A DNA stretch of 64,000 bases, from the NCBI GenBank assembly GCA_029261035.1, contig JAJDCD010000005.1, forward strand, positions 62,001 to 126,000. The letters run 5' to 3'. Position 1 is the stretch's first letter. Every line of letters begins with the position of its first letter. This document shows, in pieces, positions 1 to 64,000 of the stretch. The notes beneath the pieces are model-generated. The model did not search any database. It was given only the letters and a program-made list of their open reading frames with translations, and was not told where the DNA came from. The translations under genes and the position numbers were made by a program. This DNA is from Candidatus Omnitrophota bacterium. GTDB lineage: Bacteria > Omnitrophota > Omnitrophia > Omnitrophales > JACROU01.

Positions 1-42
1 TGTGCGGGCCAGACACCTTAAGAGTAAAACGGGGAAGTAACT

Positions 43-3000
43 ATGGGGATCAATATAAAAGGCTTATACCAAAAGCTAATAGCAGTTTTGGTTGTAGTCT
101 CCTTTCTTTTTTCTGACATTTCATTATGGGCACAGTCTGCGTCTGCTCAGATCCAAAGTTTACCAAAATCAACAAATGCTATGAGTAAAGGGGTTCGTAT
201 CCCGGATACTTTAGGAAGTATTCAAGATGTTCATTGGTCTGAGGGAAGTGAACGTTTTGTTGTTTTGATTCAAGATGCTCATGCCATTCAAGATGCTCAA
301 TCGAATATTCAACAGCTCATTCATTATTTTCAAGAGAACTATGGAATTGATATGGTTGCGTTTGAGGGGGCGCAAGGTACATTAGATAATCGTTTAATTA
401 AAACATTCCCAGACTCTGAAATTGTCAGTAAGGTTATGAATCAATATTTGAAAAATGCCGAAATTACCGGAGTTGAAATGGCATCTTTGTCTGATGGAGG
501 TTTTGTCCAATATGTGGGTATCGAAGACTGGGAATTGTATGAACAAAATTTCTTTTCTTATGTTCATGCATTAAAAAATCAAAAACGCATTCAAAATGAG
601 CTTAATGTTTGGAAGCAGGCTTTAGACTCCAAAAGAAAAACGCTGTATTCTGAAGATATGAATCGTTTTCATAATATGATTTATGGATTTTATGAGCAAA
701 AGATTGATTTACTTGATCTTTTGAAATATTTAAAAGAGATTCCTTCAGTTCAAAATACTTTGACCACTTATACCTACCTTAATAGTTTGATTAAACTAAT
801 GGACGAAAATGAAATTGTTAACAATGAAGAAATTCGTTCAGAAATTTTAAGTGTTTCTAACCATTTTTATAAAAGTCATTTCTCTAAGCTAGAAAAAAAA
901 GATCAAAAAGAATTAAATCAAAAACTCCAGGCCCTGAATACAAGTTCACTTGCTCCTGGTGTTTTTTTGAAATGGCTTTCAGACCTTAAAGACCACTATA
1001 GGATACCTGTTGAGTTTTCTTCTACATTAATCAAAACAATTAAGGTTATGGAACGTTTTGATGTGATGAGAGGGAGCGAAGTTTTTGATGAGCTTAATCA
1101 GGTTATTTTAGCAATTGAAAAGGAATTAGCTCTTAGTAGTGATGAACAGGAAATGGCTGCTTTGTATCGAAAAACTCGTTTCTTAGATAGTTGGGTTCGT
1201 TTGGAAATAACCAAAGACGAGTGGATGAAATTTGCAGATCAAAGGGAGGGGTATCAACAGTTACTAGAGGCGCTAGGGTTAGAAGAAGCTTTTGAAACCA
1301 TGTTAGATTTTTACCAATTGGCGTTACTTAGAGATGATATTCTTTTTCAAAATTTAGTTAAACAAATGAGGAAAGCGGATAAAAATAAATCGATGCTACT
1401 TCTAGGGGGTTTTCATGCCCAAGGAATAAAACAACAACTCAAAGATTCGGGTTATTCTTATGTGAGTATCATGCCTCGAATTAATGACCTTGAAGGTAAG
1501 GATGTTTATCATAAAGTGATGCGTGGACATTTATCGTATCAAGAACATATTTCAACAACAATTCAAGACGCATTCTTAAAAGATGTGGCTATTCAACTTA
1601 CAAATCATTTAAATCCTTCAGAATATCTTTCTAAGTTAAAGCAATGGAGAGATGAGGTGATTCGTTCTCTAGCGAACGAAGGAAAAGTTTCTAAGGCGAA
1701 ACAGTACACACGTTATATTGATCCTTTGTTTAAAAATTATTATGATTTATCACAGCAAGATCAGAAATCGAACTTAAATAAGGAACAAATACTTTCAGAA
1801 GTTCAAAAAGTGTTTCAGAAGACGCAAGAAGAAACAGCCCATACTTTATGGAGCCGTTTCGAGAGCCAATTAAAGTCCTTTGAATTGGGTTTGAACCAGC
1901 TTGAAAGAAAAGATAGAAATGATCCTATGCAAATACAAAATTTAATGGAAACGATTAATGCCTTAGAGCCGGCCGCTTTGGTTCAGTTAGCTCACCCGTT
2001 AAACCCAGATCCTTCTGGAAGTAGTAATGGGTTAAAAAGTTACTTTAAAGGCGATCGTTTAGATTTGAGTATTTCGGCAAAATCTTTAGGTGCTGAAGAA
2101 GTAGAGTTTGGAGAAATTTTGGAAGGTTTTATGCAGTTGGATGAGCTTATGGGAACGGCGACTGTTGATCAATTGACGAACCCAAGATTTAGAAGAGAAG
2201 TGGAGCAGTTATTAGAAAGTGAATCTGGGTATTTTGGAAAAATTATGGATATGATGACAGATAATAATACGGCATTTCCCGTTTTAATGGAACGAGCTCA
2301 AGATATGTTGTTTGACCCCACACGAGAAGAAGGTATTCGTATGGGTATGGTTTCAGTTCCTCTTGCTGTTGCCAATAATATTGGTAAAGAATATGGAATC
2401 CCAGGCTTTCCAGATATTTTAAAAGGGAAAATTAACTCCGCAATTCAAACAGTAATGTCGTCCTTTAGTGCTATGGTGCAAAGTCCTAATCGGCCTAGAA
2501 GCGCTTATTTGGGAGGGCGTATTATTTTATTGGATGTTCCTGAACGTCATGAGTTTGCTGTTTCTCTTCGACTGGTTATTGACCAAGTTATCCTAGAGCT
2601 TAAAGAAGAGTATGGAGAGGACTTAAGACAGGTTGGAAACTCGGAGGCTCAAATTCAGCAGTTTAAAACATCTTTGGATGATTTGCCTTTTTACGGCTCT
2701 CATGCACGCGTGTATATGCCTAACATTATGCCTAACCAAGCAAGTCGAGATCCTCAATTTTCGGTAAAAAATGTCATGAGGACTATCAGAAGAGAAGAAG
2801 GGCGACTTCTACCAGAGCTTTTGGATGAAGGTTCAGATTTGGTTGATCAAATGGCGGAGTATATTGCGAAAGATCGGTTTTTGAGTTTTCGTCGAAATAA
2901 ATTAGCTCGTGCCGCTACTTTTTGGACAGAAGAAGAAGACTTTGCACGAATTGAAGGTTATGAAGAGATTGACGAAGAGGGTCCTGAGCCTGGTGCTCGT

Positions 3001-6000
3001 CGATTTGCGAGTGACTTTTTGGAACTATTGTTGGTGGACGCAATCAATAAATTAAATGAACGATTAGAGACCTTGGAGAATGTAAATATTCCAGGGTTGA
3101 GAAAAATTATTGATCAATGGGTTTATGCACAGCCGAATCAAACTAAACCCCTTTCTCCAGAGCAGTTGCAAGCGGTTAAAAAGAAACAAGTGGGAGTGTT
3201 GGGGGATAATCAGATACAAAGTATTAAACGTTCTATAACAGCTAAGCATAAAAGACAAGATTGGTTGGCGGAGCTTTTTAATCATTTTCAACAAGGAAGA
3301 AGTAAAACGATACCCCCTTATAATTTTCATTCTGAAAAACTGCCCCGAGTGGTGGACTTTCTCGAACATATTTACAGTAGTGATTTATCAAATTCTTCAT
3401 ATGCATTAAAGTTAAAGAATGCACTATCTGCTTTTAGTAAAAAACCAAATGAAAAAAATTTAAAATTTGTACAGCGTGCTTATCGCCGTTATCGATTGAT
3501 GATGGAGGAGGGACTTGTTCTTGCTTATAGGGACCATCGATTGCAAGAGGCTTACAAGCTATTTTCTGTCAGTGAAGTTGTGAAAGCTGACAAAAAGGGA
3601 TTGCTAAAAAAATGGAAAAAACATGTTTTAAGTCGACATCAGGGAGACAATGGATGGAGTGATTCTCAAAGAGAGTTGCTCGATAATGAAAGTTTGAGAT
3701 TTGATCGACTAATGAATTTGGTGACGCCTGGCTTTTTTATGTTTAAGCGTCCCGTGGGTGATGAGATTGGTTTTCTAGTTTTTGATGATGCGTCCGGATT
3801 ATATAAAATGGGTTTTGCAGAGTTTAATAAAGGGAATGCTTTTTTTCAGGAAAACACGCCTGATCCCACGGATTCTGTTTACCATTCCATATTGTTGGAT
3901 TTGTTGAATTCTGCTTTGGGGTATTCGAGTTCTGGAGAAGCTCAAGAGTCTCCATGGAAAGGACTGGGATTTTTTGAAAATTTAAATGATACGATGTTAA
4001 CTTCCATTCAACGTTTAGCCGATGAAAAAAAGAGAGAAACTCTTGCTCGTCCTTATCCGACATCGGAGAAGGTTTATGATGAGCGTGAAAGAACGATTTT
4101 ACGTATGCCTACCTATATTCGAATAGATGAGGATTCTTCACCTCGTTATCCGCATTATGCGAAAAGTCCTAGTGGGGATGTGTACTACCGAGGGCGCCTA
4201 GGAGATGAGTGGAAGAAACAAAGTCATGTTCAAATACGCCCTAACGATAGGCTGTGGAGGCGATTTACAACGCAGTTGTCAGCAGCTAGAACTATTCGTG
4301 AAAAGTTGGTTGATCCAGATTTGGATGACATACAGCTTTTGTTTGATGATTTGGATGATTTTAATGGAATGCAAAAAAAAGACATTGAGCGTATAGGAAA
4401 AGTGGTAACGGATACTGAGATAAGAACAGCATTTCCGGAAAAGGATAAAAAAAGAACTCGTGTGATTCAAAAAAGAAGAAAGACAGATGTTGATGTAGAA
4501 GGTCAATCTCTTGGGGTTTTGGATGTGGAAGAGTTGGAATATGAATTGAATGAAAAAGTGAGGGATGCTAAATCTATCTTGAACGACTATGCTCGAATTC
4601 ATTTTGATATTAAGGATGCTGTTTCTGAAGAAGATTATCAGAAAAAATGGATTGTTTTATTTAAGCAATGGTATTACCAACAATTAGATAAAGATCCTAC
4701 TCGGAAACGCACTCCTAAAATAGCGTATGTTATTGACGAGCGTCATTTTAATACCTCTATTGCATTAATTCCTGGATTTCCTATTGAAGACTCTGAAGTG
4801 GAAGAATTGCAGAGCTTTGTTTCTGGATTAGCAAATGGAAGCATTGAGGAGGTGATTGGTTTTGAATTTGTTTTTGGGCAAAGGACAGATGCTTTTAGTG
4901 CTTTTCGTGATCGCCTTCAAAATTTGAAAGAATATTTAAGGGAAAAGACGGTTGTTAACTCAGAGCCTCTTTATTGGTTTGGAACAAGCTATTTATTAGA
5001 AATGTTAAGAGGGGGGTCTCTTAAGCTAAATCCTGAACTTTTAGATGTAGAGTTTCAAGACGATTCTGGTAGCCTTGCTAAATCAGAAACCTCAATTCCT
5101 GTAATGACAGCCACAGTAACTCCTGATGGAACGCCTGTGCTATTTAAAACTTATGAGACAGATCGTTTTATTACTGATATTGGACGAGATGGGCAAGAGA
5201 GAAAAATTGTTGATGTGGGTGTTCCAGGTTTTGTGGCTGCGATTCAGCCAGATGGAAAGGTAGATGCTATTCCTACATTGAAGTTACCTCATACAATGAA
5301 AGAAGAAGGGCTTTATGTTTCGAAAACTCGAGAGGATGCCGCAGGAGATCGTTTGAGCAGAAGAGAAGGTATGGGCTATTTAAAATTGAAACAGCCTGCT
5401 GTTTATCAAAACACCTTAGATACATGGGCAGGCCGCATAGGAAGTGGGGAAGATTATTTTTATAATAACCCTGTTACCGAGCTTAGTGACTTATCTATTT
5501 TAACTCGAGCAAATAATGGGCCTTTGGGCGTTGTGATAGGGGTTCAGAAAAGATTTTTTGAACGTTTTAATGTGCATAGAGAAGATGATGGAAGGCTTAT
5601 TCAGTTAGATGAAAAAAATAGTTTGTCTCCTGTTACGACGATAGCAAATGCGTTCATCGGTGACATTAGTTTTTTCTCAAGAAGAGATTATGATTTTTTT
5701 ATGCAAATAGCTTCTTTGTTTGATATCGAAATGCCTAAAGGGGTAACCATTCGTGTTCAAGATGGCGATGTTGTTACAGAACTTTCTTCGAGTAATGGAG
5801 CATCTTTGGGGGCGATAACATCATATCCCTTTGATGTTACGAAATGGCATGATGAGTTGTATAAAGACTTGCGTAGTGAGCTTTACTTTCTAAGTGTTTA
5901 TGATTTGCCTCAGTTTAATATACAGAGAGCTTCTTCTTTGGAAGAGTATAAAAAACAGTGGTTTCAACAATTTAAAACCTGGTATTACGAAAAGTTAAGA

Positions 6001-7866
6001 GATAAAGATTTAATTGCGCCCATTGAAGAATTAGGATTTGATGTCCCTTTGTTGCTTAGACTTATTGATTCACGAAGCCCAAATTATAGTATTGTTTATG
6101 ATTCTGCATTTCCAATTACTACTAATGATTTAAAAGCTGTTGAAGAGGTTGTTCGTCAAGTTCAAGAAAATCGAGATCTGGCTTTTGCTATAGAGGACTT
6201 GCTCAATTATGATAGAAGTGAAGGTGACCTTGTTTCGATTGTAGTACAAAAGGGAAGTCTTCTTAATGAAATTAATAGAATTAGATCTACAGATGAAGTT
6301 GATGCTGTTTTTTGGCAAGGAACAAGTTACTTTTTAGAGATTTTACAATCGAGAGGTCTAGTTCAGCAGGGGATAGGTAGAAGTATGACCGATCAAGTGA
6401 TTGAAGGAGTATATGTTGAAATAGCTCCGGAAAAAGCAGCTAGTTGGAGATTGCATGAAGAACAAGGTGTTGGGTATTTAAAGATTTTTGAGCCAGAGCA
6501 ATTTAAAAAAGCAAAAGCTGCTGCGGATAAAGATAGAGATGAAGGTTTTGGGCGTTCTTTTTACTTGCCATCTGTCACTTCTGCTGATGACTTATCTCCC
6601 ACGACGATAGAGAATCAGGGTGCTTTGGGTGTGGTTATTGGTTTGAGAAAGTCTTTTTTTCAGAGAGGTTGGCAAGGAGATCGAGGGCAATTGTTTGATG
6701 GAGCCAAACCAGTTACGGATATACCTATAGAAGCTATTTCAGAGGTAATTTTTTATTCGGATAAAGACTATGAAACATTTCAGAGAGTATTGAAGCAACA
6801 GCGTGTTGTGATTCCGCCATCCGTAAAACAGCGTATTTCTAGAAATGGAGTATTAGAAGATCTTACTGTTGCAACGGCTGCAAGTTTAGGGAGTGGAGTT
6901 CAATTACGTTTAATAGATTTTTCTGGTACGGATATTTCGCAATTAGAAAAAGAAGGACAGGCTCGTTTAGATCAAATTAATGGTGTGCTGGGGCAGGCAT
7001 TTTTTGGGTTGCAAAGAGATTTAGAAACGTTACCATCGGGTCAAGCTGTTGTGAACCGTATTTTTGAAGAAGATTATTTAAGGGGAATTACGAGTGTTTT
7101 AGGCGATTTAAATCAGATTGTGGATGCAACTTTTCTCTTGGATCAATTGAAAGGTGCTGTAGCGCGTCTTATTGTTATTCCGAATGCATTAGCTTCTGCT
7201 GTGGATTCAACAGTGACTCCTTTATCTGATGAAGCTAGGGTTATTCTTCAAAATCCAGAATTATTTAACGAGTTGTACCAGAGCCAAAAAGGAAATGCTC
7301 TCTTTGCAGATCCTACCAATGTCAATTGGAGTCAATCGTATATTTTAGATGCGTCGTTTTTTCCAAGAGTGGATGACCCTCGTAGAGAACGGGCTGAGTT
7401 GTTTGTGCAACAGTTAATTGCTTCAGGCATCCGAATTGCTGTGCCATATAAGGTGGGGAGCCCGGAAGAAAAGTTTGCATTAGAACTTAGAAAATTGATT
7501 CCTGAAGTTATGCTTGTAGGATATAACGATCGTCCGTTGGGGCAGCGAAAATTTAGAAGTTTAAAGCAGCCGATGGTCATTCTTCCAATGGGTATATCTG
7601 TGAAGTTGAATCGTAGAAGTGATTGGAAAGATAAGGGGGTTGTTGCAGATCCTCAAGCAACCTATCCTTCAATGATGAATTTGGCTGATTTTGTTTCCTT
7701 GATTAAAATTGTTTTGCACTCGGACGCGCTAAAATCGCAGTTAAAGATTGATGATGAAACCCCATTTCCACAGGTCACGATGGAATTTTTAAACTCTCTT
7801 GTTAATTTAATAAATGACCTCGCTAAAACGAAAAAAGCCCAACAGCTGATAGCAAGAGCTGCGTAA
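43..7866 (+). CDS. Giant secreted protein 1 with N-terminal TraB/ChaN-like domain (2607 aa)
   Basis: Residues 1 to about 34 form a signal peptide, so the protein is probably exported. Residues ~60-500 look like a TraB/Tiki/ChaN-type domain: a QDAH motif (His80), a FEG motif shortly after, and a GGFH motif at 455-458 preceded by a hydrophobic strand. The rest has no recognisable enzyme domain. Residues ~1507-1923 and ~1940-2283 are two diverged copies of one module; both contain WYY, GTSY, GYLK and LGVVIG segments. An A-x-S-L-G motif lies at 681-683, 1921-1923 and 2281-2283, the last two closing the duplicated modules. The C-terminal ~170 residues (from 2434) match the end of the giant protein at 16717 and both finish in RAA. 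The ATG at 43 follows GGGGAAG. The family assignment rests on motifs only and the function is unknown. Confidence 0.85.
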   Translation: MGINIKGLYQKLIAVLVVVSFLFSDISLWAQSASAQIQSLPKSTNAMSKGVRIPDTLGSIQDVHWSEGSERFVVLIQDAHAIQDAQSNIQQLIHYFQENYGIDMVAFEGAQGTLDNRLIKTFPDSEIVSKVMNQYLKNAEITGVEMASLSDGGFVQYVGIEDWELYEQNFFSYVHALKNQKRIQNELNVWKQALDSKRKTLYSEDMNRFHNMIYGFYEQKIDLLDLLKYLKEIPSVQNTLTTYTYLNSLIKLMDENEIVNNEEIRSEILSVSNHFYKSHFSKLEKKDQKELNQKLQALNTSSLAPGVFLKWLSDLKDHYRIPVEFSSTLIKTIKVMERFDVMRGSEVFDELNQVILAIEKELALSSDEQEMAALYRKTRFLDSWVRLEITKDEWMKFADQREGYQQLLEALGLEEAFETMLDFYQLALLRDDILFQNLVKQMRKADKNKSMLLLGGFHAQGIKQQLKDSGYSYVSIMPRINDLEGKDVYHKVMRGHLSYQEHISTTIQDAFLKDVAIQLTNHLNPSEYLSKLKQWRDEVIRSLANEGKVSKAKQYTRYIDPLFKNYYDLSQQDQKSNLNKEQILSEVQKVFQKTQEETAHTLWSRFESQLKSFELGLNQLERKDRNDPMQIQNLMETINALEPAALVQLAHPLNPDPSGSSNGLKSYFKGDRLDLSISAKSLGAEEVEFGEILEGFMQLDELMGTATVDQLTNPRFRREVEQLLESESGYFGKIMDMMTDNNTAFPVLMERAQDMLFDPTREEGIRMGMVSVPLAVANNIGKEYGIPGFPDILKGKINSAIQTVMSSFSAMVQSPNRPRSAYLGGRIILLDVPERHEFAVSLRLVIDQVILELKEEYGEDLRQVGNSEAQIQQFKTSLDDLPFYGSHARVYMPNIMPNQASRDPQFSVKNVMRTIRREEGRLLPELLDEGSDLVDQMAEYIAKDRFLSFRRNKLARAATFWTEEEDFARIEGYEEIDEEGPEPGARRFASDFLELLLVDAINKLNERLETLENVNIPGLRKIIDQWVYAQPNQTKPLSPEQLQAVKKKQVGVLGDNQIQSIKRSITAKHKRQDWLAELFNHFQQGRSKTIPPYNFHSEKLPRVVDFLEHIYSSDLSNSSYALKLKNALSAFSKKPNEKNLKFVQRAYRRYRLMMEEGLVLAYRDHRLQEAYKLFSVSEVVKADKKGLLKKWKKHVLSRHQGDNGWSDSQRELLDNESLRFDRLMNLVTPGFFMFKRPVGDEIGFLVFDDASGLYKMGFAEFNKGNAFFQENTPDPTDSVYHSILLDLLNSALGYSSSGEAQESPWKGLGFFENLNDTMLTSIQRLADEKKRETLARPYPTSEKVYDERERTILRMPTYIRIDEDSSPRYPHYAKSPSGDVYYRGRLGDEWKKQSHVQIRPNDRLWRRFTTQLSAARTIREKLVDPDLDDIQLLFDDLDDFNGMQKKDIERIGKVVTDTEIRTAFPEKDKKRTRVIQKRRKTDVDVEGQSLGVLDVEELEYELNEKVRDAKSILNDYARIHFDIKDAVSEEDYQKKWIVLFKQWYYQQLDKDPTRKRTPKIAYVIDERHFNTSIALIPGFPIEDSEVEELQSFVSGLANGSIEEVIGFEFVFGQRTDAFSAFRDRLQNLKEYLREKTVVNSEPLYWFGTSYLLEMLRGGSLKLNPELLDVEFQDDSGSLAKSETSIPVMTATVTPDGTPVLFKTYETDRFITDIGRDGQERKIVDVGVPGFVAAIQPDGKVDAIPTLKLPHTMKEEGLYVSKTREDAAGDRLSRREGMGYLKLKQPAVYQNTLDTWAGRIGSGEDYFYNNPVTELSDLSILTRANNGPLGVVIGVQKRFFERFNVHREDDGRLIQLDEKNSLSPVTTIANAFIGDISFFSRRDYDFFMQIASLFDIEMPKGVTIRVQDGDVVTELSSSNGASLGAITSYPFDVTKWHDELYKDLRSELYFLSVYDLPQFNIQRASSLEEYKKQWFQQFKTWYYEKLRDKDLIAPIEELGFDVPLLLRLIDSRSPNYSIVYDSAFPITTNDLKAVEEVVRQVQENRDLAFAIEDLLNYDRSEGDLVSIVVQKGSLLNEINRIRSTDEVDAVFWQGTSYFLEILQSRGLVQQGIGRSMTDQVIEGVYVEIAPEKAASWRLHEEQGVGYLKIFEPEQFKKAKAAADKDRDEGFGRSFYLPSVTSADDLSPTTIENQGALGVVIGLRKSFFQRGWQGDRGQLFDGAKPVTDIPIEAISEVIFYSDKDYETFQRVLKQQRVVIPPSVKQRISRNGVLEDLTVATAASLGSGVQLRLIDFSGTDISQLEKEGQARLDQINGVLGQAFFGLQRDLETLPSGQAVVNRIFEEDYLRGITSVLGDLNQIVDATFLLDQLKGAVARLIVIPNALASAVDSTVTPLSDEARVILQNPELFNELYQSQKGNALFADPTNVNWSQSYILDASFFPRVDDPRRERAELFVQQLIASGIRIAVPYKVGSPEEKFALELRKLIPEVMLVGYNDRPLGQRKFRSLKQPMVILPMGISVKLNRRSDWKDKGVVADPQATYPSMMNLADFVSLIKIVLHSDALKSQLKIDDETPFPQVTMEFLNSLVNLINDLAKTKKAQQLIARAA

Positions 7867-7867
7867 T

Positions 7868-7969
7868 TGTCATCCCGGCCTTGAGCCGGGATCCAGTGTC
7901 TTTGTGGTTTTTATTTTTAAAATGAACTCCTATGATTTTACTGGATCCCCGATCGAGTCGGGGATGACA
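7868..7969. repeat. MITE-like 102-bp inverted repeat
   Basis: The element starts with TGTCATCCC and ends with the exact complement GGGATGACA. Inside are two smaller hairpins (a CCGGC/GCCGG stem and a CCCCGA/TCGGGG stem), each next to a GGATCCAG or CTGGATCC half. A second copy of nearly equal length is at 8987-9087. No transposase is nearby, so it would be non-autonomous. It could also act as a terminator for the giant gene that ends 2 bases upstream. Confidence 0.7.
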
Positions 7970-8021
7970 GAGGTTTTCTGTTTCCGTTTTTCTATCCGCT
8001 CTACGCTCCGTGCTACTAACA

Positions 8022-8030
8022 TGGTATAAT
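8022..8030 (+). promoter_or_regulatory. Extended -10 promoter of aguB
   Basis: The sequence TGGTATAAT is an extended -10 box. It would place transcription start near 8037, about 20 bases before the GTG start at 8057, leaving room for the AAAAGGAG ribosome site. No good -35 box is visible, as is usual for extended -10 promoters. Confidence 0.5.
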
Positions 8031-8056
8031 TACATTACTTAACAAAAGGAGTGGTT

Positions 8057-8941
8057 GTGGCTGCTAAAAAAAGTAAGAAAGTAATGGTTGCGTTAGTTCA
8101 AATGCGATGTGGAGCTAAGCCAGAAGCTAATTTGGCTAAAGTGGTTTCAGCTATTGGACAAGCGGTTAAGAAAGGTGCAAAGATTATTTGTTTGCAGGAG
8201 CTTTTTAAGACCTCCTACTTTTGTCAAACAGAGGATACAAAAAACTTTAAATTAGCAGAGAAAATTCCTGGGCCTACCACAGATGTCCTTCAGCAAATAG
8301 CCAAAACACGTAAAGTTGTGATTGTGGCTTCTCTTTTTGAAAAGCGAACTCAAGGTGTGTTTCATAATACAGCTGTTGTCATTGATGCAGATGGATCGAT
8401 TGCAGGGAAGTATCGTAAGATGCATATTCCTGATGACCCTCACTTTTATGAAAAATTTTATTTTACTCCCGGTGATTTAGGTTTTAAAACAGTCAAAACT
8501 AAATATGCAGACATTGGTGTATGTATTTGTTGGGACCAATGGTTTCCAGAAGCGGCACGACTAACGGCACTTTCAGGAGCTCAGATTTTATTTTATCCGA
8601 CTGCGATTGGATGGCTTTCGAGTGAAAAGCCTTCGTCCTGTGTTGCTCAACATTCTGCTTGGGAAACAATTCAACGTTCTCATGCGATTGCTAATGGTGT
8701 TTTTGTTGCGGCGGTTAATCGAGTTGGCGTTGAAAAAGATATTACGTTTTGGGGTCAGTCCTTTGTTGCGGACCCTTCAGGGAAAGTAATTACGCGAGCA
8801 AGTACAAAAAAAGAAGAAATTCTTTATGTTGAATGTAATTTGTCTAAGATAGATGAACAACGTCAAAGTTGGCCCTTTTTAAGAGATCGAAGAATAGATG
8901 CTTATGATGCGCTCTTAAAACGTGTCGACGATGAAGGGTAA
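8057..8941 (+). CDS. aguB: N-carbamoylputrescine amidase
   Basis: This is a nitrilase-superfamily carbon-nitrogen hydrolase of about 294 aa, the usual AguB length. It converts N-carbamoylputrescine to putrescine, CO2 and ammonia in the cytoplasm. The catalytic triad is visible as Glu48 (LQELF), Lys121 (YRKMHIP) and Cys158 (CWDQWFPE). The CWDQWFPE and HIPDDP segments are typical of the AguB group rather than of other nitrilases. An in-frame GTG at 8051 overlaps the AAAAGGAG ribosome site, so the GTG at 8057 is the better start. Agmatine deiminase follows 200 bp downstream, which gives the two-step agmatine to putrescine route. Confidence 0.9.
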   Translation: MAAKKSKKVMVALVQMRCGAKPEANLAKVVSAIGQAVKKGAKIICLQELFKTSYFCQTEDTKNFKLAEKIPGPTTDVLQQIAKTRKVVIVASLFEKRTQGVFHNTAVVIDADGSIAGKYRKMHIPDDPHFYEKFYFTPGDLGFKTVKTKYADIGVCICWDQWFPEAARLTALSGAQILFYPTAIGWLSSEKPSSCVAQHSAWETIQRSHAIANGVFVAAVNRVGVEKDITFWGQSFVADPSGKVITRASTKKEEILYVECNLSKIDEQRQSWPFLRDRRIDAYDALLKRVDDEG

Positions 8942-8986
8942 GGACCCTTTTTATTTTTCAAAAGATTACAGAATAATTAGATAAAG

Positions 8987-9087
8987 TGTCATTCCCGAAA
9001 CTTTTAGTGTGGAATCCATAATACTTACGTATTACGTACTTTAGGCAAAAAGAACTGGATCCCCGACAGAAACATTCGGGGATGACA
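8987..9087. repeat. MITE-like 101-bp inverted repeat, second copy
   Basis: The ends are TGTCATTCCCGAA and TTCGGGGATGACA. Internal GGAATCC and CTGGATCCCC segments match the copy at 7868-7969. The central part is different and AT-rich (TACTTACGTATTACGTA). It lies between aguB and aguA and fills most of that 200-bp gap. Confidence 0.65.
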
Positions 9088-9141
9088 GTGAGAGTAGAAA
9101 GAGTTCTTTTCTTCTGGTTTTAAAAAAATTAGATAATTTCC

Positions 9142-10206
9142 ATGACCTATAAATCTGACAACACAAATTTTTCAAATAAAACCCCAAAATCCCTTGGCTT
9201 CACCATGCCTGCAGAATGGGGTCCTCATGAGGCTACGTGGTTGTCTTGGCCCACGAATTCTATAACGTGGCCAGATTGTTTAAAAGCGGTTGAAGATATT
9301 TATATGCAAATGATTCAAGCTTTAACTCCGTATGAAAAAGTTCACTTATTGGTAGATGATGAAGGTGTAAAAGAGCAAATCTTAAATAGAATGCTTAAAA
9401 ATAATATTCCAGAAGAGCAGGTTCGTTTTTTTGTGATTCCAACTGTAGATTCTTGGATTAGAGATTATGGACCTATTTTTGTTAGGAACAAAAAAGGAGA
9501 GTTGGCCTATACCCATTGGCAATTTAATGCATGGGGTGGAAAGTATGAAGATTTAGCTCAAGATAATCTTGTAACAGAGCAACTACAAATTCCTTATCCA
9601 GAATTTAAAATTAATCGTGAGTTAGAAGGGGGTTCTGTTGATGTTAATGGGTGTGGTTCTGTTTTAACTACGGAGCAATGTTTGTTAAACCCTAATCGTA
9701 ATTCGGATTTAAACAAAGGGCAAATTGAATCTTTGCTTAATGAAAATTTAGGGACGAAACATGTTATTTGGTTGGGGGAAGGGATTGTTGGTGATGATAC
9801 AGATGGACATATTGACGATATCGCCCGTTTTGTAAACCCGTCTACGATTGTTTGTGCAGTGGAATCAGACCCAAAGGACGAGAACTATGCCTTACTGAAG
9901 GATAACCTAAAGAGGCTAAATCATTCTAAAGATCAAGACGGTAAACCCTTGAAAATTATTGAGTTACCGATGCCTGGAAAAATAGAATCTTCCGAAGGAC
10001 GTTTGCCTGCCAGTTATGCTAATTTTTATATAGCCAATGGGGTTGTTTTAGTGCCCCTCTACGGCCATAAAAATGATAAAATAGCTCTTAACATTCTGGA
10101 GGATGTTTTTGCGGATAGAACCGTTGTTGGTATTCCATGCGCGCCTCTCGTTTTAGGTTTAGGGGCGATTCATTGTGTGACTCAACAACAACCTAAACTT
10201 ACCTAG
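9142..10206 (+). CDS. aguA: Agmatine deiminase
   Basis: This porphyromonas-type peptidyl-arginine-deiminase family enzyme hydrolyses agmatine to N-carbamoylputrescine and ammonia, feeding AguB upstream. Family marks include MPAEWGPHEATWLSWP near the N-terminus, SWIRDYGPIFV, LEGGSVDVNG, DDTDGHIDD, and the catalytic Cys345 in GAIHCVTQQQP close to the C-terminus. The length of 354 aa is close to the family norm. The ATG at 9142 has only a weak upstream purine stretch. The MITE-like repeat separates it from aguB, so it may or may not be co-transcribed. Confidence 0.92.
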   Translation: MTYKSDNTNFSNKTPKSLGFTMPAEWGPHEATWLSWPTNSITWPDCLKAVEDIYMQMIQALTPYEKVHLLVDDEGVKEQILNRMLKNNIPEEQVRFFVIPTVDSWIRDYGPIFVRNKKGELAYTHWQFNAWGGKYEDLAQDNLVTEQLQIPYPEFKINRELEGGSVDVNGCGSVLTTEQCLLNPNRNSDLNKGQIESLLNENLGTKHVIWLGEGIVGDDTDGHIDDIARFVNPSTIVCAVESDPKDENYALLKDNLKRLNHSKDQDGKPLKIIELPMPGKIESSEGRLPASYANFYIANGVVLVPLYGHKNDKIALNILEDVFADRTVVGIPCAPLVLGLGAIHCVTQQQPKLT

Positions 10207-10252
10207 TTCATCCGCTTATTTTTTTACTTCTTTTGAAAGGAAAGATTGATAT

Positions 10253-11440
10253 ATGAAACGTTTAATTTTAACTTTTCTAATTTTTAGTTTATTAACTCCT
10301 GCGTATGCATCGGGTAATCCGTCTGATTTTTATTTTAAAGGAAAACAGGACTTATTTTGGGAGACTGAAAACTTAGTTGTCACAAAAATCATTCGATGTT
10401 CTGTGATGAGCCATTTCCGAGGTGAGGAGTCTCACAAGGCAAAGTTAAAAATTTATTTAAATGGTTATCGTATTAAAACGATTCCTTTATCTTTCACCGA
10501 GTCAGGACGTACCCTTCATGATTTTGAGTTTGTAGTTAAAAAAGAAGGAAGGCAGCTTTTAGAGTTTTTGATTGTTTTGCCTGAAGGAATGAAGGATGCT
10601 AGTGCTAAGAATAATCGATTCACGGTTCCTTTTTTTGCTCCAGGAAAAGCGCCTCAAATCCCTGGTAGAAAAGTGATTAAGAATGTAAAAGTTAAAAAGA
10701 TTCAAAGAATCGTAAAAGAGGGAAAGCCTGTTATCATCTCATTGGGTGAAGATAAGGTGCTTAAAGCTCAACAGGAAGTAGTTGTTCAGGCGCCACCTGT
10801 TGAAGTAACCCCATTAGAAAAACCTGTTGTAGAGAATATTGTTAAGTCTCCTGCTAAGAGAACTCAAGTTGAACGCGAGGTAAAAATTACTCCAATTCCT
10901 AAAAAGGTTTTTGAGAAAACAGTTGAGATGAAAAGAAACGAAAATACAAATTCCGTAATTTCTACGATAGAAAATAACTCGATGTTTAATAAACAAAAAG
11001 AAGTCTATTATGCGCCTATTACGAAATTGACAGAAGAACCCATAGTGATTGAAAATGAAGATCTTTTTTTAAGCGCTTCGGATATTAAAGCTTCGACGAA
11101 ATTAGACAAGCCCGCTATAGATGTATTTTTTGAAGGACCACAGGCTATTAGTCTAAAAGCGAATCAAGTTATAGAAAATGAGTTATTCGATTGGGTTTTG
11201 GAAATTAAAAGTAAGGGCTATGGAGAAGGGGAAGTAGAAGTTGTTGTTGCTGATGGTGACAGACTTATTTTGACACAACCTGTTTGGATTAAAGCAGGAA
11301 AGACAACTCGGGTACCTATTAGCACATCATTTTCCCGTCCGGGGAATCATCGTTTGACCGCCATGGTCAATACCAATAAGAACGTGATTGATACAGATAT
11401 GAACAATAATATAGTTGAGAGGGTAGTACAAGTACGATAA
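10253..11440 (+). CDS. Secreted protein with two Ig-like (CARDB-type) domains
   Basis: A signal peptide (residues 1-20, cleavage after AYA) is followed by an Ig-like beta domain (~22-132). Its end carries the pattern A-x-x-N-N-R-F, typical of CARDB modules. A Lys/Val/Glu/Pro-rich linker of about 140 residues follows. A second Ig-like domain (~285-395) ends in DTDMNNNIVERVVQV, again the CARDB-like D-x-x-x-x-N-N ending. Such modules normally work in adhesion or as scaffolds of surface proteins. AAAGGAAAG precedes the ATG. The specific function is unknown; the domain call is by pattern only. Confidence 0.75.
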   Translation: MKRLILTFLIFSLLTPAYASGNPSDFYFKGKQDLFWETENLVVTKIIRCSVMSHFRGEESHKAKLKIYLNGYRIKTIPLSFTESGRTLHDFEFVVKKEGRQLLEFLIVLPEGMKDASAKNNRFTVPFFAPGKAPQIPGRKVIKNVKVKKIQRIVKEGKPVIISLGEDKVLKAQQEVVVQAPPVEVTPLEKPVVENIVKSPAKRTQVEREVKITPIPKKVFEKTVEMKRNENTNSVISTIENNSMFNKQKEVYYAPITKLTEEPIVIENEDLFLSASDIKASTKLDKPAIDVFFEGPQAISLKANQVIENELFDWVLEIKSKGYGEGEVEVVVADGDRLILTQPVWIKAGKTTRVPISTSFSRPGNHRLTAMVNTNKNVIDTDMNNNIVERVVQVR

Positions 11441-11472
11441 CCAGCCTATACTTTCCATAACTTATCTTATTC

Positions 11473-11500
11473 TTGATCTTTTCTTTATATTCACTATAAT
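11473..11500 (+). promoter_or_regulatory. Sigma-70-type promoter of radC
   Basis: TTGATC (-35) and TATAAT (-10) are separated by 16 bases in the AT-rich gap before radC. Transcription would start near 11507, giving a short leader with AAAGGTGG just before the ATG at 11535. Confidence 0.55.
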
Positions 11501-11534
11501 TAAATTTATTATTTAAATTAATTAAAGGTGGATT

Positions 11535-12218
11535 ATGTCTTCTTCTGTAAAGTTTTGGCCTCAATCGGAACAACCTCGAGAACGTTTGAAAGAGAAGGGG
11601 GTTGTTTCTTTGTCGAATGCAGAGCTAATAGCATTGGTTTTGCGGAGTGGGGATAAAGAGAGTGACGTGCTTTCTTTTTCTCGGCATCTTTTAGATCGTT
11701 TTGGGTCTTTGCGGAATTTACTTAACTTGGATTGGAGTGATCTGGAGCAGGTAAAAGGGCTTGGACCGGCTAAGATAGCAAGTCTTCAGGCTGCCAGTGA
11801 GTTAGGGCGCCGAGTTATGAAGGAAGATCTTGTTGGGAAGCATTACTTTAAGGATATAGATGATGTATTGAGTTATATTAAAGCCTCCTTAGGAGGTCTT
11901 AAAAGAGAGGTTTTTAAAGTCATCTATCTGGATTCCAAGCATTCCATTTTATCGGAGATGGATTTGTTTCAGGGAAGCATAGACCGAAGTGTGGTATATC
12001 CAAGAGAGATAATAAAATCAGCACTTGATTGCCATGCTAGCGCGATTATTCTGGTGCATAATCATCCCTCAGGCCATGTTCAGCCGAGTTTAGAAGATAA
12101 AAGAATTACGAAAAAATTAAGTATTCTCTGTTCGGAGATATCGATAAAAGTGTTAGATCATGTTATTATTGGGTATAATAAATACTTCAGTTTTAGAGAA
12201 TATGGGATGATTCAATAG
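11535..12218 (+). CDS. radC: RadC family JAB-domain protein
   Basis: The N-terminal part carries a helix-hairpin-helix region (LEQVKGLGPAKIASLQAASE). The C-terminal part is a JAB/MPN metal-binding domain with the HNHPSG motif at 175-180 and a downstream Asp in PSLED. At 227 aa it has the standard RadC length. Despite the name, a DNA-repair role for the family is doubtful; the domains suggest a DNA-associated metal-dependent hydrolase. AAAGGTGG precedes the ATG. The next gene begins 11 bp downstream, so they are probably co-transcribed. Confidence 0.92.
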   Translation: MSSSVKFWPQSEQPRERLKEKGVVSLSNAELIALVLRSGDKESDVLSFSRHLLDRFGSLRNLLNLDWSDLEQVKGLGPAKIASLQAASELGRRVMKEDLVGKHYFKDIDDVLSYIKASLGGLKREVFKVIYLDSKHSILSEMDLFQGSIDRSVVYPREIIKSALDCHASAIILVHNHPSGHVQPSLEDKRITKKLSILCSEISIKVLDHVIIGYNKYFSFREYGMIQ

Positions 12219-12229
12219 GAGAGCTGGTT

Positions 12230-13174
12230 TTGAAGAAAATTATTCTTATTATTTTATTTAGTCTTATTATTGTTCCTTCTGTGCTCGCTCAGTATTTTGA
12301 CGTTTCAGATACAGTGACTCAAAAGCAGTATTTTGATCGAATTCTGCGTCAATCGGTTGAGCGTCTTCAAGTTGCAAGTGTGAAGCGTTCGATTCAGCTT
12401 AAAAAAGTAAATCAATCCATAGCCAATACGGTAAGTGCAGCCCAATATTTTTTTAATGATGAAAACTTAGAATTAGCAAAAGAAGATATTGAAAAAGCGC
12501 AGTCTCAATATGATGACAATGTTGTTGCGCACCTTTTAGCTAGTGAAATTTATCAAAGGCTCGGAGATGAAGAATTAGCGAATGAGGCTAGATTAAGCTT
12601 CTTGAAGAGAAGTTCAAAAATGCCTTGGATTGCGAGAGATGTTTTTAATTCTGAATCCAGAAAATTTGTTTATGATTATGTTGCTAGCTATTTAAGAGAA
12701 TACGGTTATGAAGTACCAAAAGCTAGAGGGATAAATCAGGTTCCGTTGATTCAACAACTTTCTTTGAGAGAGGGCTCTATTTTAACGGAAATGATCTCTC
12801 TAGGGCTGCCTATGATTGTGTGTATTGGACTGGTGTTTTTTATGTGGCGCTCAATGACGGGTTCGGATATATGGTTTGGGTTTTGGAATAAGATTTTAAT
12901 ACAAAGTTATATTGTATTTGTTTTTACTTATATTATTTGGATTGCTCATTTGTTTTTACAAGTACCTATATTTTTTAAGCCTGTAGAATACGAGATTTTG
13001 ATTGTCCTTTTAGGTGGGATTTCAATTATTGTTGTAGAGAAATTAGTAAGAAAAACGATCGAACGGAAAAGAATTCTTTCAGACCCTGCTCTCAGAGCTT
13101 GTCCTCATTGTCGGGAAATTATTCCTAAATTAGACCTCATTTGTTCCTCTTGCGGTAAAAAAATCGAAGACTAA
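12230..13174 (+). CDS. Membrane protein with signal peptide, TPR-like region and C-terminal zinc ribbon
   Basis: The start is TTG at 12230, preceded by AGGAG. A signal peptide (to about residue 20) is followed by a helical region with a TPR-like segment (~85-130). Three hydrophobic stretches lie at ~185-205, ~222-250 and ~256-275. The C-terminus has a CPHC...CSSC zinc ribbon, which should face the cytoplasm. The ordered layout suggests a periplasmic sensor or assembly domain anchored in the membrane. I do not recognise the family. It lies 11 bp after radC. Confidence 0.75.
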   Translation: MKKIILIILFSLIIVPSVLAQYFDVSDTVTQKQYFDRILRQSVERLQVASVKRSIQLKKVNQSIANTVSAAQYFFNDENLELAKEDIEKAQSQYDDNVVAHLLASEIYQRLGDEELANEARLSFLKRSSKMPWIARDVFNSESRKFVYDYVASYLREYGYEVPKARGINQVPLIQQLSLREGSILTEMISLGLPMIVCIGLVFFMWRSMTGSDIWFGFWNKILIQSYIVFVFTYIIWIAHLFLQVPIFFKPVEYEILIVLLGGISIIVVEKLVRKTIERKRILSDPALRACPHCREIIPKLDLICSSCGKKIED

Positions 13175-13314
13175 AAAACTTATAAACGACTGAACTTAAA
13201 AGACATAGGAATCATTTGTTTTTTCTGTCGTCTGTACTCTGTCGTCTGTTCTCTCCAATCGGTTATACTTTAAATAGGCAATAAGTTTGGTCGAATTCAA
13301 GGGGGGTGGATAAT

Positions 13315-13998
13315 ATGATGTGTAGACGCGTCTTAGCAATCGTGTTAATCGTGTTCGTGTCATTTGCTTTCATGCCAGTTGAAGGGTACGCAGGAAGTGC
13401 TGTTCAAAGCATGGGGGATAAAGCTTCTAGAGGCTTAGTGAACACATTGACAGGATTTATGGAAATTCCAGCGCAAGCTGTGAAAGGTGCTAATAGAGGA
13501 GTATCTATGATCGACAATAAACCAACTTCTCATACAGCAGGGATGTTGTTAGGGGTGATGCGGGGTGTAAGCCATGGAGCAGGACGAACGGCATCAGGTG
13601 TGAGTGATTTGGCTGGTTTCTGGGCAGCAGACTATTCCAACAATGATGGATATGGACAAATGTTGGATGCTGAGTATTCTTGGGAGGATGGAACCTATCA
13701 TTCTCTTACAGAGCCTAATCTAATGGATGGAATTAAACCAATTCCAATGAAAGGTATCAGAGGAATTGAAAATGTTGTTCTTTCACCATTAGCAATACCT
13801 GGTCACACAATGTTAAGTGCAAAGGAAGATGGTAATGTTGTAAAAGGTCTCTTTATGGGGTCTTGGTATGGGGTTAGTCATTTATATGATGGCGCAATGG
13901 ATGCCGCCACGTTCTTACTTCCAAATCCGGAAAATACGGTTGGAATGAAGTTCAAAAATGATAAACCATACTATGCTATGGAAGAAGCTCTAAAATAA
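13315..13998 (+). CDS. TIGR04073-like, exosortase-system-associated secreted protein
   Basis: A signal peptide (ending near YAG) is followed by two related halves. The first reads RGLVNTLTGFMEIPAQ, then a Gly-rich MLLGVMRGVSHGAGRTASG segment. The second reads RGIENVVLSPLAIPGH, then GLFMGSWYGVSHLYDGA. The pattern of a Gly-rich amphipathic helix after an 'EIP' turn resembles the TIGR04073 family found in genomes with exosortase. An in-frame GTG at 13306 lies inside the GGGGGGTGG ribosome site, so ATG 13315 (or 13318) is preferred. The family call is from memory of its pattern and is moderate. Confidence 0.65.
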   Translation: MMCRRVLAIVLIVFVSFAFMPVEGYAGSAVQSMGDKASRGLVNTLTGFMEIPAQAVKGANRGVSMIDNKPTSHTAGMLLGVMRGVSHGAGRTASGVSDLAGFWAADYSNNDGYGQMLDAEYSWEDGTYHSLTEPNLMDGIKPIPMKGIRGIENVVLSPLAIPGHTMLSAKEDGNVVKGLFMGSWYGVSHLYDGAMDAATFLLPNPENTVGMKFKNDKPYYAMEEALK

Positions 13999-14122
13999 GG
14001 GGACGCAATTTTCCTCTAAAGGCAAATCTTTACTTTTCTAAATGACCCAAAGCAAAGATTTGCACTTTTAAGATGAAGGGGACAGGCAGCTTTTTATTGA
14101 AAAAGTTGCCTGTCCCCTTTTT
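13999..14122 (+). repeat. REP-like hairpin element, also a strong terminator
   Basis: Two stacked palindromes fill this gap. The first pairs GCAAATCTTT (14022-14031) with AAAGATTTGC (14054-14063). The second pairs the run from AAGGGGACAGGCA (14076) with TGCCTGTCCCCTT (to 14119), with an inner CTTTTT/AAAAAG stem, and ends in a T tract. The GGGGACAGGCA hairpin is of the kind mobilised by Y1 (IS200-like, RAYT) transposases in other genomes; none is present here. It would also stop transcription of the preceding gene. Confidence 0.7.
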
Positions 14123-14172
14123 CTGTCTGTGGTAGAATAGGGCCTATTCATTAACAAATAAAGGAATTTAGT

Positions 14173-16122
14173 TTGGCAACAAAACAACAATCACATAATT
14201 TTGATGGACGAACAGTCGTTACTTTTGAAAGCCGTATGGCGGACTCTATGATTCGTATGATTGAAAATCAAGGAGGGAAGCCCGTGTCGGCACCCTCAAT
14301 GCAAGAAATCCCTCTGGAGAAAAATCCTGAAGCATTCCAATTTGCAGAACGATTACTTAAGGGAGATATTGATGTTATTTTGTTTATGACAGGAGTGGGG
14401 GCTCGTTATTTATTGCAAGTATTAGAAACTCAATATACGAAAGAACAAATAGTTGACGCGTGGAAGAAAACAATGGTTGTCGCTCGAGGGCCTAAAGCAG
14501 TAAAAGCGTTAACAGATTTAAATGTACCTGTAACACTGGTGGTTCCAGAACCGAATACATGGAGAGAAGTTTTAGAAGAATTAGACCAAAATGAAAAAGG
14601 TGTTTCTTTAGAGGGTAAAGTGGTTGCTGTCCAAGAATATGGAATACCTAATGATTCGTTAATTGAAGAATTAAAGCGAAGAGGGGCTTGTGTGGTTCAG
14701 GTCCCGGTATATCGTTGGGCGCTTCCAGACGATCTTACCTCGTTGAATTATGCAGTAGATCAAATTCTTGATAAGAAGGTTCCTGTGGTACTTTTTACAA
14801 ATGCGGCTCAAATTCAGCATGTGTTTAAAGTTGCTAGTGAGCGAGGGGTCGGAGAAGATTTGAGAACAGCATTTAATGATGTTGTGATTGGTTCTGTGGG
14901 GCCTACATGTTCTGAAGCTTTGATAGCAAATGGTCTAAGAGCAGATGTGGAACCGGTTCACCCGAAGATGGGCCCTCTTATTACGGAAACAGCAAGGCGT
15001 GTGGCTGATATTATTAAAGAACGAGAGAATCCTTCCATTAAAGTGAATTCTTCTAGAGAAAGGTGTGATGCAGTTTCTCACGAAGCTCTTTCTAATTCTA
15101 TTTTTATGAGGGCTTGTAGAAAAGAATCCGTAGAACGAACACCCATATGGTTAATGCGTCAAGCGGGACGTTATATGAAAGAGTATATGGAAGTTCGTAA
15201 TAAAGTTACTTTTCTGGAATTATGTAAGAGTCCTGAACTTGTTACTGAGGTTACAGTAACGGCGCAACAGAAATTGAATGTGGATGCCGCTATTATTTTT
15301 GCGGATATTCTTTTGATTATCGAACCTCTAGGTTTAGAGCTTCGTTTTGATACGGGGCATGGGCCTGTCATTGAAGGGGCTCTTGAATCAGAGAAAGATA
15401 TTTCTCAACTTTTGGAAGTGAATCCTGAAGAAAGCCTTTCTTATGTTTTTGATGCTATCAAAATGACTCGATCTGCTTTGCCAGCGGATATTCCGTTATT
15501 AGGATTTTCTGCAGCGCCTTTTACTTTGGCCTCCTACATGATTGAGGGAGGGGGTTCTCGTAATTTTGAAAAGACAAAAACATTGATGTATTCGAATCCT
15601 CAGGCTTGGCATTTATTGATGGAAAAAGTTTCGGGAGCTTTGGCGCGTTACTTGATACTTCAGGTAAAAGCAGGGGCTCAAGCATTGCAAGTTTTTGATA
15701 GTTGGGTAGGAGCTTTGGGTGTTGAGGATTACTTGAAGTATGTATTTCCTTATTCAAAAAAATTAATAGATGCTGTTAAAAAAGAATTACCTAAATGTCC
15801 TCTAATTCATTTTGGAACAGGAAATCCCTTGTTGCTCAAGCATATGAGTGAAGCAGGAGGGGATGTGATGGGTGTCGATTTTAGAATGGATATCGATACA
15901 GCATGGAAAGATGTTGGTAGAGAAAAAGCCCTTATGGGTAATTTGGATCCACTGGTCCTTTATTCATCCAAGGATGTAATTAAAGAAAGAGCACATCATA
16001 TTTTAAATCAAGTGCAGTCGAGGCCTGGTTTCATTTTTAACTTAGGTCACGGAATCCTGCCCAAAACCCCTGTTGAAAATGCACAATACCTTGTTGACGT
16101 TGTGCATGAATGGAAAGTTTAA
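14173..16122 (+). CDS. hemD-hemE: Fused uroporphyrinogen-III synthase / uroporphyrinogen decarboxylase
   Basis: This 649-aa protein joins two consecutive enzymes of tetrapyrrole synthesis. Residues ~10-285 are HemD-like: two Rossmann-like halves, with FMTGVGARYLL, VVARGPKAVKAL, VLFTNAAQIQHVF and VVIGSVGPTCSEAL segments. It cyclises hydroxymethylbilane. Residues ~308-649 are a full HemE with the RTPIWLMRQAGRYMKEY signature (322-338), the GFSAAPFTLASYMIEGGGS segment and the terminal NLGHGILPKTP motif. It decarboxylates uroporphyrinogen III to coproporphyrinogen III. The start is TTG at 14173 with AAGGAA six bases upstream. No other haem genes are in the window. Confidence 0.93.
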   Translation: MATKQQSHNFDGRTVVTFESRMADSMIRMIENQGGKPVSAPSMQEIPLEKNPEAFQFAERLLKGDIDVILFMTGVGARYLLQVLETQYTKEQIVDAWKKTMVVARGPKAVKALTDLNVPVTLVVPEPNTWREVLEELDQNEKGVSLEGKVVAVQEYGIPNDSLIEELKRRGACVVQVPVYRWALPDDLTSLNYAVDQILDKKVPVVLFTNAAQIQHVFKVASERGVGEDLRTAFNDVVIGSVGPTCSEALIANGLRADVEPVHPKMGPLITETARRVADIIKERENPSIKVNSSRERCDAVSHEALSNSIFMRACRKESVERTPIWLMRQAGRYMKEYMEVRNKVTFLELCKSPELVTEVTVTAQQKLNVDAAIIFADILLIIEPLGLELRFDTGHGPVIEGALESEKDISQLLEVNPEESLSYVFDAIKMTRSALPADIPLLGFSAAPFTLASYMIEGGGSRNFEKTKTLMYSNPQAWHLLMEKVSGALARYLILQVKAGAQALQVFDSWVGALGVEDYLKYVFPYSKKLIDAVKKELPKCPLIHFGTGNPLLLKHMSEAGGDVMGVDFRMDIDTAWKDVGREKALMGNLDPLVLYSSKDVIKERAHHILNQVQSRPGFIFNLGHGILPKTPVENAQYLVDVVHEWKV

Positions 16123-16134
16123 CCTCATTAGATT

Positions 16135-16551
16135 ATGTCTAAATTTCCTGTTTCTTCGAATAAAGAAAAAGAACTATTGGCCAGAATGAAACAATGGAAC
16201 ATTTCTGAAGATGATATCGAAGAAACGTTTGTGCGGGCTCAGGGACAAGGAGGTCAGAAAGTAAATAAAACATCTAGTTGCGTGATGTTGTATCACCGAC
16301 CCACTCGTTTCAGAGTTAAATGTCAATCAGAGAGGTCTCGAGCAATGAATCGATTTCTGGCAAGACGTATTCTGCTGGATAAAGTTGAGCAGAAAGAATT
16401 AGGAAAACAAAGTAAGAAACAGCAGCAAATCGAAAAAGTGCGCAGGCAAAAAAGGAAACGCTCAAAAAGAGCTAAAGAAAAGATCTTGAAAGAAAAGAAA
16501 GAGCAAAGCCAAAAAAAGACCCTCAGAAAGCCTCCTGCTAAAGAAGAGTAG
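16135..16551 (+). CDS. Small class-I release-factor-like (GGQ) protein
   Basis: The protein contains the RF-1 catalytic core with GGQ at 39-41 inside AQGQGGQKVNKTSS, followed by a long Lys/Arg/Gln-rich tail (~85-138). There is no codon-recognition domain. This matches the ArfB/YaeJ and C12orf65-like ribosome-rescue hydrolases, which cleave peptidyl-tRNA on stalled ribosomes, with the basic tail reaching into the mRNA channel. It starts 12 bp after hemD-hemE and is probably in the same transcript. Confidence 0.8.
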   Translation: MSKFPVSSNKEKELLARMKQWNISEDDIEETFVRAQGQGGQKVNKTSSCVMLYHRPTRFRVKCQSERSRAMNRFLARRILLDKVEQKELGKQSKKQQQIEKVRRQKRKRSKRAKEKILKEKKEQSQKKTLRKPPAKEE

Positions 16552-16638
16552 AGTTTCCCTTCATTTTTTTCTTATTCGTTAAGTTCTTTCCATATATTCA
16601 GTTGGGACATTTATAAGTATTTCAATGGAGGAGTGATT

Positions 16639-16695
16639 TTGACACAGCCCTTATTAGATGTTAGATTTCTCTCCTTTATAAAAGACTTTATTTGA
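16639..16695 (+). CDS. Possible 18-codon leader ORF upstream of giant gene 2
   Basis: GGAGGAGTGAT is followed at good spacing by TTG and an 18-codon reading frame ending in TGA, just before the AGGAAGGGG site of the giant gene. It could be a translated leader or a chance remnant. Its first residues (MTQPLLDVRFLSF) resemble the start of an ABC ATPase, which may be coincidence. Confidence 0.25.
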   Translation: MTQPLLDVRFLSFIKDFI

Positions 16696-16716
16696 TGATA
16701 GGAAGGGGTTTTTGCA

Positions 16717-19700
16717 TTGTTTTTTATTAAATTATTCAACCAGTTCGTGTCTTTTGTTCTAATTTTTATTTTGGCTTTCCCATCACCCGGAATGACACAG
16801 TCTGTTTCATCTCTTTTGACTTCTAGTTTAAATTCTCAAGGTTCGCTGATCCATATTTCTTCAAATATTGGAGAGGTGAAAGAAGTTTATAAAGGGGATA
16901 GCCCTTATTTTATTTTGCACATTCAAAATGCTCATGCCAACGAGACAGCGCAAAGAAATGTTGAGGCTATATTAAAGCAAGTTTATCAAAAAGATTTTTA
17001 TCCTTTAATTCAATTAGAAGGTTCTGATGCTCAACTAGATCCAGAAGTTTTCCATTTTTTTCCTAACTCAGAACTTAATATAAGAGTAGCTGATGAAGCA
17101 GTAAGAAGAGGTTTGCTCACAGGAGCAGAACTTTTTGCTCTTACTTTAAATGAGAAAGGATACTCAAATTTAAAGTCTCCAACCCCTTTGATTCAAGGTG
17201 TCGAAGAAATTAAAGCCTATACCCAAAGTTTAAAGCGAATTCAGAGCGGATTAAAACAGAAGAACCAGTTTGAGGCATCTTTGAATAGGGTTCAAACGCA
17301 AATGAACAAAGAACAAAGTTTAGGGTGGAATAAAGAGCTTTTCGAGTTTAGTCGAAAAACACAAAATTTTAAATCTAATCCAAATTCAATTCTTAAGTAT
17401 ATTCACTATTTAAATAAATTGATGCAAAAACATCTCAATATAGATCTTTCTCACTCCTTTTATCAAAAACAATATCCTTATGTTTGCCGTATTTTAAAAT
17501 TGCAGGAGTTAGAGATTTCCCAGTTTCAACTTTCAGCAAAACAAGAAGTGGATCGTTTGGAGAAAGATATCCAGGGTTGGAATCAATCAGAAGAGTCTGT
17601 GAAGCAAGGGTTGGTACAAGGGCTGCAAGCACTTAAAGCGAATTTAGATTCTCATCCAGAAGGGAATATCCGATCGTTTTTCGAAATACTTTATTTAGAG
17701 GCAGAAAAAAATAAGTTTAGTTGGATGAGTTTTGAAGCTTTTAAGAAATGGGCTGCTTTTTTAATTATTCAACAAGAGGTTAAGGGAGTTGATTTGTACC
17801 AAGAGCTAGAGCAGCTTACCAGCCAACTATATAAACGATTCGTAAAGACTAAAGAAGAACAGTATTTGCTAGACAGATCTCGTCTTTGGGAGTTTATCGC
17901 TAAAATATTACGTTTTGAACTCACTTCCCAAGATTGGAAAGAATACCTTCTATTAAAAGAATCTTTTTCATTATTAGTGGGCGAATCGGAACTCCAAGAA
18001 GGCGTTGATAATGCGGTTGAGTTTTACCAGCTTTCAGAAGCGAGAAATAAAGTTTTATTTCAAAACACATTAGAAAACTTAAAAAAACATAATAAAGAAA
18101 AAACCGTTTTAGTAACGGGGGGATTTCACACCTCTGGGATAACGCGCTTGATGCGGGAAGAAGGAATTTCCTACGTGGTGGTTTCTCCAAAAATGGGAAG
18201 CGATTATGAAGTAACTGGGTATCAACAACAACTTTTAAATTTGAATGAAGAATTGGATGCATCTACTCTAGAACTTCCTTTAAGAACTATGAGAGATATT
18301 GATGATTTAAATAGACATCATTTAGATGTGAAAGCTCAACTAAATATGGAATTAGATTTGGTCTTACAGTTTTTTCCAGAATGGGTAAAGGGAGAAAGTG
18401 ATTTAGAATTAATTGCCAAGCGCTTAAGGGATGTTATTGAACGTCATCCTCATTTAAATAGAGTTGGGTACAAAATTCTTGTTGAAGAGGGTCGTATTCG
18501 CGTCCTAAACCCAAATGGAGAAGAGTATCACCGCTTGTCTAAAAAAGACCTAAATGTTTCAACGTCAATGAATGCCGCTAGTCTTGGGGCTCCAATTTTT
18601 ATGGATATGGAAAGTTTTGCTTCTGACTTGATTTACCTTTATGAACGGTTAGATCCGAAACGTTTTGATAGTGAAGCGGTAAAGCTGCAGAATAATAGCA
18701 AGGAAATATTAGAAGTAAAATCTAAAGTATTTGATGTTTTAGAACGTTTGGCTACAAAGCGTGTGATTCATGTTTCTGTAAAAATAGCTTTAGAGAAATT
18801 GTTTAACCCTAAAAAAAAGGGAGGTAAAAAAGGGAAGAAGATAAAATTAATAAGAAATTCAAAATATCGATTTTCTGAAGTTCAAATCTTATTGCTCTTA
18901 AGAGAGCTTTTGCTTCACGATGGAGAAGAACTTTCATCATTGCCAAAACATCCTCAATATGAAGATATTCATCTTGTTTATAGTTTTCACGAAAACCATG
19001 CTTCTACTAGAGATTTTGAAATTATTGCTGGTGAGCTAGATAAAGTTGTACAAAAAGCACATCAAGAAGAAAGACCTCTTGTGGTGATATCGGATGTAGA
19101 TTATATGGGCTATGATGAGTTGATTGATTATTTGACAGGAAAAGAAAATGGCATTAAACAACAATTAAATGGAAAGTATAAATTTGGTCTCGGAAAAATT
19201 CAGAGCTTATCGGCTACTTCGGTAAAAGCGGTTTTTGCCCGTATATCAGCGATGTTAAAAGAAGGGTATGATGAACCGACGATTATTACGAGTTTGATGA
19301 ATAAAGATGAAGTGTTTCAAAAATTACTGATAGAGTTGGTGGGAAAACATTGGGAGCATGAGAGAAAGAAAGCTAAGGATATTCGAGAGTTTGTCAAAAA
19401 AGAACCTGAAACTCCATTTCATAAAGCTTATGTGGAATGGTTATATGAGCTCGACAAACAAATTCGCGCTAAAAAGTTAAAAGTTAAAGCGTTTTCTCAT
19501 TTATTAGAAACTACACCAACGGGTTCTATGTCAGAAAAAAGAGTCATGTTGAATATCTTATTTATGCGTGCGCTTCAAGCTTTGAAACGGGGAGATATGG
19601 AAAAGGTAAACTATTTTATTAAGGGTTTTAACCGATTTATGATTGATCTTACTCGAGTAAGAAAAGAAGCTTTAGCTTTGCAGATACAAGATATTAAAAG

Positions 19701-22700
19701 GAGCAAGCCCAATGCCATTATTTTGGCTGTGCGAGAGCATTCTATGAAAGGTGTAGAGAAGAAAATGTCTGAAGCGGGTTATGTTGTGGATGTGTCAGAA
19801 ATGGACGAGGGCTATCGTGATTTAGTTTCAGAACCCCTTTATCAATTACATGATCCAGAACGTGATGATATTGCATTTTCTGAGCAAGAGACGGTGGAAG
19901 AAAGACGTTATTTTAGAGATTTTTTTGCATTTAATGTGATTGCTTATATCAAACGATTAGATGAGTTTAAAGATATTTTTAATCGTTTAGACACGGAAGT
20001 GGTATCTCTTATTTATAAAAATTTGGTGGAGCTCTTATCGGCCCCTGAAATAGAAGCGTTAATTACTGAAGTAATGCCATTTGTTACGGAATCTCTTAGC
20101 ATTACGAAGCCAGAGCTTATTCGAAAAAAAGCGGAAGAAGTTTTTTATCAATATGCTGTTGAGAAGAAAGGTTTTGATATCTTGACGGTTCTTGAAATGG
20201 CAAAAACCTTAGCGAAGCTTGAGTATACATCCTCTACTTATGTTGCTGGATTGGATCAGGAAGTTGTTGAACGAATTCGGAGGGTGAGGGAGGTTGCTTC
20301 TAGTGAGGAAAGGGAAGTCGATAATGCAGCTATTGAAACAGACGAATCTGATGGGGAGCAGGTAAACCTTGTTTTGGAACAGCTTGAATCTAATATTACG
20401 CAATATAAGATTGAAGGAGAGTTGGCACCTTTAGTCTCTAAGGCAACATCTATATTTGAAGATAGAACTCTTTTCCTAGAGACGCTTAATCGCTATGCAG
20501 AGACTCGGGATTTATCTTTCTTGCAACAACGAGCTAAAGAATTAGAAGAATCAGGTTTTTATTCTTTGGTTAAAGGAAACCTTAATGACATTATTATCTT
20601 TGCACGAGATCAGGGATTAGTTTCTAAAGAGGTTTTTTCACAATGGACAAAGTTTTTTCCAAAGAAACTTAAAAAGAAAAAAAACAAAAAGAAAAAAATT
20701 ATTTCTACAGCAAAATACAAATACACAGATGCAGAATTGTTGCTTTTGTTTCAAGATATGTTTCTTGGAGAAATAGCCACGGCGCAACTTCCTAAAAGTT
20801 CACGATTTCAAGATATTCATATGATTTACGGTTCTTTTGATACTTATATGAGAAAAAAAGATTTTGAAGCGATGGAACCTGCTTTGAACGCAGCTATTCG
20901 GAAAGCAGAAGCTGAGAAACGACCAGTGATTTATATTAAAGAAGAACCTCAGTTAAATGTAGGTGATTTTTGGAAGTACCTTGGAATGTTGGAATATGTT
21001 CATAATAAGAAAGGGGCCGATTATTATCGATTTGTTGTAGGTGAGGGAGAATCGGCGCAAACCTTGTCTAAAATAGAAAATATTCCTGCAAATCAGATCC
21101 AAAATTTGCTTGTAGAAATAAGCCAATGGCAAAGAGAAGGAGTGGATGCTCTTACGATGTGGGGACGTGTAATTTTTCGAAGGGAGAAATTTGAAAAGTT
21201 AGTGGAAGAAATTTTTAAACTTGATTATCAATTGAGAATTAAAGGGGGCAGGAAATTAGAAAACTATAATATAGAGAATTTTCCTCCTTTTCAAAAAAGA
21301 ATGTATCAGTGGTTGCAAGACTTAAATCAACGATTTGAAGTAGGTGAATTAAATATCCCTCATTTTTATTTTGAGCAAGATGATTTAATCGATTATGAAG
21401 GCCGAATGCAGTTTTTTAGATTTCAGATCTCTCAAATGAGATTGATGCGGGCTCTTTCTGAAGGGGAGGAAAAAGTTCTCCAGCATTTACAAGAGCAAGC
21501 CATTATGTGGAAAAAGGTGCTTGAGGCAAGGAGACATTCTTTGATAAATCAAATTAAACATTTAAAAGCAAAGAATCCAAGAGCGACGATTATTGTTGTT
21601 CGAGACCATATTTTTCAAGGAGTGCATGAGCCTTTACTTCAAAATGGTTTCGATGTGCATGTTCATCGATACCTTGATTCTTTAAAGTCAGATACTTTGT
21701 TAACGCGTGTATATCAAAATACAAAAAATTCAACAAGGGTAAGTGAAGAGGATCAATTACGTCACCTTGTTGCTTTTAGACTTTTAGATCGATTGAAAGA
21801 TGATGAAGCGTATAAGGAGTATCTAAATACATTAGAAAATCAACGTATGGGCAGAATCTATGAATATTTCTTTAAGAGTTTTACAAGGGGGCAGCTGAAG
21901 TTCCTTTTTGATGAGATTGTTAAGCCTAACTCCTTCGGAAAGAATGAATCTGAATCTAACTCAATTTTAACTGAGGGAATTTTTGATTTTGCTAAACTTA
22001 CTTTTGATGTTTCTGTTGAACGTCTTCGTGCTATTGCGGATACAGAGGAAGAATTGGAGTTGATGGGTGCCCAAACAGTTGTGTCCAAATTTGAAGATTG
22101 GGAAGCTATAGCTCTGTTTCAGCGAAACTTAAAGGAGCAGTATGACTTAGTACAAAAAGAAACTCAAAAACCAGAAGAACCTTTAGAAGATGTGTTTGCA
22201 AGTAGCTCTGATGATGCTGTAGTTATAGATGAAGATGCGATTCCAGAAGCTTCTGTTCCGTTGTTACCTGAACCTACTATCGAAGAACCTAAAAATGAGA
22301 TCCCTGAAAATAATGCTGAAGGTGTGGCCCAAGAAGAGGTTTTTTTGGCAAGTTCTGCAGAACCTGAAGTAGAATCTCTTTCTAGTGAAGTTGTCGAAGT
22401 GCAGGTTAATGCAGTGGGTGAGTCAGCTCGAGCGTCTGAAGAAATTGCAACTCCAGAAATCGTTCTACCCACAAAGAGAAATGCGGAAGAATTATTTAAG
22501 TTTGTTGCTGAATTATCTGAGCTAAACCCAGACACTAAAAAAATAGTTGTGGAATTATTTTTTTATGAGCTAGGGAGACTTCTTTCTTTTCAATATCTAT
22601 CAGGAAAAGGTGTTGGTGAAGAGATGCTTAAACATATAGAAGTGAACTTTGATAATGGCTCCGTTCAGTGGTCTGTGATGGAAGTTGCTCAAATAGATAG

Positions 22701-23640
22701 TGACCCTACACTCTTCTCAAAAGTTTTGAGTCAAGTTTATGAACTTGCTCAATCCTTTGATGGAGTTGAAGAAAAAGAACGCTATTTCTTTTTCTTTATC
22801 GAAGGAATTAAAACTACTTTTGGAGAGGACTTAAAAGGTTATAAAGCATTTTTGCGAACTTTTTATGGGCCTTTGAAAACAGTAACGAGTAAAGCAGCTG
22901 CAATTAGTAATTTGATGAGAAAGTTTGTGCTGAGAGTAAGGTCTGTAGAGGTTTCAGGAGATGCAGATGCGCCGATGGACATCATTAAGAATTATGTACT
23001 TTCAGAGGCGAAGTCATTAGGAGAAGGAGATTTGTTGAATTCCGCGAAGGCTTCTCGAGTCTTTGCCTATGAAATTCTGGGGTTTGAATTTTATGATCCA
23101 GGGAATGAGATGGATTACATTAAAATTATGGAAGAGTGGGGGTATGGAGCTTTAGCTTATAATTTAGATCAGAGAGTCCTTATTTTGGAACCTTCTTTTG
23201 TAAAAGCGCAATGGTCTCAGATTCAGATTTTAATGGGGTTGGGAGTGAAGTTTGTGGTTTATGGTGAAGAAGAGAGCTTAACTCCAGAATTGCTTCAATG
23301 GATTCGAGAGATTGAAATGATTTCTTTTATACGTAAGCAAGATGGGGCTTTATTACACCAACTTAAAATAGAATTGCGTAGGAATGTGAATGTAGAGCAG
23401 GTTGTATTTGTAGGTCGAGAAGCGATTGCACGCGATGATATCTTTCAGTTTGTTTATCCTGATCCCTTTGAATTAGCCCCTGAAACCCCGGTTCTTTTAC
23501 AAGCGTTGTACCTTTTTAAAAACAGAGACTTTTTTAATGATTGGATCGAAAACAACCAATTGGTATTTCGTTTGGAATTATTAACCCAGCAGCTCATGGA
23601 TGGACAACAAGTTCTCTTAGCTCTTAAACGAGCGGCTTAG
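16717..23640 (+). CDS. Giant secreted protein 2 with TraB/ChaN-like domain and two degenerate copies (2307 aa)
   Basis: The start is TTG at 16717 with AGGAAGGGG 8 bases upstream; a signal peptide ends near residue 27. Residues ~50-490 are the TraB/ChaN-like domain, with QNAH (His73), a downstream LEG, and GGFH at 468-471. Residues ~690-1020 and ~1310-1645 are tandem copies of another module: each opens with a Lys-rich patch (FNPKKK.. and FPKKLKKKK..), then L-L-L-L helices and a DIH strand. Each ends with an I-I-x-x-V-R-[ED]-H strand that looks like a worn GGFH motif. A Glu/Pro/Ser-rich low-complexity stretch spans ~1815-1920. A-x-S-L-G occurs at 622-624 and 2100-2102. The C-terminal ~150 residues match the end of the giant protein at 43 and finish in RAA. 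The function is unknown. Confidence 0.85.
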   Translation: MFFIKLFNQFVSFVLIFILAFPSPGMTQSVSSLLTSSLNSQGSLIHISSNIGEVKEVYKGDSPYFILHIQNAHANETAQRNVEAILKQVYQKDFYPLIQLEGSDAQLDPEVFHFFPNSELNIRVADEAVRRGLLTGAELFALTLNEKGYSNLKSPTPLIQGVEEIKAYTQSLKRIQSGLKQKNQFEASLNRVQTQMNKEQSLGWNKELFEFSRKTQNFKSNPNSILKYIHYLNKLMQKHLNIDLSHSFYQKQYPYVCRILKLQELEISQFQLSAKQEVDRLEKDIQGWNQSEESVKQGLVQGLQALKANLDSHPEGNIRSFFEILYLEAEKNKFSWMSFEAFKKWAAFLIIQQEVKGVDLYQELEQLTSQLYKRFVKTKEEQYLLDRSRLWEFIAKILRFELTSQDWKEYLLLKESFSLLVGESELQEGVDNAVEFYQLSEARNKVLFQNTLENLKKHNKEKTVLVTGGFHTSGITRLMREEGISYVVVSPKMGSDYEVTGYQQQLLNLNEELDASTLELPLRTMRDIDDLNRHHLDVKAQLNMELDLVLQFFPEWVKGESDLELIAKRLRDVIERHPHLNRVGYKILVEEGRIRVLNPNGEEYHRLSKKDLNVSTSMNAASLGAPIFMDMESFASDLIYLYERLDPKRFDSEAVKLQNNSKEILEVKSKVFDVLERLATKRVIHVSVKIALEKLFNPKKKGGKKGKKIKLIRNSKYRFSEVQILLLLRELLLHDGEELSSLPKHPQYEDIHLVYSFHENHASTRDFEIIAGELDKVVQKAHQEERPLVVISDVDYMGYDELIDYLTGKENGIKQQLNGKYKFGLGKIQSLSATSVKAVFARISAMLKEGYDEPTIITSLMNKDEVFQKLLIELVGKHWEHERKKAKDIREFVKKEPETPFHKAYVEWLYELDKQIRAKKLKVKAFSHLLETTPTGSMSEKRVMLNILFMRALQALKRGDMEKVNYFIKGFNRFMIDLTRVRKEALALQIQDIKRSKPNAIILAVREHSMKGVEKKMSEAGYVVDVSEMDEGYRDLVSEPLYQLHDPERDDIAFSEQETVEERRYFRDFFAFNVIAYIKRLDEFKDIFNRLDTEVVSLIYKNLVELLSAPEIEALITEVMPFVTESLSITKPELIRKKAEEVFYQYAVEKKGFDILTVLEMAKTLAKLEYTSSTYVAGLDQEVVERIRRVREVASSEEREVDNAAIETDESDGEQVNLVLEQLESNITQYKIEGELAPLVSKATSIFEDRTLFLETLNRYAETRDLSFLQQRAKELEESGFYSLVKGNLNDIIIFARDQGLVSKEVFSQWTKFFPKKLKKKKNKKKKIISTAKYKYTDAELLLLFQDMFLGEIATAQLPKSSRFQDIHMIYGSFDTYMRKKDFEAMEPALNAAIRKAEAEKRPVIYIKEEPQLNVGDFWKYLGMLEYVHNKKGADYYRFVVGEGESAQTLSKIENIPANQIQNLLVEISQWQREGVDALTMWGRVIFRREKFEKLVEEIFKLDYQLRIKGGRKLENYNIENFPPFQKRMYQWLQDLNQRFEVGELNIPHFYFEQDDLIDYEGRMQFFRFQISQMRLMRALSEGEEKVLQHLQEQAIMWKKVLEARRHSLINQIKHLKAKNPRATIIVVRDHIFQGVHEPLLQNGFDVHVHRYLDSLKSDTLLTRVYQNTKNSTRVSEEDQLRHLVAFRLLDRLKDDEAYKEYLNTLENQRMGRIYEYFFKSFTRGQLKFLFDEIVKPNSFGKNESESNSILTEGIFDFAKLTFDVSVERLRAIADTEEELELMGAQTVVSKFEDWEAIALFQRNLKEQYDLVQKETQKPEEPLEDVFASSSDDAVVIDEDAIPEASVPLLPEPTIEEPKNEIPENNAEGVAQEEVFLASSAEPEVESLSSEVVEVQVNAVGESARASEEIATPEIVLPTKRNAEELFKFVAELSELNPDTKKIVVELFFYELGRLLSFQYLSGKGVGEEMLKHIEVNFDNGSVQWSVMEVAQIDSDPTLFSKVLSQVYELAQSFDGVEEKERYFFFFIEGIKTTFGEDLKGYKAFLRTFYGPLKTVTSKAAAISNLMRKFVLRVRSVEVSGDADAPMDIIKNYVLSEAKSLGEGDLLNSAKASRVFAYEILGFEFYDPGNEMDYIKIMEEWGYGALAYNLDQRVLILEPSFVKAQWSQIQILMGLGVKFVVYGEEESLTPELLQWIREIEMISFIRKQDGALLHQLKIELRRNVNVEQVVFVGREAIARDDIFQFVYPDPFELAPETPVLLQALYLFKNRDFFNDWIENNQLVFRLELLTQQLMDGQQVLLALKRAA

Positions 23641-23734
23641 TTTTCTGTTCATTCTTTCGTGAATTTGTTACAATGTTAAGCTTCAGTATTTGATATTCCT
23701 TCAACCTTTACCTTAATGACTTCATGGGCCGTTT

Positions 23735-25735
23735 ATGAGCAGATTGTCACTTCGCAAAAAACTCTTTCTTCTTCTTTCAGGCTCTCGGCTTGTAATGCCG
23801 TTGGTGTTTGCTTGTGTTGTGGGTGTCCTTACAGGGTTTGCTGTTGTTGGTTTTGTGAACCTAATTGATTTTCTTCAAGAGTTCTTTTTTACGGGTGGTG
23901 AGAAGGCTCTTTCTTTCCTAGGTAAGTATTACATTGTTTTTATTCCTGTTATTGGTGCGTTGTTGGTTGGCCCTATCGTTACATTTATTTCTCCTGAAGC
24001 AAAAGGTCATGGTGTTCCCGAGGTAATGAAAGCTGTTGCTTTGAGGGGAGGGCGTATTCGTCCTATTGTTGTTTTGGGGAAAGCGTTAGCTTCGGCTATT
24101 GCGATTGGTTCAGGTGCTTCAGCGGGTCGTGAAGGTCCTATTGTTCAGGTGGGCTCTGCTTTGGGGTCTAGTTTTGGGCAGTGGTTTAAGTTGAGCGAAT
24201 CTCGAATTAAAAACTTGGTGGCTTGTGGTGCTGCGGCAGGAATTTCAGGTGTTTTTAATGCGCCCATTGCCGGGGTGATGTTTTCGATGGAAGTTATTTT
24301 GAGGGATTTCGGGGCTAGAGCATTGAGTACCGTTGTGGTTGCTTCTGTTTCATCCAGTATTATTAGTAATATTTATTTAGGAGGATCTCCAGCGTTTGTT
24401 GCTCCAGTCTATAGTTTGTGGAGTCCTTGGGAAACGGTTCTTTATGTGGGGTTGGGGGTAATCTCGGCTTTCACAGCAGTTCTTTTTGTTTTTGTCTTGT
24501 CTAAAACTGAAGATATTTTTGAGAAATGGAAATTTGTAGATTGGTTGAAACCTGCAGTTGGTGGGTTGCTATTGGGTGTTATTGGCCTTTATTTTCCTCA
24601 AGTATTTGGTACGGGTTTACATACGATTGAAGAGGCTCTTCATGGTCGTATGGAAATTATATTATTATTTGCTCTTGTTTTAATGAAGATTATCGCGACG
24701 TCTGTGACATTGGGTTCCGGAAGCTCTGGAGGTGTATTTGCACCAGCGCTTTTTATTGGAGCTGTTTTAGGGGGAGGTTTTGGCCGTTTGTTTTATGAGA
24801 AAATGCCTTTTCCTGTCGCCCCTCCTGGGGCTTATGCTTTGGTGGGAATGGCCAGTGTTTTTGCGGGTGCGGCTCATGCGCCTGTAACGGCTATATTGAT
24901 TGTTTTTGAAATGACTCGAGACTACCGTATGATTTTGCCGATTATGGTTGCTGTGGTGGTTTCTACATCTATATCACAGATGATTAGCAGAGAGTCTATT
25001 TATACTATTAAATTGAAGCGCAAGGGCATTGATATTGGAACGTTTGAAGAAGCAAAAGTTTTTGGTGCGATACAAGTACGAGATGCAATGAGTGAGAATT
25101 TTAAAACGGTACCTCATGATATGCCTTCGAAAGAACTTTTTGCCCAGATGTCCCATGATAAGAATAAAACATTTTTTGTCGTAAACCACAAAGAAGAATT
25201 GGTGGGGATTGTAAAGCCTGAAGAAATGCAAGAAATCTTATTTGAAAAAAACATTCAGCTGTTGATAGCGGATGATGTTGCTATTCCTATTGCTGAGTAT
25301 TGTTATCCGGATGAATCTTTGGGAGAAGCGACCCGAGTGATGACTGTGAACGAAATTACTATTCTGCCGGTAATGGACCCAACACAACCTAAAAAAATAA
25401 TAGGTGTTTTGAAATCACAAAATATTTTTCGTACCTATGCAAATATTTCCGGGAAAAGGGAAGATCTCTTGGGGCGTTTGGAACAACAGGATGTTTCTTC
25501 GAAAGATACTTCTCATGTTCAATTTAAGGTTTCGAAAGATTCGAGTATTGTTGGTAAAAATATTAAAGATTTGGGATTGCCTCAAGGGGTTGTTTTAACT
25601 TCGATTCATCGCAACCATCATTTAGTTGTTCCTCAGGGGGATACGGTGGTATTCGCAAAGGATAAGATTTGGGCTGTTATTAAGCCGGAGACGGAGGCTC
25701 TTTTTAAGGAGTGGTTGAAGGCGAATAAAATTTAA
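23735..25735 (+). CDS. ClC-family chloride channel/antiporter with CBS and TrkA-C domains
   Basis: The membrane part (residues ~1-420) has the ClC signatures GHGVPEV, GREGP (gating Glu133), FNAPIAGVMFSMEV and GSGSSGGVFAPALF. It is followed by a paired CBS module (~445-580) and a C-terminal TrkA-C/RCK-C-like domain (~590-660). The position equal to the internal proton glutamate of E. coli ClC-ec1 (Glu203) is Val187, as in ClC channels. Its product would move chloride or a similar anion, perhaps without proton coupling. The two cytoplasmic domains suggest nucleotide or ligand control. The first structured repeat element begins 38 bp after the stop. Confidence 0.92.
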   Translation: MSRLSLRKKLFLLLSGSRLVMPLVFACVVGVLTGFAVVGFVNLIDFLQEFFFTGGEKALSFLGKYYIVFIPVIGALLVGPIVTFISPEAKGHGVPEVMKAVALRGGRIRPIVVLGKALASAIAIGSGASAGREGPIVQVGSALGSSFGQWFKLSESRIKNLVACGAAAGISGVFNAPIAGVMFSMEVILRDFGARALSTVVVASVSSSIISNIYLGGSPAFVAPVYSLWSPWETVLYVGLGVISAFTAVLFVFVLSKTEDIFEKWKFVDWLKPAVGGLLLGVIGLYFPQVFGTGLHTIEEALHGRMEIILLFALVLMKIIATSVTLGSGSSGGVFAPALFIGAVLGGGFGRLFYEKMPFPVAPPGAYALVGMASVFAGAAHAPVTAILIVFEMTRDYRMILPIMVAVVVSTSISQMISRESIYTIKLKRKGIDIGTFEEAKVFGAIQVRDAMSENFKTVPHDMPSKELFAQMSHDKNKTFFVVNHKEELVGIVKPEEMQEILFEKNIQLLIADDVAIPIAEYCYPDESLGEATRVMTVNEITILPVMDPTQPKKIIGVLKSQNIFRTYANISGKREDLLGRLEQQDVSSKDTSHVQFKVSKDSSIVGKNIKDLGLPQGVVLTSIHRNHHLVVPQGDTVVFAKDKIWAVIKPETEALFKEWLKANKI

Positions 25736-25772
25736 TCGAGTGTATTTGGGGGGTCGTTTAAGAGGTGGGTTG

Positions 25773-26045
25773 GAGAGCTTGGGTATCTGCTCGGCGCTCA
25801 GACAGCACAAAAATTGAAAGGCGATTTTTGTGAACTCGCGGCGGACAGATACCCAGGCTCTCATCTTAGAAAAGTTTAGTGCGTGTTAGGGATGTTGAAA
25901 CAATAGGGGCATCGAGCCCATATTGTTTCTTGGGTTTAATGTGTTTCGTTATTGTGTAAATAACGAAACGCTTTTTTTTATTATGGGAATTAATACTAAC
26001 TGCTGGGATAAAGGCGTAGAAGGTGTGAGTTGTTGGTTTAGGATT
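25773..26045 (+). ncRNA. Structured repeat element, copy 1
   Basis: This 346-bp gene-free gap holds three hairpins in order. Hairpin 1 (25773-25862) has a 17-bp outer stem (GAGAGCTTGGGTATCTG with its complement, one G-T pair), a conserved internal loop (CGGCGCTCAGACAG facing AACTCGCGGCG) and an inner CACAAAAAT stem. Hairpin 2 (25897-25929) pairs GAAACAA with TTGTTTC around ATCGA. Hairpin 3 (25941-25971) pairs GTTTCGTTATT with AATAACGAAAC and is followed by T8. A conserved tail (GGGATAAAGGC ... GGTTTAGGATT) ends near 26045. Copies are at 34507 and 45418. It is unidentified; it could be an ncRNA, a 3'-UTR module or a non-autonomous mobile element. Confidence 0.75.
25941..25979 (+). terminator. 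Rho-independent terminator inside structured element copy 1
   Basis: A stem of 11 perfect pairs (GTTTCGTTATT with AATAACGAAAC), extended by a G-T and a G-C pair, is followed by eight T. It would end transcripts that read through the upstream ClC gene and the first two hairpins. Confidence 0.65.
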
Positions 26046-26081
26046 CGTACGAATTCGCCTCTGGCGTAAAAGGTGGGTGTT

Positions 26082-26693
26082 ATGAATAGGTATAAATGGG
26101 TTGGGGTTGTTTTGACGGTTGTTCTGGTGGCGTCTGTTTTGCTGCTTCGGGCTGTTAATGTTTATGATCTTACTTATAAAGAAGAGGGGAAGGTTAGAGG
26201 TGGACCATCGAGCGTAGTTACTGTTGTTGAGTATAGTGACTTTCAATGTGGTATGTGTCAGGAGTTACAACCTATTTTAAAGAAGTTTTTGGAGGAACAT
26301 CCTGGCAAAATTCGTCTTCAGTTTAAACATTTCCCATTAAATACACATGAGAAGGCTTTGTGGGCACACATTGCTGCTGAGAGTGCGCACAAGCAGGGAA
26401 AGTTTTGGGAGTATCATGATTTGCTCTATCAATCTCAAAACACATGGGTTCAGGCTCAGCAAACATTGCCTTATTTTTTAGAGTATGCTAAAAAATTGGG
26501 TTTAGATTTAGAGCAGTTTGAAAGTGATTTTATTAATCCTGAAATTTTAGAAACTGTGCGTAATGAAAAGATTTCGGGGAAGAAAATAGGGTTATTTAGA
26601 ACTCCGACTCTTGTTGTTGGCGATAAGATTTTTATGGGGTTGGATCAGATGAATGAATTTAAACAATATGTATTAGATCGAATTAATGAATAA
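26082..26693 (+). CDS. DsbA-like thioredoxin-fold protein with membrane anchor
   Basis: The ATG at 26082 has AGGTGG upstream; an earlier in-frame GTG at 26073 sits in that site. Residues 5-22 are an N-terminal membrane anchor. The rest is a Thioredoxin_4/DsbA-like fold with the CGMC redox motif (Cys56, Cys59), the FKHFPLNTHEKA segment and a cis-Pro in RTPTLVVGD. It should catalyse disulfide exchange on the outer face of the membrane. The MauE/DoxX-like membrane protein starts 8 bp downstream and is its likely electron partner. Confidence 0.87.
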   Translation: MNRYKWVGVVLTVVLVASVLLLRAVNVYDLTYKEEGKVRGGPSSVVTVVEYSDFQCGMCQELQPILKKFLEEHPGKIRLQFKHFPLNTHEKALWAHIAAESAHKQGKFWEYHDLLYQSQNTWVQAQQTLPYFLEYAKKLGLDLEQFESDFINPEILETVRNEKISGKKIGLFRTPTLVVGDKIFMGLDQMNEFKQYVLDRINE

Positions 26694-26701
26694 GGTGCTT
26701 T

Positions 26702-27172
26702 ATGTCTGATAAACGTAGTCTAGATTTTTTTTATTTTTCCCTCCGTGTTTTTGTAGGAGTTATTTTTGCTTATGCTGGGTTTATGAAATTATTACAACCA
26801 GCATCTATTTTTGAAATTTCTCTTTCAAACTATCCTATTATTCCGGAAATAATTAGGCCGGCCATTTCTGTTGTTATTCCATGGATTGAATGGTTGGTGG
26901 GGGTGTTTGTGATTTTGGGTTATATGCCACGGGTATTCTTGAAAGTAGCCCTATTTTTTCTTGTTTCATTTCTCGTTTTGTTGGCGAGCGGTCCTTTAAT
27001 GGGGAGGGATGTCCCTGAGAGTTGTGGGTGTTTTGGGGAGAGGGGGCTTCAAATTTCCTCCAAACTTGCTTTTTTTCTCGATTTCCTGGCCCTTATCTCT
27101 TGCGTCACTCTGATTCTAAAAAAGAAATTTCCGTTCAGTTTAGAGGGCAAGTTGAATTTAGAGCAGGGTTAG
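26702..27172 (+). CDS. MauE/DoxX-like membrane redox protein
   Basis: This 156-aa protein has four predicted membrane segments and the motif ESCGCFGERG between the third and fourth, as in the MauE branch of the DoxX superfamily. MauE-like proteins are thought to maintain disulfide status of exported partners. It directly follows the DsbA-like gene (8-bp gap, AAGGTG ribosome site), so the two form a probable oxidative-folding pair. Confidence 0.8.
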   Translation: MSDKRSLDFFYFSLRVFVGVIFAYAGFMKLLQPASIFEISLSNYPIIPEIIRPAISVVIPWIEWLVGVFVILGYMPRVFLKVALFFLVSFLVLLASGPLMGRDVPESCGCFGERGLQISSKLAFFLDFLALISCVTLILKKKFPFSLEGKLNLEQG

Positions 27173-27322
27173 GGTCTTTACTTTTAATGCGAAATCTCCT
27201 ATTATAGAAAGCCTTATTTCAACCTTTTAACACCTTATAAGTTAAGTTGAATAATAAAGGTTTTGGAACGTCTAAAAATTTATCAGTTTATATTTTATAT
27301 TCAAATAAAAAGGAGCTAAACA

Positions 27323-28039
27323 ATGAAATTAGGAAAGAGGATAATTCAAGTATTTTCACTCGTGGTTGTTTTGGGATGTGTTTTTATGCCATTTCAATCA
27401 GCATTCGCGGGCGCTATTGTTTCGGGAAGTGTTGCTTTTGAAGGAACTGCACCAGAAGCAATGCCTCTTAAAATGGCTGCAGATCCATCTTGTGCTCAGC
27501 TACACACTTCAGAAATAAAATCTGAAACGGTAGTTGTTAATGGGAATGGAACTTTGAAAAATGTAGTTATTTATATTAAAGAAGGACTAGAAGAAGAATT
27601 TGATGTTCCAAAAGAGTCGGTTGTATTGGATCAGGTGGGTTGTATTTATGAACCTCATGTGATTGCTGTTCAAGCGAATCAGAATATCGAAATTATTAAT
27701 AGTGATGCTACATTACATAATGTTCATGCGGTTACTAAAGTAAATAAAGGTTTTAACTTGGGAATGCCAATTAAAGGCATGAAATTCAAAAAGAAATTTT
27801 CAGAACCTGAGTTTGTTAAAGTTAAATGTGATGTTCATCCTTGGATGAATTCTTATGTGGCTGTAATTGACAATCCATTTCATGGTGTTACAGGAGCTGA
27901 TGGAAGCTTTAAAATTGAAGGTCTTCCTGAAGGGGATTATGTCCTTGCTGCTTGGCATGAAAAGTATGGTGAAGTTGAAGAAGAAGTAAGCGTTGATGCG
28001 GATGGTTCTGCAGAAGTTAATTTTACTTTTAGCGCATAA
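27323..28039 (+). CDS. Secreted cupredoxin-like protein with carboxypeptidase-regulatory-like domain
   Basis: A signal peptide (to about residue 29, AFAG) is followed by a beta-rich domain with possible type-1 copper ligands: His in TLHNVH, then Cys, His and Met in VKCDVHPWM. That spacing (C-x-x-H-x-x-M) matches plastocyanin-like sites. The last ~50 residues (GADGSFKIEGLPEGDYVLAAW) are a carboxypeptidase-regulatory-like Ig fold. It probably binds copper or is an electron carrier in the periplasm. AAAAAGGAG precedes the ATG. This combination is common in PVC and related phyla. Confidence 0.8.
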   Translation: MKLGKRIIQVFSLVVVLGCVFMPFQSAFAGAIVSGSVAFEGTAPEAMPLKMAADPSCAQLHTSEIKSETVVVNGNGTLKNVVIYIKEGLEEEFDVPKESVVLDQVGCIYEPHVIAVQANQNIEIINSDATLHNVHAVTKVNKGFNLGMPIKGMKFKKKFSEPEFVKVKCDVHPWMNSYVAVIDNPFHGVTGADGSFKIEGLPEGDYVLAAWHEKYGEVEEEVSVDADGSAEVNFTFSA

Positions 28040-28053
28040 TTATTAATTTATTA

Positions 28054-28082
28054 CGAAGCTCCTACTTTTAGTAGGGGCTTCG
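28054..28082 (+). terminator. Hairpin after the cupredoxin-like gene
   Basis: CGAAGC-TCCTACT pairs with AGTAGGG-GCTTCG around a TTT loop, a 13-bp stem with one G-T pair. No T tract follows, so it may be an mRNA 3' stabiliser rather than a true terminator. Confidence 0.45.
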
Positions 28083-28100
28083 CTCCTCGAGAAAATTCCT

Positions 28101-28673
28101 ATGATAAGCACAAGTGATTTTAAAAAAGGTGTTTTGATCGAACTTGATAATGCTCCTTGTATAATTGAGACCTTGCAAGTTCAGACGCCTTCTGCAAGAG
28201 GTGCTTCTACTCTATATAAAATTCGCGTTCGTAATTTAAAATCAGGGCAACGTATCGATAAAAGCTTTCGAGGGGGCGATGTGCTTCCCGAACCTGATTT
28301 TGAGAAGAAAGGCATCCAGTTTCTTTATAAAGATGGGGATAATTTTTACTTTATGGATCTGGCAGATTATAACCAGTTTTCTATTCCTGATACCCAATTA
28401 AAGGAAGAGGCTGGGTATTTGCATGAAGATTTGGAAGGGATAAAATCTTTGATTTACAATGGGGAAGTTATTGGGATTGAAATTCCTACGTCCGTAGATA
28501 TTGAGGTGGAGGAATGCCCCCCACCTGGTATGAGCAAATCAGCTACTCCACGTCCTAAAGAAGCAAAGCTTAAGACTGGGAAAGTTGTTTTGGTTCCTGA
28601 TTATATTGATCAAGGCGAATTAATTCGCGTTGATACCCGTACGGGTGAATTTGTTTCTCGAGCGGGAAAATAA
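28101..28673 (+). CDS. efpL: EfpL (YeiP)-type elongation factor P paralogue
   Basis: The protein has the three-domain EF-P fold: KOW-like N-domain, then two OB domains ending near GELIRVDTRTGEF. EF-P family factors bind between the P and E sites and relieve stalling on proline-rich stretches. The loop that normally carries a modified Lys reads TPSARGASTLYK. This closely matches the SPTARGAATLYK loop of E. coli YeiP/EfpL, including the unmodified Arg. The FMDLADYNQF and SVDIEVEE segments fit too. No canonical efp gene or modification enzyme is in the window. Confidence 0.88.
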   Translation: MISTSDFKKGVLIELDNAPCIIETLQVQTPSARGASTLYKIRVRNLKSGQRIDKSFRGGDVLPEPDFEKKGIQFLYKDGDNFYFMDLADYNQFSIPDTQLKEEAGYLHEDLEGIKSLIYNGEVIGIEIPTSVDIEVEECPPPGMSKSATPRPKEAKLKTGKVVLVPDYIDQGELIRVDTRTGEFVSRAGK

Positions 28674-28751
28674 ATTCATTTTCTCTCAATCCTTTCTATT
28701 TAGTTTTCGTTATATTAATAAGTATTTAGTTTTTTAAAAAAAGGAATTCTC

Positions 28752-30512
28752 ATGATAGCTCCCTTAATGTCTACCTCGCCTAATGAGCATGTGTTGAAAT
28801 TTGTTCAAGATATGATTGATTTGGCTCAGCCGGACAAAACGTATTGGTGTGACGGGTCTGAAGAGGAAGTTCAACGTCTCTATAAAGAAGCTGTGAAAAC
28901 AGGAAGTTTGGAAGAGTTGAATCAAGAAAAGTTGCCGGGGTGTTATCTTAGAAAGAGTCCTCAAAATGATGTGGCTCGAACAGAACATCTAACGTTTATT
29001 TGCTCTCCCAAAAAAGAAGATTCAGGGCCTACCAATAATTGGATGTCTCCCAAAGAAGGATATGAAAAATGTCGGAAAATTTATAAAGGTTCGATGAAGG
29101 GAAGAACTCTGTATGTTATTCCTTTTATTATGGGACCCATTGATTCTCTGTATAGCAAGATTGGAGTTCAAGTAACAGATAGTATTTATGTTGTTTTAAA
29201 TATGCGGATTATGACTCGTATGGGGAAGATCGCTTTGCAGAGGCTTGGAACTTCTCCGGATTTCACGCGATGTGTTCATGGAAAAATTGATTTAGAAATT
29301 TCTCATCGGCTTATATGCCATTTTCCAAAAGATAATTTTATTTGGAGTGTAGGCTCTGGCTATGGTGGTAATGCGTTGTTGGGTAAGAAATGTATGGCGT
29401 TACGTATCGCAAGTTGCTTGGGCAAAAAAGAGAACTGGATGGCAGAGCATATGTTGATTTTGGGTCTTGAAGATAGGGAAGGGAAGAAAACTTATGTTGC
29501 GGCCGCTTTTCCAAGTGCGTGTGGTAAAACAAATTTGGCGATGATGAAGACCTCTTTAGAAAAGGATGGTTATAAGGTTTGGACTTTGGGAGATGATATT
29601 GCATGGCTTCATATAGGGGATGATGGATATCTTCGTGCGATTAATCCTGAAGCTGGTTTTTTTGGAGTTGTACCTGGGACAAGTGAAAAAACAAACCCGA
29701 ATGCATTGGAGATGATTCAAAAAAACACAATTTATACGAATGTCTTAAAAGCATCTGACGGTACTGTTTGGTGGGAAGGTAAGGGGGAAGCTCCTCCAGA
29801 TGGGGTTAATTGGTTAGGACATCCCTGGACGATTCGTAGTTCTGAAAAAGCAGCACATCCTAATAGTCGGTTTACAACGCCAGCATCTCAATGCCCTTCG
29901 ATTGCTTCCGAATGGGAAAACCCTGAAGGAGTTCCTATTAGTGCCATTATTTTTGGTGGGAGAAGAGCGAAAGTGACACCTCTTGTTTACGAAGCTTTTA
30001 ATTGGCAGCACGGAACTTATTTGGGAGCAACGATTGCTTCAGAAACAACAGCAGCGCAGACGGGTGATGTGGGAGTTGTAAGAAGAGACCCTATGGCGAT
30101 GCTTCCGTTTTGTGGTTATAACATTGGTGAGTATTTTCAGCATTGGCTTAATATAGGTAAGAGTTTAGAAAATCCTCCCAAAGTATTTTATGTAAATTGG
30201 TTTAAAACAAATGAAAAGGGAGAATATTTGTGGCCGGGATTTGGGGAAAACCTTAGAGTGCTGCGCTGGATTGCAGATCGGTGTCAGGGGAAAGGTGAAG
30301 TTTCTAAAACGCCGATTGGTTATATTCCAGAGTCTTTGGATTTTTCAGGTTTAGACCTTTCCGAGAATCAAAAAAAAGAGTTGTTCCAAATTGATTCTCA
30401 AGCATGGAAAGAAGAAGTTCAGAGCCGAAAAGAGTTTTTTGCTAAATTGGGGGATTGTGTACCTAAAGAACTTGTTGAAGAAAATGAGAGCTTGGGGAAG
30501 CGATTTTCTTAA
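28752..30512 (+). CDS. pckG: Phosphoenolpyruvate carboxykinase (GTP)
   Basis: At 586 aa it has the GTP-type length. It interconverts oxaloacetate + GTP with PEP + CO2, linking the TCA and methylcitrate cycles to gluconeogenesis. Family marks include FICSPKKEDSGPTNNWMSP, the FPSACGKTNLAM P-loop (about 252-263, with the hyperreactive Cys257), the TLGDDIAWL metal site, and FGGRRAKVTPLVYEAFNW. AAAAAGGAATTC lies before the ATG. It is transcribed alone or with efpL (78-bp gap). Confidence 0.96.
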   Translation: MIAPLMSTSPNEHVLKFVQDMIDLAQPDKTYWCDGSEEEVQRLYKEAVKTGSLEELNQEKLPGCYLRKSPQNDVARTEHLTFICSPKKEDSGPTNNWMSPKEGYEKCRKIYKGSMKGRTLYVIPFIMGPIDSLYSKIGVQVTDSIYVVLNMRIMTRMGKIALQRLGTSPDFTRCVHGKIDLEISHRLICHFPKDNFIWSVGSGYGGNALLGKKCMALRIASCLGKKENWMAEHMLILGLEDREGKKTYVAAAFPSACGKTNLAMMKTSLEKDGYKVWTLGDDIAWLHIGDDGYLRAINPEAGFFGVVPGTSEKTNPNALEMIQKNTIYTNVLKASDGTVWWEGKGEAPPDGVNWLGHPWTIRSSEKAAHPNSRFTTPASQCPSIASEWENPEGVPISAIIFGGRRAKVTPLVYEAFNWQHGTYLGATIASETTAAQTGDVGVVRRDPMAMLPFCGYNIGEYFQHWLNIGKSLENPPKVFYVNWFKTNEKGEYLWPGFGENLRVLRWIADRCQGKGEVSKTPIGYIPESLDFSGLDLSENQKKELFQIDSQAWKEEVQSRKEFFAKLGDCVPKELVEENESLGKRFS

Positions 30513-30634
30513 TGTTTTCTTATAGGGTAATGCACTTCGTACGATCCGTTTGATTGTTCTGGGCCTTTAATCTACTACCTTCTTGTGATATGATTCACCT
30601 TCAATATTTGAACTGAGAAAGAGGATTTTGTGTA

Positions 30635-31744
30635 ATGAGACAAATTAAAGTACGTAATTTGATGATTGGCAGAGACTGTAGGGTGGCTGTTCAGAGTATG
30701 TGTGCCACAAGGACCCAGGATATTGAGGCGACCACAAGACAAGTTCAGTCTTTGGTGGAGCATGGGGCTGATTTGATTCGCATTGCTATTGATAATGATA
30801 AAGACGTGGAAGCTCTGAAGAAAATTAGGGAAGCAACAGACGCTCTTCTGGTTGTTGATTTACAAGAAAACTTCCCATTGGCTGAAAAAGTAGCTCCTTT
30901 TGTAGACAAGCTTCGTTATAACCCAGGGCATCTTCATCACCTTAAAAAAGAACTTTCGATTGAAGAGAAAGTGCAATGGTTGGTTTCTGTTGCTAAGAAA
31001 CATGATCTTGCTCTTCGTGTGGGTGTTAATTGTGGTTCTATTGCTCCGGATTTTTTAGAAAAATATCCAGGAGATCATGTGAAAGCAATTGTGGAATCTG
31101 CTGTCTGGCATTGTGATTTAATGGATCAATTTGGTTTTGAGAATTTTGTTGTTAGTTTAAAAGATTCAGATCCTGCAAAAGTTATTGAGTGTAACGAGTT
31201 GTTTCATAAAAGACGTCCTGACGTTCCAATTCATTTAGGAGTTACAGAAGCGGGTTTACTTCCTGACGGAGCCATTAAAACTCGTATTGCTTTTGAGAAA
31301 TTAATTCCTCAGGGCATCGGACAAACACTCCGTGTGTCTTTAACGCTTCCATTTGAGGAAAAATATAAAGAGATCGAAGAAGGTCGGAAGATTTTAGAAG
31401 ATATAGCAAACAATCGATTTATTTCAGTCCCTGATTTTGGGAAGGGTTTAAATATTATTTCTTGCCCTTCGTGTTCTCGCGTTGAGAATAATGCGTTTGT
31501 GGAATTGGCTCAAGAGATTAAGAAAGTTACCGAGTATGCCAAGGAACATAAGTTTACCATTGCTGTTATGGGGTGTCGGGTGAATGGGCCAGGAGAAACA
31601 GATGATGCGGATTTGGGTATCTGGTGCGGGCCTTCGACTGTAACGCTCAAACAAAAAAAAGATACGCTTGGAACTTATAAATATGATGAAGTTGTTCCCG
31701 TTCTCAAAGGGAAGCTAGACGAGTTAATTGAAGTTAACAAATAA
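30635..31744 (+). CDS. ispG: 4-hydroxy-3-methylbut-2-enyl diphosphate synthase (IspG/GcpE)
   Basis: This 369-aa protein is the penultimate enzyme of the MEP isoprenoid pathway. The TIM-barrel part carries [24 protein letters not shown] and KLRYNPGH. The C-terminal part holds the [4Fe-4S] ligands, [11 protein letters not shown] and [11 protein letters not shown]. The GAGGAT site precedes the ATG. The enzyme reduces methylerythritol cyclodiphosphate using ferredoxin or flavodoxin. Confidence 0.96.
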
Positions 31745-31768
31745 CGAATTAAGTGTAGGGGAATTAGT

Positions 31769-32179
31769 ATGACTGAAATGTCTGTTACTTATTTAGGGGA
31801 TTTGCGTTGTCGTATGAAACACGAGTCATCAGGTGTTGAGATTGTAACGGACGCTCCTAAAGATAATCATGGAAAAGGGGAGTCTTTTTCTCCTTCAGAT
31901 TTAACTTCTTCTTCGGTGGCTGCTTGTATGATGACGATTATGGGAATCAAGGCAAAGCAGCATGATTTAGATCTTACTGGTTTGGAAGCTAAAGTCATAA
32001 AAGAAATGGTAACAGAACCTGAAAGACGTATTGGACGTATTGTTTTAAAGTTTAATTTTCCTAGAAGCTTTGAAGATAAGTATAAGGTCATGTTGGAGCG
32101 TGCCGCAATGACTTGTCCAGTGCATAAAAGTTTAAACCCAAAAATAGAAACCCCGGTTGAGTTTATCTACCCTGAATAA
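31769..32179 (+). CDS. OsmC-like peroxiredoxin
   Basis: This 136-aa OsmC/Ohr-fold protein has one Cys in SVAACMMTIMG and a second in AMTCPVHKSL, the two-cysteine arrangement of hydroperoxide reductases. It would reduce organic peroxides in the cytoplasm. It begins 24 bp after ispG with GGGGAATTAG upstream, so it may share that transcript and protect iron-sulfur enzymes. It belongs to the general OsmC branch, not specifically Ohr. Confidence 0.88.
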   Translation: MTEMSVTYLGDLRCRMKHESSGVEIVTDAPKDNHGKGESFSPSDLTSSSVAACMMTIMGIKAKQHDLDLTGLEAKVIKEMVTEPERRIGRIVLKFNFPRSFEDKYKVMLERAAMTCPVHKSLNPKIETPVEFIYPE

Positions 32180-32241
32180 CAGAAGTCAGAAGACGGAGGC
32201 CAGAAGTCAGATTTATGTTAGTCTGAGTTCATTCTTAACGT

Positions 32242-32763
32242 ATGACGTATGTTATTAGTTATCTCTTATCCAAATTAGTTCGAAATCAAGTTAAGCATTT
32301 TTATGGTCTTGGGAATCTTCTTTCAGAAATTCAGATTCAGGAATTAAATTCTTTTTTCGAACCTTCTTTGTTGAGCAAGGTTCGCCTTATTTACCTGGAG
32401 GATGTTATACCTTCAAGGATTCATGTTCGTTTTTATTTACTCTGCTATCAGATGATGTTTAGACTTCAAAAGTTAGCTGGTTTAACTTTAGGCCCTTGTA
32501 TTTTTCTTTCCCAAAAAACAGAAGATGTTGATTTTAAAGAGGTTCTTTTTCATGAATTGATTCATGTTGTCCAATATGAAGAGCTGTCTTATTTGAATTT
32601 TTTCAAAGCTTATATAGGCGGATGGGTTAAGAATAGCTTTTCTTATTTCAAGATTCCTTTGGAAGTACAAGCTTATTATTGGACTAAATGTTGCTGGACT
32701 GAAAAACAGATCAGAGATGATTTAACGGGTACCCTTAAAATGGAGCTGAGGGCTTATAAATAA
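32242..32763 (+). CDS. Small zinc-metallopeptidase-like protein (HELIH)
   Basis: This 173-aa protein carries HELIH at 104-108 (FHELIHVVQYEE), the zinc and catalytic motif of gluzincin or DUF4157-type peptidases. A Glu in PLEVQAYYW about 40 residues later is a candidate third ligand. There is no signal peptide or clear membrane segment. There is no obvious ribosome site before the ATG at 32242. A short imperfect repeat (AGAAGTCAGA, twice at 32182-32212) lies upstream. Substrate unknown. Confidence 0.72.
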   Translation: MTYVISYLLSKLVRNQVKHFYGLGNLLSEIQIQELNSFFEPSLLSKVRLIYLEDVIPSRIHVRFYLLCYQMMFRLQKLAGLTLGPCIFLSQKTEDVDFKEVLFHELIHVVQYEELSYLNFFKAYIGGWVKNSFSYFKIPLEVQAYYWTKCCWTEKQIRDDLTGTLKMELRAYK

Positions 32764-32839
32764 AATTAATGTTGCTATCCGCTTGAGTCGAAAAATCTAA
32801 TGAGAGTTTACTTAAAACCTTAAATCTTGGTTAAAAGAG

Positions 32840-33205
32840 ATGAAAAATCAAATTTTGATTATAGAAGACGAAGCTCAAATGTCCGGTATCTTGAAGGATA
32901 TTTTAGAAGAGTACGATTATAGCGTTGATTGTGTGGATACGGGTACTCAAGGCATTGAGCGAGCGATCACGGATAATCCAACCTTGATTATTTTAGATTT
33001 AGGACTTAAAGGAATGGATGGAGTTCAGGTTTGTAGGACGTTGAAAGAGAATCATCAAACTTCAGAAATTCCAATTATTATTTATACAGGGCAGTTAGGA
33101 ACGGAATTAGCAGAAGAAGCGAAAAAAGTAGGAGCGGATGAATATATGAGTAAAACGGTTGCTCCTATAAAAATGATTGAAACAGTACATAAATACATGA
33201 GTTAA
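32840..33205 (+). CDS. Single-domain response regulator
   Basis: This is a stand-alone CheY-like receiver domain of 121 aa with acidic pocket Asp10-Glu11, phosphoacceptor Asp53 (ILDLGLKG), Thr in IYTGQ and the conserved Lys in YMSKTV. There is no output domain. It would pass a phosphate signal to a partner or act in a phosphorelay. No histidine kinase is in the window. The thiolase gene follows 19 bp downstream. Confidence 0.92.
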   Translation: MKNQILIIEDEAQMSGILKDILEEYDYSVDCVDTGTQGIERAITDNPTLIILDLGLKGMDGVQVCRTLKENHQTSEIPIIIYTGQLGTELAEEAKKVGADEYMSKTVAPIKMIETVHKYMS

Positions 33206-33224
33206 AAAGTGGGGAGAGAAAGTT

Positions 33225-34484
33225 ATGAAAGAACGGATTGCTTTGAAGAGAGGGTACAGAACTCCTTTTGTTAAAAAAGATGCAGAATTTGCTCGGTTAA
33301 ATACGGTAGATTTATCTTGTCTTTTAGTGAATGACATTTTGAAAAAAATAGATTTTAATGCGTCGCTCATTCAGCATGTCGTGTGGGGGATGGTTGTTCC
33401 TGATGCTAATATCTACTCCGTTGCACGTGAAGTGGTTTTAGGTTCAGAGCTGGATAATCGAGTTGAAGCTTATTCGGTTTCTAGGGCTTGCGCAACTTCT
33501 CTACAGGCAACAACAAATGCGGTTAGTTTCTATCATTCTTTTCCAGAAGAAAAATCAATATCTTTAGTTGGTGGTGTGGAATCATTCTCGTCTGTGAGGC
33601 CTGTATTAACAGACCAAGCATCTAACTATTTTAAATCGCTAGCCGTGCGGGCTGGGTTTGGGACTAAATTACTCAATGCCTTAAAGATTCCAATTACTCG
33701 ACTCTTTCCTGTGCCGCCAGCAGCAAGAGAGTATTCAACTGGACTCACCATGGGAGAGCATTGTGAGTTGATGGTTAAAGAATTTAAAATTGAACGAAAG
33801 CGTCAAGATGCATTTGCATTGGCGAGCCATCAAAATGCGGTAAAAGCTAGAGAAGTGATTGAGCCTCAGATCGTTGATGTATTGGGAGTTAAAAAGGATA
33901 CGTTGATTCGAGATACAACTTCTATGGAAGCTTTGTCTGGTTTGAGACCAGCCTTTGATTCGAAAACAGGAAGCGTTACTGCGGGGAACGCTTCTCCTTA
34001 TACGGATGGTGCTGCAGCTCTTTTTGTTATTTCACCTGCGTTGGAATCTGAAGTGAAGCCCGATGCTTTTATGAGTGATTTTGAGTATGTTGGATTTAAT
34101 CCTGCGGATGGTCTTTTGATGGGACCTGGAAAAGCAATGTTACGTATATTACAAAGACAAAATTTGCGATGGAATGATTTGGATTATATCGAAGTTCATG
34201 AGGCATTTGCAGGACAAGTTCTTTGTAATGTGGAAGCGGTAAATTCCTCTGATTATAGAACTAATCAATATGGTGTTTCATATGATGCGGGTAAATTAGA
34301 TGAGTTGACAATTAACCCTTATGGGTCTTCTATTTCTTATGGACATCCATTTGGTGCTACGGGAGCACGAATGGTTTCTCAGGCGATTGCGTATCTTGAG
34401 AAGAATAATAAGAGTAGGGCTTTGGTTTCGGCTTGTACGGCAGGGGGATTGGCGGGGGCGTGTTTAATTACGCGTGAAGGTTAG
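33225..34484 (+). CDS. Acetyl-CoA acyltransferase (thiolase), FadI-like
   Basis: This 419-aa thiolase has nucleophile Cys89 (SRACATSLQA), His in EVHEAFAGQ, the YGHPFGATGARM loop and the C-terminal SACTAGG catalytic Cys. The long insertion around 150-175 and the sequence style are like FadI or the trifunctional-protein beta subunit, which cleave 3-ketoacyl-CoA in beta-oxidation. No FadJ-like partner is adjacent; an acyl-CoA dehydrogenase is 1.2 kb downstream. GGGGAGAGAAAG precedes the ATG. Confidence 0.92.
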   Translation: MKERIALKRGYRTPFVKKDAEFARLNTVDLSCLLVNDILKKIDFNASLIQHVVWGMVVPDANIYSVAREVVLGSELDNRVEAYSVSRACATSLQATTNAVSFYHSFPEEKSISLVGGVESFSSVRPVLTDQASNYFKSLAVRAGFGTKLLNALKIPITRLFPVPPAAREYSTGLTMGEHCELMVKEFKIERKRQDAFALASHQNAVKAREVIEPQIVDVLGVKKDTLIRDTTSMEALSGLRPAFDSKTGSVTAGNASPYTDGAAALFVISPALESEVKPDAFMSDFEYVGFNPADGLLMGPGKAMLRILQRQNLRWNDLDYIEVHEAFAGQVLCNVEAVNSSDYRTNQYGVSYDAGKLDELTINPYGSSISYGHPFGATGARMVSQAIAYLEKNNKSRALVSACTAGGLAGACLITREG

Positions 34485-34506
34485 GTTGGTATAAGAGTTG
34501 TTTTGG

Positions 34507-34774
34507 AGAGCCTGGGTAGTTTTCCGGCGCTCAGACAGCACAAAAGTAAAATGCACTTTTGTGAACTCGCGGCGGAAAACTACCCAGGCTCTTTTCGAGC
34601 AAACACTTGTGGGCTGTTGGGGGTTGAAACAAGATGGGCGTCGAGCCCATATTGTTTCTTGGGTTTATTGTGTTTCGTTATTGTGTAAATAACGAAACGC
34701 GTTTTTGTTGTTAGGTGTTTATAAGAAATCAGGGATAAAGGCATTTGTTGCGTGGAATGGCTGGTTTAGGATTT
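34507..34774 (+). ncRNA. Structured repeat element, copy 2
   Basis: This occupies the 331-bp gene-free gap after the thiolase. Hairpin 1 (34507-34592) has a perfect 19-bp outer stem (AGAGCCTGGGTAGTTTTCC and its complement), the same internal loop as copy 1, and a CAAAAGT/ACTTTTG-type inner stem. Hairpin 2 (34626-34658) pairs GAAACAA with TTGTTTC around GTCGA. Hairpin 3 (34672-34698) is identical to copy 1 and is followed by GTTTTTG. The tail GGGATAAAGGC ... GGTTTAGGATT is kept. Confidence 0.75.
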
Positions 34775-34815
34775 AAATTAAAGCTAAAAGCTATAGATTT
34801 TGAAGAGGAAAAGTT

Positions 34816-35601
34816 ATGGTGAAGATGGATAAGAAGACTATTGTTTGGTTGGAGAATCTTTTGTTGAGGAGTCGGAAGATTGCTTTGGGGTATTTTCAGA
34901 AGTCGATTAAGGTTTCTCGAAAAGCGGATCGATCTCCGGTTACTTTGGCGGATAAAGAGATTGAGAAGTTTTTAAGAAAGGAAATTGCGAAGAAGTTTCC
35001 TGATAATGGAATTTTGGGAGAGGAAACGGGTTTTTCTGGAAAGAATAAAAAAACATATTGGGTTATTGATCCTATTGATGGAACGCGTGCTTTTTCTAGA
35101 GGGTTGCCTTCATGGGGGATTTTGATTGCTAAAGTTGAAAACAGAAAAGTGGTTGTGGGTGCCTGCGATTTCCCAGTAATTCAAACGTCTATAATTGCCG
35201 TTCGTGGAAAAGGAGCCTACGAAAAAGTAGGGAATAAAAAAACAAAATTCAAAAATGCAAAGCCCATTAATTTTTTGAAAGATGCGGTTCTTTTTCATGG
35301 GGGAGCTTCTTTCTTTTTGAGCTCTAATTATGCTAAGCCTTTTCAGAAAGTAATGAAGCAGTGTTATTTGGAGAGAGCTTATGGGGATTGCTTTGCTTAT
35401 CTATGGGTTTTAAGAGGTCAAGCAGATTTGGTGTTAGAGAAAGGGGTTAAAGAGTGGGATATGGCTCCTTTTTCTATTTTTGCTTCAGAGACGGGACGTG
35501 TTTTAGTTGATTTTAAGGGAGTTTCTAATTTTAAAGGTCCTAATACGATCTTTGGTTCCCCGAAGTTGGTTAAACAAGTTGTTTCTTCCTTTAAGAAGTA
35601 G
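34816..35601 (+). CDS. Inositol-monophosphatase family phosphatase
   Basis: This 261-aa Mg-dependent phosphatase has the metal motifs LGEETGF, WVIDPIDGTRAFSRG and EWDMAP. The set fits either inositol monophosphatase, 3'-phosphoadenosine phosphatase (CysQ) or histidinol-phosphatase (HisN). The ARGLPSWG-like region after DGT (SRGLPSWGILIA) is most like the HisN group. GAGGAAAAG precedes the ATG. No his genes are near, so the substrate is not fixed. Confidence 0.88.
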   Translation: MVKMDKKTIVWLENLLLRSRKIALGYFQKSIKVSRKADRSPVTLADKEIEKFLRKEIAKKFPDNGILGEETGFSGKNKKTYWVIDPIDGTRAFSRGLPSWGILIAKVENRKVVVGACDFPVIQTSIIAVRGKGAYEKVGNKKTKFKNAKPINFLKDAVLFHGGASFFLSSNYAKPFQKVMKQCYLERAYGDCFAYLWVLRGQADLVLEKGVKEWDMAPFSIFASETGRVLVDFKGVSNFKGPNTIFGSPKLVKQVVSSFKK

Positions 35602-35641
35602 CCTTGTTTTACTTGTATTCATCTCCAGTTTTAATTCTAAA

Positions 35642-35693
35642 TTGCCGAAGAGAATATATGCGTTATACTTAGTTTAAACGGATTGTTTTAAAC
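35642..35693 (+). promoter_or_regulatory. Promoter and operator-like repeat before the acyl-CoA dehydrogenase
   Basis: TTGCCG and TATACT (35664-35669) are 16 bases apart. Directly downstream, over the expected start of transcription, GTTTAAAC (35672-35679) and TTTTAAAC (35686-35693) are repeated 14 bases apart. This placement suits a repressor such as a fatty-acid-responsive TetR or GntR regulator; the regulator is not in the window. Confidence 0.4.
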
Positions 35694-35708
35694 AAAAAAG
35701 AGGTTTTC

Positions 35709-37583
35709 ATGGACGACATCATTGATGAAAAGAAAATGGGTAAGGAAAAAGCTAAGTCTTTATCCGTAGCAGAACAAGCTCGAGAAACAGAATGGACTCT
35801 TCCAAGTTTTGTTCAACAACTTTTTAATGGAAATGTTCATTGGGAACATTTACTTCCTTTTGCACAACAAGATGAAGCAGATAAGAAAATAGGGGATGAA
35901 TTTCTTTTACGCCTCGAACCTTTTCTTAAGGAAAATTTAGATCCTGATTTGATTGACCAGACAGGTGATATTACAGAAGAACAATTAAAAGGACTGGCAG
36001 ATTTGGGTTTGTTTGGAATTAAGATCCCGAAAAAATACGGCGGTCTTGGTATGAGTAAGTTTAACTATAATCGTATTGTGGGAATGGTAGCGAGTCATTG
36101 TGCTTCTACAGCTGTTTATTTATCAGCACATCAAAGCATTGGAGTTCCTCAACCTCTCCTTCTTTTCGGAACAGAAGAACAAAAACAAAAATACTTACCT
36201 CGTTTTGCAAAAGGAGAAATTTCTGCTTTTGCATTAACAGAGCCAAATGTGGGTTCGGATCCTGCTCAGATGAGCACGATTGCAACTCCTATTGATGGTG
36301 GTGAGTCTTATTTAATTAACGGAGAAAAATTATGGTGCACGAATGGAACCCGTGCGGACGTTCTTATTGTAATGGCGCAAACACCTCCTAAAGTTGTGAA
36401 CGGTAAAGAAAGAAAACAAATCACAGCATTTATAGTTGAGAAAACGATGCCTGGTTTTGAAATTTTACATCGATGTAGTTTTATGGGTTTGCATGGTATT
36501 CAGAATGGTTTATTGAAATTTACAGACGTTAAAGTACCTAAAGAAAATATTATCTGGGGTCTTGGGAAGGGGCTTAAGCTTGCGTTGACGACTTTGAATA
36601 CAGGACGTTTAACGATACCTGCAGCAGCGACTGCTGTCGGGAGAGTTTGTTTGAAAGTTTCTAAAGATTGGTCCAATGAACGTTGTCAGTGGGGATCTAA
36701 AATAGGGGAGCATGAAGCTGTAGCTTCAAAGCTTTCTTTTATGGCTTCAAACTTATTTACAATGGATAGTGTGAATCAATTTACTTCTATAGCGGCAGAT
36801 AAAGGAAATATGGATATTCGATTGGAAGCCGCAATTGCAAAGCTTTACTGTACGGAAGCGAGTTGGACGATTGCTGATGAGACCGTTCAAATTCGTGGTG
36901 GTAGAGGTTACGAAAGTTCTCCTTCTTTAAAAGCTCGCGGCGAACTTGGGATTCCTGCAGAACGTATTTTGAGAGACGCGCGTATTAATACGATTATTGA
37001 AGGAACCAGTGAGATTATGCGTTTGTTTATTTCTCGTGAGGCGATGGATGATCATGTTAGAAGAATAACGATGATTTTAAGTCCGAAACGAAGTTTAGTA
37101 CAACGATTCATTTCTGTAATTAAGAGCACCTTTCATTATGCTTTATGGTATCCGAAACAATGGATTTACATAACTCGACTTGGGCATAGTTCCTTGGATC
37201 CAACACTCAAGAAACATCTTAAATATGTGGATAAAACGAGTCATAAATTAGCCAGAAACCTTTTTCATGTAATGGCGATCTATCAGCAAGGATTAGAAAA
37301 GAAGCAGCAGGTTTTATTTCGTCTTGTGGATATTGGAATGTATTTATTTACCATGGCTACAACCTGTGCCAATGCACAGCGTTTGATGGAAGAGGACCCT
37401 GAAGGGGAAGGTTTAAAAGCTAAAAACCTAGCCGATCTTTATTGTCGAGAAGCTAAAAAGAAAATTAAAGCGCGTTTTACTTACCTTTTTGACAAAGATG
37501 ATAAGTTTTCATATAAAATAGCCCAAGAAGTTTTGGATGGAAACTATGATTGGATGGAAAACGATATTATTCTTCCTTATTAA
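35709..37583 (+). CDS. Acyl-CoA dehydrogenase, VLCAD/ACAD9-like
   Basis: At 624 aa it is longer than short- and medium-chain enzymes (~380-400 aa) and matches very-long-chain types. These have an extra C-terminal helical domain, here about 450-610. FAD and substrate marks include SAFALTEPNVGSDPAQM, GEKLWCTNG and IQIRGGRGY-like VQIRGGRGYES. The catalytic Glu is in IIEGTSEIMRLF. It performs the first, FAD-linked step of beta-oxidation, passing electrons to ETF. AAGAGG precedes the ATG. The upstream repeat pair may mediate fatty-acid control. Confidence 0.94.
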   Translation: MDDIIDEKKMGKEKAKSLSVAEQARETEWTLPSFVQQLFNGNVHWEHLLPFAQQDEADKKIGDEFLLRLEPFLKENLDPDLIDQTGDITEEQLKGLADLGLFGIKIPKKYGGLGMSKFNYNRIVGMVASHCASTAVYLSAHQSIGVPQPLLLFGTEEQKQKYLPRFAKGEISAFALTEPNVGSDPAQMSTIATPIDGGESYLINGEKLWCTNGTRADVLIVMAQTPPKVVNGKERKQITAFIVEKTMPGFEILHRCSFMGLHGIQNGLLKFTDVKVPKENIIWGLGKGLKLALTTLNTGRLTIPAAATAVGRVCLKVSKDWSNERCQWGSKIGEHEAVASKLSFMASNLFTMDSVNQFTSIAADKGNMDIRLEAAIAKLYCTEASWTIADETVQIRGGRGYESSPSLKARGELGIPAERILRDARINTIIEGTSEIMRLFISREAMDDHVRRITMILSPKRSLVQRFISVIKSTFHYALWYPKQWIYITRLGHSSLDPTLKKHLKYVDKTSHKLARNLFHVMAIYQQGLEKKQQVLFRLVDIGMYLFTMATTCANAQRLMEEDPEGEGLKAKNLADLYCREAKKKIKARFTYLFDKDDKFSYKIAQEVLDGNYDWMENDIILPY

Positions 37584-37636
37584 TTTAAATCCTAAATAGA
37601 GCTTGGTTCGTAGTAAATATAAATTATCCAAGTTCT

Positions 37637-37719
37637 TGTCATCCTGAGAGGAATTAAAATTTCCTAACTCAGGATGTGTATTTAAAACTTCTAGATTCTT
37701 CTATATACTCAGAATAACA
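37637..37719. repeat. Degenerate TGTCATCC-type inverted repeat
   Basis: TGTCATCCTGAG at the left end and CTCAGAATAACA at the right end form imperfect terminal inverted repeats over 83 bp, with an inner CCTGAG/CTCAGG pair. It resembles the repeats at 7868 and 8987 in end sequence and size, but is more worn. Confidence 0.5.
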
Positions 37720-37757
37720 TTTGAATACTAAAACCATTTGCTAATGAAAGAAACCGA

Positions 37758-38951
37758 GTGTCTGAATTTCTTACTTATATCGCTTATTATTTTGCGGGGC
37801 TTGCTTTAAATCTAACTCCGTGTGTTTATCCTATGCTTTCGGTGACGGTTGCTTTGTTAGGGAAACAGGAAGAGGGTAGCAAGTTATCTAATCGTATCCT
37901 TAAGTCGAGTGTCTATGTTTTGGGAATGGCCACGATGTATAGTTCCTTAGGTGTTATCGCGGCATTAACAGGGGGATTTTTTGGGGATTGGCTTAGCCAT
38001 CGATGGGTTCTTTTAGGAATAGGCATTCTTATTTTTGCATTATCCTTAAGCCTTTTTGGTGTATATCAATTACAAGTACCAACAGGAATTCTTTCTAAAT
38101 TAAATCAGAAAAGAGGTGTGGGTTTACTGGGGATTTTTCTTGCAGGACTTTTCGTGGGTATTTTTGCGGCTCCGTGTATTGGTCCTCCAGTTGCAGCTTT
38201 ATTAGCTCTTGTGGGGACGATCCAAGATCCTTGGTATGGGTTCTTTTCTTTTTTTATTCTTTCGTTAGGGTTAGGAACTCCTTATTGGTTTTTGGGAGTT
38301 TTTTCTAATTTGCTTTCAAAATTACCTAAATCAGGAATGTGGTTAGTATGGGTTGAGAGACTTTTTGGAATCTTGCTTTTAGGAACTGCTTTTTACTTTT
38401 TTACTTTGGCGTTCTTCTCTAAGTACATTTTTTGGGTGGTTCCTATGACACTTGTATTGGGGGGGCTTTATTTAGGTTTTGTGAATAAGAACGGCAATGA
38501 GATTCGTTTATTTCAGAGGTCGAAATGGATTGTGGGCATTATTGCTTTAGTGTTGGGTGGAACATTAATCGTTCAGGAATTAAATAAACCTCAATCCTTA
38601 GATTGGGAGCCTTATTCGGGAGCTACTTTCAGTATTTATAAAGAGAAAGGAGAGCCAATTATGGTCGACTTTTTTGCTGACTGGTGTGCTCCTTGTCATG
38701 AAATGGATCGATACACCTTTTCGAATCAAGAAGTTATTCGTAAGTTAGAGCCTTTCAAAAAGTTACGAGTGGATGTAACCCTTGTAGATTCACCTTCTTC
38801 AAAGGAATCTTTGTCGCGGTTTAATGTAACCGGAGTTCCTACATTGATTTTTTATAACTCTAAAGGGGAAGAGGTGAGTGAAGCTCGAACCATCGGGTTT
38901 TTGCCTCCGGATCCATTTCTAGAAAAAATCAAATCTGCTTTAGAATCTTAA
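37758..38951 (+). CDS. DsbD-like thiol:disulfide transporter (CcdA + thioredoxin)
   Basis: The N-terminal ~270 residues are a CcdA/DsbD membrane domain with about eight segments and the paired cysteines in LNLTPCVYPML (Cys22) and FAAPCIGPPVA. The C-terminal thioredoxin domain has WCAPC (Cys310, Cys313). It moves reducing power from cytoplasmic thioredoxin to periplasmic proteins. The N-terminal alpha domain of E. coli DsbD is missing, which is common in shorter family members. The start is GTG at 37758; an upstream ATG is out of frame. Confidence 0.9.
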   Translation: MSEFLTYIAYYFAGLALNLTPCVYPMLSVTVALLGKQEEGSKLSNRILKSSVYVLGMATMYSSLGVIAALTGGFFGDWLSHRWVLLGIGILIFALSLSLFGVYQLQVPTGILSKLNQKRGVGLLGIFLAGLFVGIFAAPCIGPPVAALLALVGTIQDPWYGFFSFFILSLGLGTPYWFLGVFSNLLSKLPKSGMWLVWVERLFGILLLGTAFYFFTLAFFSKYIFWVVPMTLVLGGLYLGFVNKNGNEIRLFQRSKWIVGIIALVLGGTLIVQELNKPQSLDWEPYSGATFSIYKEKGEPIMVDFFADWCAPCHEMDRYTFSNQEVIRKLEPFKKLRVDVTLVDSPSSKESLSRFNVTGVPTLIFYNSKGEEVSEARTIGFLPPDPFLEKIKSALES

Positions 38952-39008
38952 ACAGCTCAGATTTTAAGACTGTTAAAGTATTCAATTCTGCTGGTCGTTA
39001 AAAAAGAC

Positions 39009-39740
39009 ATGTCTAAAAAAGCCATTTTTTCATTTATTTTGTTCAGTTTTGTATGTTCCACTGCTTTTGCAGAGAATATTCCATTGCAAAGAGCCGCCCA
39101 TTCTTTGATTATGCCGCCAGCAGGACAGATGATGAATGGGGAATACGATAAAACAAAAACAAAGGTTATGATGGGTTCCAAATTTGCGTTGACGACAACA
39201 GCCATGGTTGTTGGGTTAACGGTTGGAGGCCCCGTTACTTGGATATTGCTAGGGCCTATTGCGGGAATTCATATTTGGAGTTCAATTGATGCTTATAGAA
39301 ATGCAGATGGCAGCCCTTCTCCTCAAATGATTTTAATTGAAAATACATATGGGCAGTTATTAGACGCTGAAAAAATATTGGAACAATCTCGCATTGTAAG
39401 ATTAGGTATTCGAGAAGCGGTTAAACAAAGTCAGGTATTGTCTTTACAGTTAAGTCCAGTAAATTCGGGTGGGGTGCCTGTATTGGTGCAGCAGCAAATT
39501 CAAGTAGAAAAGTGGTTAATCCTATCCAAGCAGCACCGACTTTTTGAAGAAGTTAAGATAGATGAAGTTCGAATCACGACCATTGATGCAACGGACATGA
39601 TGAGACAAGCTCAAAATATCGAGCAACAGTTATTAAAACATTCACGTTCTTTTTCTTTCAATTCTATGAGTGATCAATTCTTAATTAGCGAAAAACCTTC
39701 TGAATTCCAGAATATTGCTGCTAATTTCGCATTGCTTTAA
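39009..39740 (+). CDS. Secreted/membrane hypothetical protein
   Basis: A signal peptide (to AFA, about residue 20) is followed by a HSLIMPPAGQMMNGEYDK segment. That resembles the 'P-G-x-G-Q-x-x-N-G-E-x-x-K' pattern of small DUF5683/TM2-like membrane proteins. Two hydrophobic stretches follow (~56-90), with a Gly-Pro turn between them and an SIDAYRNADG end. The C-terminal ~110 residues are helical and Gln-rich. It may sit in the envelope. I cannot assign a function. The ribosome site is weak. Confidence 0.6.
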   Translation: MSKKAIFSFILFSFVCSTAFAENIPLQRAAHSLIMPPAGQMMNGEYDKTKTKVMMGSKFALTTTAMVVGLTVGGPVTWILLGPIAGIHIWSSIDAYRNADGSPSPQMILIENTYGQLLDAEKILEQSRIVRLGIREAVKQSQVLSLQLSPVNSGGVPVLVQQQIQVEKWLILSKQHRLFEEVKIDEVRITTIDATDMMRQAQNIEQQLLKHSRSFSFNSMSDQFLISEKPSEFQNIAANFALL

Positions 39741-39786
39741 TCTAGAGCACCCCTCAATTTCTTTACTTCATTACTCTTCATACTTT

Positions 39787-39795
39787 TGCTATAAT
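39787..39795 (+). promoter_or_regulatory. Extended -10 box placed for a leaderless glgP transcript
   Basis: TGCTATAAT ends only 8 bases before the ATG at 39804. Transcription would start at about 39801-39804, leaving essentially no 5' leader, and there is no ribosome site upstream of the ATG. Confidence 0.55.
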
Positions 39796-39803
39796 TCCCA
39801 GCT

Positions 39804-41819
39804 ATGAATGTACTTCAGGAGTTTTTAGAATTAGTTCCGGTAGAGAATTTTGAAGCTCAATATTCTAAGGATATTACGGAGTCTTCCTTCTTTGAATATC
39901 CTCTCAAGCCTATTGTAGAGGCTGAGAAAAGGTTGATAGATTCGTCTCAGACTTCTATAGGTTATTTTTCTATGGAATATGGCCTAGCACCGAGTATCTA
40001 TCACACTCTGAATAGACAAGAACCTCTATCTTCCAGTAATAAATTCACACAGCATGGTGTCTTTTCAAATTTAAGGTCTATGGATACGTATTTTACGATT
40101 CGTATCGATAAGCGTCTGGATCTTCCTATTTATAGCGGAGGTTTGGGTGTCTTGGCTGGAGATACCTTGAAGAGTACTGCGGACCTTAACATACCAATGG
40201 CAGCAGTAGGTATTTTGTGGAATAAAGGCTATTTTAAGCAAAACTTTTGGTTCAGGGATGGGCAACGGCCTCAAGAGATGCAATGGGACCCACAGACGTA
40301 CCCAGGGCTAATTCCATTGAAAAACCGAATTGTAATAAAGTTTAAAAATGAAACCATCTTGTTGCGTCCCTGGAAGTATTATATCTATAGCTTTGATCGT
40401 AGTTTTGTAGTTCCTCTCATTCTTTTAGATTCAAACCTGCCAGACAATTCTGATTTTGGAAAAAAATTAACGGATCAGTTGTATCGGAGTGATGATGAAA
40501 CTTGGAGACTGTTTCAGCGATTAATTCTAGGAAAAGGAGGGATTGGAATCTTTGAGGAAATGCAGTATCAACTGGATCTGTTTCATCTGAACGAAGGACA
40601 TGCAGCTTTTTCATTTATAGAAAGTTCTAAAGGGCATTCAGTTGAAAAAATAAAAGAGATATTTTCTAAATTTGCTTACACCTGCCATACTCCTGTTGCG
40701 GCAGGTCATGACCGTTTTCATGAGAGTGTTCTTGCGCCAGTTTTAGACGAGGAGGATTATAAACTCCTTTTCTCTTATGGGAAAGATCCAGAGTATGAAG
40801 GGGTTGCCAACCTAACGACTTTTTCTTTGAATGCTGCGGAGAAGGTGAATGCGGTTTCTCATAAGCATGAAGAAGTCATGCATATGCAGTTTCCTAACTA
40901 CTCTAAAAAAATAACTTCAATTACAAATGGGATCCACACCTACACTTGGTTGAGTGAGGCTTTTTCACGCTTGTTTGATCAATATGAAGACCGGATAGGT
41001 CCTTGGAAACAAGACCCTACCTGTTTGAAGAATGTGCTCAATTTAAAATCAGATCCTGCATTTAGAAAAGCTTTGTGGGATGCTCATCAAGAAAATAAAA
41101 AACATTTAACTTCTTTATTGGAAGTTTGGAAAGTAGATCCTAATATTTTAACTATTTCCTGGGCTAGACGCATCGCTGCTTATAAAAGACCTAGTTTGAT
41201 TTTACAAGATGTTGATCGTTTGATGGAGATTGGAGCTAAATACGGGGGCATTCAAATTATCTTAGCAGGGAAGGCCCACCCTATGGATAATTTGGCCGAA
41301 ACACATATCGATGAAATGCTTACGGCCATTGACTCTTTGGATAATAATAGAAAAAATGTTCGTGTTGTTATGTTTGAGAACTATGATACTTATTTCGGAA
41401 AGCTATTGTCTTCGAGTGTCGACGTTTGGTTGAATAATCCGTTGCCTCCATTTGAAGCTTCAGGTACGAGTGGAATGAAAGCAATTTTAAATGGGGTTGT
41501 TCAGATGACTACGGTGGATGGTTGGGTCTGTGAAGTGACTCAAAATCCTATCGGTTGGTTTTTTGGTTACGAACATAAAGGAGGCGATATCGGAAGCGAA
41601 TCCGAATTGCGTTTAAATGAAGATTCAGTAAAGTTGTATGAAACAATAGAAAAAGCAGCAGATCTTTATTGCAAAACAAATGTTAAGGGCGAGCTTCAGA
41701 TAGAATCCACTTGGATTGATATGATGATCGAGTGCATCGCTGTTTCTGCTCACTTTAATACACATCGAATGGTTAAAGAGTACCAAGAGAAAATTTGGAA
41801 AGAAATGTTGAGCAAATAA
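39804..41819 (+). CDS. glgP: Alpha-glucan (glycogen) phosphorylase
   Basis: This 671-aa enzyme belongs to the shorter alpha-glucan phosphorylase branch. It releases glucose-1-phosphate from glycogen or maltodextrin using PLP. Marks include SIGYFSMEYGLAPS near the N-terminus, YSGGLGVLAGDTLKS, LNEGHAAFS, NGIHTYTW, and the PLP lysine Lys559 in EASGTSGMKA. The segment NPLPPFEASGTSGMKAILNG is diagnostic. It converges on the alpha/beta hydrolase with a 7-bp gap. Confidence 0.95.
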   Translation: MNVLQEFLELVPVENFEAQYSKDITESSFFEYPLKPIVEAEKRLIDSSQTSIGYFSMEYGLAPSIYHTLNRQEPLSSSNKFTQHGVFSNLRSMDTYFTIRIDKRLDLPIYSGGLGVLAGDTLKSTADLNIPMAAVGILWNKGYFKQNFWFRDGQRPQEMQWDPQTYPGLIPLKNRIVIKFKNETILLRPWKYYIYSFDRSFVVPLILLDSNLPDNSDFGKKLTDQLYRSDDETWRLFQRLILGKGGIGIFEEMQYQLDLFHLNEGHAAFSFIESSKGHSVEKIKEIFSKFAYTCHTPVAAGHDRFHESVLAPVLDEEDYKLLFSYGKDPEYEGVANLTTFSLNAAEKVNAVSHKHEEVMHMQFPNYSKKITSITNGIHTYTWLSEAFSRLFDQYEDRIGPWKQDPTCLKNVLNLKSDPAFRKALWDAHQENKKHLTSLLEVWKVDPNILTISWARRIAAYKRPSLILQDVDRLMEIGAKYGGIQIILAGKAHPMDNLAETHIDEMLTAIDSLDNNRKNVRVVMFENYDTYFGKLLSSSVDVWLNNPLPPFEASGTSGMKAILNGVVQMTTVDGWVCEVTQNPIGWFFGYEHKGGDIGSESELRLNEDSVKLYETIEKAADLYCKTNVKGELQIESTWIDMMIECIAVSAHFNTHRMVKEYQEKIWKEMLSK

Positions 41820-41826
41820 TTATTTG

Positions 41827-42630
41827 TTAGACGTGGTTAAAAAAGTTTAAAGCGTTTTGAGTAACCCCTTCAGGGTAACCATCGTAATTGCTGTTATGTG
41901 TTCCTTCTTCAATTTCAAAAATTTCTTTTTTTTGTACTGTCAGTTCAAATAGCTTTTTACCCATCCATATGGGGCAAGTTGCATCTTTGCTTCCGTGAAT
42001 AAAGAAGATTGGATTTTTGGATTGAGATACAAGGGAAGTGTTCTGAAACCTAAAAGCCTGGTAAATAAATTCAGGCACAGAAAAGTAATGAATTTTGACC
42101 AAATCTTTTAATTCTGTAAAAGAACCTTCAAGAATGACTCCTTTTACGGATTCCTTTGATGATAGTTCTAATGCAGGGTAAGAACCAATGGATTCCCCAT
42201 AAATCAATATTTGATTTCGATTAAGCCCTGTTTCTTCTAAATAGTTTAGTCCTGCTTTGGCATCTTCAACGAGATCTTTCCCTTCTTTGATTTTGCCTTG
42301 GCTTTTTCCGAACCCTCGGTAATCTACTAGAAGTAGAGATACACCGGCATCAACCCAACCTTTTGCCTTGTCTAAGCGATCTGAGATATTACCCGCATTT
42401 CCATGAAGGTAAAGGAGGGTGTATTTAGAATTGGGTGCCTGAATGTGCCAAGAGGAAAGGAGCGTACTATCAGAGCTCTTAAGGGTCACATCCTTAAATG
42501 TTAAACCATACTCCGTAGGAGTGGTTGGTAAATTTGAAGAAGGGTAAAAGAGAAGTTGTGTGATCATAAAGTATGCCGTAACTAGAAAAGTGAAATAACG
42601 TGTTAATGGATTAGCTAAAATAAAAAACAT
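41827..42630 (-). CDS. Membrane-anchored alpha/beta hydrolase
   Basis: This 267-aa protein has an N-terminal hydrophobic anchor (~8-28) and an alpha/beta-hydrolase domain: LLYLHGNAGNISDR (oxyanion), VDYRGFGKS, nucleophile in YGESIGSYPAL, Asp in GSKDATCP and His in EGTHNSNY. It resembles the BEM46/ABHD13/ABHD17-like group. Substrate unknown. It is one of only two - strand genes here. Confidence 0.87.
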   Translation of the reverse strand: MFFILANPLTRYFTFLVTAYFMITQLLFYPSSNLPTTPTEYGLTFKDVTLKSSDSTLLSSWHIQAPNSKYTLLYLHGNAGNISDRLDKAKGWVDAGVSLLLVDYRGFGKSQGKIKEGKDLVEDAKAGLNYLEETGLNRNQILIYGESIGSYPALELSSKESVKGVILEGSFTELKDLVKIHYFSVPEFIYQAFRFQNTSLVSQSKNPIFFIHGSKDATCPIWMGKKLFELTVQKKEIFEIEEGTHNSNYDGYPEGVTQNALNFFNHV

Positions 42631-42681
42631 ATTTCATTTTATAATTAATTTGAATAAGAGTAAAATAGAATAAACTAGCGC

Positions 42682-42760
42682 AGAGCGTTTAGCGGGGAGC
42701 GTATAGAGTCCCTTGGCCAAGAAACATTTTTGCAAAAGAATCCTATTCGCTAAACGCTCT
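42682..42760. repeat. 13-bp inverted repeat in a divergent intergenic region
   Basis: AGAGCGTTTAGCG (42682-42694) and its exact complement CGCTAAACGCTCT (42748-42760) flank 53 bases between two divergent genes. A related GCTCTACGCTCC phrase occurs near 7999. It is either a worn mobile repeat or a regulatory palindrome. Confidence 0.5.
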
Positions 42761-42792
42761 ATGCTGTCCTCTAATAAGCAAAGGATGTCTAT

Positions 42793-43827
42793 ATGCCTAA
42801 TTCTCCAAAATATCAGTACTGGATTGATGATTTTAATCGTTTGGTAATACAAAAAAAGTCTAAATCAGGGCGTTTGTTGGGGAAGTCAGAAGTGCTGAAC
42901 GGACGTTTTGAGCTTACTCAAGAAAAGTATCTTCGTTTTAAACTTAAGACCCCTAGTGCCATTCTTCAAGATGTTCTTGTCCGATCCAATCAAACAACCC
43001 TCAATTTAAAAGGAAATTGGTCGCTCACATCAAGTCATAAGCTCAAATATAAGTTGCACCGATCTTTAGGAGAGCTTTTGTTCTCAACAGAATTAATTCA
43101 ATATAACAAAAATAAATTTGTTTTTTCTGTGACTACGAAGGATAACCCAAAAACATTTTCCACCCGGTTATTTCAATTTGATGGGTTTTGGCAAGTAGAC
43201 AAGAATAATAGAATTGTTTTTACTACGATACATAGAAAATCAAAGAGAGACCGATTTCTTTTTCAAGGGTTATGGGAATTAAATCGAAATCATCAAATTA
43301 TTTATCGTTACTCTTTGGAACAGCTTAAAGCAAGAAAGAAGAAAGAGCAAACGCTTATTCTTAAAGGGAGTTGGCGATTTGTAAAAAAAGGTTTTCTGGA
43401 TTATTCATTGAAAGGAGATGCTCAATCTCGATTTCGATTTCGAGCCCAGTTTACATCTCATAGCCATATTCGTAAGGATCGTTCTAAACTTGTATTTAAA
43501 GTAGGAGTGTTAGTTTTAGGAAGAAAAAAGAGAGCTTTGAAAACGATTGAGCTTTTTGGCCGAGTTGTATTTTACCAAAAGCTGACTTTAGGTTTTGAGA
43601 TTGAATATGAAAGAGGTGTTTGGGAAGAGAGTAAATTTCACGTACTCTATAAGCCAAAGAAGGGAAGCGAAGTGAAGCTCGAGTTATTAAATGGGAGAGG
43701 GAAAAGTTTGGGGATTCAGATGGTTTTTTCACAACAACTATTGCAAGAGCGCGGAGATTTTTTTGTACAAGCAAAGAAACAGGGGAAAGAACAATCTGTT
43801 TTTACAGGAGTTCGAATTCCTTGGTGA
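42793..43827 (+). CDS. Beta-strand-repeat protein of unknown function
   Basis: The 344 residues contain several copies of a ~40-50-residue beta unit with the core G-x-W-x-[LF]-x-x-x-x-x-[LI]-x-Y. Examples are LKGNWSLTSSHKLKYKL, FDGFWQVDKNNRIVF, FQGLWELNRNHQIIYRY and LKGSWRFVKKGFLDYSL. It is very basic (Lys, Arg). There is no signal peptide, but the alternating strands look like a beta-solenoid or open barrel. I do not recognise the family. AAAGGATG precedes the ATG. Confidence 0.7.
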   Translation: MPNSPKYQYWIDDFNRLVIQKKSKSGRLLGKSEVLNGRFELTQEKYLRFKLKTPSAILQDVLVRSNQTTLNLKGNWSLTSSHKLKYKLHRSLGELLFSTELIQYNKNKFVFSVTTKDNPKTFSTRLFQFDGFWQVDKNNRIVFTTIHRKSKRDRFLFQGLWELNRNHQIIYRYSLEQLKARKKKEQTLILKGSWRFVKKGFLDYSLKGDAQSRFRFRAQFTSHSHIRKDRSKLVFKVGVLVLGRKKRALKTIELFGRVVFYQKLTLGFEIEYERGVWEESKFHVLYKPKKGSEVKLELLNGRGKSLGIQMVFSQQLLQERGDFFVQAKKQGKEQSVFTGVRIPW

Positions 43828-43911
43828 AGACAGAAGTCAGAGGTCGGAAGTTAGAAAAAATGAAAGCTTTTCTGTCATCTGACTTCAGTAGAAAACAACA
43901 AAGGAGAATTT

Positions 43912-44253
43912 ATGGATTGGAATCAAAAAAAGTGTAAGCCTTGTGAAGGAGGGGTTGAGCCTATTTCGATTGAGGACGCTAAGAACCATGTGTCTGATTT
44001 GGACCAGTGGACACTTTCGGGAAATGGAAGTTCGATATCAAAGCAATTTTTAATGAAAAATTTTATATCTGCGATCGAATTGATAAATAGAATTGCCGCT
44101 GTCAGTGAGTTAGAAAACCATCATCCAGATATCCACTTAACTGGGTATAGAAACTTACAAATTGATTTATCCACGCATGCCATCAGTGGATTGAGTGAAA
44201 ATGACTTTATTTTGGCCTCAAAAATTGACCATATGCCTAAGGAGCTTAAATAG
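43912..44253 (+). CDS. phhB: Pterin-4a-carbinolamine dehydratase
   Basis: This 113-aa protein is of PCD/DCoH length with the active-site segment ENHHPDIHLTGYRNLQIDLSTHA split as NHHPDIHL plus the downstream THAISGLSENDF. It dehydrates 4a-hydroxytetrahydrobiopterin or related pterins. AAAGGAG precedes the ATG. No aromatic hydroxylase is nearby; in bacteria lacking one, a role in molybdopterin or folate metabolism is often proposed. Confidence 0.9.
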   Translation: MDWNQKKCKPCEGGVEPISIEDAKNHVSDLDQWTLSGNGSSISKQFLMKNFISAIELINRIAAVSELENHHPDIHLTGYRNLQIDLSTHAISGLSENDFILASKIDHMPKELK

Positions 44254-44414
44254 ATACTTGTAAGTGTCTATGATAGAATAAGTTAAGATTAAATTAATCT
44301 ATCTCTAGTGTTTGGAGATGTTAATTGTATATTAGAGTTGTAATTAGGGTATTCACGTGGTAATGTTGATGCTTAACTTCGCTTCTTAAGAGGCGATTTG
44401 AGAGGAGATTTATT

Positions 44415-45320
44415 TTGTCTACAGCAGTTTCAGAACCGAAGAAAACAGTTAAAAATGACAGGGTTACGAGTATATCAGACTTGTTTCCAGCTAAGACGGA
44501 AAAGGAAATAAAACAACAGAAAATGGGCGCATGGGTTCGCGCTATTTGGATGATTTCAGCACATTTAGGTTGTATTGCTGGCTTCTTTTTCTTTTCGTGG
44601 AAAGCGGTTTTTGTAGGAGTTTTTATCTATTGGATTACAGGTGGTTTGGGTATTTGCTTAGGATTTCATCGTTTATTAACACATCGTAGTTTCCAGTGTC
44701 CTAAGTGGTTTGAGTATTTCTTGACCGTGTGCGGCATTTTAGCTCTTCAGGGAAGTCAGGTTTATTGGGTCGCATCTCATAGAGCACATCATCTTTATTC
44801 AGATCAAGAGGGAGATCCTCATAGTCCGCGTAAGGGTTTTTGGTGGTCTCATTGCATGTGGCTTTTTGATACTAAATGGCTTTCAACCGATGATTTATCT
44901 GCACGATTTGCCGGAGATTTATTAAAAGATCCAGGCCAACGTTTTATTGAGAAATTCCAATTGGTTCCTATTGTTTTATTAGGCATGGGATTGATTGCTC
45001 TTGGCTGGGAATACTTTGTTTGGGGTTTTGTAATTCGAATGGTTGTTTGTTATCACGGAACTTGGTTTGTGAACTCAGCTTCTCATATATGGGGTTATCA
45101 AAACTATGATTCTGGAGATGACTCAAAGAACTTGTGGTGGGTTGCGTTACTTAGTTTTGGTGAAGGGTGGCATAACAATCATCATGCTTTTCAATCTTCT
45201 GCGCGTCATGGGTTAAGATGGTGGGAAGTAGATACGACATTTATCACGATTAAGTTTTTGAGCTTGTTGGGGCTTGCTAAGAATGTGCAGGTTCCTAAGG
45301 AAGTTGGAGCTACTTCGTAA
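44415..45320 (+). CDS. Acyl-CoA/acyl-lipid delta-9-type fatty acid desaturase
   Basis: This 301-aa membrane di-iron enzyme has the three histidine boxes HRLLTH, HRAHH and HNNHH, and four predicted membrane segments. It inserts a cis double bond into saturated acyl chains with O2, so the cell meets oxygen. The start is TTG at 44415 with GAGAGGAGA six bases upstream. A terminator-like hairpin and the third structured element follow. Confidence 0.93.
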   Translation: MSTAVSEPKKTVKNDRVTSISDLFPAKTEKEIKQQKMGAWVRAIWMISAHLGCIAGFFFFSWKAVFVGVFIYWITGGLGICLGFHRLLTHRSFQCPKWFEYFLTVCGILALQGSQVYWVASHRAHHLYSDQEGDPHSPRKGFWWSHCMWLFDTKWLSTDDLSARFAGDLLKDPGQRFIEKFQLVPIVLLGMGLIALGWEYFVWGFVIRMVVCYHGTWFVNSASHIWGYQNYDSGDDSKNLWWVALLSFGEGWHNNHHAFQSSARHGLRWWEVDTTFITIKFLSLLGLAKNVQVPKEVGATS

Positions 45321-45330
45321 TTCTTTTGTT

Positions 45331-45372
45331 TTAGTCTGCCTATCTTCCTGGTGGGTGGACTAAGGCTTTTTT
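45331..45372 (+). terminator. Terminator-like hairpin after the desaturase
   Basis: TTAGTC (45331-45336) pairs with GACTAA (45358-45363) around a loop that contains CC/GG pairs, then GGC and seven T. It is weaker than the other terminators noted here but well placed. Confidence 0.5.
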
Positions 45373-45417
45373 CTATTTTTTCTATTAAAATTTTGTTTGG
45401 GTTTTGAAGTTGGGTTG

Positions 45418-45685
45418 GAGAGCCTGGGAAATTTCTCGGCGCTCAGACATGCTCGGACTTTGTCCTGCGCAACTCGCGGCGAGAAATTTCCCAGGCTCTC
45501 ATCAGTGATAAGTCTTTGGTTGGGTTGAGGGGGTTGAAACAAGATGGGCATCGAGCCCCTATTGTTTCTAGGGTTTAATGTGTTTCGTTATTGGGTAAAT
45601 AACGAAACGCTTATTTGTTGTTAGTGATTTTAAGAGGTGATTGGGATAAAGGCGTATGGGCAATGATGGGTTGGTTTAGGATTTA
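45418..45685 (+). ncRNA. Structured repeat element, copy 3
   Basis: It lies in the 432-bp gap between the desaturase (+) and the AI-2E family gene (-). Hairpin 1 (45418-45500) has a perfect 21-bp outer stem that reads GAGAGCCTGGGAAATTTCTC plus G, again closing CGGCGCTCAGACA and AACTCGCGGCG. Its inner stem is different (GGAC-TTT-GTCC). Hairpin 2 (45536-45568) and hairpin 3 (45582-45608) match copies 1 and 2, except that the loop of hairpin 3 reads GGGTA. The tail GGGATAAAGGCG ... GGTTTAGGATT is kept. Confidence 0.75.
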
Positions 45686-45752
45686 GGATCCGCTATAAGG
45701 CTGCGGATTCGCGTCGGGCGTCGAGGTTAAAAGCTAATAACTAATAGCCAGC

Positions 45753-46826
45753 TTACTTTGGGATGCTTAGGTATTCTTCTTGGTAGATTTTGATTAGGGC
45801 GAAGAAGAGGGCTAGGAGGACGGGGCCTAAGAAGATTCCGGTTAAGCCGTATAGGCGTAAGCCGCCTAAGATTCCTAAGAAAAGTAAGAGGATAGGCAGT
45901 TTTGTTTTTTCTCCTATCAAGTAAGGCTTTAGGAAGTTGTCTAACAAGCTGATGAAGAGAGTTCCTAGCACTAAAAGGATCACTGCTTTGGTGTAGGCAC
46001 CTATAAAAAAGTAATAAATAACAAACGGAACCCATATAGCAGCGGCACCCGTAACAGGAATCATAGAAGATAAAAAGGTTAAGAAACCTAAGAATACAGG
46101 GATTGGAAGTCCGAGTAACCAATAAATCAAACAACCAAAACTTCCTTGAATAACAGCGGTAAAGACTTGTCCTCGAACAACAGCAGAAAGTGTTTCGTTT
46201 AGTTTTAAAAACAAACCGTCTTTATTTTTGTCTTCCATAGGGATGAATTTTTTAATGGAATTTGCAAGTCTTTCTCCATTAAGAAAAAAGTAGAATACGA
46301 AGAAAATGACTAAGATTGTGTTCACGCCAATGATTAAAATATTCTTCGTGGTTTGAGCTAAAAAGTTGGTGGCGTAATTTCCGATAAATTTGGAAACATT
46401 TAACATGTAAGTGGTGATGTTTTCTTGAAATTGATCGATGTTAAAAAATCGACTTTCAGTTAGGTTGAACCAATGGTAAGTCTTAATGCTTTCAATGATC
46501 TCACGAACTTTATCAACGGTAACTGTGGTGCTAACCCAGTCGTACATTTTAATCCCTTGAACAGCAACAGTGCTGACAACGAGTCCTGCAAGAGGAAGGG
46601 TGACGCATAGTACAATTAAGGTTGTTATAAGAGCAGACAGAGTTTCTTTTCCCCTAGTCAGACGTTTGATCAAGTTGTGTAAGGGGAGGAACGCAAATGT
46701 TAAAATTGCGGCCCAAAACATTGCGGAGAAAAAGGGTGAGAAAATCAGGCCTAATTGATATAAAACAAATATCAATAAGACGAAAAAGAAAATAGATATA
46801 ATTTGTTGTCTGTTGAGTAGGCTCAT
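45753..46826 (-). CDS. AI-2E family transporter (PerM-like)
   Basis: This 357-aa membrane protein has the AI-2E/UPF0118 layout: paired N-terminal segments, a central soluble stretch, and several C-terminal segments with SSMIPVTGAAAIWVPF and FLKPYLIGEKTKLP. Members export small molecules or act as Na+(Li+)/H+ antiporters; substrate prediction is unsafe. It is divergent from the dienelactone hydrolase gene, with 67 bp between the two starts. Confidence 0.9.
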   Translation of the reverse strand: MSLLNRQQIISIFFFVLLIFVLYQLGLIFSPFFSAMFWAAILTFAFLPLHNLIKRLTRGKETLSALITTLIVLCVTLPLAGLVVSTVAVQGIKMYDWVSTTVTVDKVREIIESIKTYHWFNLTESRFFNIDQFQENITTYMLNVSKFIGNYATNFLAQTTKNILIIGVNTILVIFFVFYFFLNGERLANSIKKFIPMEDKNKDGLFLKLNETLSAVVRGQVFTAVIQGSFGCLIYWLLGLPIPVFLGFLTFLSSMIPVTGAAAIWVPFVIYYFFIGAYTKAVILLVLGTLFISLLDNFLKPYLIGEKTKLPILLLFLGILGGLRLYGLTGIFLGPVLLALFFALIKIYQEEYLSIPK

Positions 46827-46862
46827 AATTTGTTTTATCTTCTGTTATTTGAATGTTTTACT

Positions 46863-46868
46863 TATAAT
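46863..46868 (+). promoter_or_regulatory. -10 box of the dienelactone hydrolase gene
   Basis: TATAAT lies 25 bases before the ATG at 46894 in the divergent gap. The TGGAGG ribosome site (46883-46888) falls between. No clear -35 box is visible. Confidence 0.45.
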
Positions 46869-46893
46869 AGCGTCGAATTTAATGGAGGCCAAT

Positions 46894-47694
46894 ATGCTTA
46901 ATATTCGAGATTTTTTGACTAGATCTTTAGGTTTATTATTAATAGGGGCATTTTTTATGCCTATTTCAGTGGGGGTAGCAGGTCCAGAATCTAAGGATCA
47001 TCCTTTTAATTTTGATGTTCCCACTCAATTTAATGGGGATATGATTGCTCTTATGGCAGGAAAAAAACTGTCTTTTGTTGCTTATGAAGCAAATCCTAAA
47101 GAGGATACAGGGAAAGCTATCTTGTTGATTCATGAATGGTGGGGCCTTAATGAGCATATTAAGTCTGTTGCCGATCAGCTTGCTGGTTTAGGTTATCATG
47201 CGTTGGCTATTGATCTTTATAACGAACAAGTGGCTTATGACCCTGCTGATGCGGATCAATATAGAAAGCAAGTTAAAGAGAGGGAAGCGAATAAAAAAAT
47301 TACCGCAGCTCTCAGGTATTTATCTCTTACTTCTGACAAAGTAGCAACTATGGGCTGGTGTTTTGGGGGAGGCTGGTCTTTGAATGCGAGCTTAAATAAT
47401 CCTAGCTTGGTAGATGCGACTATTATTTACTATGGAGCTTTGGTTACCGAGCCGGTTAAACTAAAGGCACTTAAATCACCTGTTCTTGGAATTTTTGCAA
47501 AAAAAGATGCTTGGATTACTCCTGCTTGGGTGATGTCCTTCGAAACGGCTTTAAATGCCGCTGGGGTAGAGAACCAAATTTATTCTTACGATGCGGATCA
47601 TGCTTTTGCAAACCCCAGCAATGATAGATATGATGAAGAAGCATATATTGATGCTTGGGATAAAACATTAACCTTTCTTAGAAAGTATTTGTAA
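46894..47694 (+). CDS. Secreted dienelactone hydrolase family protein
   Basis: The ATG at 46894 has TGGAGG upstream and an N-terminal signal peptide (to about residue 30). An earlier in-frame ATG at 46813 would overlap the divergent gene and is rejected. The alpha/beta fold has nucleophile Cys in MGWCFGGGWS, Asp in AKKDAWITP and His in DADHAFANPSN, the dienelactone-hydrolase Cys-Asp-His triad. In PVC-type genomes such exported forms may act on various esters. Substrate unknown. Confidence 0.88.
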   Translation: MLNIRDFLTRSLGLLLIGAFFMPISVGVAGPESKDHPFNFDVPTQFNGDMIALMAGKKLSFVAYEANPKEDTGKAILLIHEWWGLNEHIKSVADQLAGLGYHALAIDLYNEQVAYDPADADQYRKQVKEREANKKITAALRYLSLTSDKVATMGWCFGGGWSLNASLNNPSLVDATIIYYGALVTEPVKLKALKSPVLGIFAKKDAWITPAWVMSFETALNAAGVENQIYSYDADHAFANPSNDRYDEEAYIDAWDKTLTFLRKYL

Positions 47695-47768
47695 GAGACT
47701 TTGTCAGAGCCTCTCTGAAGGATTCTCAAAGAAGGGTTAAATTCAGTGGAGCCCTTTGGCTCACGCTC

Positions 47769-47798
47769 TTTACAAGTCTCTCTAACTAATGATACAAT
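47769..47798 (+). promoter_or_regulatory. Candidate promoter of cysK
   Basis: TTTACA and TACAAT are separated by 18 bases. Transcription would start near 47805, giving a 30-base leader with the AAGGGAGG site at 47821-47828. Confidence 0.45.
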
Positions 47799-47834
47799 TC
47801 ATGTCTTCATAACCGTGTGAAAGGGAGGAAATAA

Positions 47835-48794
47835 ATGAGAATTTTTGAAAATATTATAGAAACTATTGGAAATACCCCTCTAGTTCGATTGAATAAACTT
47901 GCTGAAGGTGTGGATGCAGAGATTTTATTGAAATTAGAGTTTTTCAATCCACTTTCTAGTGTAAAAGATCGAATTGGAAAAGCTATGATTGAGGCTGGTG
48001 AAAAGGCTGGAAAAATAAATAAAGATACGATTATTATTGAGCCTACGAGTGGGAATACAGGTATTGCTTTAGCTTTTATCTGTGCTTCTAAAGGGTATCG
48101 TTTAATCTTGACTATGCCTGAAACTATGTCTATGGAAAGAAGAACTCTTTTAAAACTTCTAGGAGCGGATCTCGTTTTGACTCCAGGCGCTGAAGGAATG
48201 AAGGGCGCTATCAGAAAATGTGAAGAGCTTGCAGCTCAAACACCTAATTCTTTTATACCGCAACAATTTAAAAATCTAGCAAATCCTGAAGTTCATCGTA
48301 ACACAACAGCAGAAGAAATTTGGAATGACACAGATGGAAAAGTGGATATTCTTATTTCTGGTGTTGGAACTGGTGGAACGATTACAGGTGTGGGTGAAGC
48401 TATTAAGAAAAAGAAAAGTTCGTTTAAATGTATTGCTATTGAACCTGAGGATTCTCCTGTCTTATCTGGAGGGGCTCCTGGGCCACATAAGATTCAAGGG
48501 ATAGGCGCTGGGTTTGTGCCTGACATTTTAGATGTGGACGTCATTGATGATATTATCAAAGTTTCGAACGATAATGCATTTCAAATGGCACGACGTCTTG
48601 CGAAAGAAGAAGGGGTGTTAGCTGGTATTTCTTCTGGAGCAGCTGTTTGGGCCGCTTTAGAAATAGCCAAAAAAGATGAGAACAAAGGAAAGGTTATTGT
48701 CGTTATTATTCCTAGTACAGGAGAGCGTTACTTAAGTACAGCTCTTGCAGACGATGCGAGGCAAGAAGCAATGAATTTGGAAGTATCAGCGTAA
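47835..48794 (+). CDS. cysK: Cysteine synthase A
   Basis: This 319-aa PLP enzyme makes cysteine from O-acetylserine and sulfide. Marks are [15 protein letters not shown]-lysine Lys44 in SSVKDRIG, the [12 protein letters not shown] loop, the phosphate-binding [10 protein letters not shown] and [21 protein letters not shown] precedes the ATG. No cysE is adjacent. Confidence 0.96.
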
Positions 48795-48805
48795 TTTTAG
48801 GTTTT

Positions 48806-48836
48806 ACGGGTGTTCGACTTTAAGTCCGACACCCGT
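48806..48836 (+). terminator. Hairpin after cysK
   Basis: ACGGGTGT pairs with ACACCCGT, with a further ACTT/AAGT pairing inside. It lacks a T tract, so it may be only a 3' end stabiliser. Confidence 0.4.
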
Positions 48837-48969
48837 TAATCTATGTCTACAAACAAGGTTATTCTTTATCTTCAAATAAAACGAAAGATTCTTTGAATAA
48901 TTTATTTAGAGTTCAATCTACATATCTCACATTTAAATTTAATTTAAACAACTTAAAAGGAATCTCTTC

Positions 48970-50232
48970 ATGAGTGGGCAGATCCTAGTCGAGTTCATTA
49001 TATTAGTTGTTTTACTTTTTTTTTCTGTCTTCACCTCTCTGGCAGAGACTGCTTTAATTTCTGTAAATAGAAATAAACTCAAACAGAAAATCTCCCTGGG
49101 CTCAAAAAATGCTAAGAGAGCCATTAAAATCCTAGAGGCACCAGAAAAACTATTTGGTACAGTTTTAGTGATGAATAATATTGCTAATTTGCTAGCAGCA
49201 TCTTTGGCAACAGCAATTGCGTTTCAGTTTTTTAAAAATGACCAAGAAGCAGTTGCTATCGCAGCAATGTCTATCACAACAGTTGTTATTATTGGAGAAG
49301 TTACCGCTAAAACAATAGCCGCTAAGCGACCTGTAGTTACTTCTCTTTTAGTTGTTTTTCCTATTCAAATTTTAATAATAGTCTGCGCGCCTTTTGTTTG
49401 GATTTTTACTCTGATCACACGCCTTGTTTTGCGATTGTTTGGAATTCCAATTAAAGAAAATTCCTCCCTTTTAGCCGAGGAAGAAATTAAAGCTTTGATT
49501 CATATCGGTGAAGAAGAGGGTGATATTGAAATAGAAGAAGGTCAGATGTTGCGTAAGGTTTTTAATTTTGGAGACATGACGGTACGGGAAGCAATGACGC
49601 CTTTATCCGATATGGTGGCGCTTGAGGCTTCTGTAGGCTATGAGGATATGATGGAGACTGTTGTTGATGCAGGTTGTTCTCGTTTACCCATTTATGATGG
49701 AGAGAAAGATAATATTGTTGGAGTTGTTCAAGTTAAGGACTTGCTAACTTTTTGGGAAAATCAGCAACTGATTATTTTGGAGGACGTAATGGATCCACCT
49801 TTGTTTGTTCCTTCGATCAAAAAGATTAGTGATTTATTGCAAGAGTTTCAAGCGGGTAAATCACATATGGCGATTGTGACAAACTTGGCAGGCAAAATCG
49901 TTGGGCTGATTACTTTAGAGGATATCATCGAGGAAATCGTGGGTGAGATTGAAGATGAGTATGATGCGCGTTTTACGGATATAGAAAAAACCGGTAAAGA
50001 TACCTATAAAACAAGTGGCTATTGCCTGATAGAAAAGGTAAACGAAGAGTTGAATGTAGAGCTCCCGGCAGCTGATTTTGTGATGTTGAATGGGTATATT
50101 ATCTCAGAACTGGGGCATGTTCCTAAAAGCGGAGAGACAATAGATTTAGGTTCTATTCAAGTAAGGATTCAAGAGGTGGATGGGCATCGAATTATTCAGT
50201 TAGAAATTAAAAAGAAAGAGGATGCGATTTAA
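48970..50232 (+). CDS. CNNM/CorC (HlyC) family membrane protein
   Basis: The 420 residues show the full family order: a DUF21/CNNM membrane domain with about four segments (~1-160), a CBS pair (~200-325) and a C-terminal CorC_HlyC domain (~340-415). The family takes part in magnesium or cobalt efflux; older 'hemolysin' names are misleading. AAAAGGAAT precedes the ATG. Confidence 0.92.
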   Translation: MSGQILVEFIILVVLLFFSVFTSLAETALISVNRNKLKQKISLGSKNAKRAIKILEAPEKLFGTVLVMNNIANLLAASLATAIAFQFFKNDQEAVAIAAMSITTVVIIGEVTAKTIAAKRPVVTSLLVVFPIQILIIVCAPFVWIFTLITRLVLRLFGIPIKENSSLLAEEEIKALIHIGEEEGDIEIEEGQMLRKVFNFGDMTVREAMTPLSDMVALEASVGYEDMMETVVDAGCSRLPIYDGEKDNIVGVVQVKDLLTFWENQQLIILEDVMDPPLFVPSIKKISDLLQEFQAGKSHMAIVTNLAGKIVGLITLEDIIEEIVGEIEDEYDARFTDIEKTGKDTYKTSGYCLIEKVNEELNVELPAADFVMLNGYIISELGHVPKSGETIDLGSIQVRIQEVDGHRIIQLEIKKKEDAI

Positions 50233-50251
50233 CACTGTATTCGTCTTCAGA

Positions 50252-50279
50252 TTGTTTTATTTCGTATTTTTGCTATAAT
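50252..50279 (+). promoter_or_regulatory. Promoter of the Ala/Glu/Lys-rich gene
   Basis: TTGTTT and TATAAT are 16 bases apart, and TGC directly before TATAAT makes an extended -10 box. Start of transcription would be near 50286, 44 bases before the ATG at 50330. Confidence 0.6.
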
Positions 50280-50329
50280 ACCGGCCCTATTTAAAGTTTA
50301 GTTTAATGATGAGAAAGGAAGTTATTTTT

Positions 50330-50821
50330 ATGGCAGACGAAGAAAAGAAAGAAGAAGAAAAATTAGAAGAAGCTCCAAAGGCTGAAGAAGCAAAAGAAGA
50401 AACAGTTCCGGCAGAGGAAGCTCCAAAAGCAGAGACTCCAAAAGTTGAGGAAGCTCCTAAGGCGGAAGAAGTAAAAGAAGCAGCGGCTCCAGCAGCAGCT
50501 CCTAAAGCGGAAGAAGCAAAAGAAGAAGCAGCTCCAGCAGCAGAAGCTCCAAAAGCGGAAGAAGTAAAAGAAGCAGCAGCTCCGGTAGCAGAGACTCCAA
50601 AAGCGGAAGAAGCAAAAGAAGCAGCAGCTCCAGCAGCAGAGGCTCCTAAAGCGGAAGAAGCTCCAGCAGAAGATGGTGAGCCAAAAAGAATTAAGTTAAA
50701 CAACTTGTCATTAGAGGAAATTGAAAAGAAACTTAAAGAGTGTGAAGAGAAAATGGGTGGTTTGCATTCTCGATTTGCTCGGGAACTTTTAAAGCGTAAG
50801 GCGCAATTAACCCAAAGCTAA
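50330..50821 (+). CDS. Ala/Glu/Lys/Pro-rich repeat protein with short conserved-looking C-terminus
   Basis: The start is ATG 50330 (MADEEKKEEE) after AAAGGAA; an earlier in-frame ATG at 50306 lacks a site. Residues ~5-115 are repeats of EAPKAEEAKE and AAPAAEAPK type, expected to be unfolded or an extended helix. The final ~45 residues (NNLSLEEIEKKLKECEEKM, then a basic FARELLKRKAQL) look like a folded helical hairpin. It has its own promoter and terminator. It may be a flexible tether on a complex; function unknown. Confidence 0.72.
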   Translation: MADEEKKEEEKLEEAPKAEEAKEETVPAEEAPKAETPKVEEAPKAEEVKEAAAPAAAPKAEEAKEEAAPAAEAPKAEEVKEAAAPVAETPKAEEAKEAAAPAAEAPKAEEAPAEDGEPKRIKLNNLSLEEIEKKLKECEEKMGGLHSRFARELLKRKAQLTQS

Positions 50822-50843
50822 TTTCTAAGTTTTACAAGGATGT

Positions 50844-50889
50844 AAGGCAGGTGTAATTCATCAAAGGATGGATTTACCTGCCTTTTTTT
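50844..50889 (+). terminator. Rho-independent terminator
   Basis: AAGGCAGGT (50844-50852) pairs with ACCTGCCTT (50876-50884), followed by seven T in all. It ends the Ala/Glu/Lys-rich gene. Confidence 0.7.
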
Positions 50890-50985
50890 ATTTATACAAA
50901 CAAGTAATTAACGATTTTAAGCTAAGGAACTCCTCCTTTTTAGTCGATATTTCTATGTGACATATTCTAAGGAGCAATGGGATAA

Positions 50986-51720
50986 ATGATTCGATTAAAC
51001 AATATAGTAATGAACAGAATTCTTATTATTTTAATAAGTCTAATTATTGCGAGTTGTGCTTCAAGAGGTCCAACCTCTGACAGAGGAATTTACCATACTG
51101 TTACTAAAGGCCAGACTCTATGGCGTATTTCTCAAGCCTATAAAGTTTCCCTCAAAAAAGTGATGAAAGTAAATAAAATTGCGGATGCTTCAAAGATTGA
51201 ACAGGGGCAAAAACTATTTATTCCAGGGGCAAAGAAGTTTATAGATGTGACACCCGCAAGTCGTTGGACACACATAGTAATTCATCACAGTGCAACTTTT
51301 AATGGAAATGCAGCTATATTTGATAAACAGCACAGGAAACGGGGCTTTTGGAATGGGTTGGGATATCACTTTGTTATTGGTAATGGTTCTTCGCAGAGAA
51401 GGAATGGTCAGGTGGAAATAGGGCACCGTTGGGTGAATCAGATGGATGGGGCTCATTGTAATGCCATGGACATGAATAAAATTGGAATAGGTATTTGTCT
51501 TGTAGGTAACTTTGATGAACAAAAACCATCAACAGATCAAATTAATTCTTTATCTTCTCTGGTATTACAGCTTAGAAAACAGTTTGGAATTTCTTCAAAA
51601 AATGTTATCCGACATAATCAAGTTCAGGGAAAAAACACTCATTGTCCTGGATCCAATTTTCCTTGGGGTAACTTCAAAGATAGAGTGGCAAGCGCTTCTA
51701 AAGGTGCTGCTCGAGCATAA
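50986..51720 (+). CDS. LysM + N-acetylmuramoyl-L-alanine amidase (Amidase_2) lipoprotein
   Basis: A lipoprotein signal (LIIASC) is followed by a LysM peptidoglycan-binding domain (~36-82, YHTVTKGQTLWRIS ... GQKLFIPG). A C-terminal Amidase_2/PGRP zinc amidase comes next, with ligand His residues in IVIHHSATF and NTHCPGSNFPW. It cleaves the amide between muramic acid and the stem peptide, so it works in wall turnover or division. AAGGAG lies 11 bases before the ATG, a slightly long spacing; ATG 51010 is another possible start. Confidence 0.88.
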   Translation: MIRLNNIVMNRILIILISLIIASCASRGPTSDRGIYHTVTKGQTLWRISQAYKVSLKKVMKVNKIADASKIEQGQKLFIPGAKKFIDVTPASRWTHIVIHHSATFNGNAAIFDKQHRKRGFWNGLGYHFVIGNGSSQRRNGQVEIGHRWVNQMDGAHCNAMDMNKIGIGICLVGNFDEQKPSTDQINSLSSLVLQLRKQFGISSKNVIRHNQVQGKNTHCPGSNFPWGNFKDRVASASKGAARA

Positions 51721-51857
51721 TCTCCAAAACTCCCATTTTTATCCCATAAATGTTTCTTTTTTGACTCTTCATCTACATTATTGTAGATAGACTTCTCTTA
51801 GCTTCACCTAAAACAGTCCTATAAATTATTTCTACCCCTCAATTTATGAATAAATTC

Positions 51858-51874
51858 TTGGCATGACTATTGCT
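51858..51874 (+). promoter_or_regulatory. Sigma-54 (-24/-12) promoter of amtB
   Basis: TTGGCATGACTATTGCT has GG and GC elements at the required spacing and matches TGGCAC-N5-TTGCW at nearly every fixed base. Start of transcription would be near 51885. The motif covers an upstream in-frame ATG at 51863, which supports the start at 51926. Sigma-54 control of amtB-glnK is well known for nitrogen limitation. Confidence 0.82.
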
Positions 51875-51925
51875 AATACTACTAGAACGGATCGAAACCT
51901 TTCATTTAATAAACAAGGAGGAAGA

Positions 51926-53251
51926 ATGTTGTTAAAGAAACTATTTAAATCTAATCTCTGGAAATGGGGTTTGTTTGGGATGTTGTTTTCTTTAGTCCCA
52001 TTAACAAATCTATTTGCACAAGGGACGATTGACTCAGGGGATACTACTTTTATCCTTTTGTGTGCGGCTCTTGTTATGTTGATGACCCCCGGCTTAGGGC
52101 TTTTTTATGCTGGGATGGTTAGAACCAAAAATGTTCTTAACATGATCATGAAGAGTTTTGTTATTCTTTGTGTTATCAGTGTTCAATGGGTGCTTTGGGG
52201 ATACACTTTAGCATTTGGACCTGATACGGGAATGGGCATTATTGGAAGTTTGGAATATTTTGGTCTTAATGGGGTAGGACAAGAACCAGGCCCTTATGCG
52301 GACAATATTCCTCATTATGTTTTTGTTGCATTTCAAGGTATGTTTGCAATTATTACTCCAGCTTTAATTACAGGAGCACTTGCTGAAAGAATGAAGTTTA
52401 GTGCATTGCTTCTTTTCTCAGTTTTATGGGCAACGTTAGTTTATGATCCACTTTGTCACTGGGTTTGGGGTGATAACGGATTTCTTGGTTCTTTAGGAGC
52501 TTTGGATTTCGCTGGTGGAACCGTGGTTCATATCAGTTCTGGTATTTCTGCGTTAGCTGCATGTATTTTGATTGGTAAAAGAAAAGGTTATGGTTCTGAA
52601 GATATGTCACCACATAATTTAACCATGACAATTTTGGGGACGGCATTACTTTGGTTTGGTTGGTTTGGATTTAATGCAGGAAGTGCTTTAGCTGCAGATG
52701 GTTTAGCTGCGAATGCATTTATCGTAACCAATACCGCTGCCGCTGCCGCTGCTCTTTCTTGGATGTTTACAGAGTGGTTTATTAAAGGAAAGCCAACTGC
52801 GTTGGGTGTTGTTTCCGGTGCTGTTGCTGGTCTTGTAGCAATTACTCCAGCAGCTGGTTTTGTTGGACCTTTGGCTTCTATTGCTTTAGGAGCTATTGCC
52901 GGTATCGTTTGTTACCTTGCTGTTCTTCTTAAAGTTAAAGCTTTTGGTTATGATGATTCTTTGGATGTGTTTGGCATTCATGGAATTGGTGGTTTAACAG
53001 GGGCTTTATTAACAGGTATTCTTGCTTCTGCAGCAGTAAATCCAGGAGCTGGAGATGGTCTTCTTAACGGAAATCCAGGTCAATTTGTAAATCAATTAAT
53101 TGCTTGTGGCGTTACAGTTGTATATGCGTTCATTATGACTGCGATTATTTTGAAAGTAGTTGATTTGATCGTTGGCGTCCGTGTGAAGTCTGAAGATGAA
53201 GAAACAGGTTTAGACTTAACACAACATGGTGAATCTGGATACAATTTGTAA
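51926..53251 (+). CDS. amtB: Ammonium transporter AmtB
   Basis: The 441 residues from ATG 51926 (AAGGAGG upstream) begin with a signal peptide (to FAQ, about residue 32), as in E. coli AmtB, then 11 membrane segments. Marks are [14 protein letters not shown], the [13 protein letters not shown] motif with the first pore His, and the FGIHGIGG motif with the second. It moves ammonium across the inner membrane. PII follows 22 bp downstream, the classic amtB-glnK pair, in which PII plugs the channel when nitrogen is ample. Confidence 0.95.
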
Positions 53252-53273
53252 TTTTTCATAGGAGGAAAACTAA

Positions 53274-53609
53274 ATGAAGAAAGTTGAAGCAATTATTCGC
53301 CCAAGCACTTTGCAAAAAGTATTAGATGCTTTGTCAGCTTCTGGGTACCCAGGGTTAACAGTAGCTGAAGTAAAAGGGCATGGAAAACAAAAAGGTATTA
53401 CGGAAGAGTATCGTGGTCAATCACATGAAGGTTTCTTGCACAAAATTAAATTAGAAACTGTGGTTACAGACGATCAAGTAGATACTTTGGTTGAAACAAT
53501 TACGAACGCAGCAAAAACAGGTCAAATCGGAGACGGTAAGATTTTTGTTTCTGATGTAGGGGAAGCTGTTCGTATTCGTACCGGAGAAAAAGGTAACGAC
53601 GCAATATAG
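53274..53609 (+). CDS. glnB: Nitrogen regulatory protein PII
   Basis: This 111-aa PII trimer subunit has the T-loop KQKGITEEYRGQSHEGF and the ATP-binding GDGKIFV end. It senses ATP/ADP and 2-oxoglutarate and would regulate AmtB directly. Tyr46 is kept, but residue 51, the usual uridylylated Tyr, is His51. It is translated from an AGGAGGAAAA site right after amtB and must share the sigma-54 promoter. A strong terminator follows. Confidence 0.95.
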   Translation: MKKVEAIIRPSTLQKVLDALSASGYPGLTVAEVKGHGKQKGITEEYRGQSHEGFLHKIKLETVVTDDQVDTLVETITNAAKTGQIGDGKIFVSDVGEAVRIRTGEKGNDAI

Positions 53610-53624
53610 TAAAAAGTGCGGTCC

Positions 53625-53669
53625 AGAGCCTGGGTAGAATTAGATCTTTTGATTTTGCCTGGGCTTCAT
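53625..53669 (+). repeat. Possible remnant of the structured element
   Basis: AGAGCCTGGGTAG is identical to the start of hairpin 1 in copy 2, but the complementary arm and the later hairpins are missing; only a second GCCTGGGCTTC phrase follows. Confidence 0.35.
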
Positions 53670-53677
53670 TTTAAAAC

Positions 53678-53710
53678 AAAAAGCCAGATCTTAATTGATC
53701 TGGCTTTTTT
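53678..53710. terminator. Strong bidirectional Rho-independent terminator
   Basis: AAAAAGCCAGATC (53678-53690) and GATCTGGCTTTTT (53697-53709) are perfect complements around TTAATT, with further A and T runs outside. It ends the amtB-glnB transcript. Confidence 0.85.
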
Positions 53711-53721
53711 GTTTTAAAAGG

Positions 53722-53777
53722 CTTTTGGTTCTTAGCTTTTAGTAGAGTTTAATTCAAAAATTTTTTTCAACCAAAAG
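53722..53777. repeat. Inverted repeat with GCTAA phrases
   Basis: CTTTTGGTT (53722-53730) and AACCAAAAG (53769-53777) are exact complements; nearby TTAGCT and AGCTAA phrases extend the symmetry. AGCTAAAAGCTA-type phrases also occur at about 34781 and 45731, so this may be another dispersed short repeat. Confidence 0.45.
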
Positions 53778-53883
53778 CTAAGAGCTAGTAGCCAAAGACT
53801 ATAGATATAGGAAGTCTTGCTATTTTACTCAAAATTTGAAAGAATACTCTTTTAACATTAACTCTTAACAAGTTTTAGGTGCT

Positions 53884-55260
53884 ATGAGTCAAAAATCTTC
53901 TCGGGATCTTGTTCATCGTTTAAGTCAGTACGCTCATCGCCTTACATATCAGCAGTTGCCTCAGAATGTCATTCATCAAGCCAAAATTAGAGTTATTGAT
54001 TCGCTTTGCTGTGCTTTGGCTACTGTCAAAACTAAACCAGCGCGTATTCTCCGAAAAACTGCTTTAAAAAACGCATTAAATTCAAAGGGGGCTACTTTAA
54101 TAGGAACCAAGCAAAAAGTATTTGCTCCTATGGCAGCGTTCTATAATGGATCCTTGATTCGATATTGGGATTATAACGACACCTACTTATCTAAAGAACC
54201 AGCGCATCCAAGTGATAATTTGGGGGCATTAATTTCTGCAGCGGAGCTTATGAAATCAACGGGTAAAGATTTTATTACCGCGATGGTTTTGTCTTATGAA
54301 ATTCAGTGTCGATTATGTGACGCTCAGAGTTTGAGAACTAAGGGCTGGGATCATGTGACTTACGGAGCTTTATCGGCTTCGTTGGGAGTTGGGAAGCTGA
54401 TGAAGCTAACTGAGGCAGAGTTGTCTCATGCCGTTTCCATGACAACGGTTTCTGGTGTGGCTCTAAGGCAAACACGTGTGGGGGAAATTTCTTATTGGAA
54501 AGCTTCTGCTTTTGCGCAAGTTTCTCGGAATGCTTTATTTTCTGCTTTGTTAGCTAAAGAGGGTATGACGGGCCCGAGCTCTATTATCAGTGGGGAGAAA
54601 GGATTTGAAAAAGGAGTTTCAGGGCCTTTGAACATAAAGGCTCTTGGAGGCCGTAATCATCCATTTAAAATTTTAGAAACGTATTTAAAATATTATCCTG
54701 TTGAATATCATAGCCAAGCGGCTGTCCAGGCAGCATTGGAATTAAGAAAACAGATTGCTAGCATCGATTTAATCCAAAAAATCAACATTACAACTTATGA
54801 TGTAGCCATTGAAATTATTGTGAAAGATCCAGAAAAATGGAAGCCTAAGGAAAGAGAAACGGCGGATCATAGTTTGCCTTTTGCAGTTGCTCGCAGTTTG
54901 TTGGATGGAAAAATGACGCTTAAGCAGTATTCGGATAAAAAAATTTCTGATCCTAAAGTTCTAAAATTGATGAAGAAGATTAAAATTAAAGAGAGTTCTT
55001 CTATGACACAGAAATATCCGAAAAGTTTACCTTGTCGTATAGAGATTCAGCTTCGGGGAGGAAGAAAGGTTTCTTCTGAAGTTATTTTCCCCAAAGGACA
55101 TTACAGGAATCCATTAACAGATGATGAAGTGAATCAAAAATTTATTCAATTAACACAAAAACATCTTTCTTCAGATAATCAGAAGAAAATTTTAGACCAG
55201 TTGTGGAATTTAGAGAAATTAAAACATTGGGATGAATTATTGAAACTGATGGTGGTTTAA
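53884..55260 (+). CDS. prpD: MmgE/PrpD family 2-methylcitrate dehydratase
   Basis: This 458-aa MmgE/PrpD protein has the RVIDSLCCALA N-terminal segment, the VSGVALRQTRVGEISYWKA region and the YYPVEYHSQAAVQA motif. It dehydrates 2-methylcitrate to 2-methylaconitate. The start of prpB is 2 bp after its stop and prpC follows, making a methylcitrate cycle operon. A free-standing aconitase-like step (AcnB or AcnD) is not in the window. Confidence 0.92.
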   Translation: MSQKSSRDLVHRLSQYAHRLTYQQLPQNVIHQAKIRVIDSLCCALATVKTKPARILRKTALKNALNSKGATLIGTKQKVFAPMAAFYNGSLIRYWDYNDTYLSKEPAHPSDNLGALISAAELMKSTGKDFITAMVLSYEIQCRLCDAQSLRTKGWDHVTYGALSASLGVGKLMKLTEAELSHAVSMTTVSGVALRQTRVGEISYWKASAFAQVSRNALFSALLAKEGMTGPSSIISGEKGFEKGVSGPLNIKALGGRNHPFKILETYLKYYPVEYHSQAAVQAALELRKQIASIDLIQKINITTYDVAIEIIVKDPEKWKPKERETADHSLPFAVARSLLDGKMTLKQYSDKKISDPKVLKLMKKIKIKESSSMTQKYPKSLPCRIEIQLRGGRKVSSEVIFPKGHYRNPLTDDEVNQKFIQLTQKHLSSDNQKKILDQLWNLEKLKHWDELLKLMVV

Positions 55261-55262
55261 TT

Positions 55263-56105
55263 ATGAAAAAAAGTAAAGCAAACCTAAGAACCTTAATTAA
55301 TTCTGGGAAGACGCTTTGTTTTCCTGGAGCTTTTAATGCTGCTGTAGCTTTGCAGATTCAACAAGCAGGTTTTCCTGGGGTGTATGTTTCGGGTGCTGGA
55401 ATTTCGAATGGTTTGGCGGGGTTGCCTGATATTGAACTTGTAACTCGAAAGGAAATGATTTGGGCGAATCAATTTATTACGTCTCGTGTTGAAATACCTG
55501 TTTTCTCAGATGCGGATACGGGATATGGAGGGCCTTTGCAAGTAGCTAAAACGGTTGAGCAATTTGAGAGTATTGGAGTTTCTGCGATTCATTTAGAGGA
55601 TCAAAAGACCCCGAAACGATGTGGTCATCTTGAAGGGAAAAAATTGATATCTCCAGAAGCCATGTGCCGTAAAATCAGAGTTGCTGTAAAAGCGCGAAAA
55701 AGCCGTAATTTTTTAATCGTGGCTCGTACGGACTCCAGGGGAGTTGAAGGGTTTGAGGCGTGTCTGACTCGAATCAAAGCCTATATCAAAGCGGGTGCAG
55801 ATGCTATTTTTCCAGAAGCGTTGCATTCTATTGAAGAATTTAAGCAAGTTCGGAAGCTTTTCCAGATCCCTCTTGTAGCTAATATGACCGAATTTGGTAA
55901 AACTCCTTATATTTCTATTAGACAGTTTCAAAAGCTTGAGTATAATATCGTACTATTTCCTTTGAGTATCTTTCGACTCACTATGGGGCGTTCTCAGGTT
56001 TTTTTGAAGGATTTGGCTAAAAAAGGAACTCAGGTAGATTATTTACAGAAAATGCAGACTCGGGAAGAACTTTACGATTTATTACAATATTCAGACTATC
56101 AGTAG
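55263..56105 (+). CDS. prpB: Methylisocitrate lyase
   Basis: This 280-aa isocitrate lyase/PEP mutase family enzyme has the catalytic KRCGHLEGK loop, the metal-site SDADTGYGG and HLEDQ segments, and the FPEAL motif. It splits 2-methylisocitrate into pyruvate and succinate. It is 2 bp after prpD and 20 bp before prpC, so the three are surely co-transcribed. Confidence 0.93.
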   Translation: MKKSKANLRTLINSGKTLCFPGAFNAAVALQIQQAGFPGVYVSGAGISNGLAGLPDIELVTRKEMIWANQFITSRVEIPVFSDADTGYGGPLQVAKTVEQFESIGVSAIHLEDQKTPKRCGHLEGKKLISPEAMCRKIRVAVKARKSRNFLIVARTDSRGVEGFEACLTRIKAYIKAGADAIFPEALHSIEEFKQVRKLFQIPLVANMTEFGKTPYISIRQFQKLEYNIVLFPLSIFRLTMGRSQVFLKDLAKKGTQVDYLQKMQTREELYDLLQYSDYQ

Positions 56106-56125
56106 ATAAAAGACGGGTAAATACA

Positions 56126-57262
56126 ATGAGTGAAAAAACATCAACAAAATCAACGGGGTTGGAAGGTATCGTTGCTGGACAATCTATTATTTCTCAAGTG
56201 GATCCGACAGGGGACAAATTAACTTATTGTGGATACGATGCTCATGAATTAGCAGATAAATCTTGCTATGAGGAAGTTGCTTATTTACTCATTATGGGAC
56301 GTCTTCCATCTCAATCAGAGTTGGAACAGTTTAAGTCTCAGCTAGTAAAGGAAAGAAAGGTTGAAGAGCCTGTTAGAAAATTATTCACTCAGCTAACACC
56401 CGATTCTCATCCAATGGATCGATTAAGAACAGTTGTGTCTTTCAGTTCGATGTTTGATCCTGACAATGGGGATAATTCTTATGAAGCCAATATTCGTAAA
56501 GCAATTCGTTTGGTAGCAAAAATGCCTGCTTTTGTTGCGGGTAGCTTTTTGATTCCTGAAGGAAAAGAATTGTTGGAATCTAACCCAGAATTTTCACATG
56601 CTAAGTATTTTCTTCATTTGCTGACGGGAAAAGAACCGGATGACTTTTTTGTAAAAGTTTTTGATGCATCTCTTATTTTGTATGCTGAACATGGATTTAA
56701 TGCATCCACGTTTGCGGGGCGTGTCACAATGGGAACGCAATCAGACATTTATTCGGGAGTAACATCCTCGATAGGCACTTTAAAAGGACCTTTGCATGGT
56801 GGAGCCAATGAAAAGGCAATGGAAATGCTTCTTGAAATCGGAGAGCCTTCAAAAGCCGAAAGTTGGGTCAGAGAGGCTTTGGCTCAAAAAAAGAAAATTA
56901 TGGGCTTTGGTCACCGGGTATATAAGACGCAAGATTCAAGAGCGCCTTTATTAAAAGAGTTAAACAAAAAATTATCAGAGCACTTAGGAAATACACGCTG
57001 GTACGAAATTGGAGATACGGTAGAACGTATATTGAAAGAAGAAAAGAAATTATTTCCTAATGTAGATTTCCCTTGCGCCTCTTTGTATTACTTATTGGGT
57101 TTACCTATTCAAGTTTATACTCCTATTTTTGCAGCTGCCAGAACAGCAGGGTGGTGTGCTCACGATATTGAACAATCCGAAAACAATCGACTCATTCGAC
57201 CTCAGTGTGATTATGTGGGGGAAAGTAATCTACAATACACTCCGATTGATGAAAGAAAATAA
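56126..57262 (+). CDS. prpC: 2-methylcitrate synthase / citrate synthase
   Basis: This 378-aa citrate-synthase-family protein has the catalytic His in LHGGANEKAME, His in GFGHRVYKTQDSRA and Asp in NVDFPCASLYYLLG. The length is that of bacterial type-II-like/PrpC enzymes. Its place in the operon points to condensing propionyl-CoA with oxaloacetate. No other citrate synthase is in the window, so it could also supply citrate. Confidence 0.92.
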   Translation: MSEKTSTKSTGLEGIVAGQSIISQVDPTGDKLTYCGYDAHELADKSCYEEVAYLLIMGRLPSQSELEQFKSQLVKERKVEEPVRKLFTQLTPDSHPMDRLRTVVSFSSMFDPDNGDNSYEANIRKAIRLVAKMPAFVAGSFLIPEGKELLESNPEFSHAKYFLHLLTGKEPDDFFVKVFDASLILYAEHGFNASTFAGRVTMGTQSDIYSGVTSSIGTLKGPLHGGANEKAMEMLLEIGEPSKAESWVREALAQKKKIMGFGHRVYKTQDSRAPLLKELNKKLSEHLGNTRWYEIGDTVERILKEEKKLFPNVDFPCASLYYLLGLPIQVYTPIFAAARTAGWCAHDIEQSENNRLIRPQCDYVGESNLQYTPIDERK

Positions 57263-57279
57263 ATAGAACTCTTTTTCTT

Positions 57280-57996
57280 ATGCAAAAAATCAAAATATTT
57301 CCTATTTTTATTTTTTCATTGATGACCCTATTTTTATTTTCAGGGGCTTCACTTTTTAAGAACAAAGCTTCTTCTGAATCTTACGAGCCTCTAAAAATTG
57401 CAATCTTACCTATTGGCCATATGCCTGGAAAACCTTTGACAGTGCCTATGGGGAAAAATCTTGTTGATAAAATTGTAAACTCTACACAAGGGGATAATTT
57501 TATAAGTGAAGCGATTTTTAAATCTACAGAAACCGCCAAAGACCCTACTTATGTTGAAAAACAGATATATATATTTATTGGTCGGATGCTTAAAAAACAA
57601 AGCTGGTTTGTTGTAAGTCCTGTTGATGTTTTTGCGGAGTTTAATTCATTAGGTTACTTGAGAAATAACATTGATTTTAAGGAATTGAATGAGCAACTTC
57701 ATGCAGATAGATACCTAAGTGTGAACATTGATTACTGGGATGGGGAAGATTATGATAAAGAAGGGTTTATGTATGTGGGTTATACCGCACAGCTTTTAGA
57801 TTCCAAAGGGCAGTTGATGTGGGGGCGGAAAAAAGAAAAAGAATTATACCGAATCAAAGAAGATCAAGAGGATGTTAATTCTTTCGTTAAAGAGTATTAT
57901 GAGGAGCTGATACGAAAAATTGCTAAAGATATAATTTATAAATTTCCTAAAGTAGAAAAAAAGATTGTCAAAAAAGAGGTTGTGATTAATGACTAA
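57280..57996 (+). CDS. Exported hypothetical protein, DUF799/GNA1162-like
   Basis: A hydrophobic N-terminus (~5-24) is followed by a soluble domain whose start (LKIAILPIGHMPGKPL) and centre (LNEQLHADRYLSVNIDYWDG) resemble periplasmic CsgG/GNA1162-type alpha/beta folds. Cys at a lipobox is not evident. It overlaps the next gene by 8 bp, so translation is probably coupled. Function unknown; the family hint is weak. Confidence 0.65.
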   Translation: MQKIKIFPIFIFSLMTLFLFSGASLFKNKASSESYEPLKIAILPIGHMPGKPLTVPMGKNLVDKIVNSTQGDNFISEAIFKSTETAKDPTYVEKQIYIFIGRMLKKQSWFVVSPVDVFAEFNSLGYLRNNIDFKELNEQLHADRYLSVNIDYWDGEDYDKEGFMYVGYTAQLLDSKGQLMWGRKKEKELYRIKEDQEDVNSFVKEYYEELIRKIAKDIIYKFPKVEKKIVKKEVVIND

Positions 57997-58675
57997 AATA
58001 GTTAGAGAACATAAGCACTCTCATGATCACCATGATGAAAGTAAGGATTTAGTTCCTGCCTTAAAGAAGGAAGTTTTAGAGCATTTACCCTTTACCCTAA
58101 TAGGAATGGTTTTTGGGCTAGTGTTGGTTTTTGTTGGTTCCTTTGGATTCAAGATCATTTTATCTGAAGAAGCTTTTCATTTTTCGCATTTTCTACACAT
58201 TTTTTTTAGTGCCGCTGCGGCGGCGGCTTTGATGACATTTTATGAGTCGAGTTATGCTCGCTCGGTTATTGTTGGGATGTTGAGCGCAATATTTCTTTGT
58301 ACCTTGTCTGATACCCTGATTCCTTATTGGGGAGCAATGCTTTTGGGTAAGGAGCCAGAGTTTCATCTTTGTGGCCTAGAGCACCCTATGATGACGCTCT
58401 TGATTGCTTTGTTAGGGACAAACCTAGGTCTTGTTTGGCTTAAAGGGTTTGAACACTGTTCTCGATGGAATCATTTATTTCATATTTTTATATCTTCAGC
58501 TGCTTCCGGAATTTATTTATTTTCATTTTCAAGTCAGATATTTATTTCAGAAATTTTAGGGGTCCTAGTTATTTTATTTATTTCGATCTTTTTACCGTGT
58601 CTCGTTAGTGATGTAATTATCCCAATGTTTCTAGTTCACCCCAGTTTTTTCATTAAAAAGATTTTTAAACGCTAA
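57989..58675 (+). CDS. His-rich N-terminus membrane protein with internal duplication
   Basis: The first ~18 residues are His-rich (EHKHSHDHHDES). Six membrane segments follow in two related halves. Half one has HFSHFLHIFFSAAAAA and then LCTLSDTLIPYWGAMLL. Half two has RWNHLFHIFISSAASG and then LPCLVSDVIIPMFL. The shared H-x-x-H and S-D-x-[LI]-I-P elements suggest a metal-binding or metal-transport site. I do not recognise the family. ATG overlaps the upstream stop. Confidence 0.7.
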   Translation: MTKIVREHKHSHDHHDESKDLVPALKKEVLEHLPFTLIGMVFGLVLVFVGSFGFKIILSEEAFHFSHFLHIFFSAAAAAALMTFYESSYARSVIVGMLSAIFLCTLSDTLIPYWGAMLLGKEPEFHLCGLEHPMMTLLIALLGTNLGLVWLKGFEHCSRWNHLFHIFISSAASGIYLFSFSSQIFISEILGVLVILFISIFLPCLVSDVIIPMFLVHPSFFIKKIFKR

Positions 58676-58693
58676 ATCTAAGATTGCTGTAAT

Positions 58694-58791
58694 TGTGAAG
58701 TGCCAACTAAGGAGCTGAATCAATCTCAGGCAAATGGAATTTAATTTTCTAGAGATTGCCGAGCTTCACATGTCTAATTGCTCGCAATGAC
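58694..58791. repeat. Degenerate repeat ending in CGCAATGACA
   Basis: TGTGAAG (58694-58700) and CTTCACA (58764-58770) pair, and the right end CTCGCAATGACA resembles the TGTCATTGC-type ends of short repeats in many genomes. It fills most of the 127-bp gap and is the weakest of the repeats called here. Confidence 0.35.
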
Positions 58792-58802
58792 AAGAGGTTT
58801 TT

Positions 58803-59138
58803 ATGAATTTAAAAAATTATAAAAAACATATTTTTGTTTGTACGGGATCTAAATGCGCTCCTGAAATTTCTCCAGATATTTATCAAAAGCTCAAACAGAA
58901 GTTAGAAGAAAAAAGTTTGAGTAAAGTTGAGGGGGGAGTGATGAGAAGTCAGTCTTCTTGTTTAGGGGTGTGTCAGGGAGGGCCTTTATTGGTTGTTTAC
59001 CCAGAAGCTGTCTGGTACGATCAGGTCTCTGAAGAGGATTTAGACCGTATTATTGATGAGCATCTTGTCCAAGATAAGCCTGTAAAAGACTTAATTTTCC
59101 ATAAAAATCAATATTCCTGCAAAAAACCTTCAGATTAG
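58803..59138 (+). CDS. Thioredoxin-like [2Fe-2S] ferredoxin
   Basis: This 111-aa protein has Cys13 and Cys18 (FVCTGSKCAP), then Cys53 and Cys57 (SSCLGVCQGG), the spacing of thioredoxin-fold 2Fe-2S ferredoxins related to NuoE. The VVYPEAVWYDQVSEEDLDRIIDEH segment is typical. It would carry one electron in the cytoplasm; its redox partner is not evident. AAGAGG precedes the ATG. Confidence 0.92.
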   Translation: MNLKNYKKHIFVCTGSKCAPEISPDIYQKLKQKLEEKSLSKVEGGVMRSQSSCLGVCQGGPLLVVYPEAVWYDQVSEEDLDRIIDEHLVQDKPVKDLIFHKNQYSCKKPSD

Positions 59139-59243
59139 AATGAGTTTTAGCTCTATTTCTGCAGTTTGACATCCTACTTAAATCGTTTACTCTTATAGAT
59201 ATAGGAATGTAATAAAAAACTTATTAAATATATTAAAAATACA

Positions 59244-59271
59244 TTGAATATTCCATATTTTGTGGTATATT
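59244..59271 (+). promoter_or_regulatory. Promoter of giant gene 3
   Basis: TTGAAT and TATATT are 16 bases apart, with TGG before TATATT giving an extended -10. Transcription would start near 59278 and leave a 117-base leader, long for this window. Confidence 0.5.
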
Positions 59272-59277
59272 TTTACC

Positions 59278-59394
59278 TTCATCACCATATAGCTCACGGA
59301 CTTAGAGATGCTCGCTTATTTACATGGAGGAGGTGATAAGGTGTTTTAGCTCACCAGCTAAAGCAAAAACCACTCAATAGTTAGGATATCGTTA
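59278..59394 (+). promoter_or_regulatory. Structured leader with perfect Shine-Dalgarno and a two-codon mini-ORF
   Basis: AGGAGGTGAT at 59328-59337 is a 10-base complement to the 3' end of 16S rRNA. At ideal spacing it is followed by GTG-TTT-TAG (59341-59349), not by the gene, whose ATG is at 59395. ATCACC at 59281-59286 can pair with GGTGAT and hide the site. A second hairpin is TTTAGCT-CACC-AGCTAAA. Together these look like a leader that controls ribosome entry. Confidence 0.35.
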
Positions 59395-62300
59395 ATGACG
59401 TTAAAGTCTTTTCAAAAATCTCAGATTTTTGTTCGTTCTATAAGTATGCTAGTTCTGTCTGTCTTTTTGTTAGACTCTACGGTACAGGCCAGTCAGCTTA
59501 GTGTTCTTTCTCAGCAAGCTCCTTTAATTGTTGCTCCCAAGTATTTAAAATTACCTAATATTATTCCATCAGCAGAAGTAGCTCAGGTGGACGATTACTT
59601 CCTAAATGATTTATCTCACAAACCTATTCTTTATTTAATTCAAGATGCTCATGAGAGCTTAGACGCTCAGAAAAATATATATCAACTTTTAAAAATGTTA
59701 GTTCAAGAACGCGGAGTAAAAAAGGTTTATTTTGAGGGGGGAGCTACAGAATTAGATAAATCTTTTTATCAGTTTTCCAATAAGCCAAAGTTAAATCAAG
59801 ATGTCTGGGAAGCCTTATTTGAATCAGGAGAGATGAATGGTGTTGAGTTTTACTCTACACAAGCGCCTGAGTATGTTCGTTTTTTAGGTGTTGAAGATGA
59901 ATCATTGTATTTTGAAAATGTTTATGCCTTGAAAAAGGTATTTGATCTTCAAGATTTAACAAAAGAAAGATTAAATGAGGTAGAGCGGAAAATAGAGAAT
60001 CTTAAGGGGGTTCATTTAACCGGAGACTTGAAAAAAGTTTGGGATCTTCAGCAAAGCTTCGATAAAAAGCATATTGATTTATTTCAGTATGCAAACGAAG
60101 TGAGTCGTTGGACTGAGAAAGAGTTGCGTCTGGATATGTCTCAGGTTAGAAATCAGGATGCATGGCCTCAGTTGGTTCGTTTACAGCAAATCCGTATTTT
60201 AGAACAAGGAATACAACAATCTCAAAAGGCCTTGCGCGTAGAGCTTCAATTGATTCAAGAAAGAAATAGAGGGGAAGTATTCCAACCATTTTCATTTTTA
60301 TGGAACCCACAACAGCATGCTTTAGCTCAAGGGCATTTGAGATGGTATTTTGAAAAGTGTCTAGATCTCTTGAAAAAAAATAATCAATCTTTTAGTAAAG
60401 ATTATCCACACCTAGAAAGCTGGATTGGTTTTCATATACTTAAAGATGAAATAAAAGCTTCAGATTTATTTAACGAGATTCAAGTATTGACGAATAAAGT
60501 TATTGAAAATATAGAAGTTTCCAATAACAGCAAATCTTTTTTGAGTTGGCTTCAGAAATGGAATTTATTTCAGAAATTAATCTTGGTTAAACTAAATAAA
60601 GAAGAGTGGCTTCAGATTTTAAATCAAGAAGAAGCGTATGACCCTGTTAAACTATTAAATAATCCAGAATACTTCCAAGAACCTATTGAGAGTCTGGATA
60701 TACTTCATCAACTTTATCAAGAATCCCTTCAGAATTACCATTGTGTTACCCAAAGAGATCAGACTCTTTTTAATAAGATGATTCAAGACATTACTGCAAG
60801 TCCATCAGATTCCGTTTTGGTCATGGGAGGTTTTCATTCAGACGCCGTAAAAGCCTTGTTGAAACAAGAAAGGCAAAGCTTTGTTGTTTTTAATCCTGGA
60901 ATTAAAGACTTGTCTCATACATTAGATTACAAATCCTTAATGACAAGAAACTCTATAAGTTCAATGAAGGAAGTTTCCCGAGATCAGGTAGCGGTTCCTT
61001 ATGAAGCGGCATTTGGTGCAGATTCAAAAAATATCATTCCTTACCAAGAAGCTGTTCGTCAGCAAGCTCAGATTGCCTTGGCCGCAAGTTTAGGAAAAGT
61101 GAAGCATGGTGATGAGCCCTGGTTATCCGCTTTTGTTGCCATTGAATCCTTGATTGATGAGAATGATGTGATTTTTAGACTTGTATTTGAAGACGAATTT
61201 ACAACGGAATTCCTCAAAGAAACATTAAGAAATATTTCAGACTCTTCACAAAGAAGGCTTCAAATTGATTCTGCTCATTTACTCAAAACATTTCTTATAA
61301 CTACTTATGAAGAAAACCATGATATCCTTGCCCCCAATTTCAGAGAATGGCTAGAGGAATTCAAAGGTTTGGCGAATGAACTTTATTCTAGAATTATGGA
61401 AATTTCAGATGCAGAGAATATTGCGGGCTTCTTAGAGAAAGGGCTCTTAAGTCAATATGACTCTAAGGGCACAACGACTGATATTGCAAAATTTAATGGG
61501 ATTATGGATTTGGCAGGTATTGTTCAGGGAATGAATTCTCCTGTTAGAGATATTTATTCAGCAAGTCGTATAACAAATTTACTTTCTCCAGAAGTTCTTT
61601 TCTCTCATTCTGTAGTTCAAGGTCTGGATTTTGTTCAAGATGGAGAAGAGGTTGTAATCTATCATGAAGAAATTGATGATGAAGACGGAAATATTTTATT
61701 TTTTATTTTTATTATTGATCAAACAATAGAACAAGGGGATGTTAAATCTACCCAAAGACGTGATTTCTTAATGAGCACCGTAACGGGTGATGTAATTCCT
61801 CTTGCTGTGGGGCACGAGGATATTTTCTGGACAGAAGAAGATCAGTTACTACATGTCTTATATCCTCCGAATTTGGAAATTACTTATGACGTATTTTTGA
61901 AGCTGGATGATGGTGGGTTCGAGCCATTAAAGGCGCCTTATACAGCAAATAGTTTGGGGGCTTCAGCAGAGGATGGATCTGATCTTTCAAAGCAAGAGCG
62001 ACTTAAACTACGACGTAATACTTTAAAATCTGTTTTAGACGATTTGATTGAGGATAAGACCTTTGTTACTTCATGGGGATTAGTTGGTGTTTTAGTGGAA
62101 AGAATTCTGGAGAAAGAACCTCGTTTAGCACAATTTGTGAATCGAAAACTTATTACAAATGACTTAAAGAAACCTGGAATTAAAGATAAATATACTAATT
62201 TAAGGAAGTTAATTAACAAAAGAAAGGAGTCTTTGTCTGTTGCTGATATATCCTTAAAGACCAATACCATTACAGATGTGCGAAGAGCCTTGATGAAGCA

Positions 62301-64000
62301 GATTCTTTCCGAAATTGAAGCATCAAATGCTGGGTTAGCAGTAGGAGATCAAGTTAAGTTAACCTCTCATCAACTCTTAGAAATGATGATTCAGAGAAAG
62401 CCTGAGTTAAAAGAAAAAATACGTTTAGATGCAACTCAAAATGATATTGCAAGAGGGATTATAAAAAGCTCAGCGCTATTGACGTATAAGAAACAACCTA
62501 AAATTAAAGAAGGTTTTGATTACACAGCTGTAGCCACAATGAAACAGATATTAGATGAATGGGGAGAGTTGCCAGCTAAAGGAGAAGAGTTATTAGAGCG
62601 ATTATGGATGATTCAACCAAAAGGACTTAGCAATAAGATTGAAATTCCTGCCTTCTATGAATTGGTAGAAAACATACCGTATATCTATTTTCATCCTAAT
62701 TATACTGCTAGGAGATATCGCACGGATAGCAGGAGTATAAATGACTTAAGAAGGACGATACGTAGATTGCTTAATTCGAATAAGGTTTTAACTCCTTTTC
62801 AAGTTTGGGAGCAATTGAAGAAGAAATCTAAATTTAGAGACTTGTTTTATGTTGATTTCAATCGTGCTTTTCAGGAAGAAGCTTTTCCAGGTCAATTTGA
62901 AGAAATGACTCGAGAGCAAGCTGTTAATGAAATGGTGAGGTGGATACTAAATAGAGGTGTTTTTCAATATAGAATGACGGACCTTCATCAATCGCTTGAA
63001 ACTGTTTTTGGTATGAAAATTACTCTTAAAGAGGTTCGGAAAGCTGTTCAAACAAATCAAGAGCTTTACTACCATAAAAGATTTGATGCTGGTAGAGAAA
63101 GAAGAGAGCTAATTAAAACAATTCTAGTGGATTCTGAAGATATCTGGTCTATTTCTTATAGTGCGCTTTTTACATTGTTGACAACGGATTTATTTGATGA
63201 GGAAGGTCTTCTTAGCAGGCTTTCTTTTAAAAAGCTAACAAAAAAACAATTGAATTTAGATTTAGAGATATTGGGAATAGACGATACGAACTCAAGATTG
63301 ACTTATGTGGATTCTGGAACTGTAAAACCTTTTGATTATGCAGAGACTAGGGTCTTTGTAGAGGATGTGCTCACTATATTAAACGGAAACAGAAACTTAG
63401 AGTTGCAGCAAATTTTCAAAAAACTTCGAAGAGAGTTTCCTCGCAATGAAATTTATCAAAGGTTGACACTCCAAACATTTAGAAGAGAGTTCACCAACTC
63501 TCCTCAACTAGTGCTGCATCGTAGATATTTACTGCCAAGAGTCAAATATAAGCAAGATCGAACTTTACGTAGAGAGCTTTTAAGGGTGCTTGATGAGTAT
63601 CCTCGATTGTCTCGATATGGTCTTTGGTCTCGTTTACGTCAAAGAAAAGGTTTTGAAAATATTCCTTACTATAGAATTAGACCTTTTTTTGAGTCTGGGA
63701 GTGTAGATGATTTAGAAATTGTAGAGCATAAGAGATTTGGTAATGAGAATGAACGAGGATATATCCGAACTTTTGTGATTTGGATTTTGGATAATGTACC
63801 AGTGAAACGAAAGGTTGTTGTAGGAGATATTCAACAAGCTTTACTTTATGGTTTTGATATTAATGTAACTAGAGAGTTAATTCGGGGTTCAATTTTTCAT
63901 TCAAGAGACGGATTGCATTCAGATAATAGGATGGATATAGATCAAGAAAGAAAAGAAATTTTAATTGATTATTTTTCAGATTATAACCTGCAGACAATTT
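59395..64000 (+). CDS. Giant secreted protein 3 with TraB/ChaN-like domain (partial, at least 1535 aa)
   Basis: The frame from ATG 59395 is open to the window edge with no stop in 1535 codons. A signal peptide ends near VQA (~residue 26). Residues ~75-500 are the TraB/ChaN-like domain, with QDAH (His86), FEGG and GGFH at 478-481, like the giants at 43 and 16717. A-x-S-L-G lies at 565-567 and 853-855. After ~870 the chain is a run of about ten helical units of 60-90 residues. Many open with an R-R/K-x-x-[LI]-x-x-[IL]-L pattern, and several close with a V/Y-x-H-x-R-[FY] strand, a winged-helix-like shape. No strong ribosome site directly precedes the ATG. Confidence 0.8.
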   Translation, partial: MTLKSFQKSQIFVRSISMLVLSVFLLDSTVQASQLSVLSQQAPLIVAPKYLKLPNIIPSAEVAQVDDYFLNDLSHKPILYLIQDAHESLDAQKNIYQLLKMLVQERGVKKVYFEGGATELDKSFYQFSNKPKLNQDVWEALFESGEMNGVEFYSTQAPEYVRFLGVEDESLYFENVYALKKVFDLQDLTKERLNEVERKIENLKGVHLTGDLKKVWDLQQSFDKKHIDLFQYANEVSRWTEKELRLDMSQVRNQDAWPQLVRLQQIRILEQGIQQSQKALRVELQLIQERNRGEVFQPFSFLWNPQQHALAQGHLRWYFEKCLDLLKKNNQSFSKDYPHLESWIGFHILKDEIKASDLFNEIQVLTNKVIENIEVSNNSKSFLSWLQKWNLFQKLILVKLNKEEWLQILNQEEAYDPVKLLNNPEYFQEPIESLDILHQLYQESLQNYHCVTQRDQTLFNKMIQDITASPSDSVLVMGGFHSDAVKALLKQERQSFVVFNPGIKDLSHTLDYKSLMTRNSISSMKEVSRDQVAVPYEAAFGADSKNIIPYQEAVRQQAQIALAASLGKVKHGDEPWLSAFVAIESLIDENDVIFRLVFEDEFTTEFLKETLRNISDSSQRRLQIDSAHLLKTFLITTYEENHDILAPNFREWLEEFKGLANELYSRIMEISDAENIAGFLEKGLLSQYDSKGTTTDIAKFNGIMDLAGIVQGMNSPVRDIYSASRITNLLSPEVLFSHSVVQGLDFVQDGEEVVIYHEEIDDEDGNILFFIFIIDQTIEQGDVKSTQRRDFLMSTVTGDVIPLAVGHEDIFWTEEDQLLHVLYPPNLEITYDVFLKLDDGGFEPLKAPYTANSLGASAEDGSDLSKQERLKLRRNTLKSVLDDLIEDKTFVTSWGLVGVLVERILEKEPRLAQFVNRKLITNDLKKPGIKDKYTNLRKLINKRKESLSVADISLKTNTITDVRRALMKQILSEIEASNAGLAVGDQVKLTSHQLLEMMIQRKPELKEKIRLDATQNDIARGIIKSSALLTYKKQPKIKEGFDYTAVATMKQILDEWGELPAKGEELLERLWMIQPKGLSNKIEIPAFYELVENIPYIYFHPNYTARRYRTDSRSINDLRRTIRRLLNSNKVLTPFQVWEQLKKKSKFRDLFYVDFNRAFQEEAFPGQFEEMTREQAVNEMVRWILNRGVFQYRMTDLHQSLETVFGMKITLKEVRKAVQTNQELYYHKRFDAGRERRELIKTILVDSEDIWSISYSALFTLLTTDLFDEEGLLSRLSFKKLTKKQLNLDLEILGIDDTNSRLTYVDSGTVKPFDYAETRVFVEDVLTILNGNRNLELQQIFKKLRREFPRNEIYQRLTLQTFRREFTNSPQLVLHRRYLLPRVKYKQDRTLRRELLRVLDEYPRLSRYGLWSRLRQRKGFENIPYYRIRPFFESGSVDDLEIVEHKRFGNENERGYIRTFVIWILDNVPVKRKVVVGDIQQALLYGFDINVTRELIRGSIFHSRDGLHSDNRMDIDQERKEILIDYFSDYNLQTI

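What the first reader, a model, noticed from the sequence alone, without database searches (positions are those of the whole stretch)
25773..26045. A ~270-bp element occurs three times with a covarying 90-nt hairpin: candidate new structured RNA
Hairpin 1 starts GAGAGC[CT]TGGG in every copy, but the rest of the outer stem differs (TATCTG, TAGTTTTCC, AAATTTCTCG) and the opposite arm changes to match. Pairing is therefore conserved while sequence is not, over 17-21 bp. The internal loop (CGGCGCTCAGACA facing AACTCGCGGCG) is nearly fixed, as expected for a tertiary or protein contact. Two further hairpins and a fixed tail follow in the same order. I know of no named family with this layout. Selection on folded RNA or single-stranded DNA is the inference.
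Basis: partly seen in the sequence, partly recalled or inferred. Interest (0 to 1): 0.9.

Follow-up and report, generated by a model that had tools for sequence, protein, structure and literature searches.

The report
Widespread mobile-like DNA hairpins after genes

Summary
The three window copies belong to about 57 copies in this genome. The same hairpin core (GGCGCTCRRACA facing AACTCGCGGC) occurs in multiple copies in other Omnitrophota, in Coriobacteriales (Olsenella, Thermophilibacter and Eggerthella-type genomes), Eisenbacteria, Gemmatimonadetes and Planctomycetes. It was not found in viral contigs, phages, plasmids or Rfam. The roughly 20-bp arms are nearly unrelated between copies (about 44% identity) but about 94% Watson-Crick paired with each other.

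The RNA reading is only partly supported. The arms show no G-U preference (41 G-U against 65 A-C cells). Recently separated copies already carry paired changes. At orthologous sites the arms are either kept or replaced wholesale. Copies form inverted pairs and nest inside one another, and presence at a locus is patchy.

In this genome 47 of 54 copies follow a co-directional gene, starting about 20 nt after its stop codon. I read it as a new family of REP-like extragenic DNA hairpins, not dependent on RAYT transposases, with hairpins 2 and 3 and the tail added in this lineage. What moves it, and what it does for the host, is not shown. A 3'-UTR RNA role remains possible.

The parts
25773..25862 (+). 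Copy 1, hairpin 1: 5' arm 25773-25792, core box 5' 25793-25804 (GGCGCTCAGACA), inner hairpin 25805-25832, core box 3' 25833-25842 (AACTCGCGGC), 3' arm 25843-25862
25897..25929 (+). Copy 1, hairpin 2 with fixed loop CATCGAG; stem varies between copies
25943..25981 (+). Copy 1, hairpin 3 (GTTTCGTTATT...AATAACGAAAC, 25943-25969) followed by a T-rich run: intrinsic-terminator-like
26004..26045 (+). Copy 1, conserved tail GGGATAAAGGCG...GGTTTAGGATT, downstream of the terminator-like hairpin
34506..34593 (+). Copy 2, hairpin 1: 5' arm 34506-34525, core 34526-34537, inner hairpin 34538-34563, core 34564-34573, 3' arm 34574-34593
34626..34698 (+). Copy 2, hairpins 2 (34626-34658) and 3 (34672-34698)
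34732..34773 (+). Copy 2, tail
45418..45500 (+). Copy 3, hairpin 1: 5' arm 45418-45437, core 45438-45449, inner hairpin of the TGCTCG...CTGCG type 45450-45470, core 45471-45480, 3' arm 45481-45500
45536..45608 (+). Copy 3, hairpins 2 (45536-45568) and 3 (45582-45608)
45642..45683 (+). Copy 3, tail
23735..25735 (+). Gene upstream of copy 1 (CLC chloride channel with CBS and TrkA_C domains); its stop codon lies 37 nt before the hairpin
33225..34484 (+). Gene upstream of copy 2 (thiolase); its stop codon lies 21 nt before the hairpin
44415..45320 (+). Gene upstream of copy 3 (fatty acid desaturase); its stop codon lies 97 nt before the hairpin; the downstream gene (AI-2E transporter, minus strand) is convergent

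Best explanation
Hairpin 1 is a member of a new family of dispersed, non-coding, REP-like extragenic hairpins that spread and turn over as DNA. Shown: a fixed asymmetric internal-loop core shared between phyla; element-carried arms of about 20 bp that are almost perfectly Watson-Crick paired in every copy but differ between copies; many copies per genome; placement directly after stop codons (or beside gene starts); inverted pairs; nesting; gain and loss at orthologous sites; no need for a RAYT (Y1) transposase. Inferred: what is kept is a folded DNA hairpin (single strand or cruciform) that an unidentified DNA-processing protein reads through the core loop, with the arms serving as a sequence-free handle; replication template switching probably helps keep the arms matched. 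In this Omnitrophota genome the hairpin has become the 5' part of a longer unit with a second hairpin, a terminator-like third hairpin and a tail, so copies also form structured 3' ends of transcripts.
For: Copy number: about 57 places in this genome, and 28, 18, 18, 16, 13 and 4-9 copies in genomes of other groups; 18 of 285 Omnitrophota, 41 of 120 Coriobacteriales and 3 of 246 planctomycete-centred genomes are positive. Arms keep Watson-Crick pairs with no G-U preference (tRNA control). Even copies differing at 3 or fewer pair positions carry mostly double changes in this genome (22 double, 14 single) and about half elsewhere. Arms and inner hairpins reassort as modules between copies (L011/L018, L226/L070). 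Orthologous sites show wholesale arm replacement or near-identity at similar synonymous divergence (L205/L136: d3 0.10, arm 0.44; L204/L136: d3 0.16, arm 0.08). Empty, occupied and decayed states at the same glmS-acpS locus. One element inside another (L265), and three nested layers in L294 as I read it. Inverted pairs 15-100 bp apart in Atopobiaceae. RAYT domain PF01797 absent from 8 of 18 positive genomes, among them the closed G166 genome.
Against: No cognate enzyme, target-site duplication or precise excision was found. In this genome 47 of 54 copies are in sense orientation just after a stop codon, which an RNA role predicts and a neutral insertion would not need. Double changes can come from replication template switching without any mobility (PMC8794818). 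Nearest relatives at most of this genome's loci are too distant for an empty-site test.
Confidence: 0.5

Rival explanations
1. A 3'-UTR structured RNA: the hairpin is transcribed with the upstream gene and binds a protein or nuclease through its internal loop, controlling mRNA 3'-end stability, termination or translation, as E. coli REPs within 15 nt of stop codons do.
For: 47 of 54 copies in this genome follow a co-directional gene, starting about 20 nt after its stop codon; most called distances are also short in Eggerthella-type genomes and Atopobiaceae. Hairpin 3 with its T run is terminator-like. The asymmetric internal loop is conserved over phyla.
Against: No G-U preference in arms or in hairpin 2 stems (11 G-U, 15 A-C). 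Antisense copies next to start codons are common in Atopobiaceae (noisy ORF calls). The minus strand folds about as well in two of three copies. A conserved tail lies beyond the terminator-like hairpin.
Confidence: 0.3
2. Mostly mutational upkeep: long palindromes kept perfect by template switching and gene conversion between arms, with little or no function; covariation is then a mutational footprint.
For: Template switching makes and repairs perfect stems with multibase paired changes (PMC8794818). Paired changes without G-U intermediates; compensated indels in L271/L280.
Against: Does not explain the near-invariant core boxes across phyla, the copy number, or placement after stop codons.
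Confidence: 0.1
3. A RAYT-mobilised REP/BIME family.
For: Same genomic niche: downstream of genes, inverted pairs (PMC3733652). Y1 transposase domains occur in many Omnitrophota.
Against: No GTAG or CGTC tag seen, 80-130 nt instead of 20-40; PF01797 absent from closed G166 and 7 other positive genomes and present in many genomes without the hairpin.
Confidence: 0.04
4. Integron-type attC sites or their relics.
For: Folded single-strand hairpin after an ORF, variable stems, conserved unpaired positions; attC bottom strands work as single-stranded DNA (PMC6393395).
Against: The boxes are not complementary GTTRRRY/RYYYAAC; copies are dispersed behind housekeeping genes, not in cassette arrays.
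Confidence: 0.04

Closest known systems
REP/BIME repetitive extragenic palindromes (GTAG and CGTC families)
   Same: Dispersed, multicopy, extragenic, palindromic; mostly downstream of coding regions; inverted pairs; also near stop codons (PMC3733652, PMC12306157)
   Different: 80-130 nt with an internal-loop core; arm sequence not conserved; no GTAG/CGTC tag seen; no RAYT in 8 of 18 positive genomes; core shared between phyla
Integron attC sites
   Same: Structure rather than sequence conserved, unpaired conserved positions, variable terminal structure, behind ORFs
   Different: No GTTRRRY/RYYYAAC pair of boxes; dispersed single copies; integrase not tested
Intrinsic transcription terminators
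   Same: Hairpins soon after stop codons; hairpin 3 in this genome has a T run
   Different: Hairpin 1 has 17-30 bp arms, a fixed internal loop and no T run after it
Protein-read 3'-UTR hairpins such as the iron-responsive element or SECIS (from memory)
   Same: Variable stems around a fixed internal loop
   Different: No G-U preference in the stems, both orientations to genes in some lineages, no common gene function

Membership tests
REP (GTAG/CGTC) | 20-40 bp palindrome | tested here: not met
   Hairpin 1 is 83-90 nt in the window and 80-130 nt elsewhere
REP (GTAG/CGTC) | Unpaired GTAG or CGTC tag at one end | tested here: not met
   Flank consensus around hairpins in four groups shows neither
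REP (GTAG/CGTC) | Located downstream of coding regions, often in inverted pairs | tested here: met
REP (GTAG/CGTC) | Associated RAYT (Y1) transposase | tested here: not met
   PF01797 absent from 8 of 18 positive genomes incl. closed G166, G173, G193; CGTC REPs also lack a dedicated one (PMC3733652)
Integron attC | Complementary outer boxes RYYYAAC/GTTRRRY | tested here: not met
   Invariant columns of A1 and A2 read GGCGCTC..ACA and AACTCGCGGC
Integron attC | Recognised by a tyrosine integrase IntI | not tested
   no integrase search was made
Any Rfam 15 family | Match at the gathering score | tested here: not met
   Window 0 matches; ten foreign loci 0; best weak match 21.7 bits against 50
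Intrinsic terminator (hairpin 1) | Stem followed by a T run | tested here: not met
   Only hairpin 3 scored in copy 1
Structured RNA | Covariation with G-U tolerated in stems | tested here: not met
   Covariation strong but G-U 41 against A-C 65
Structured RNA | Discrete transcript | not testable with these tools
   no expression data
Mobile DNA element | Presence/absence at orthologous sites | tested here: met
   glmS-acpS locus occupied in G166, G173, G193, G213; decayed in G177, G185; absent in G139, G201, G126
Mobile DNA element | Target-site duplication or cognate enzyme | tested here: inconclusive
   Only Y1 transposase was tested; ACCTG is enriched 5' of Eggerthella-type copies (16 of 37 against 14% background), no duplication seen

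The most novel reading that the evidence does not exclude
A new class of mobile element that moves as a folded DNA hairpin read by an unknown recombinase through a conserved internal-loop core, with arms that are free in sequence and rewritten as a matched pair, spread over several bacterial phyla and settled behind genes.
Probability: 0.25. Interest if true: 0.9.

Novelty: new variant of a known kind. Interest (0 to 1): 0.75.

Why it matters
If DNA-level, it is a strong natural case of covariation that does not mean RNA, a warning for covariation-based RNA discovery, and a lead to an unknown hairpin-reading protein. If RNA-level, it is a cross-phylum 3'-UTR element on dozens of genes per genome. 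Cultured hosts make both testable.

Tried and rejected
Transposase between inverted copies in Eisenbacteria G105: the spans hold ordinary genes, e.g. purA, purE, purH, nadE as I read the translations. RAYT dependence: rejected. Phage or plasmid spread: none in viral contigs, plasmids or phages. Pattern matches in Stenotrophomonas, Acidovorax and three other contigs lack paired arms and are chance. Insertion into the loop of an old hairpin as the source of the arms: paralogues share arms with compensated differences (L009/L029), so arms travel with the element; not fully excluded. A claim that arms evolve far faster than neutral was dropped: arm divergence overlaps synonymous divergence and is not clock-like. 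An own-genome count of 32 G-U against 10 A-C comes from extending stems through G-U, so the fixed-position count is used. Papers naming Olsenella or Eggerthella with such repeats: none found. R-scape was not available; the count of structure pairs was used instead.

Full report
1. What is there. Each unit is hairpin 1, a linker of about 35 nt, hairpin 2, hairpin 3 and a tail. Hairpin 1 is: 5' arm, GGCGCTCAGACA, inner hairpin, AACTCGCGGC, 3' arm. The three hairpin 1 copies fold with z-scores of -9.0 to -11.3 against dinucleotide shuffles. Hairpin 3 of copy 1 followed by T8 scores as an intrinsic terminator. Upstream genes are a CLC channel, a thiolase and a fatty acid desaturase, so no common pathway is visible.

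2. Extent in the genome. A DNA search found 42 matches, and a covariance model of hairpin 1 (R1) found about 57 distinct places (counting places also matched on the opposite strand once). Arms lie in one register with the pairs fixed relative to the core, yet arm identity between copies averages about 44% in this genome. Inner hairpins are of several kinds: ACAAAA...TTTTGT, one carrying a GTGACTGTCACC palindrome, and TGCTCG...CTGCG. Hairpin 2 (fixed loop CATCGAG, free stem) accompanies most copies; hairpin 3 and the tail accompany roughly half.

3. Extent beyond. Hits without paired arms (Stenotrophomonas, Acidovorax and a few others) are chance. A general model (R2) gives 4 to 28 copies in 11 such genomes. 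Positive genomes: 41 of 120 Coriobacteriales, 18 of 285 Omnitrophota (strict filters), 3 of 246 planctomycete-centred genomes. Eggerthella-type genomes carry a variant core, AGTCGCTCRRACAGTCCTCG...CTGCGGAACTCGCTTGGT; 14 true copies in closed G166, with no match to the reversed control pattern. G166 has 3,632,260 bases, which from memory is Eggerthella lenta DSM 2243; that identification was not checked, and 'Eggerthella-type' throughout rests on it. Rfam, viral contigs, phages and plasmids gave nothing.

4. Pairing. In 28 copies of this genome 93.6% of cells pair against 70.2% in shuffles, and in 30 cross-phylum copies 93.7% against 56.5%, with every slid register near 40-55%. Swapping arms between copies drops Watson-Crick pairing to 42.5% and 39.0%. 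At fixed positions G-U and A-C are equally rare in this genome (12 and 11 of 656) and A-C exceeds G-U elsewhere (54 against 29 of 1728; binomial P 0.008; copies are not independent). Nineteen tRNAs in the same loci gave 24 G-U and 0 A-C (a small control, and the tRNA finder favours paired stems). Hairpin 2 also shows no G-U excess. Pairing is therefore guarded at DNA level, or copied from arm to arm, more than it is read as RNA.

5. How arms change. Copies differing at 3 or fewer pair positions already show more double than single changes in this genome (22 against 14) and about equal numbers elsewhere. At orthologous loci, matched by the upstream gene, arms are sometimes kept and sometimes replaced outright at comparable synonymous divergence. 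L271 and L280 share an identical core and inner hairpin while both arms changed together, including a paired 2-nt indel. Arms and inner hairpins recombine as modules (L011/L018, L226/L070). Template switching in replication can create and repair perfect stems (PMC8794818), so covariation here is not by itself proof of selection.

6. Where it sits. With crude ORF calls, 47 of 54 copies in this genome follow a co-directional gene, and the arm start is mostly 6-37 nt after the stop codon. In Eggerthella-type and other genomes most called copies also begin close behind a stop codon (23 of 34 and 48 of 97), and most of the rest lie beside the start of a divergent gene (noisy in GC-rich DNA). Atopobiaceae carry many inverted pairs, the first behind a stop codon and the second ahead of the next gene. 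Inverted repeats are in general enriched after bacterial stop codons (PMC13155455), and E. coli REPs within 15 nt of a stop codon lower translation (PMC12306157).

7. Turnover. At glmS-acpS the hairpin is present in G166, G173, G193 and G213, decayed in G177 and G185, and absent from G139, G201 and G126. L265 holds one element inside the core of another, and L294 shows three concentric layers as I read the sequence. ACCTG precedes 16 of 37 Eggerthella-type copies against 14% of background windows, a possible boundary motif. One copy here (L017) has lost its core and part of an arm while hairpins 2 and 3 remain.

8. Verdict. It works like a REP-type extragenic palindrome in placement and spread, but fails REP membership on size, tag and RAYT (PMC3733652), and fails attC membership on its boxes. 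I file it as a new family within the broad kind of extragenic palindromic elements. The DNA-level, mobile-like reading is favoured at about one in two, and a 3'-UTR RNA role at about three in ten; these may coexist. Shown: structure, distribution, placement, turnover. Not shown: the mover, the binding partner, any transcript, any effect on the host.

Noticed in passing
window 43-7866, 16717-23640 and 59625 onward: Two very long ORFs (2607 and 2307 aa) and a third region share the repeat 'TTCAAGATGCTCATG' near 255, 16908 and 59625, suggesting a family of giant proteins.
   Followed up: no
window 50339-50704: An in-frame repeat of GAAGAAGC.../GCTCCAAAAGC units inside the 171-aa ORF 50306-50821: an Ala/Glu/Lys/Pro-rich tail.
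   Followed up: no
L016, L022, L025, L029 (own genome) and others: A GTGACTGTCACC...GGTGACTGTCAC palindrome sits in the loop of the inner hairpin in many copies and also occurs elsewhere in this genome; it may be a separate REP-type repeat.
   Followed up: no
L038, L042, L023, L025 and others: A second terminator-like palindrome, GTATCGTCACATGTGTGACGAT, recurs behind several copies in this genome.
   Followed up: no
L187, L177, L132, L100 and other Atopobiaceae loci: The word CGAGAAG/CTTCTCG recurs in intergenic DNA, within hairpin arms and alone, in Atopobiaceae genomes.
   Followed up: no
L104, L120, L179, L219, L220 (Omnitrophota Bin_214, G100): Copies in this genome keep nearly the same arms (GTCCGTCAAAG...) with shared mismatches, unlike the other genomes; perhaps a recent expansion of one copy.
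   Followed up: partly
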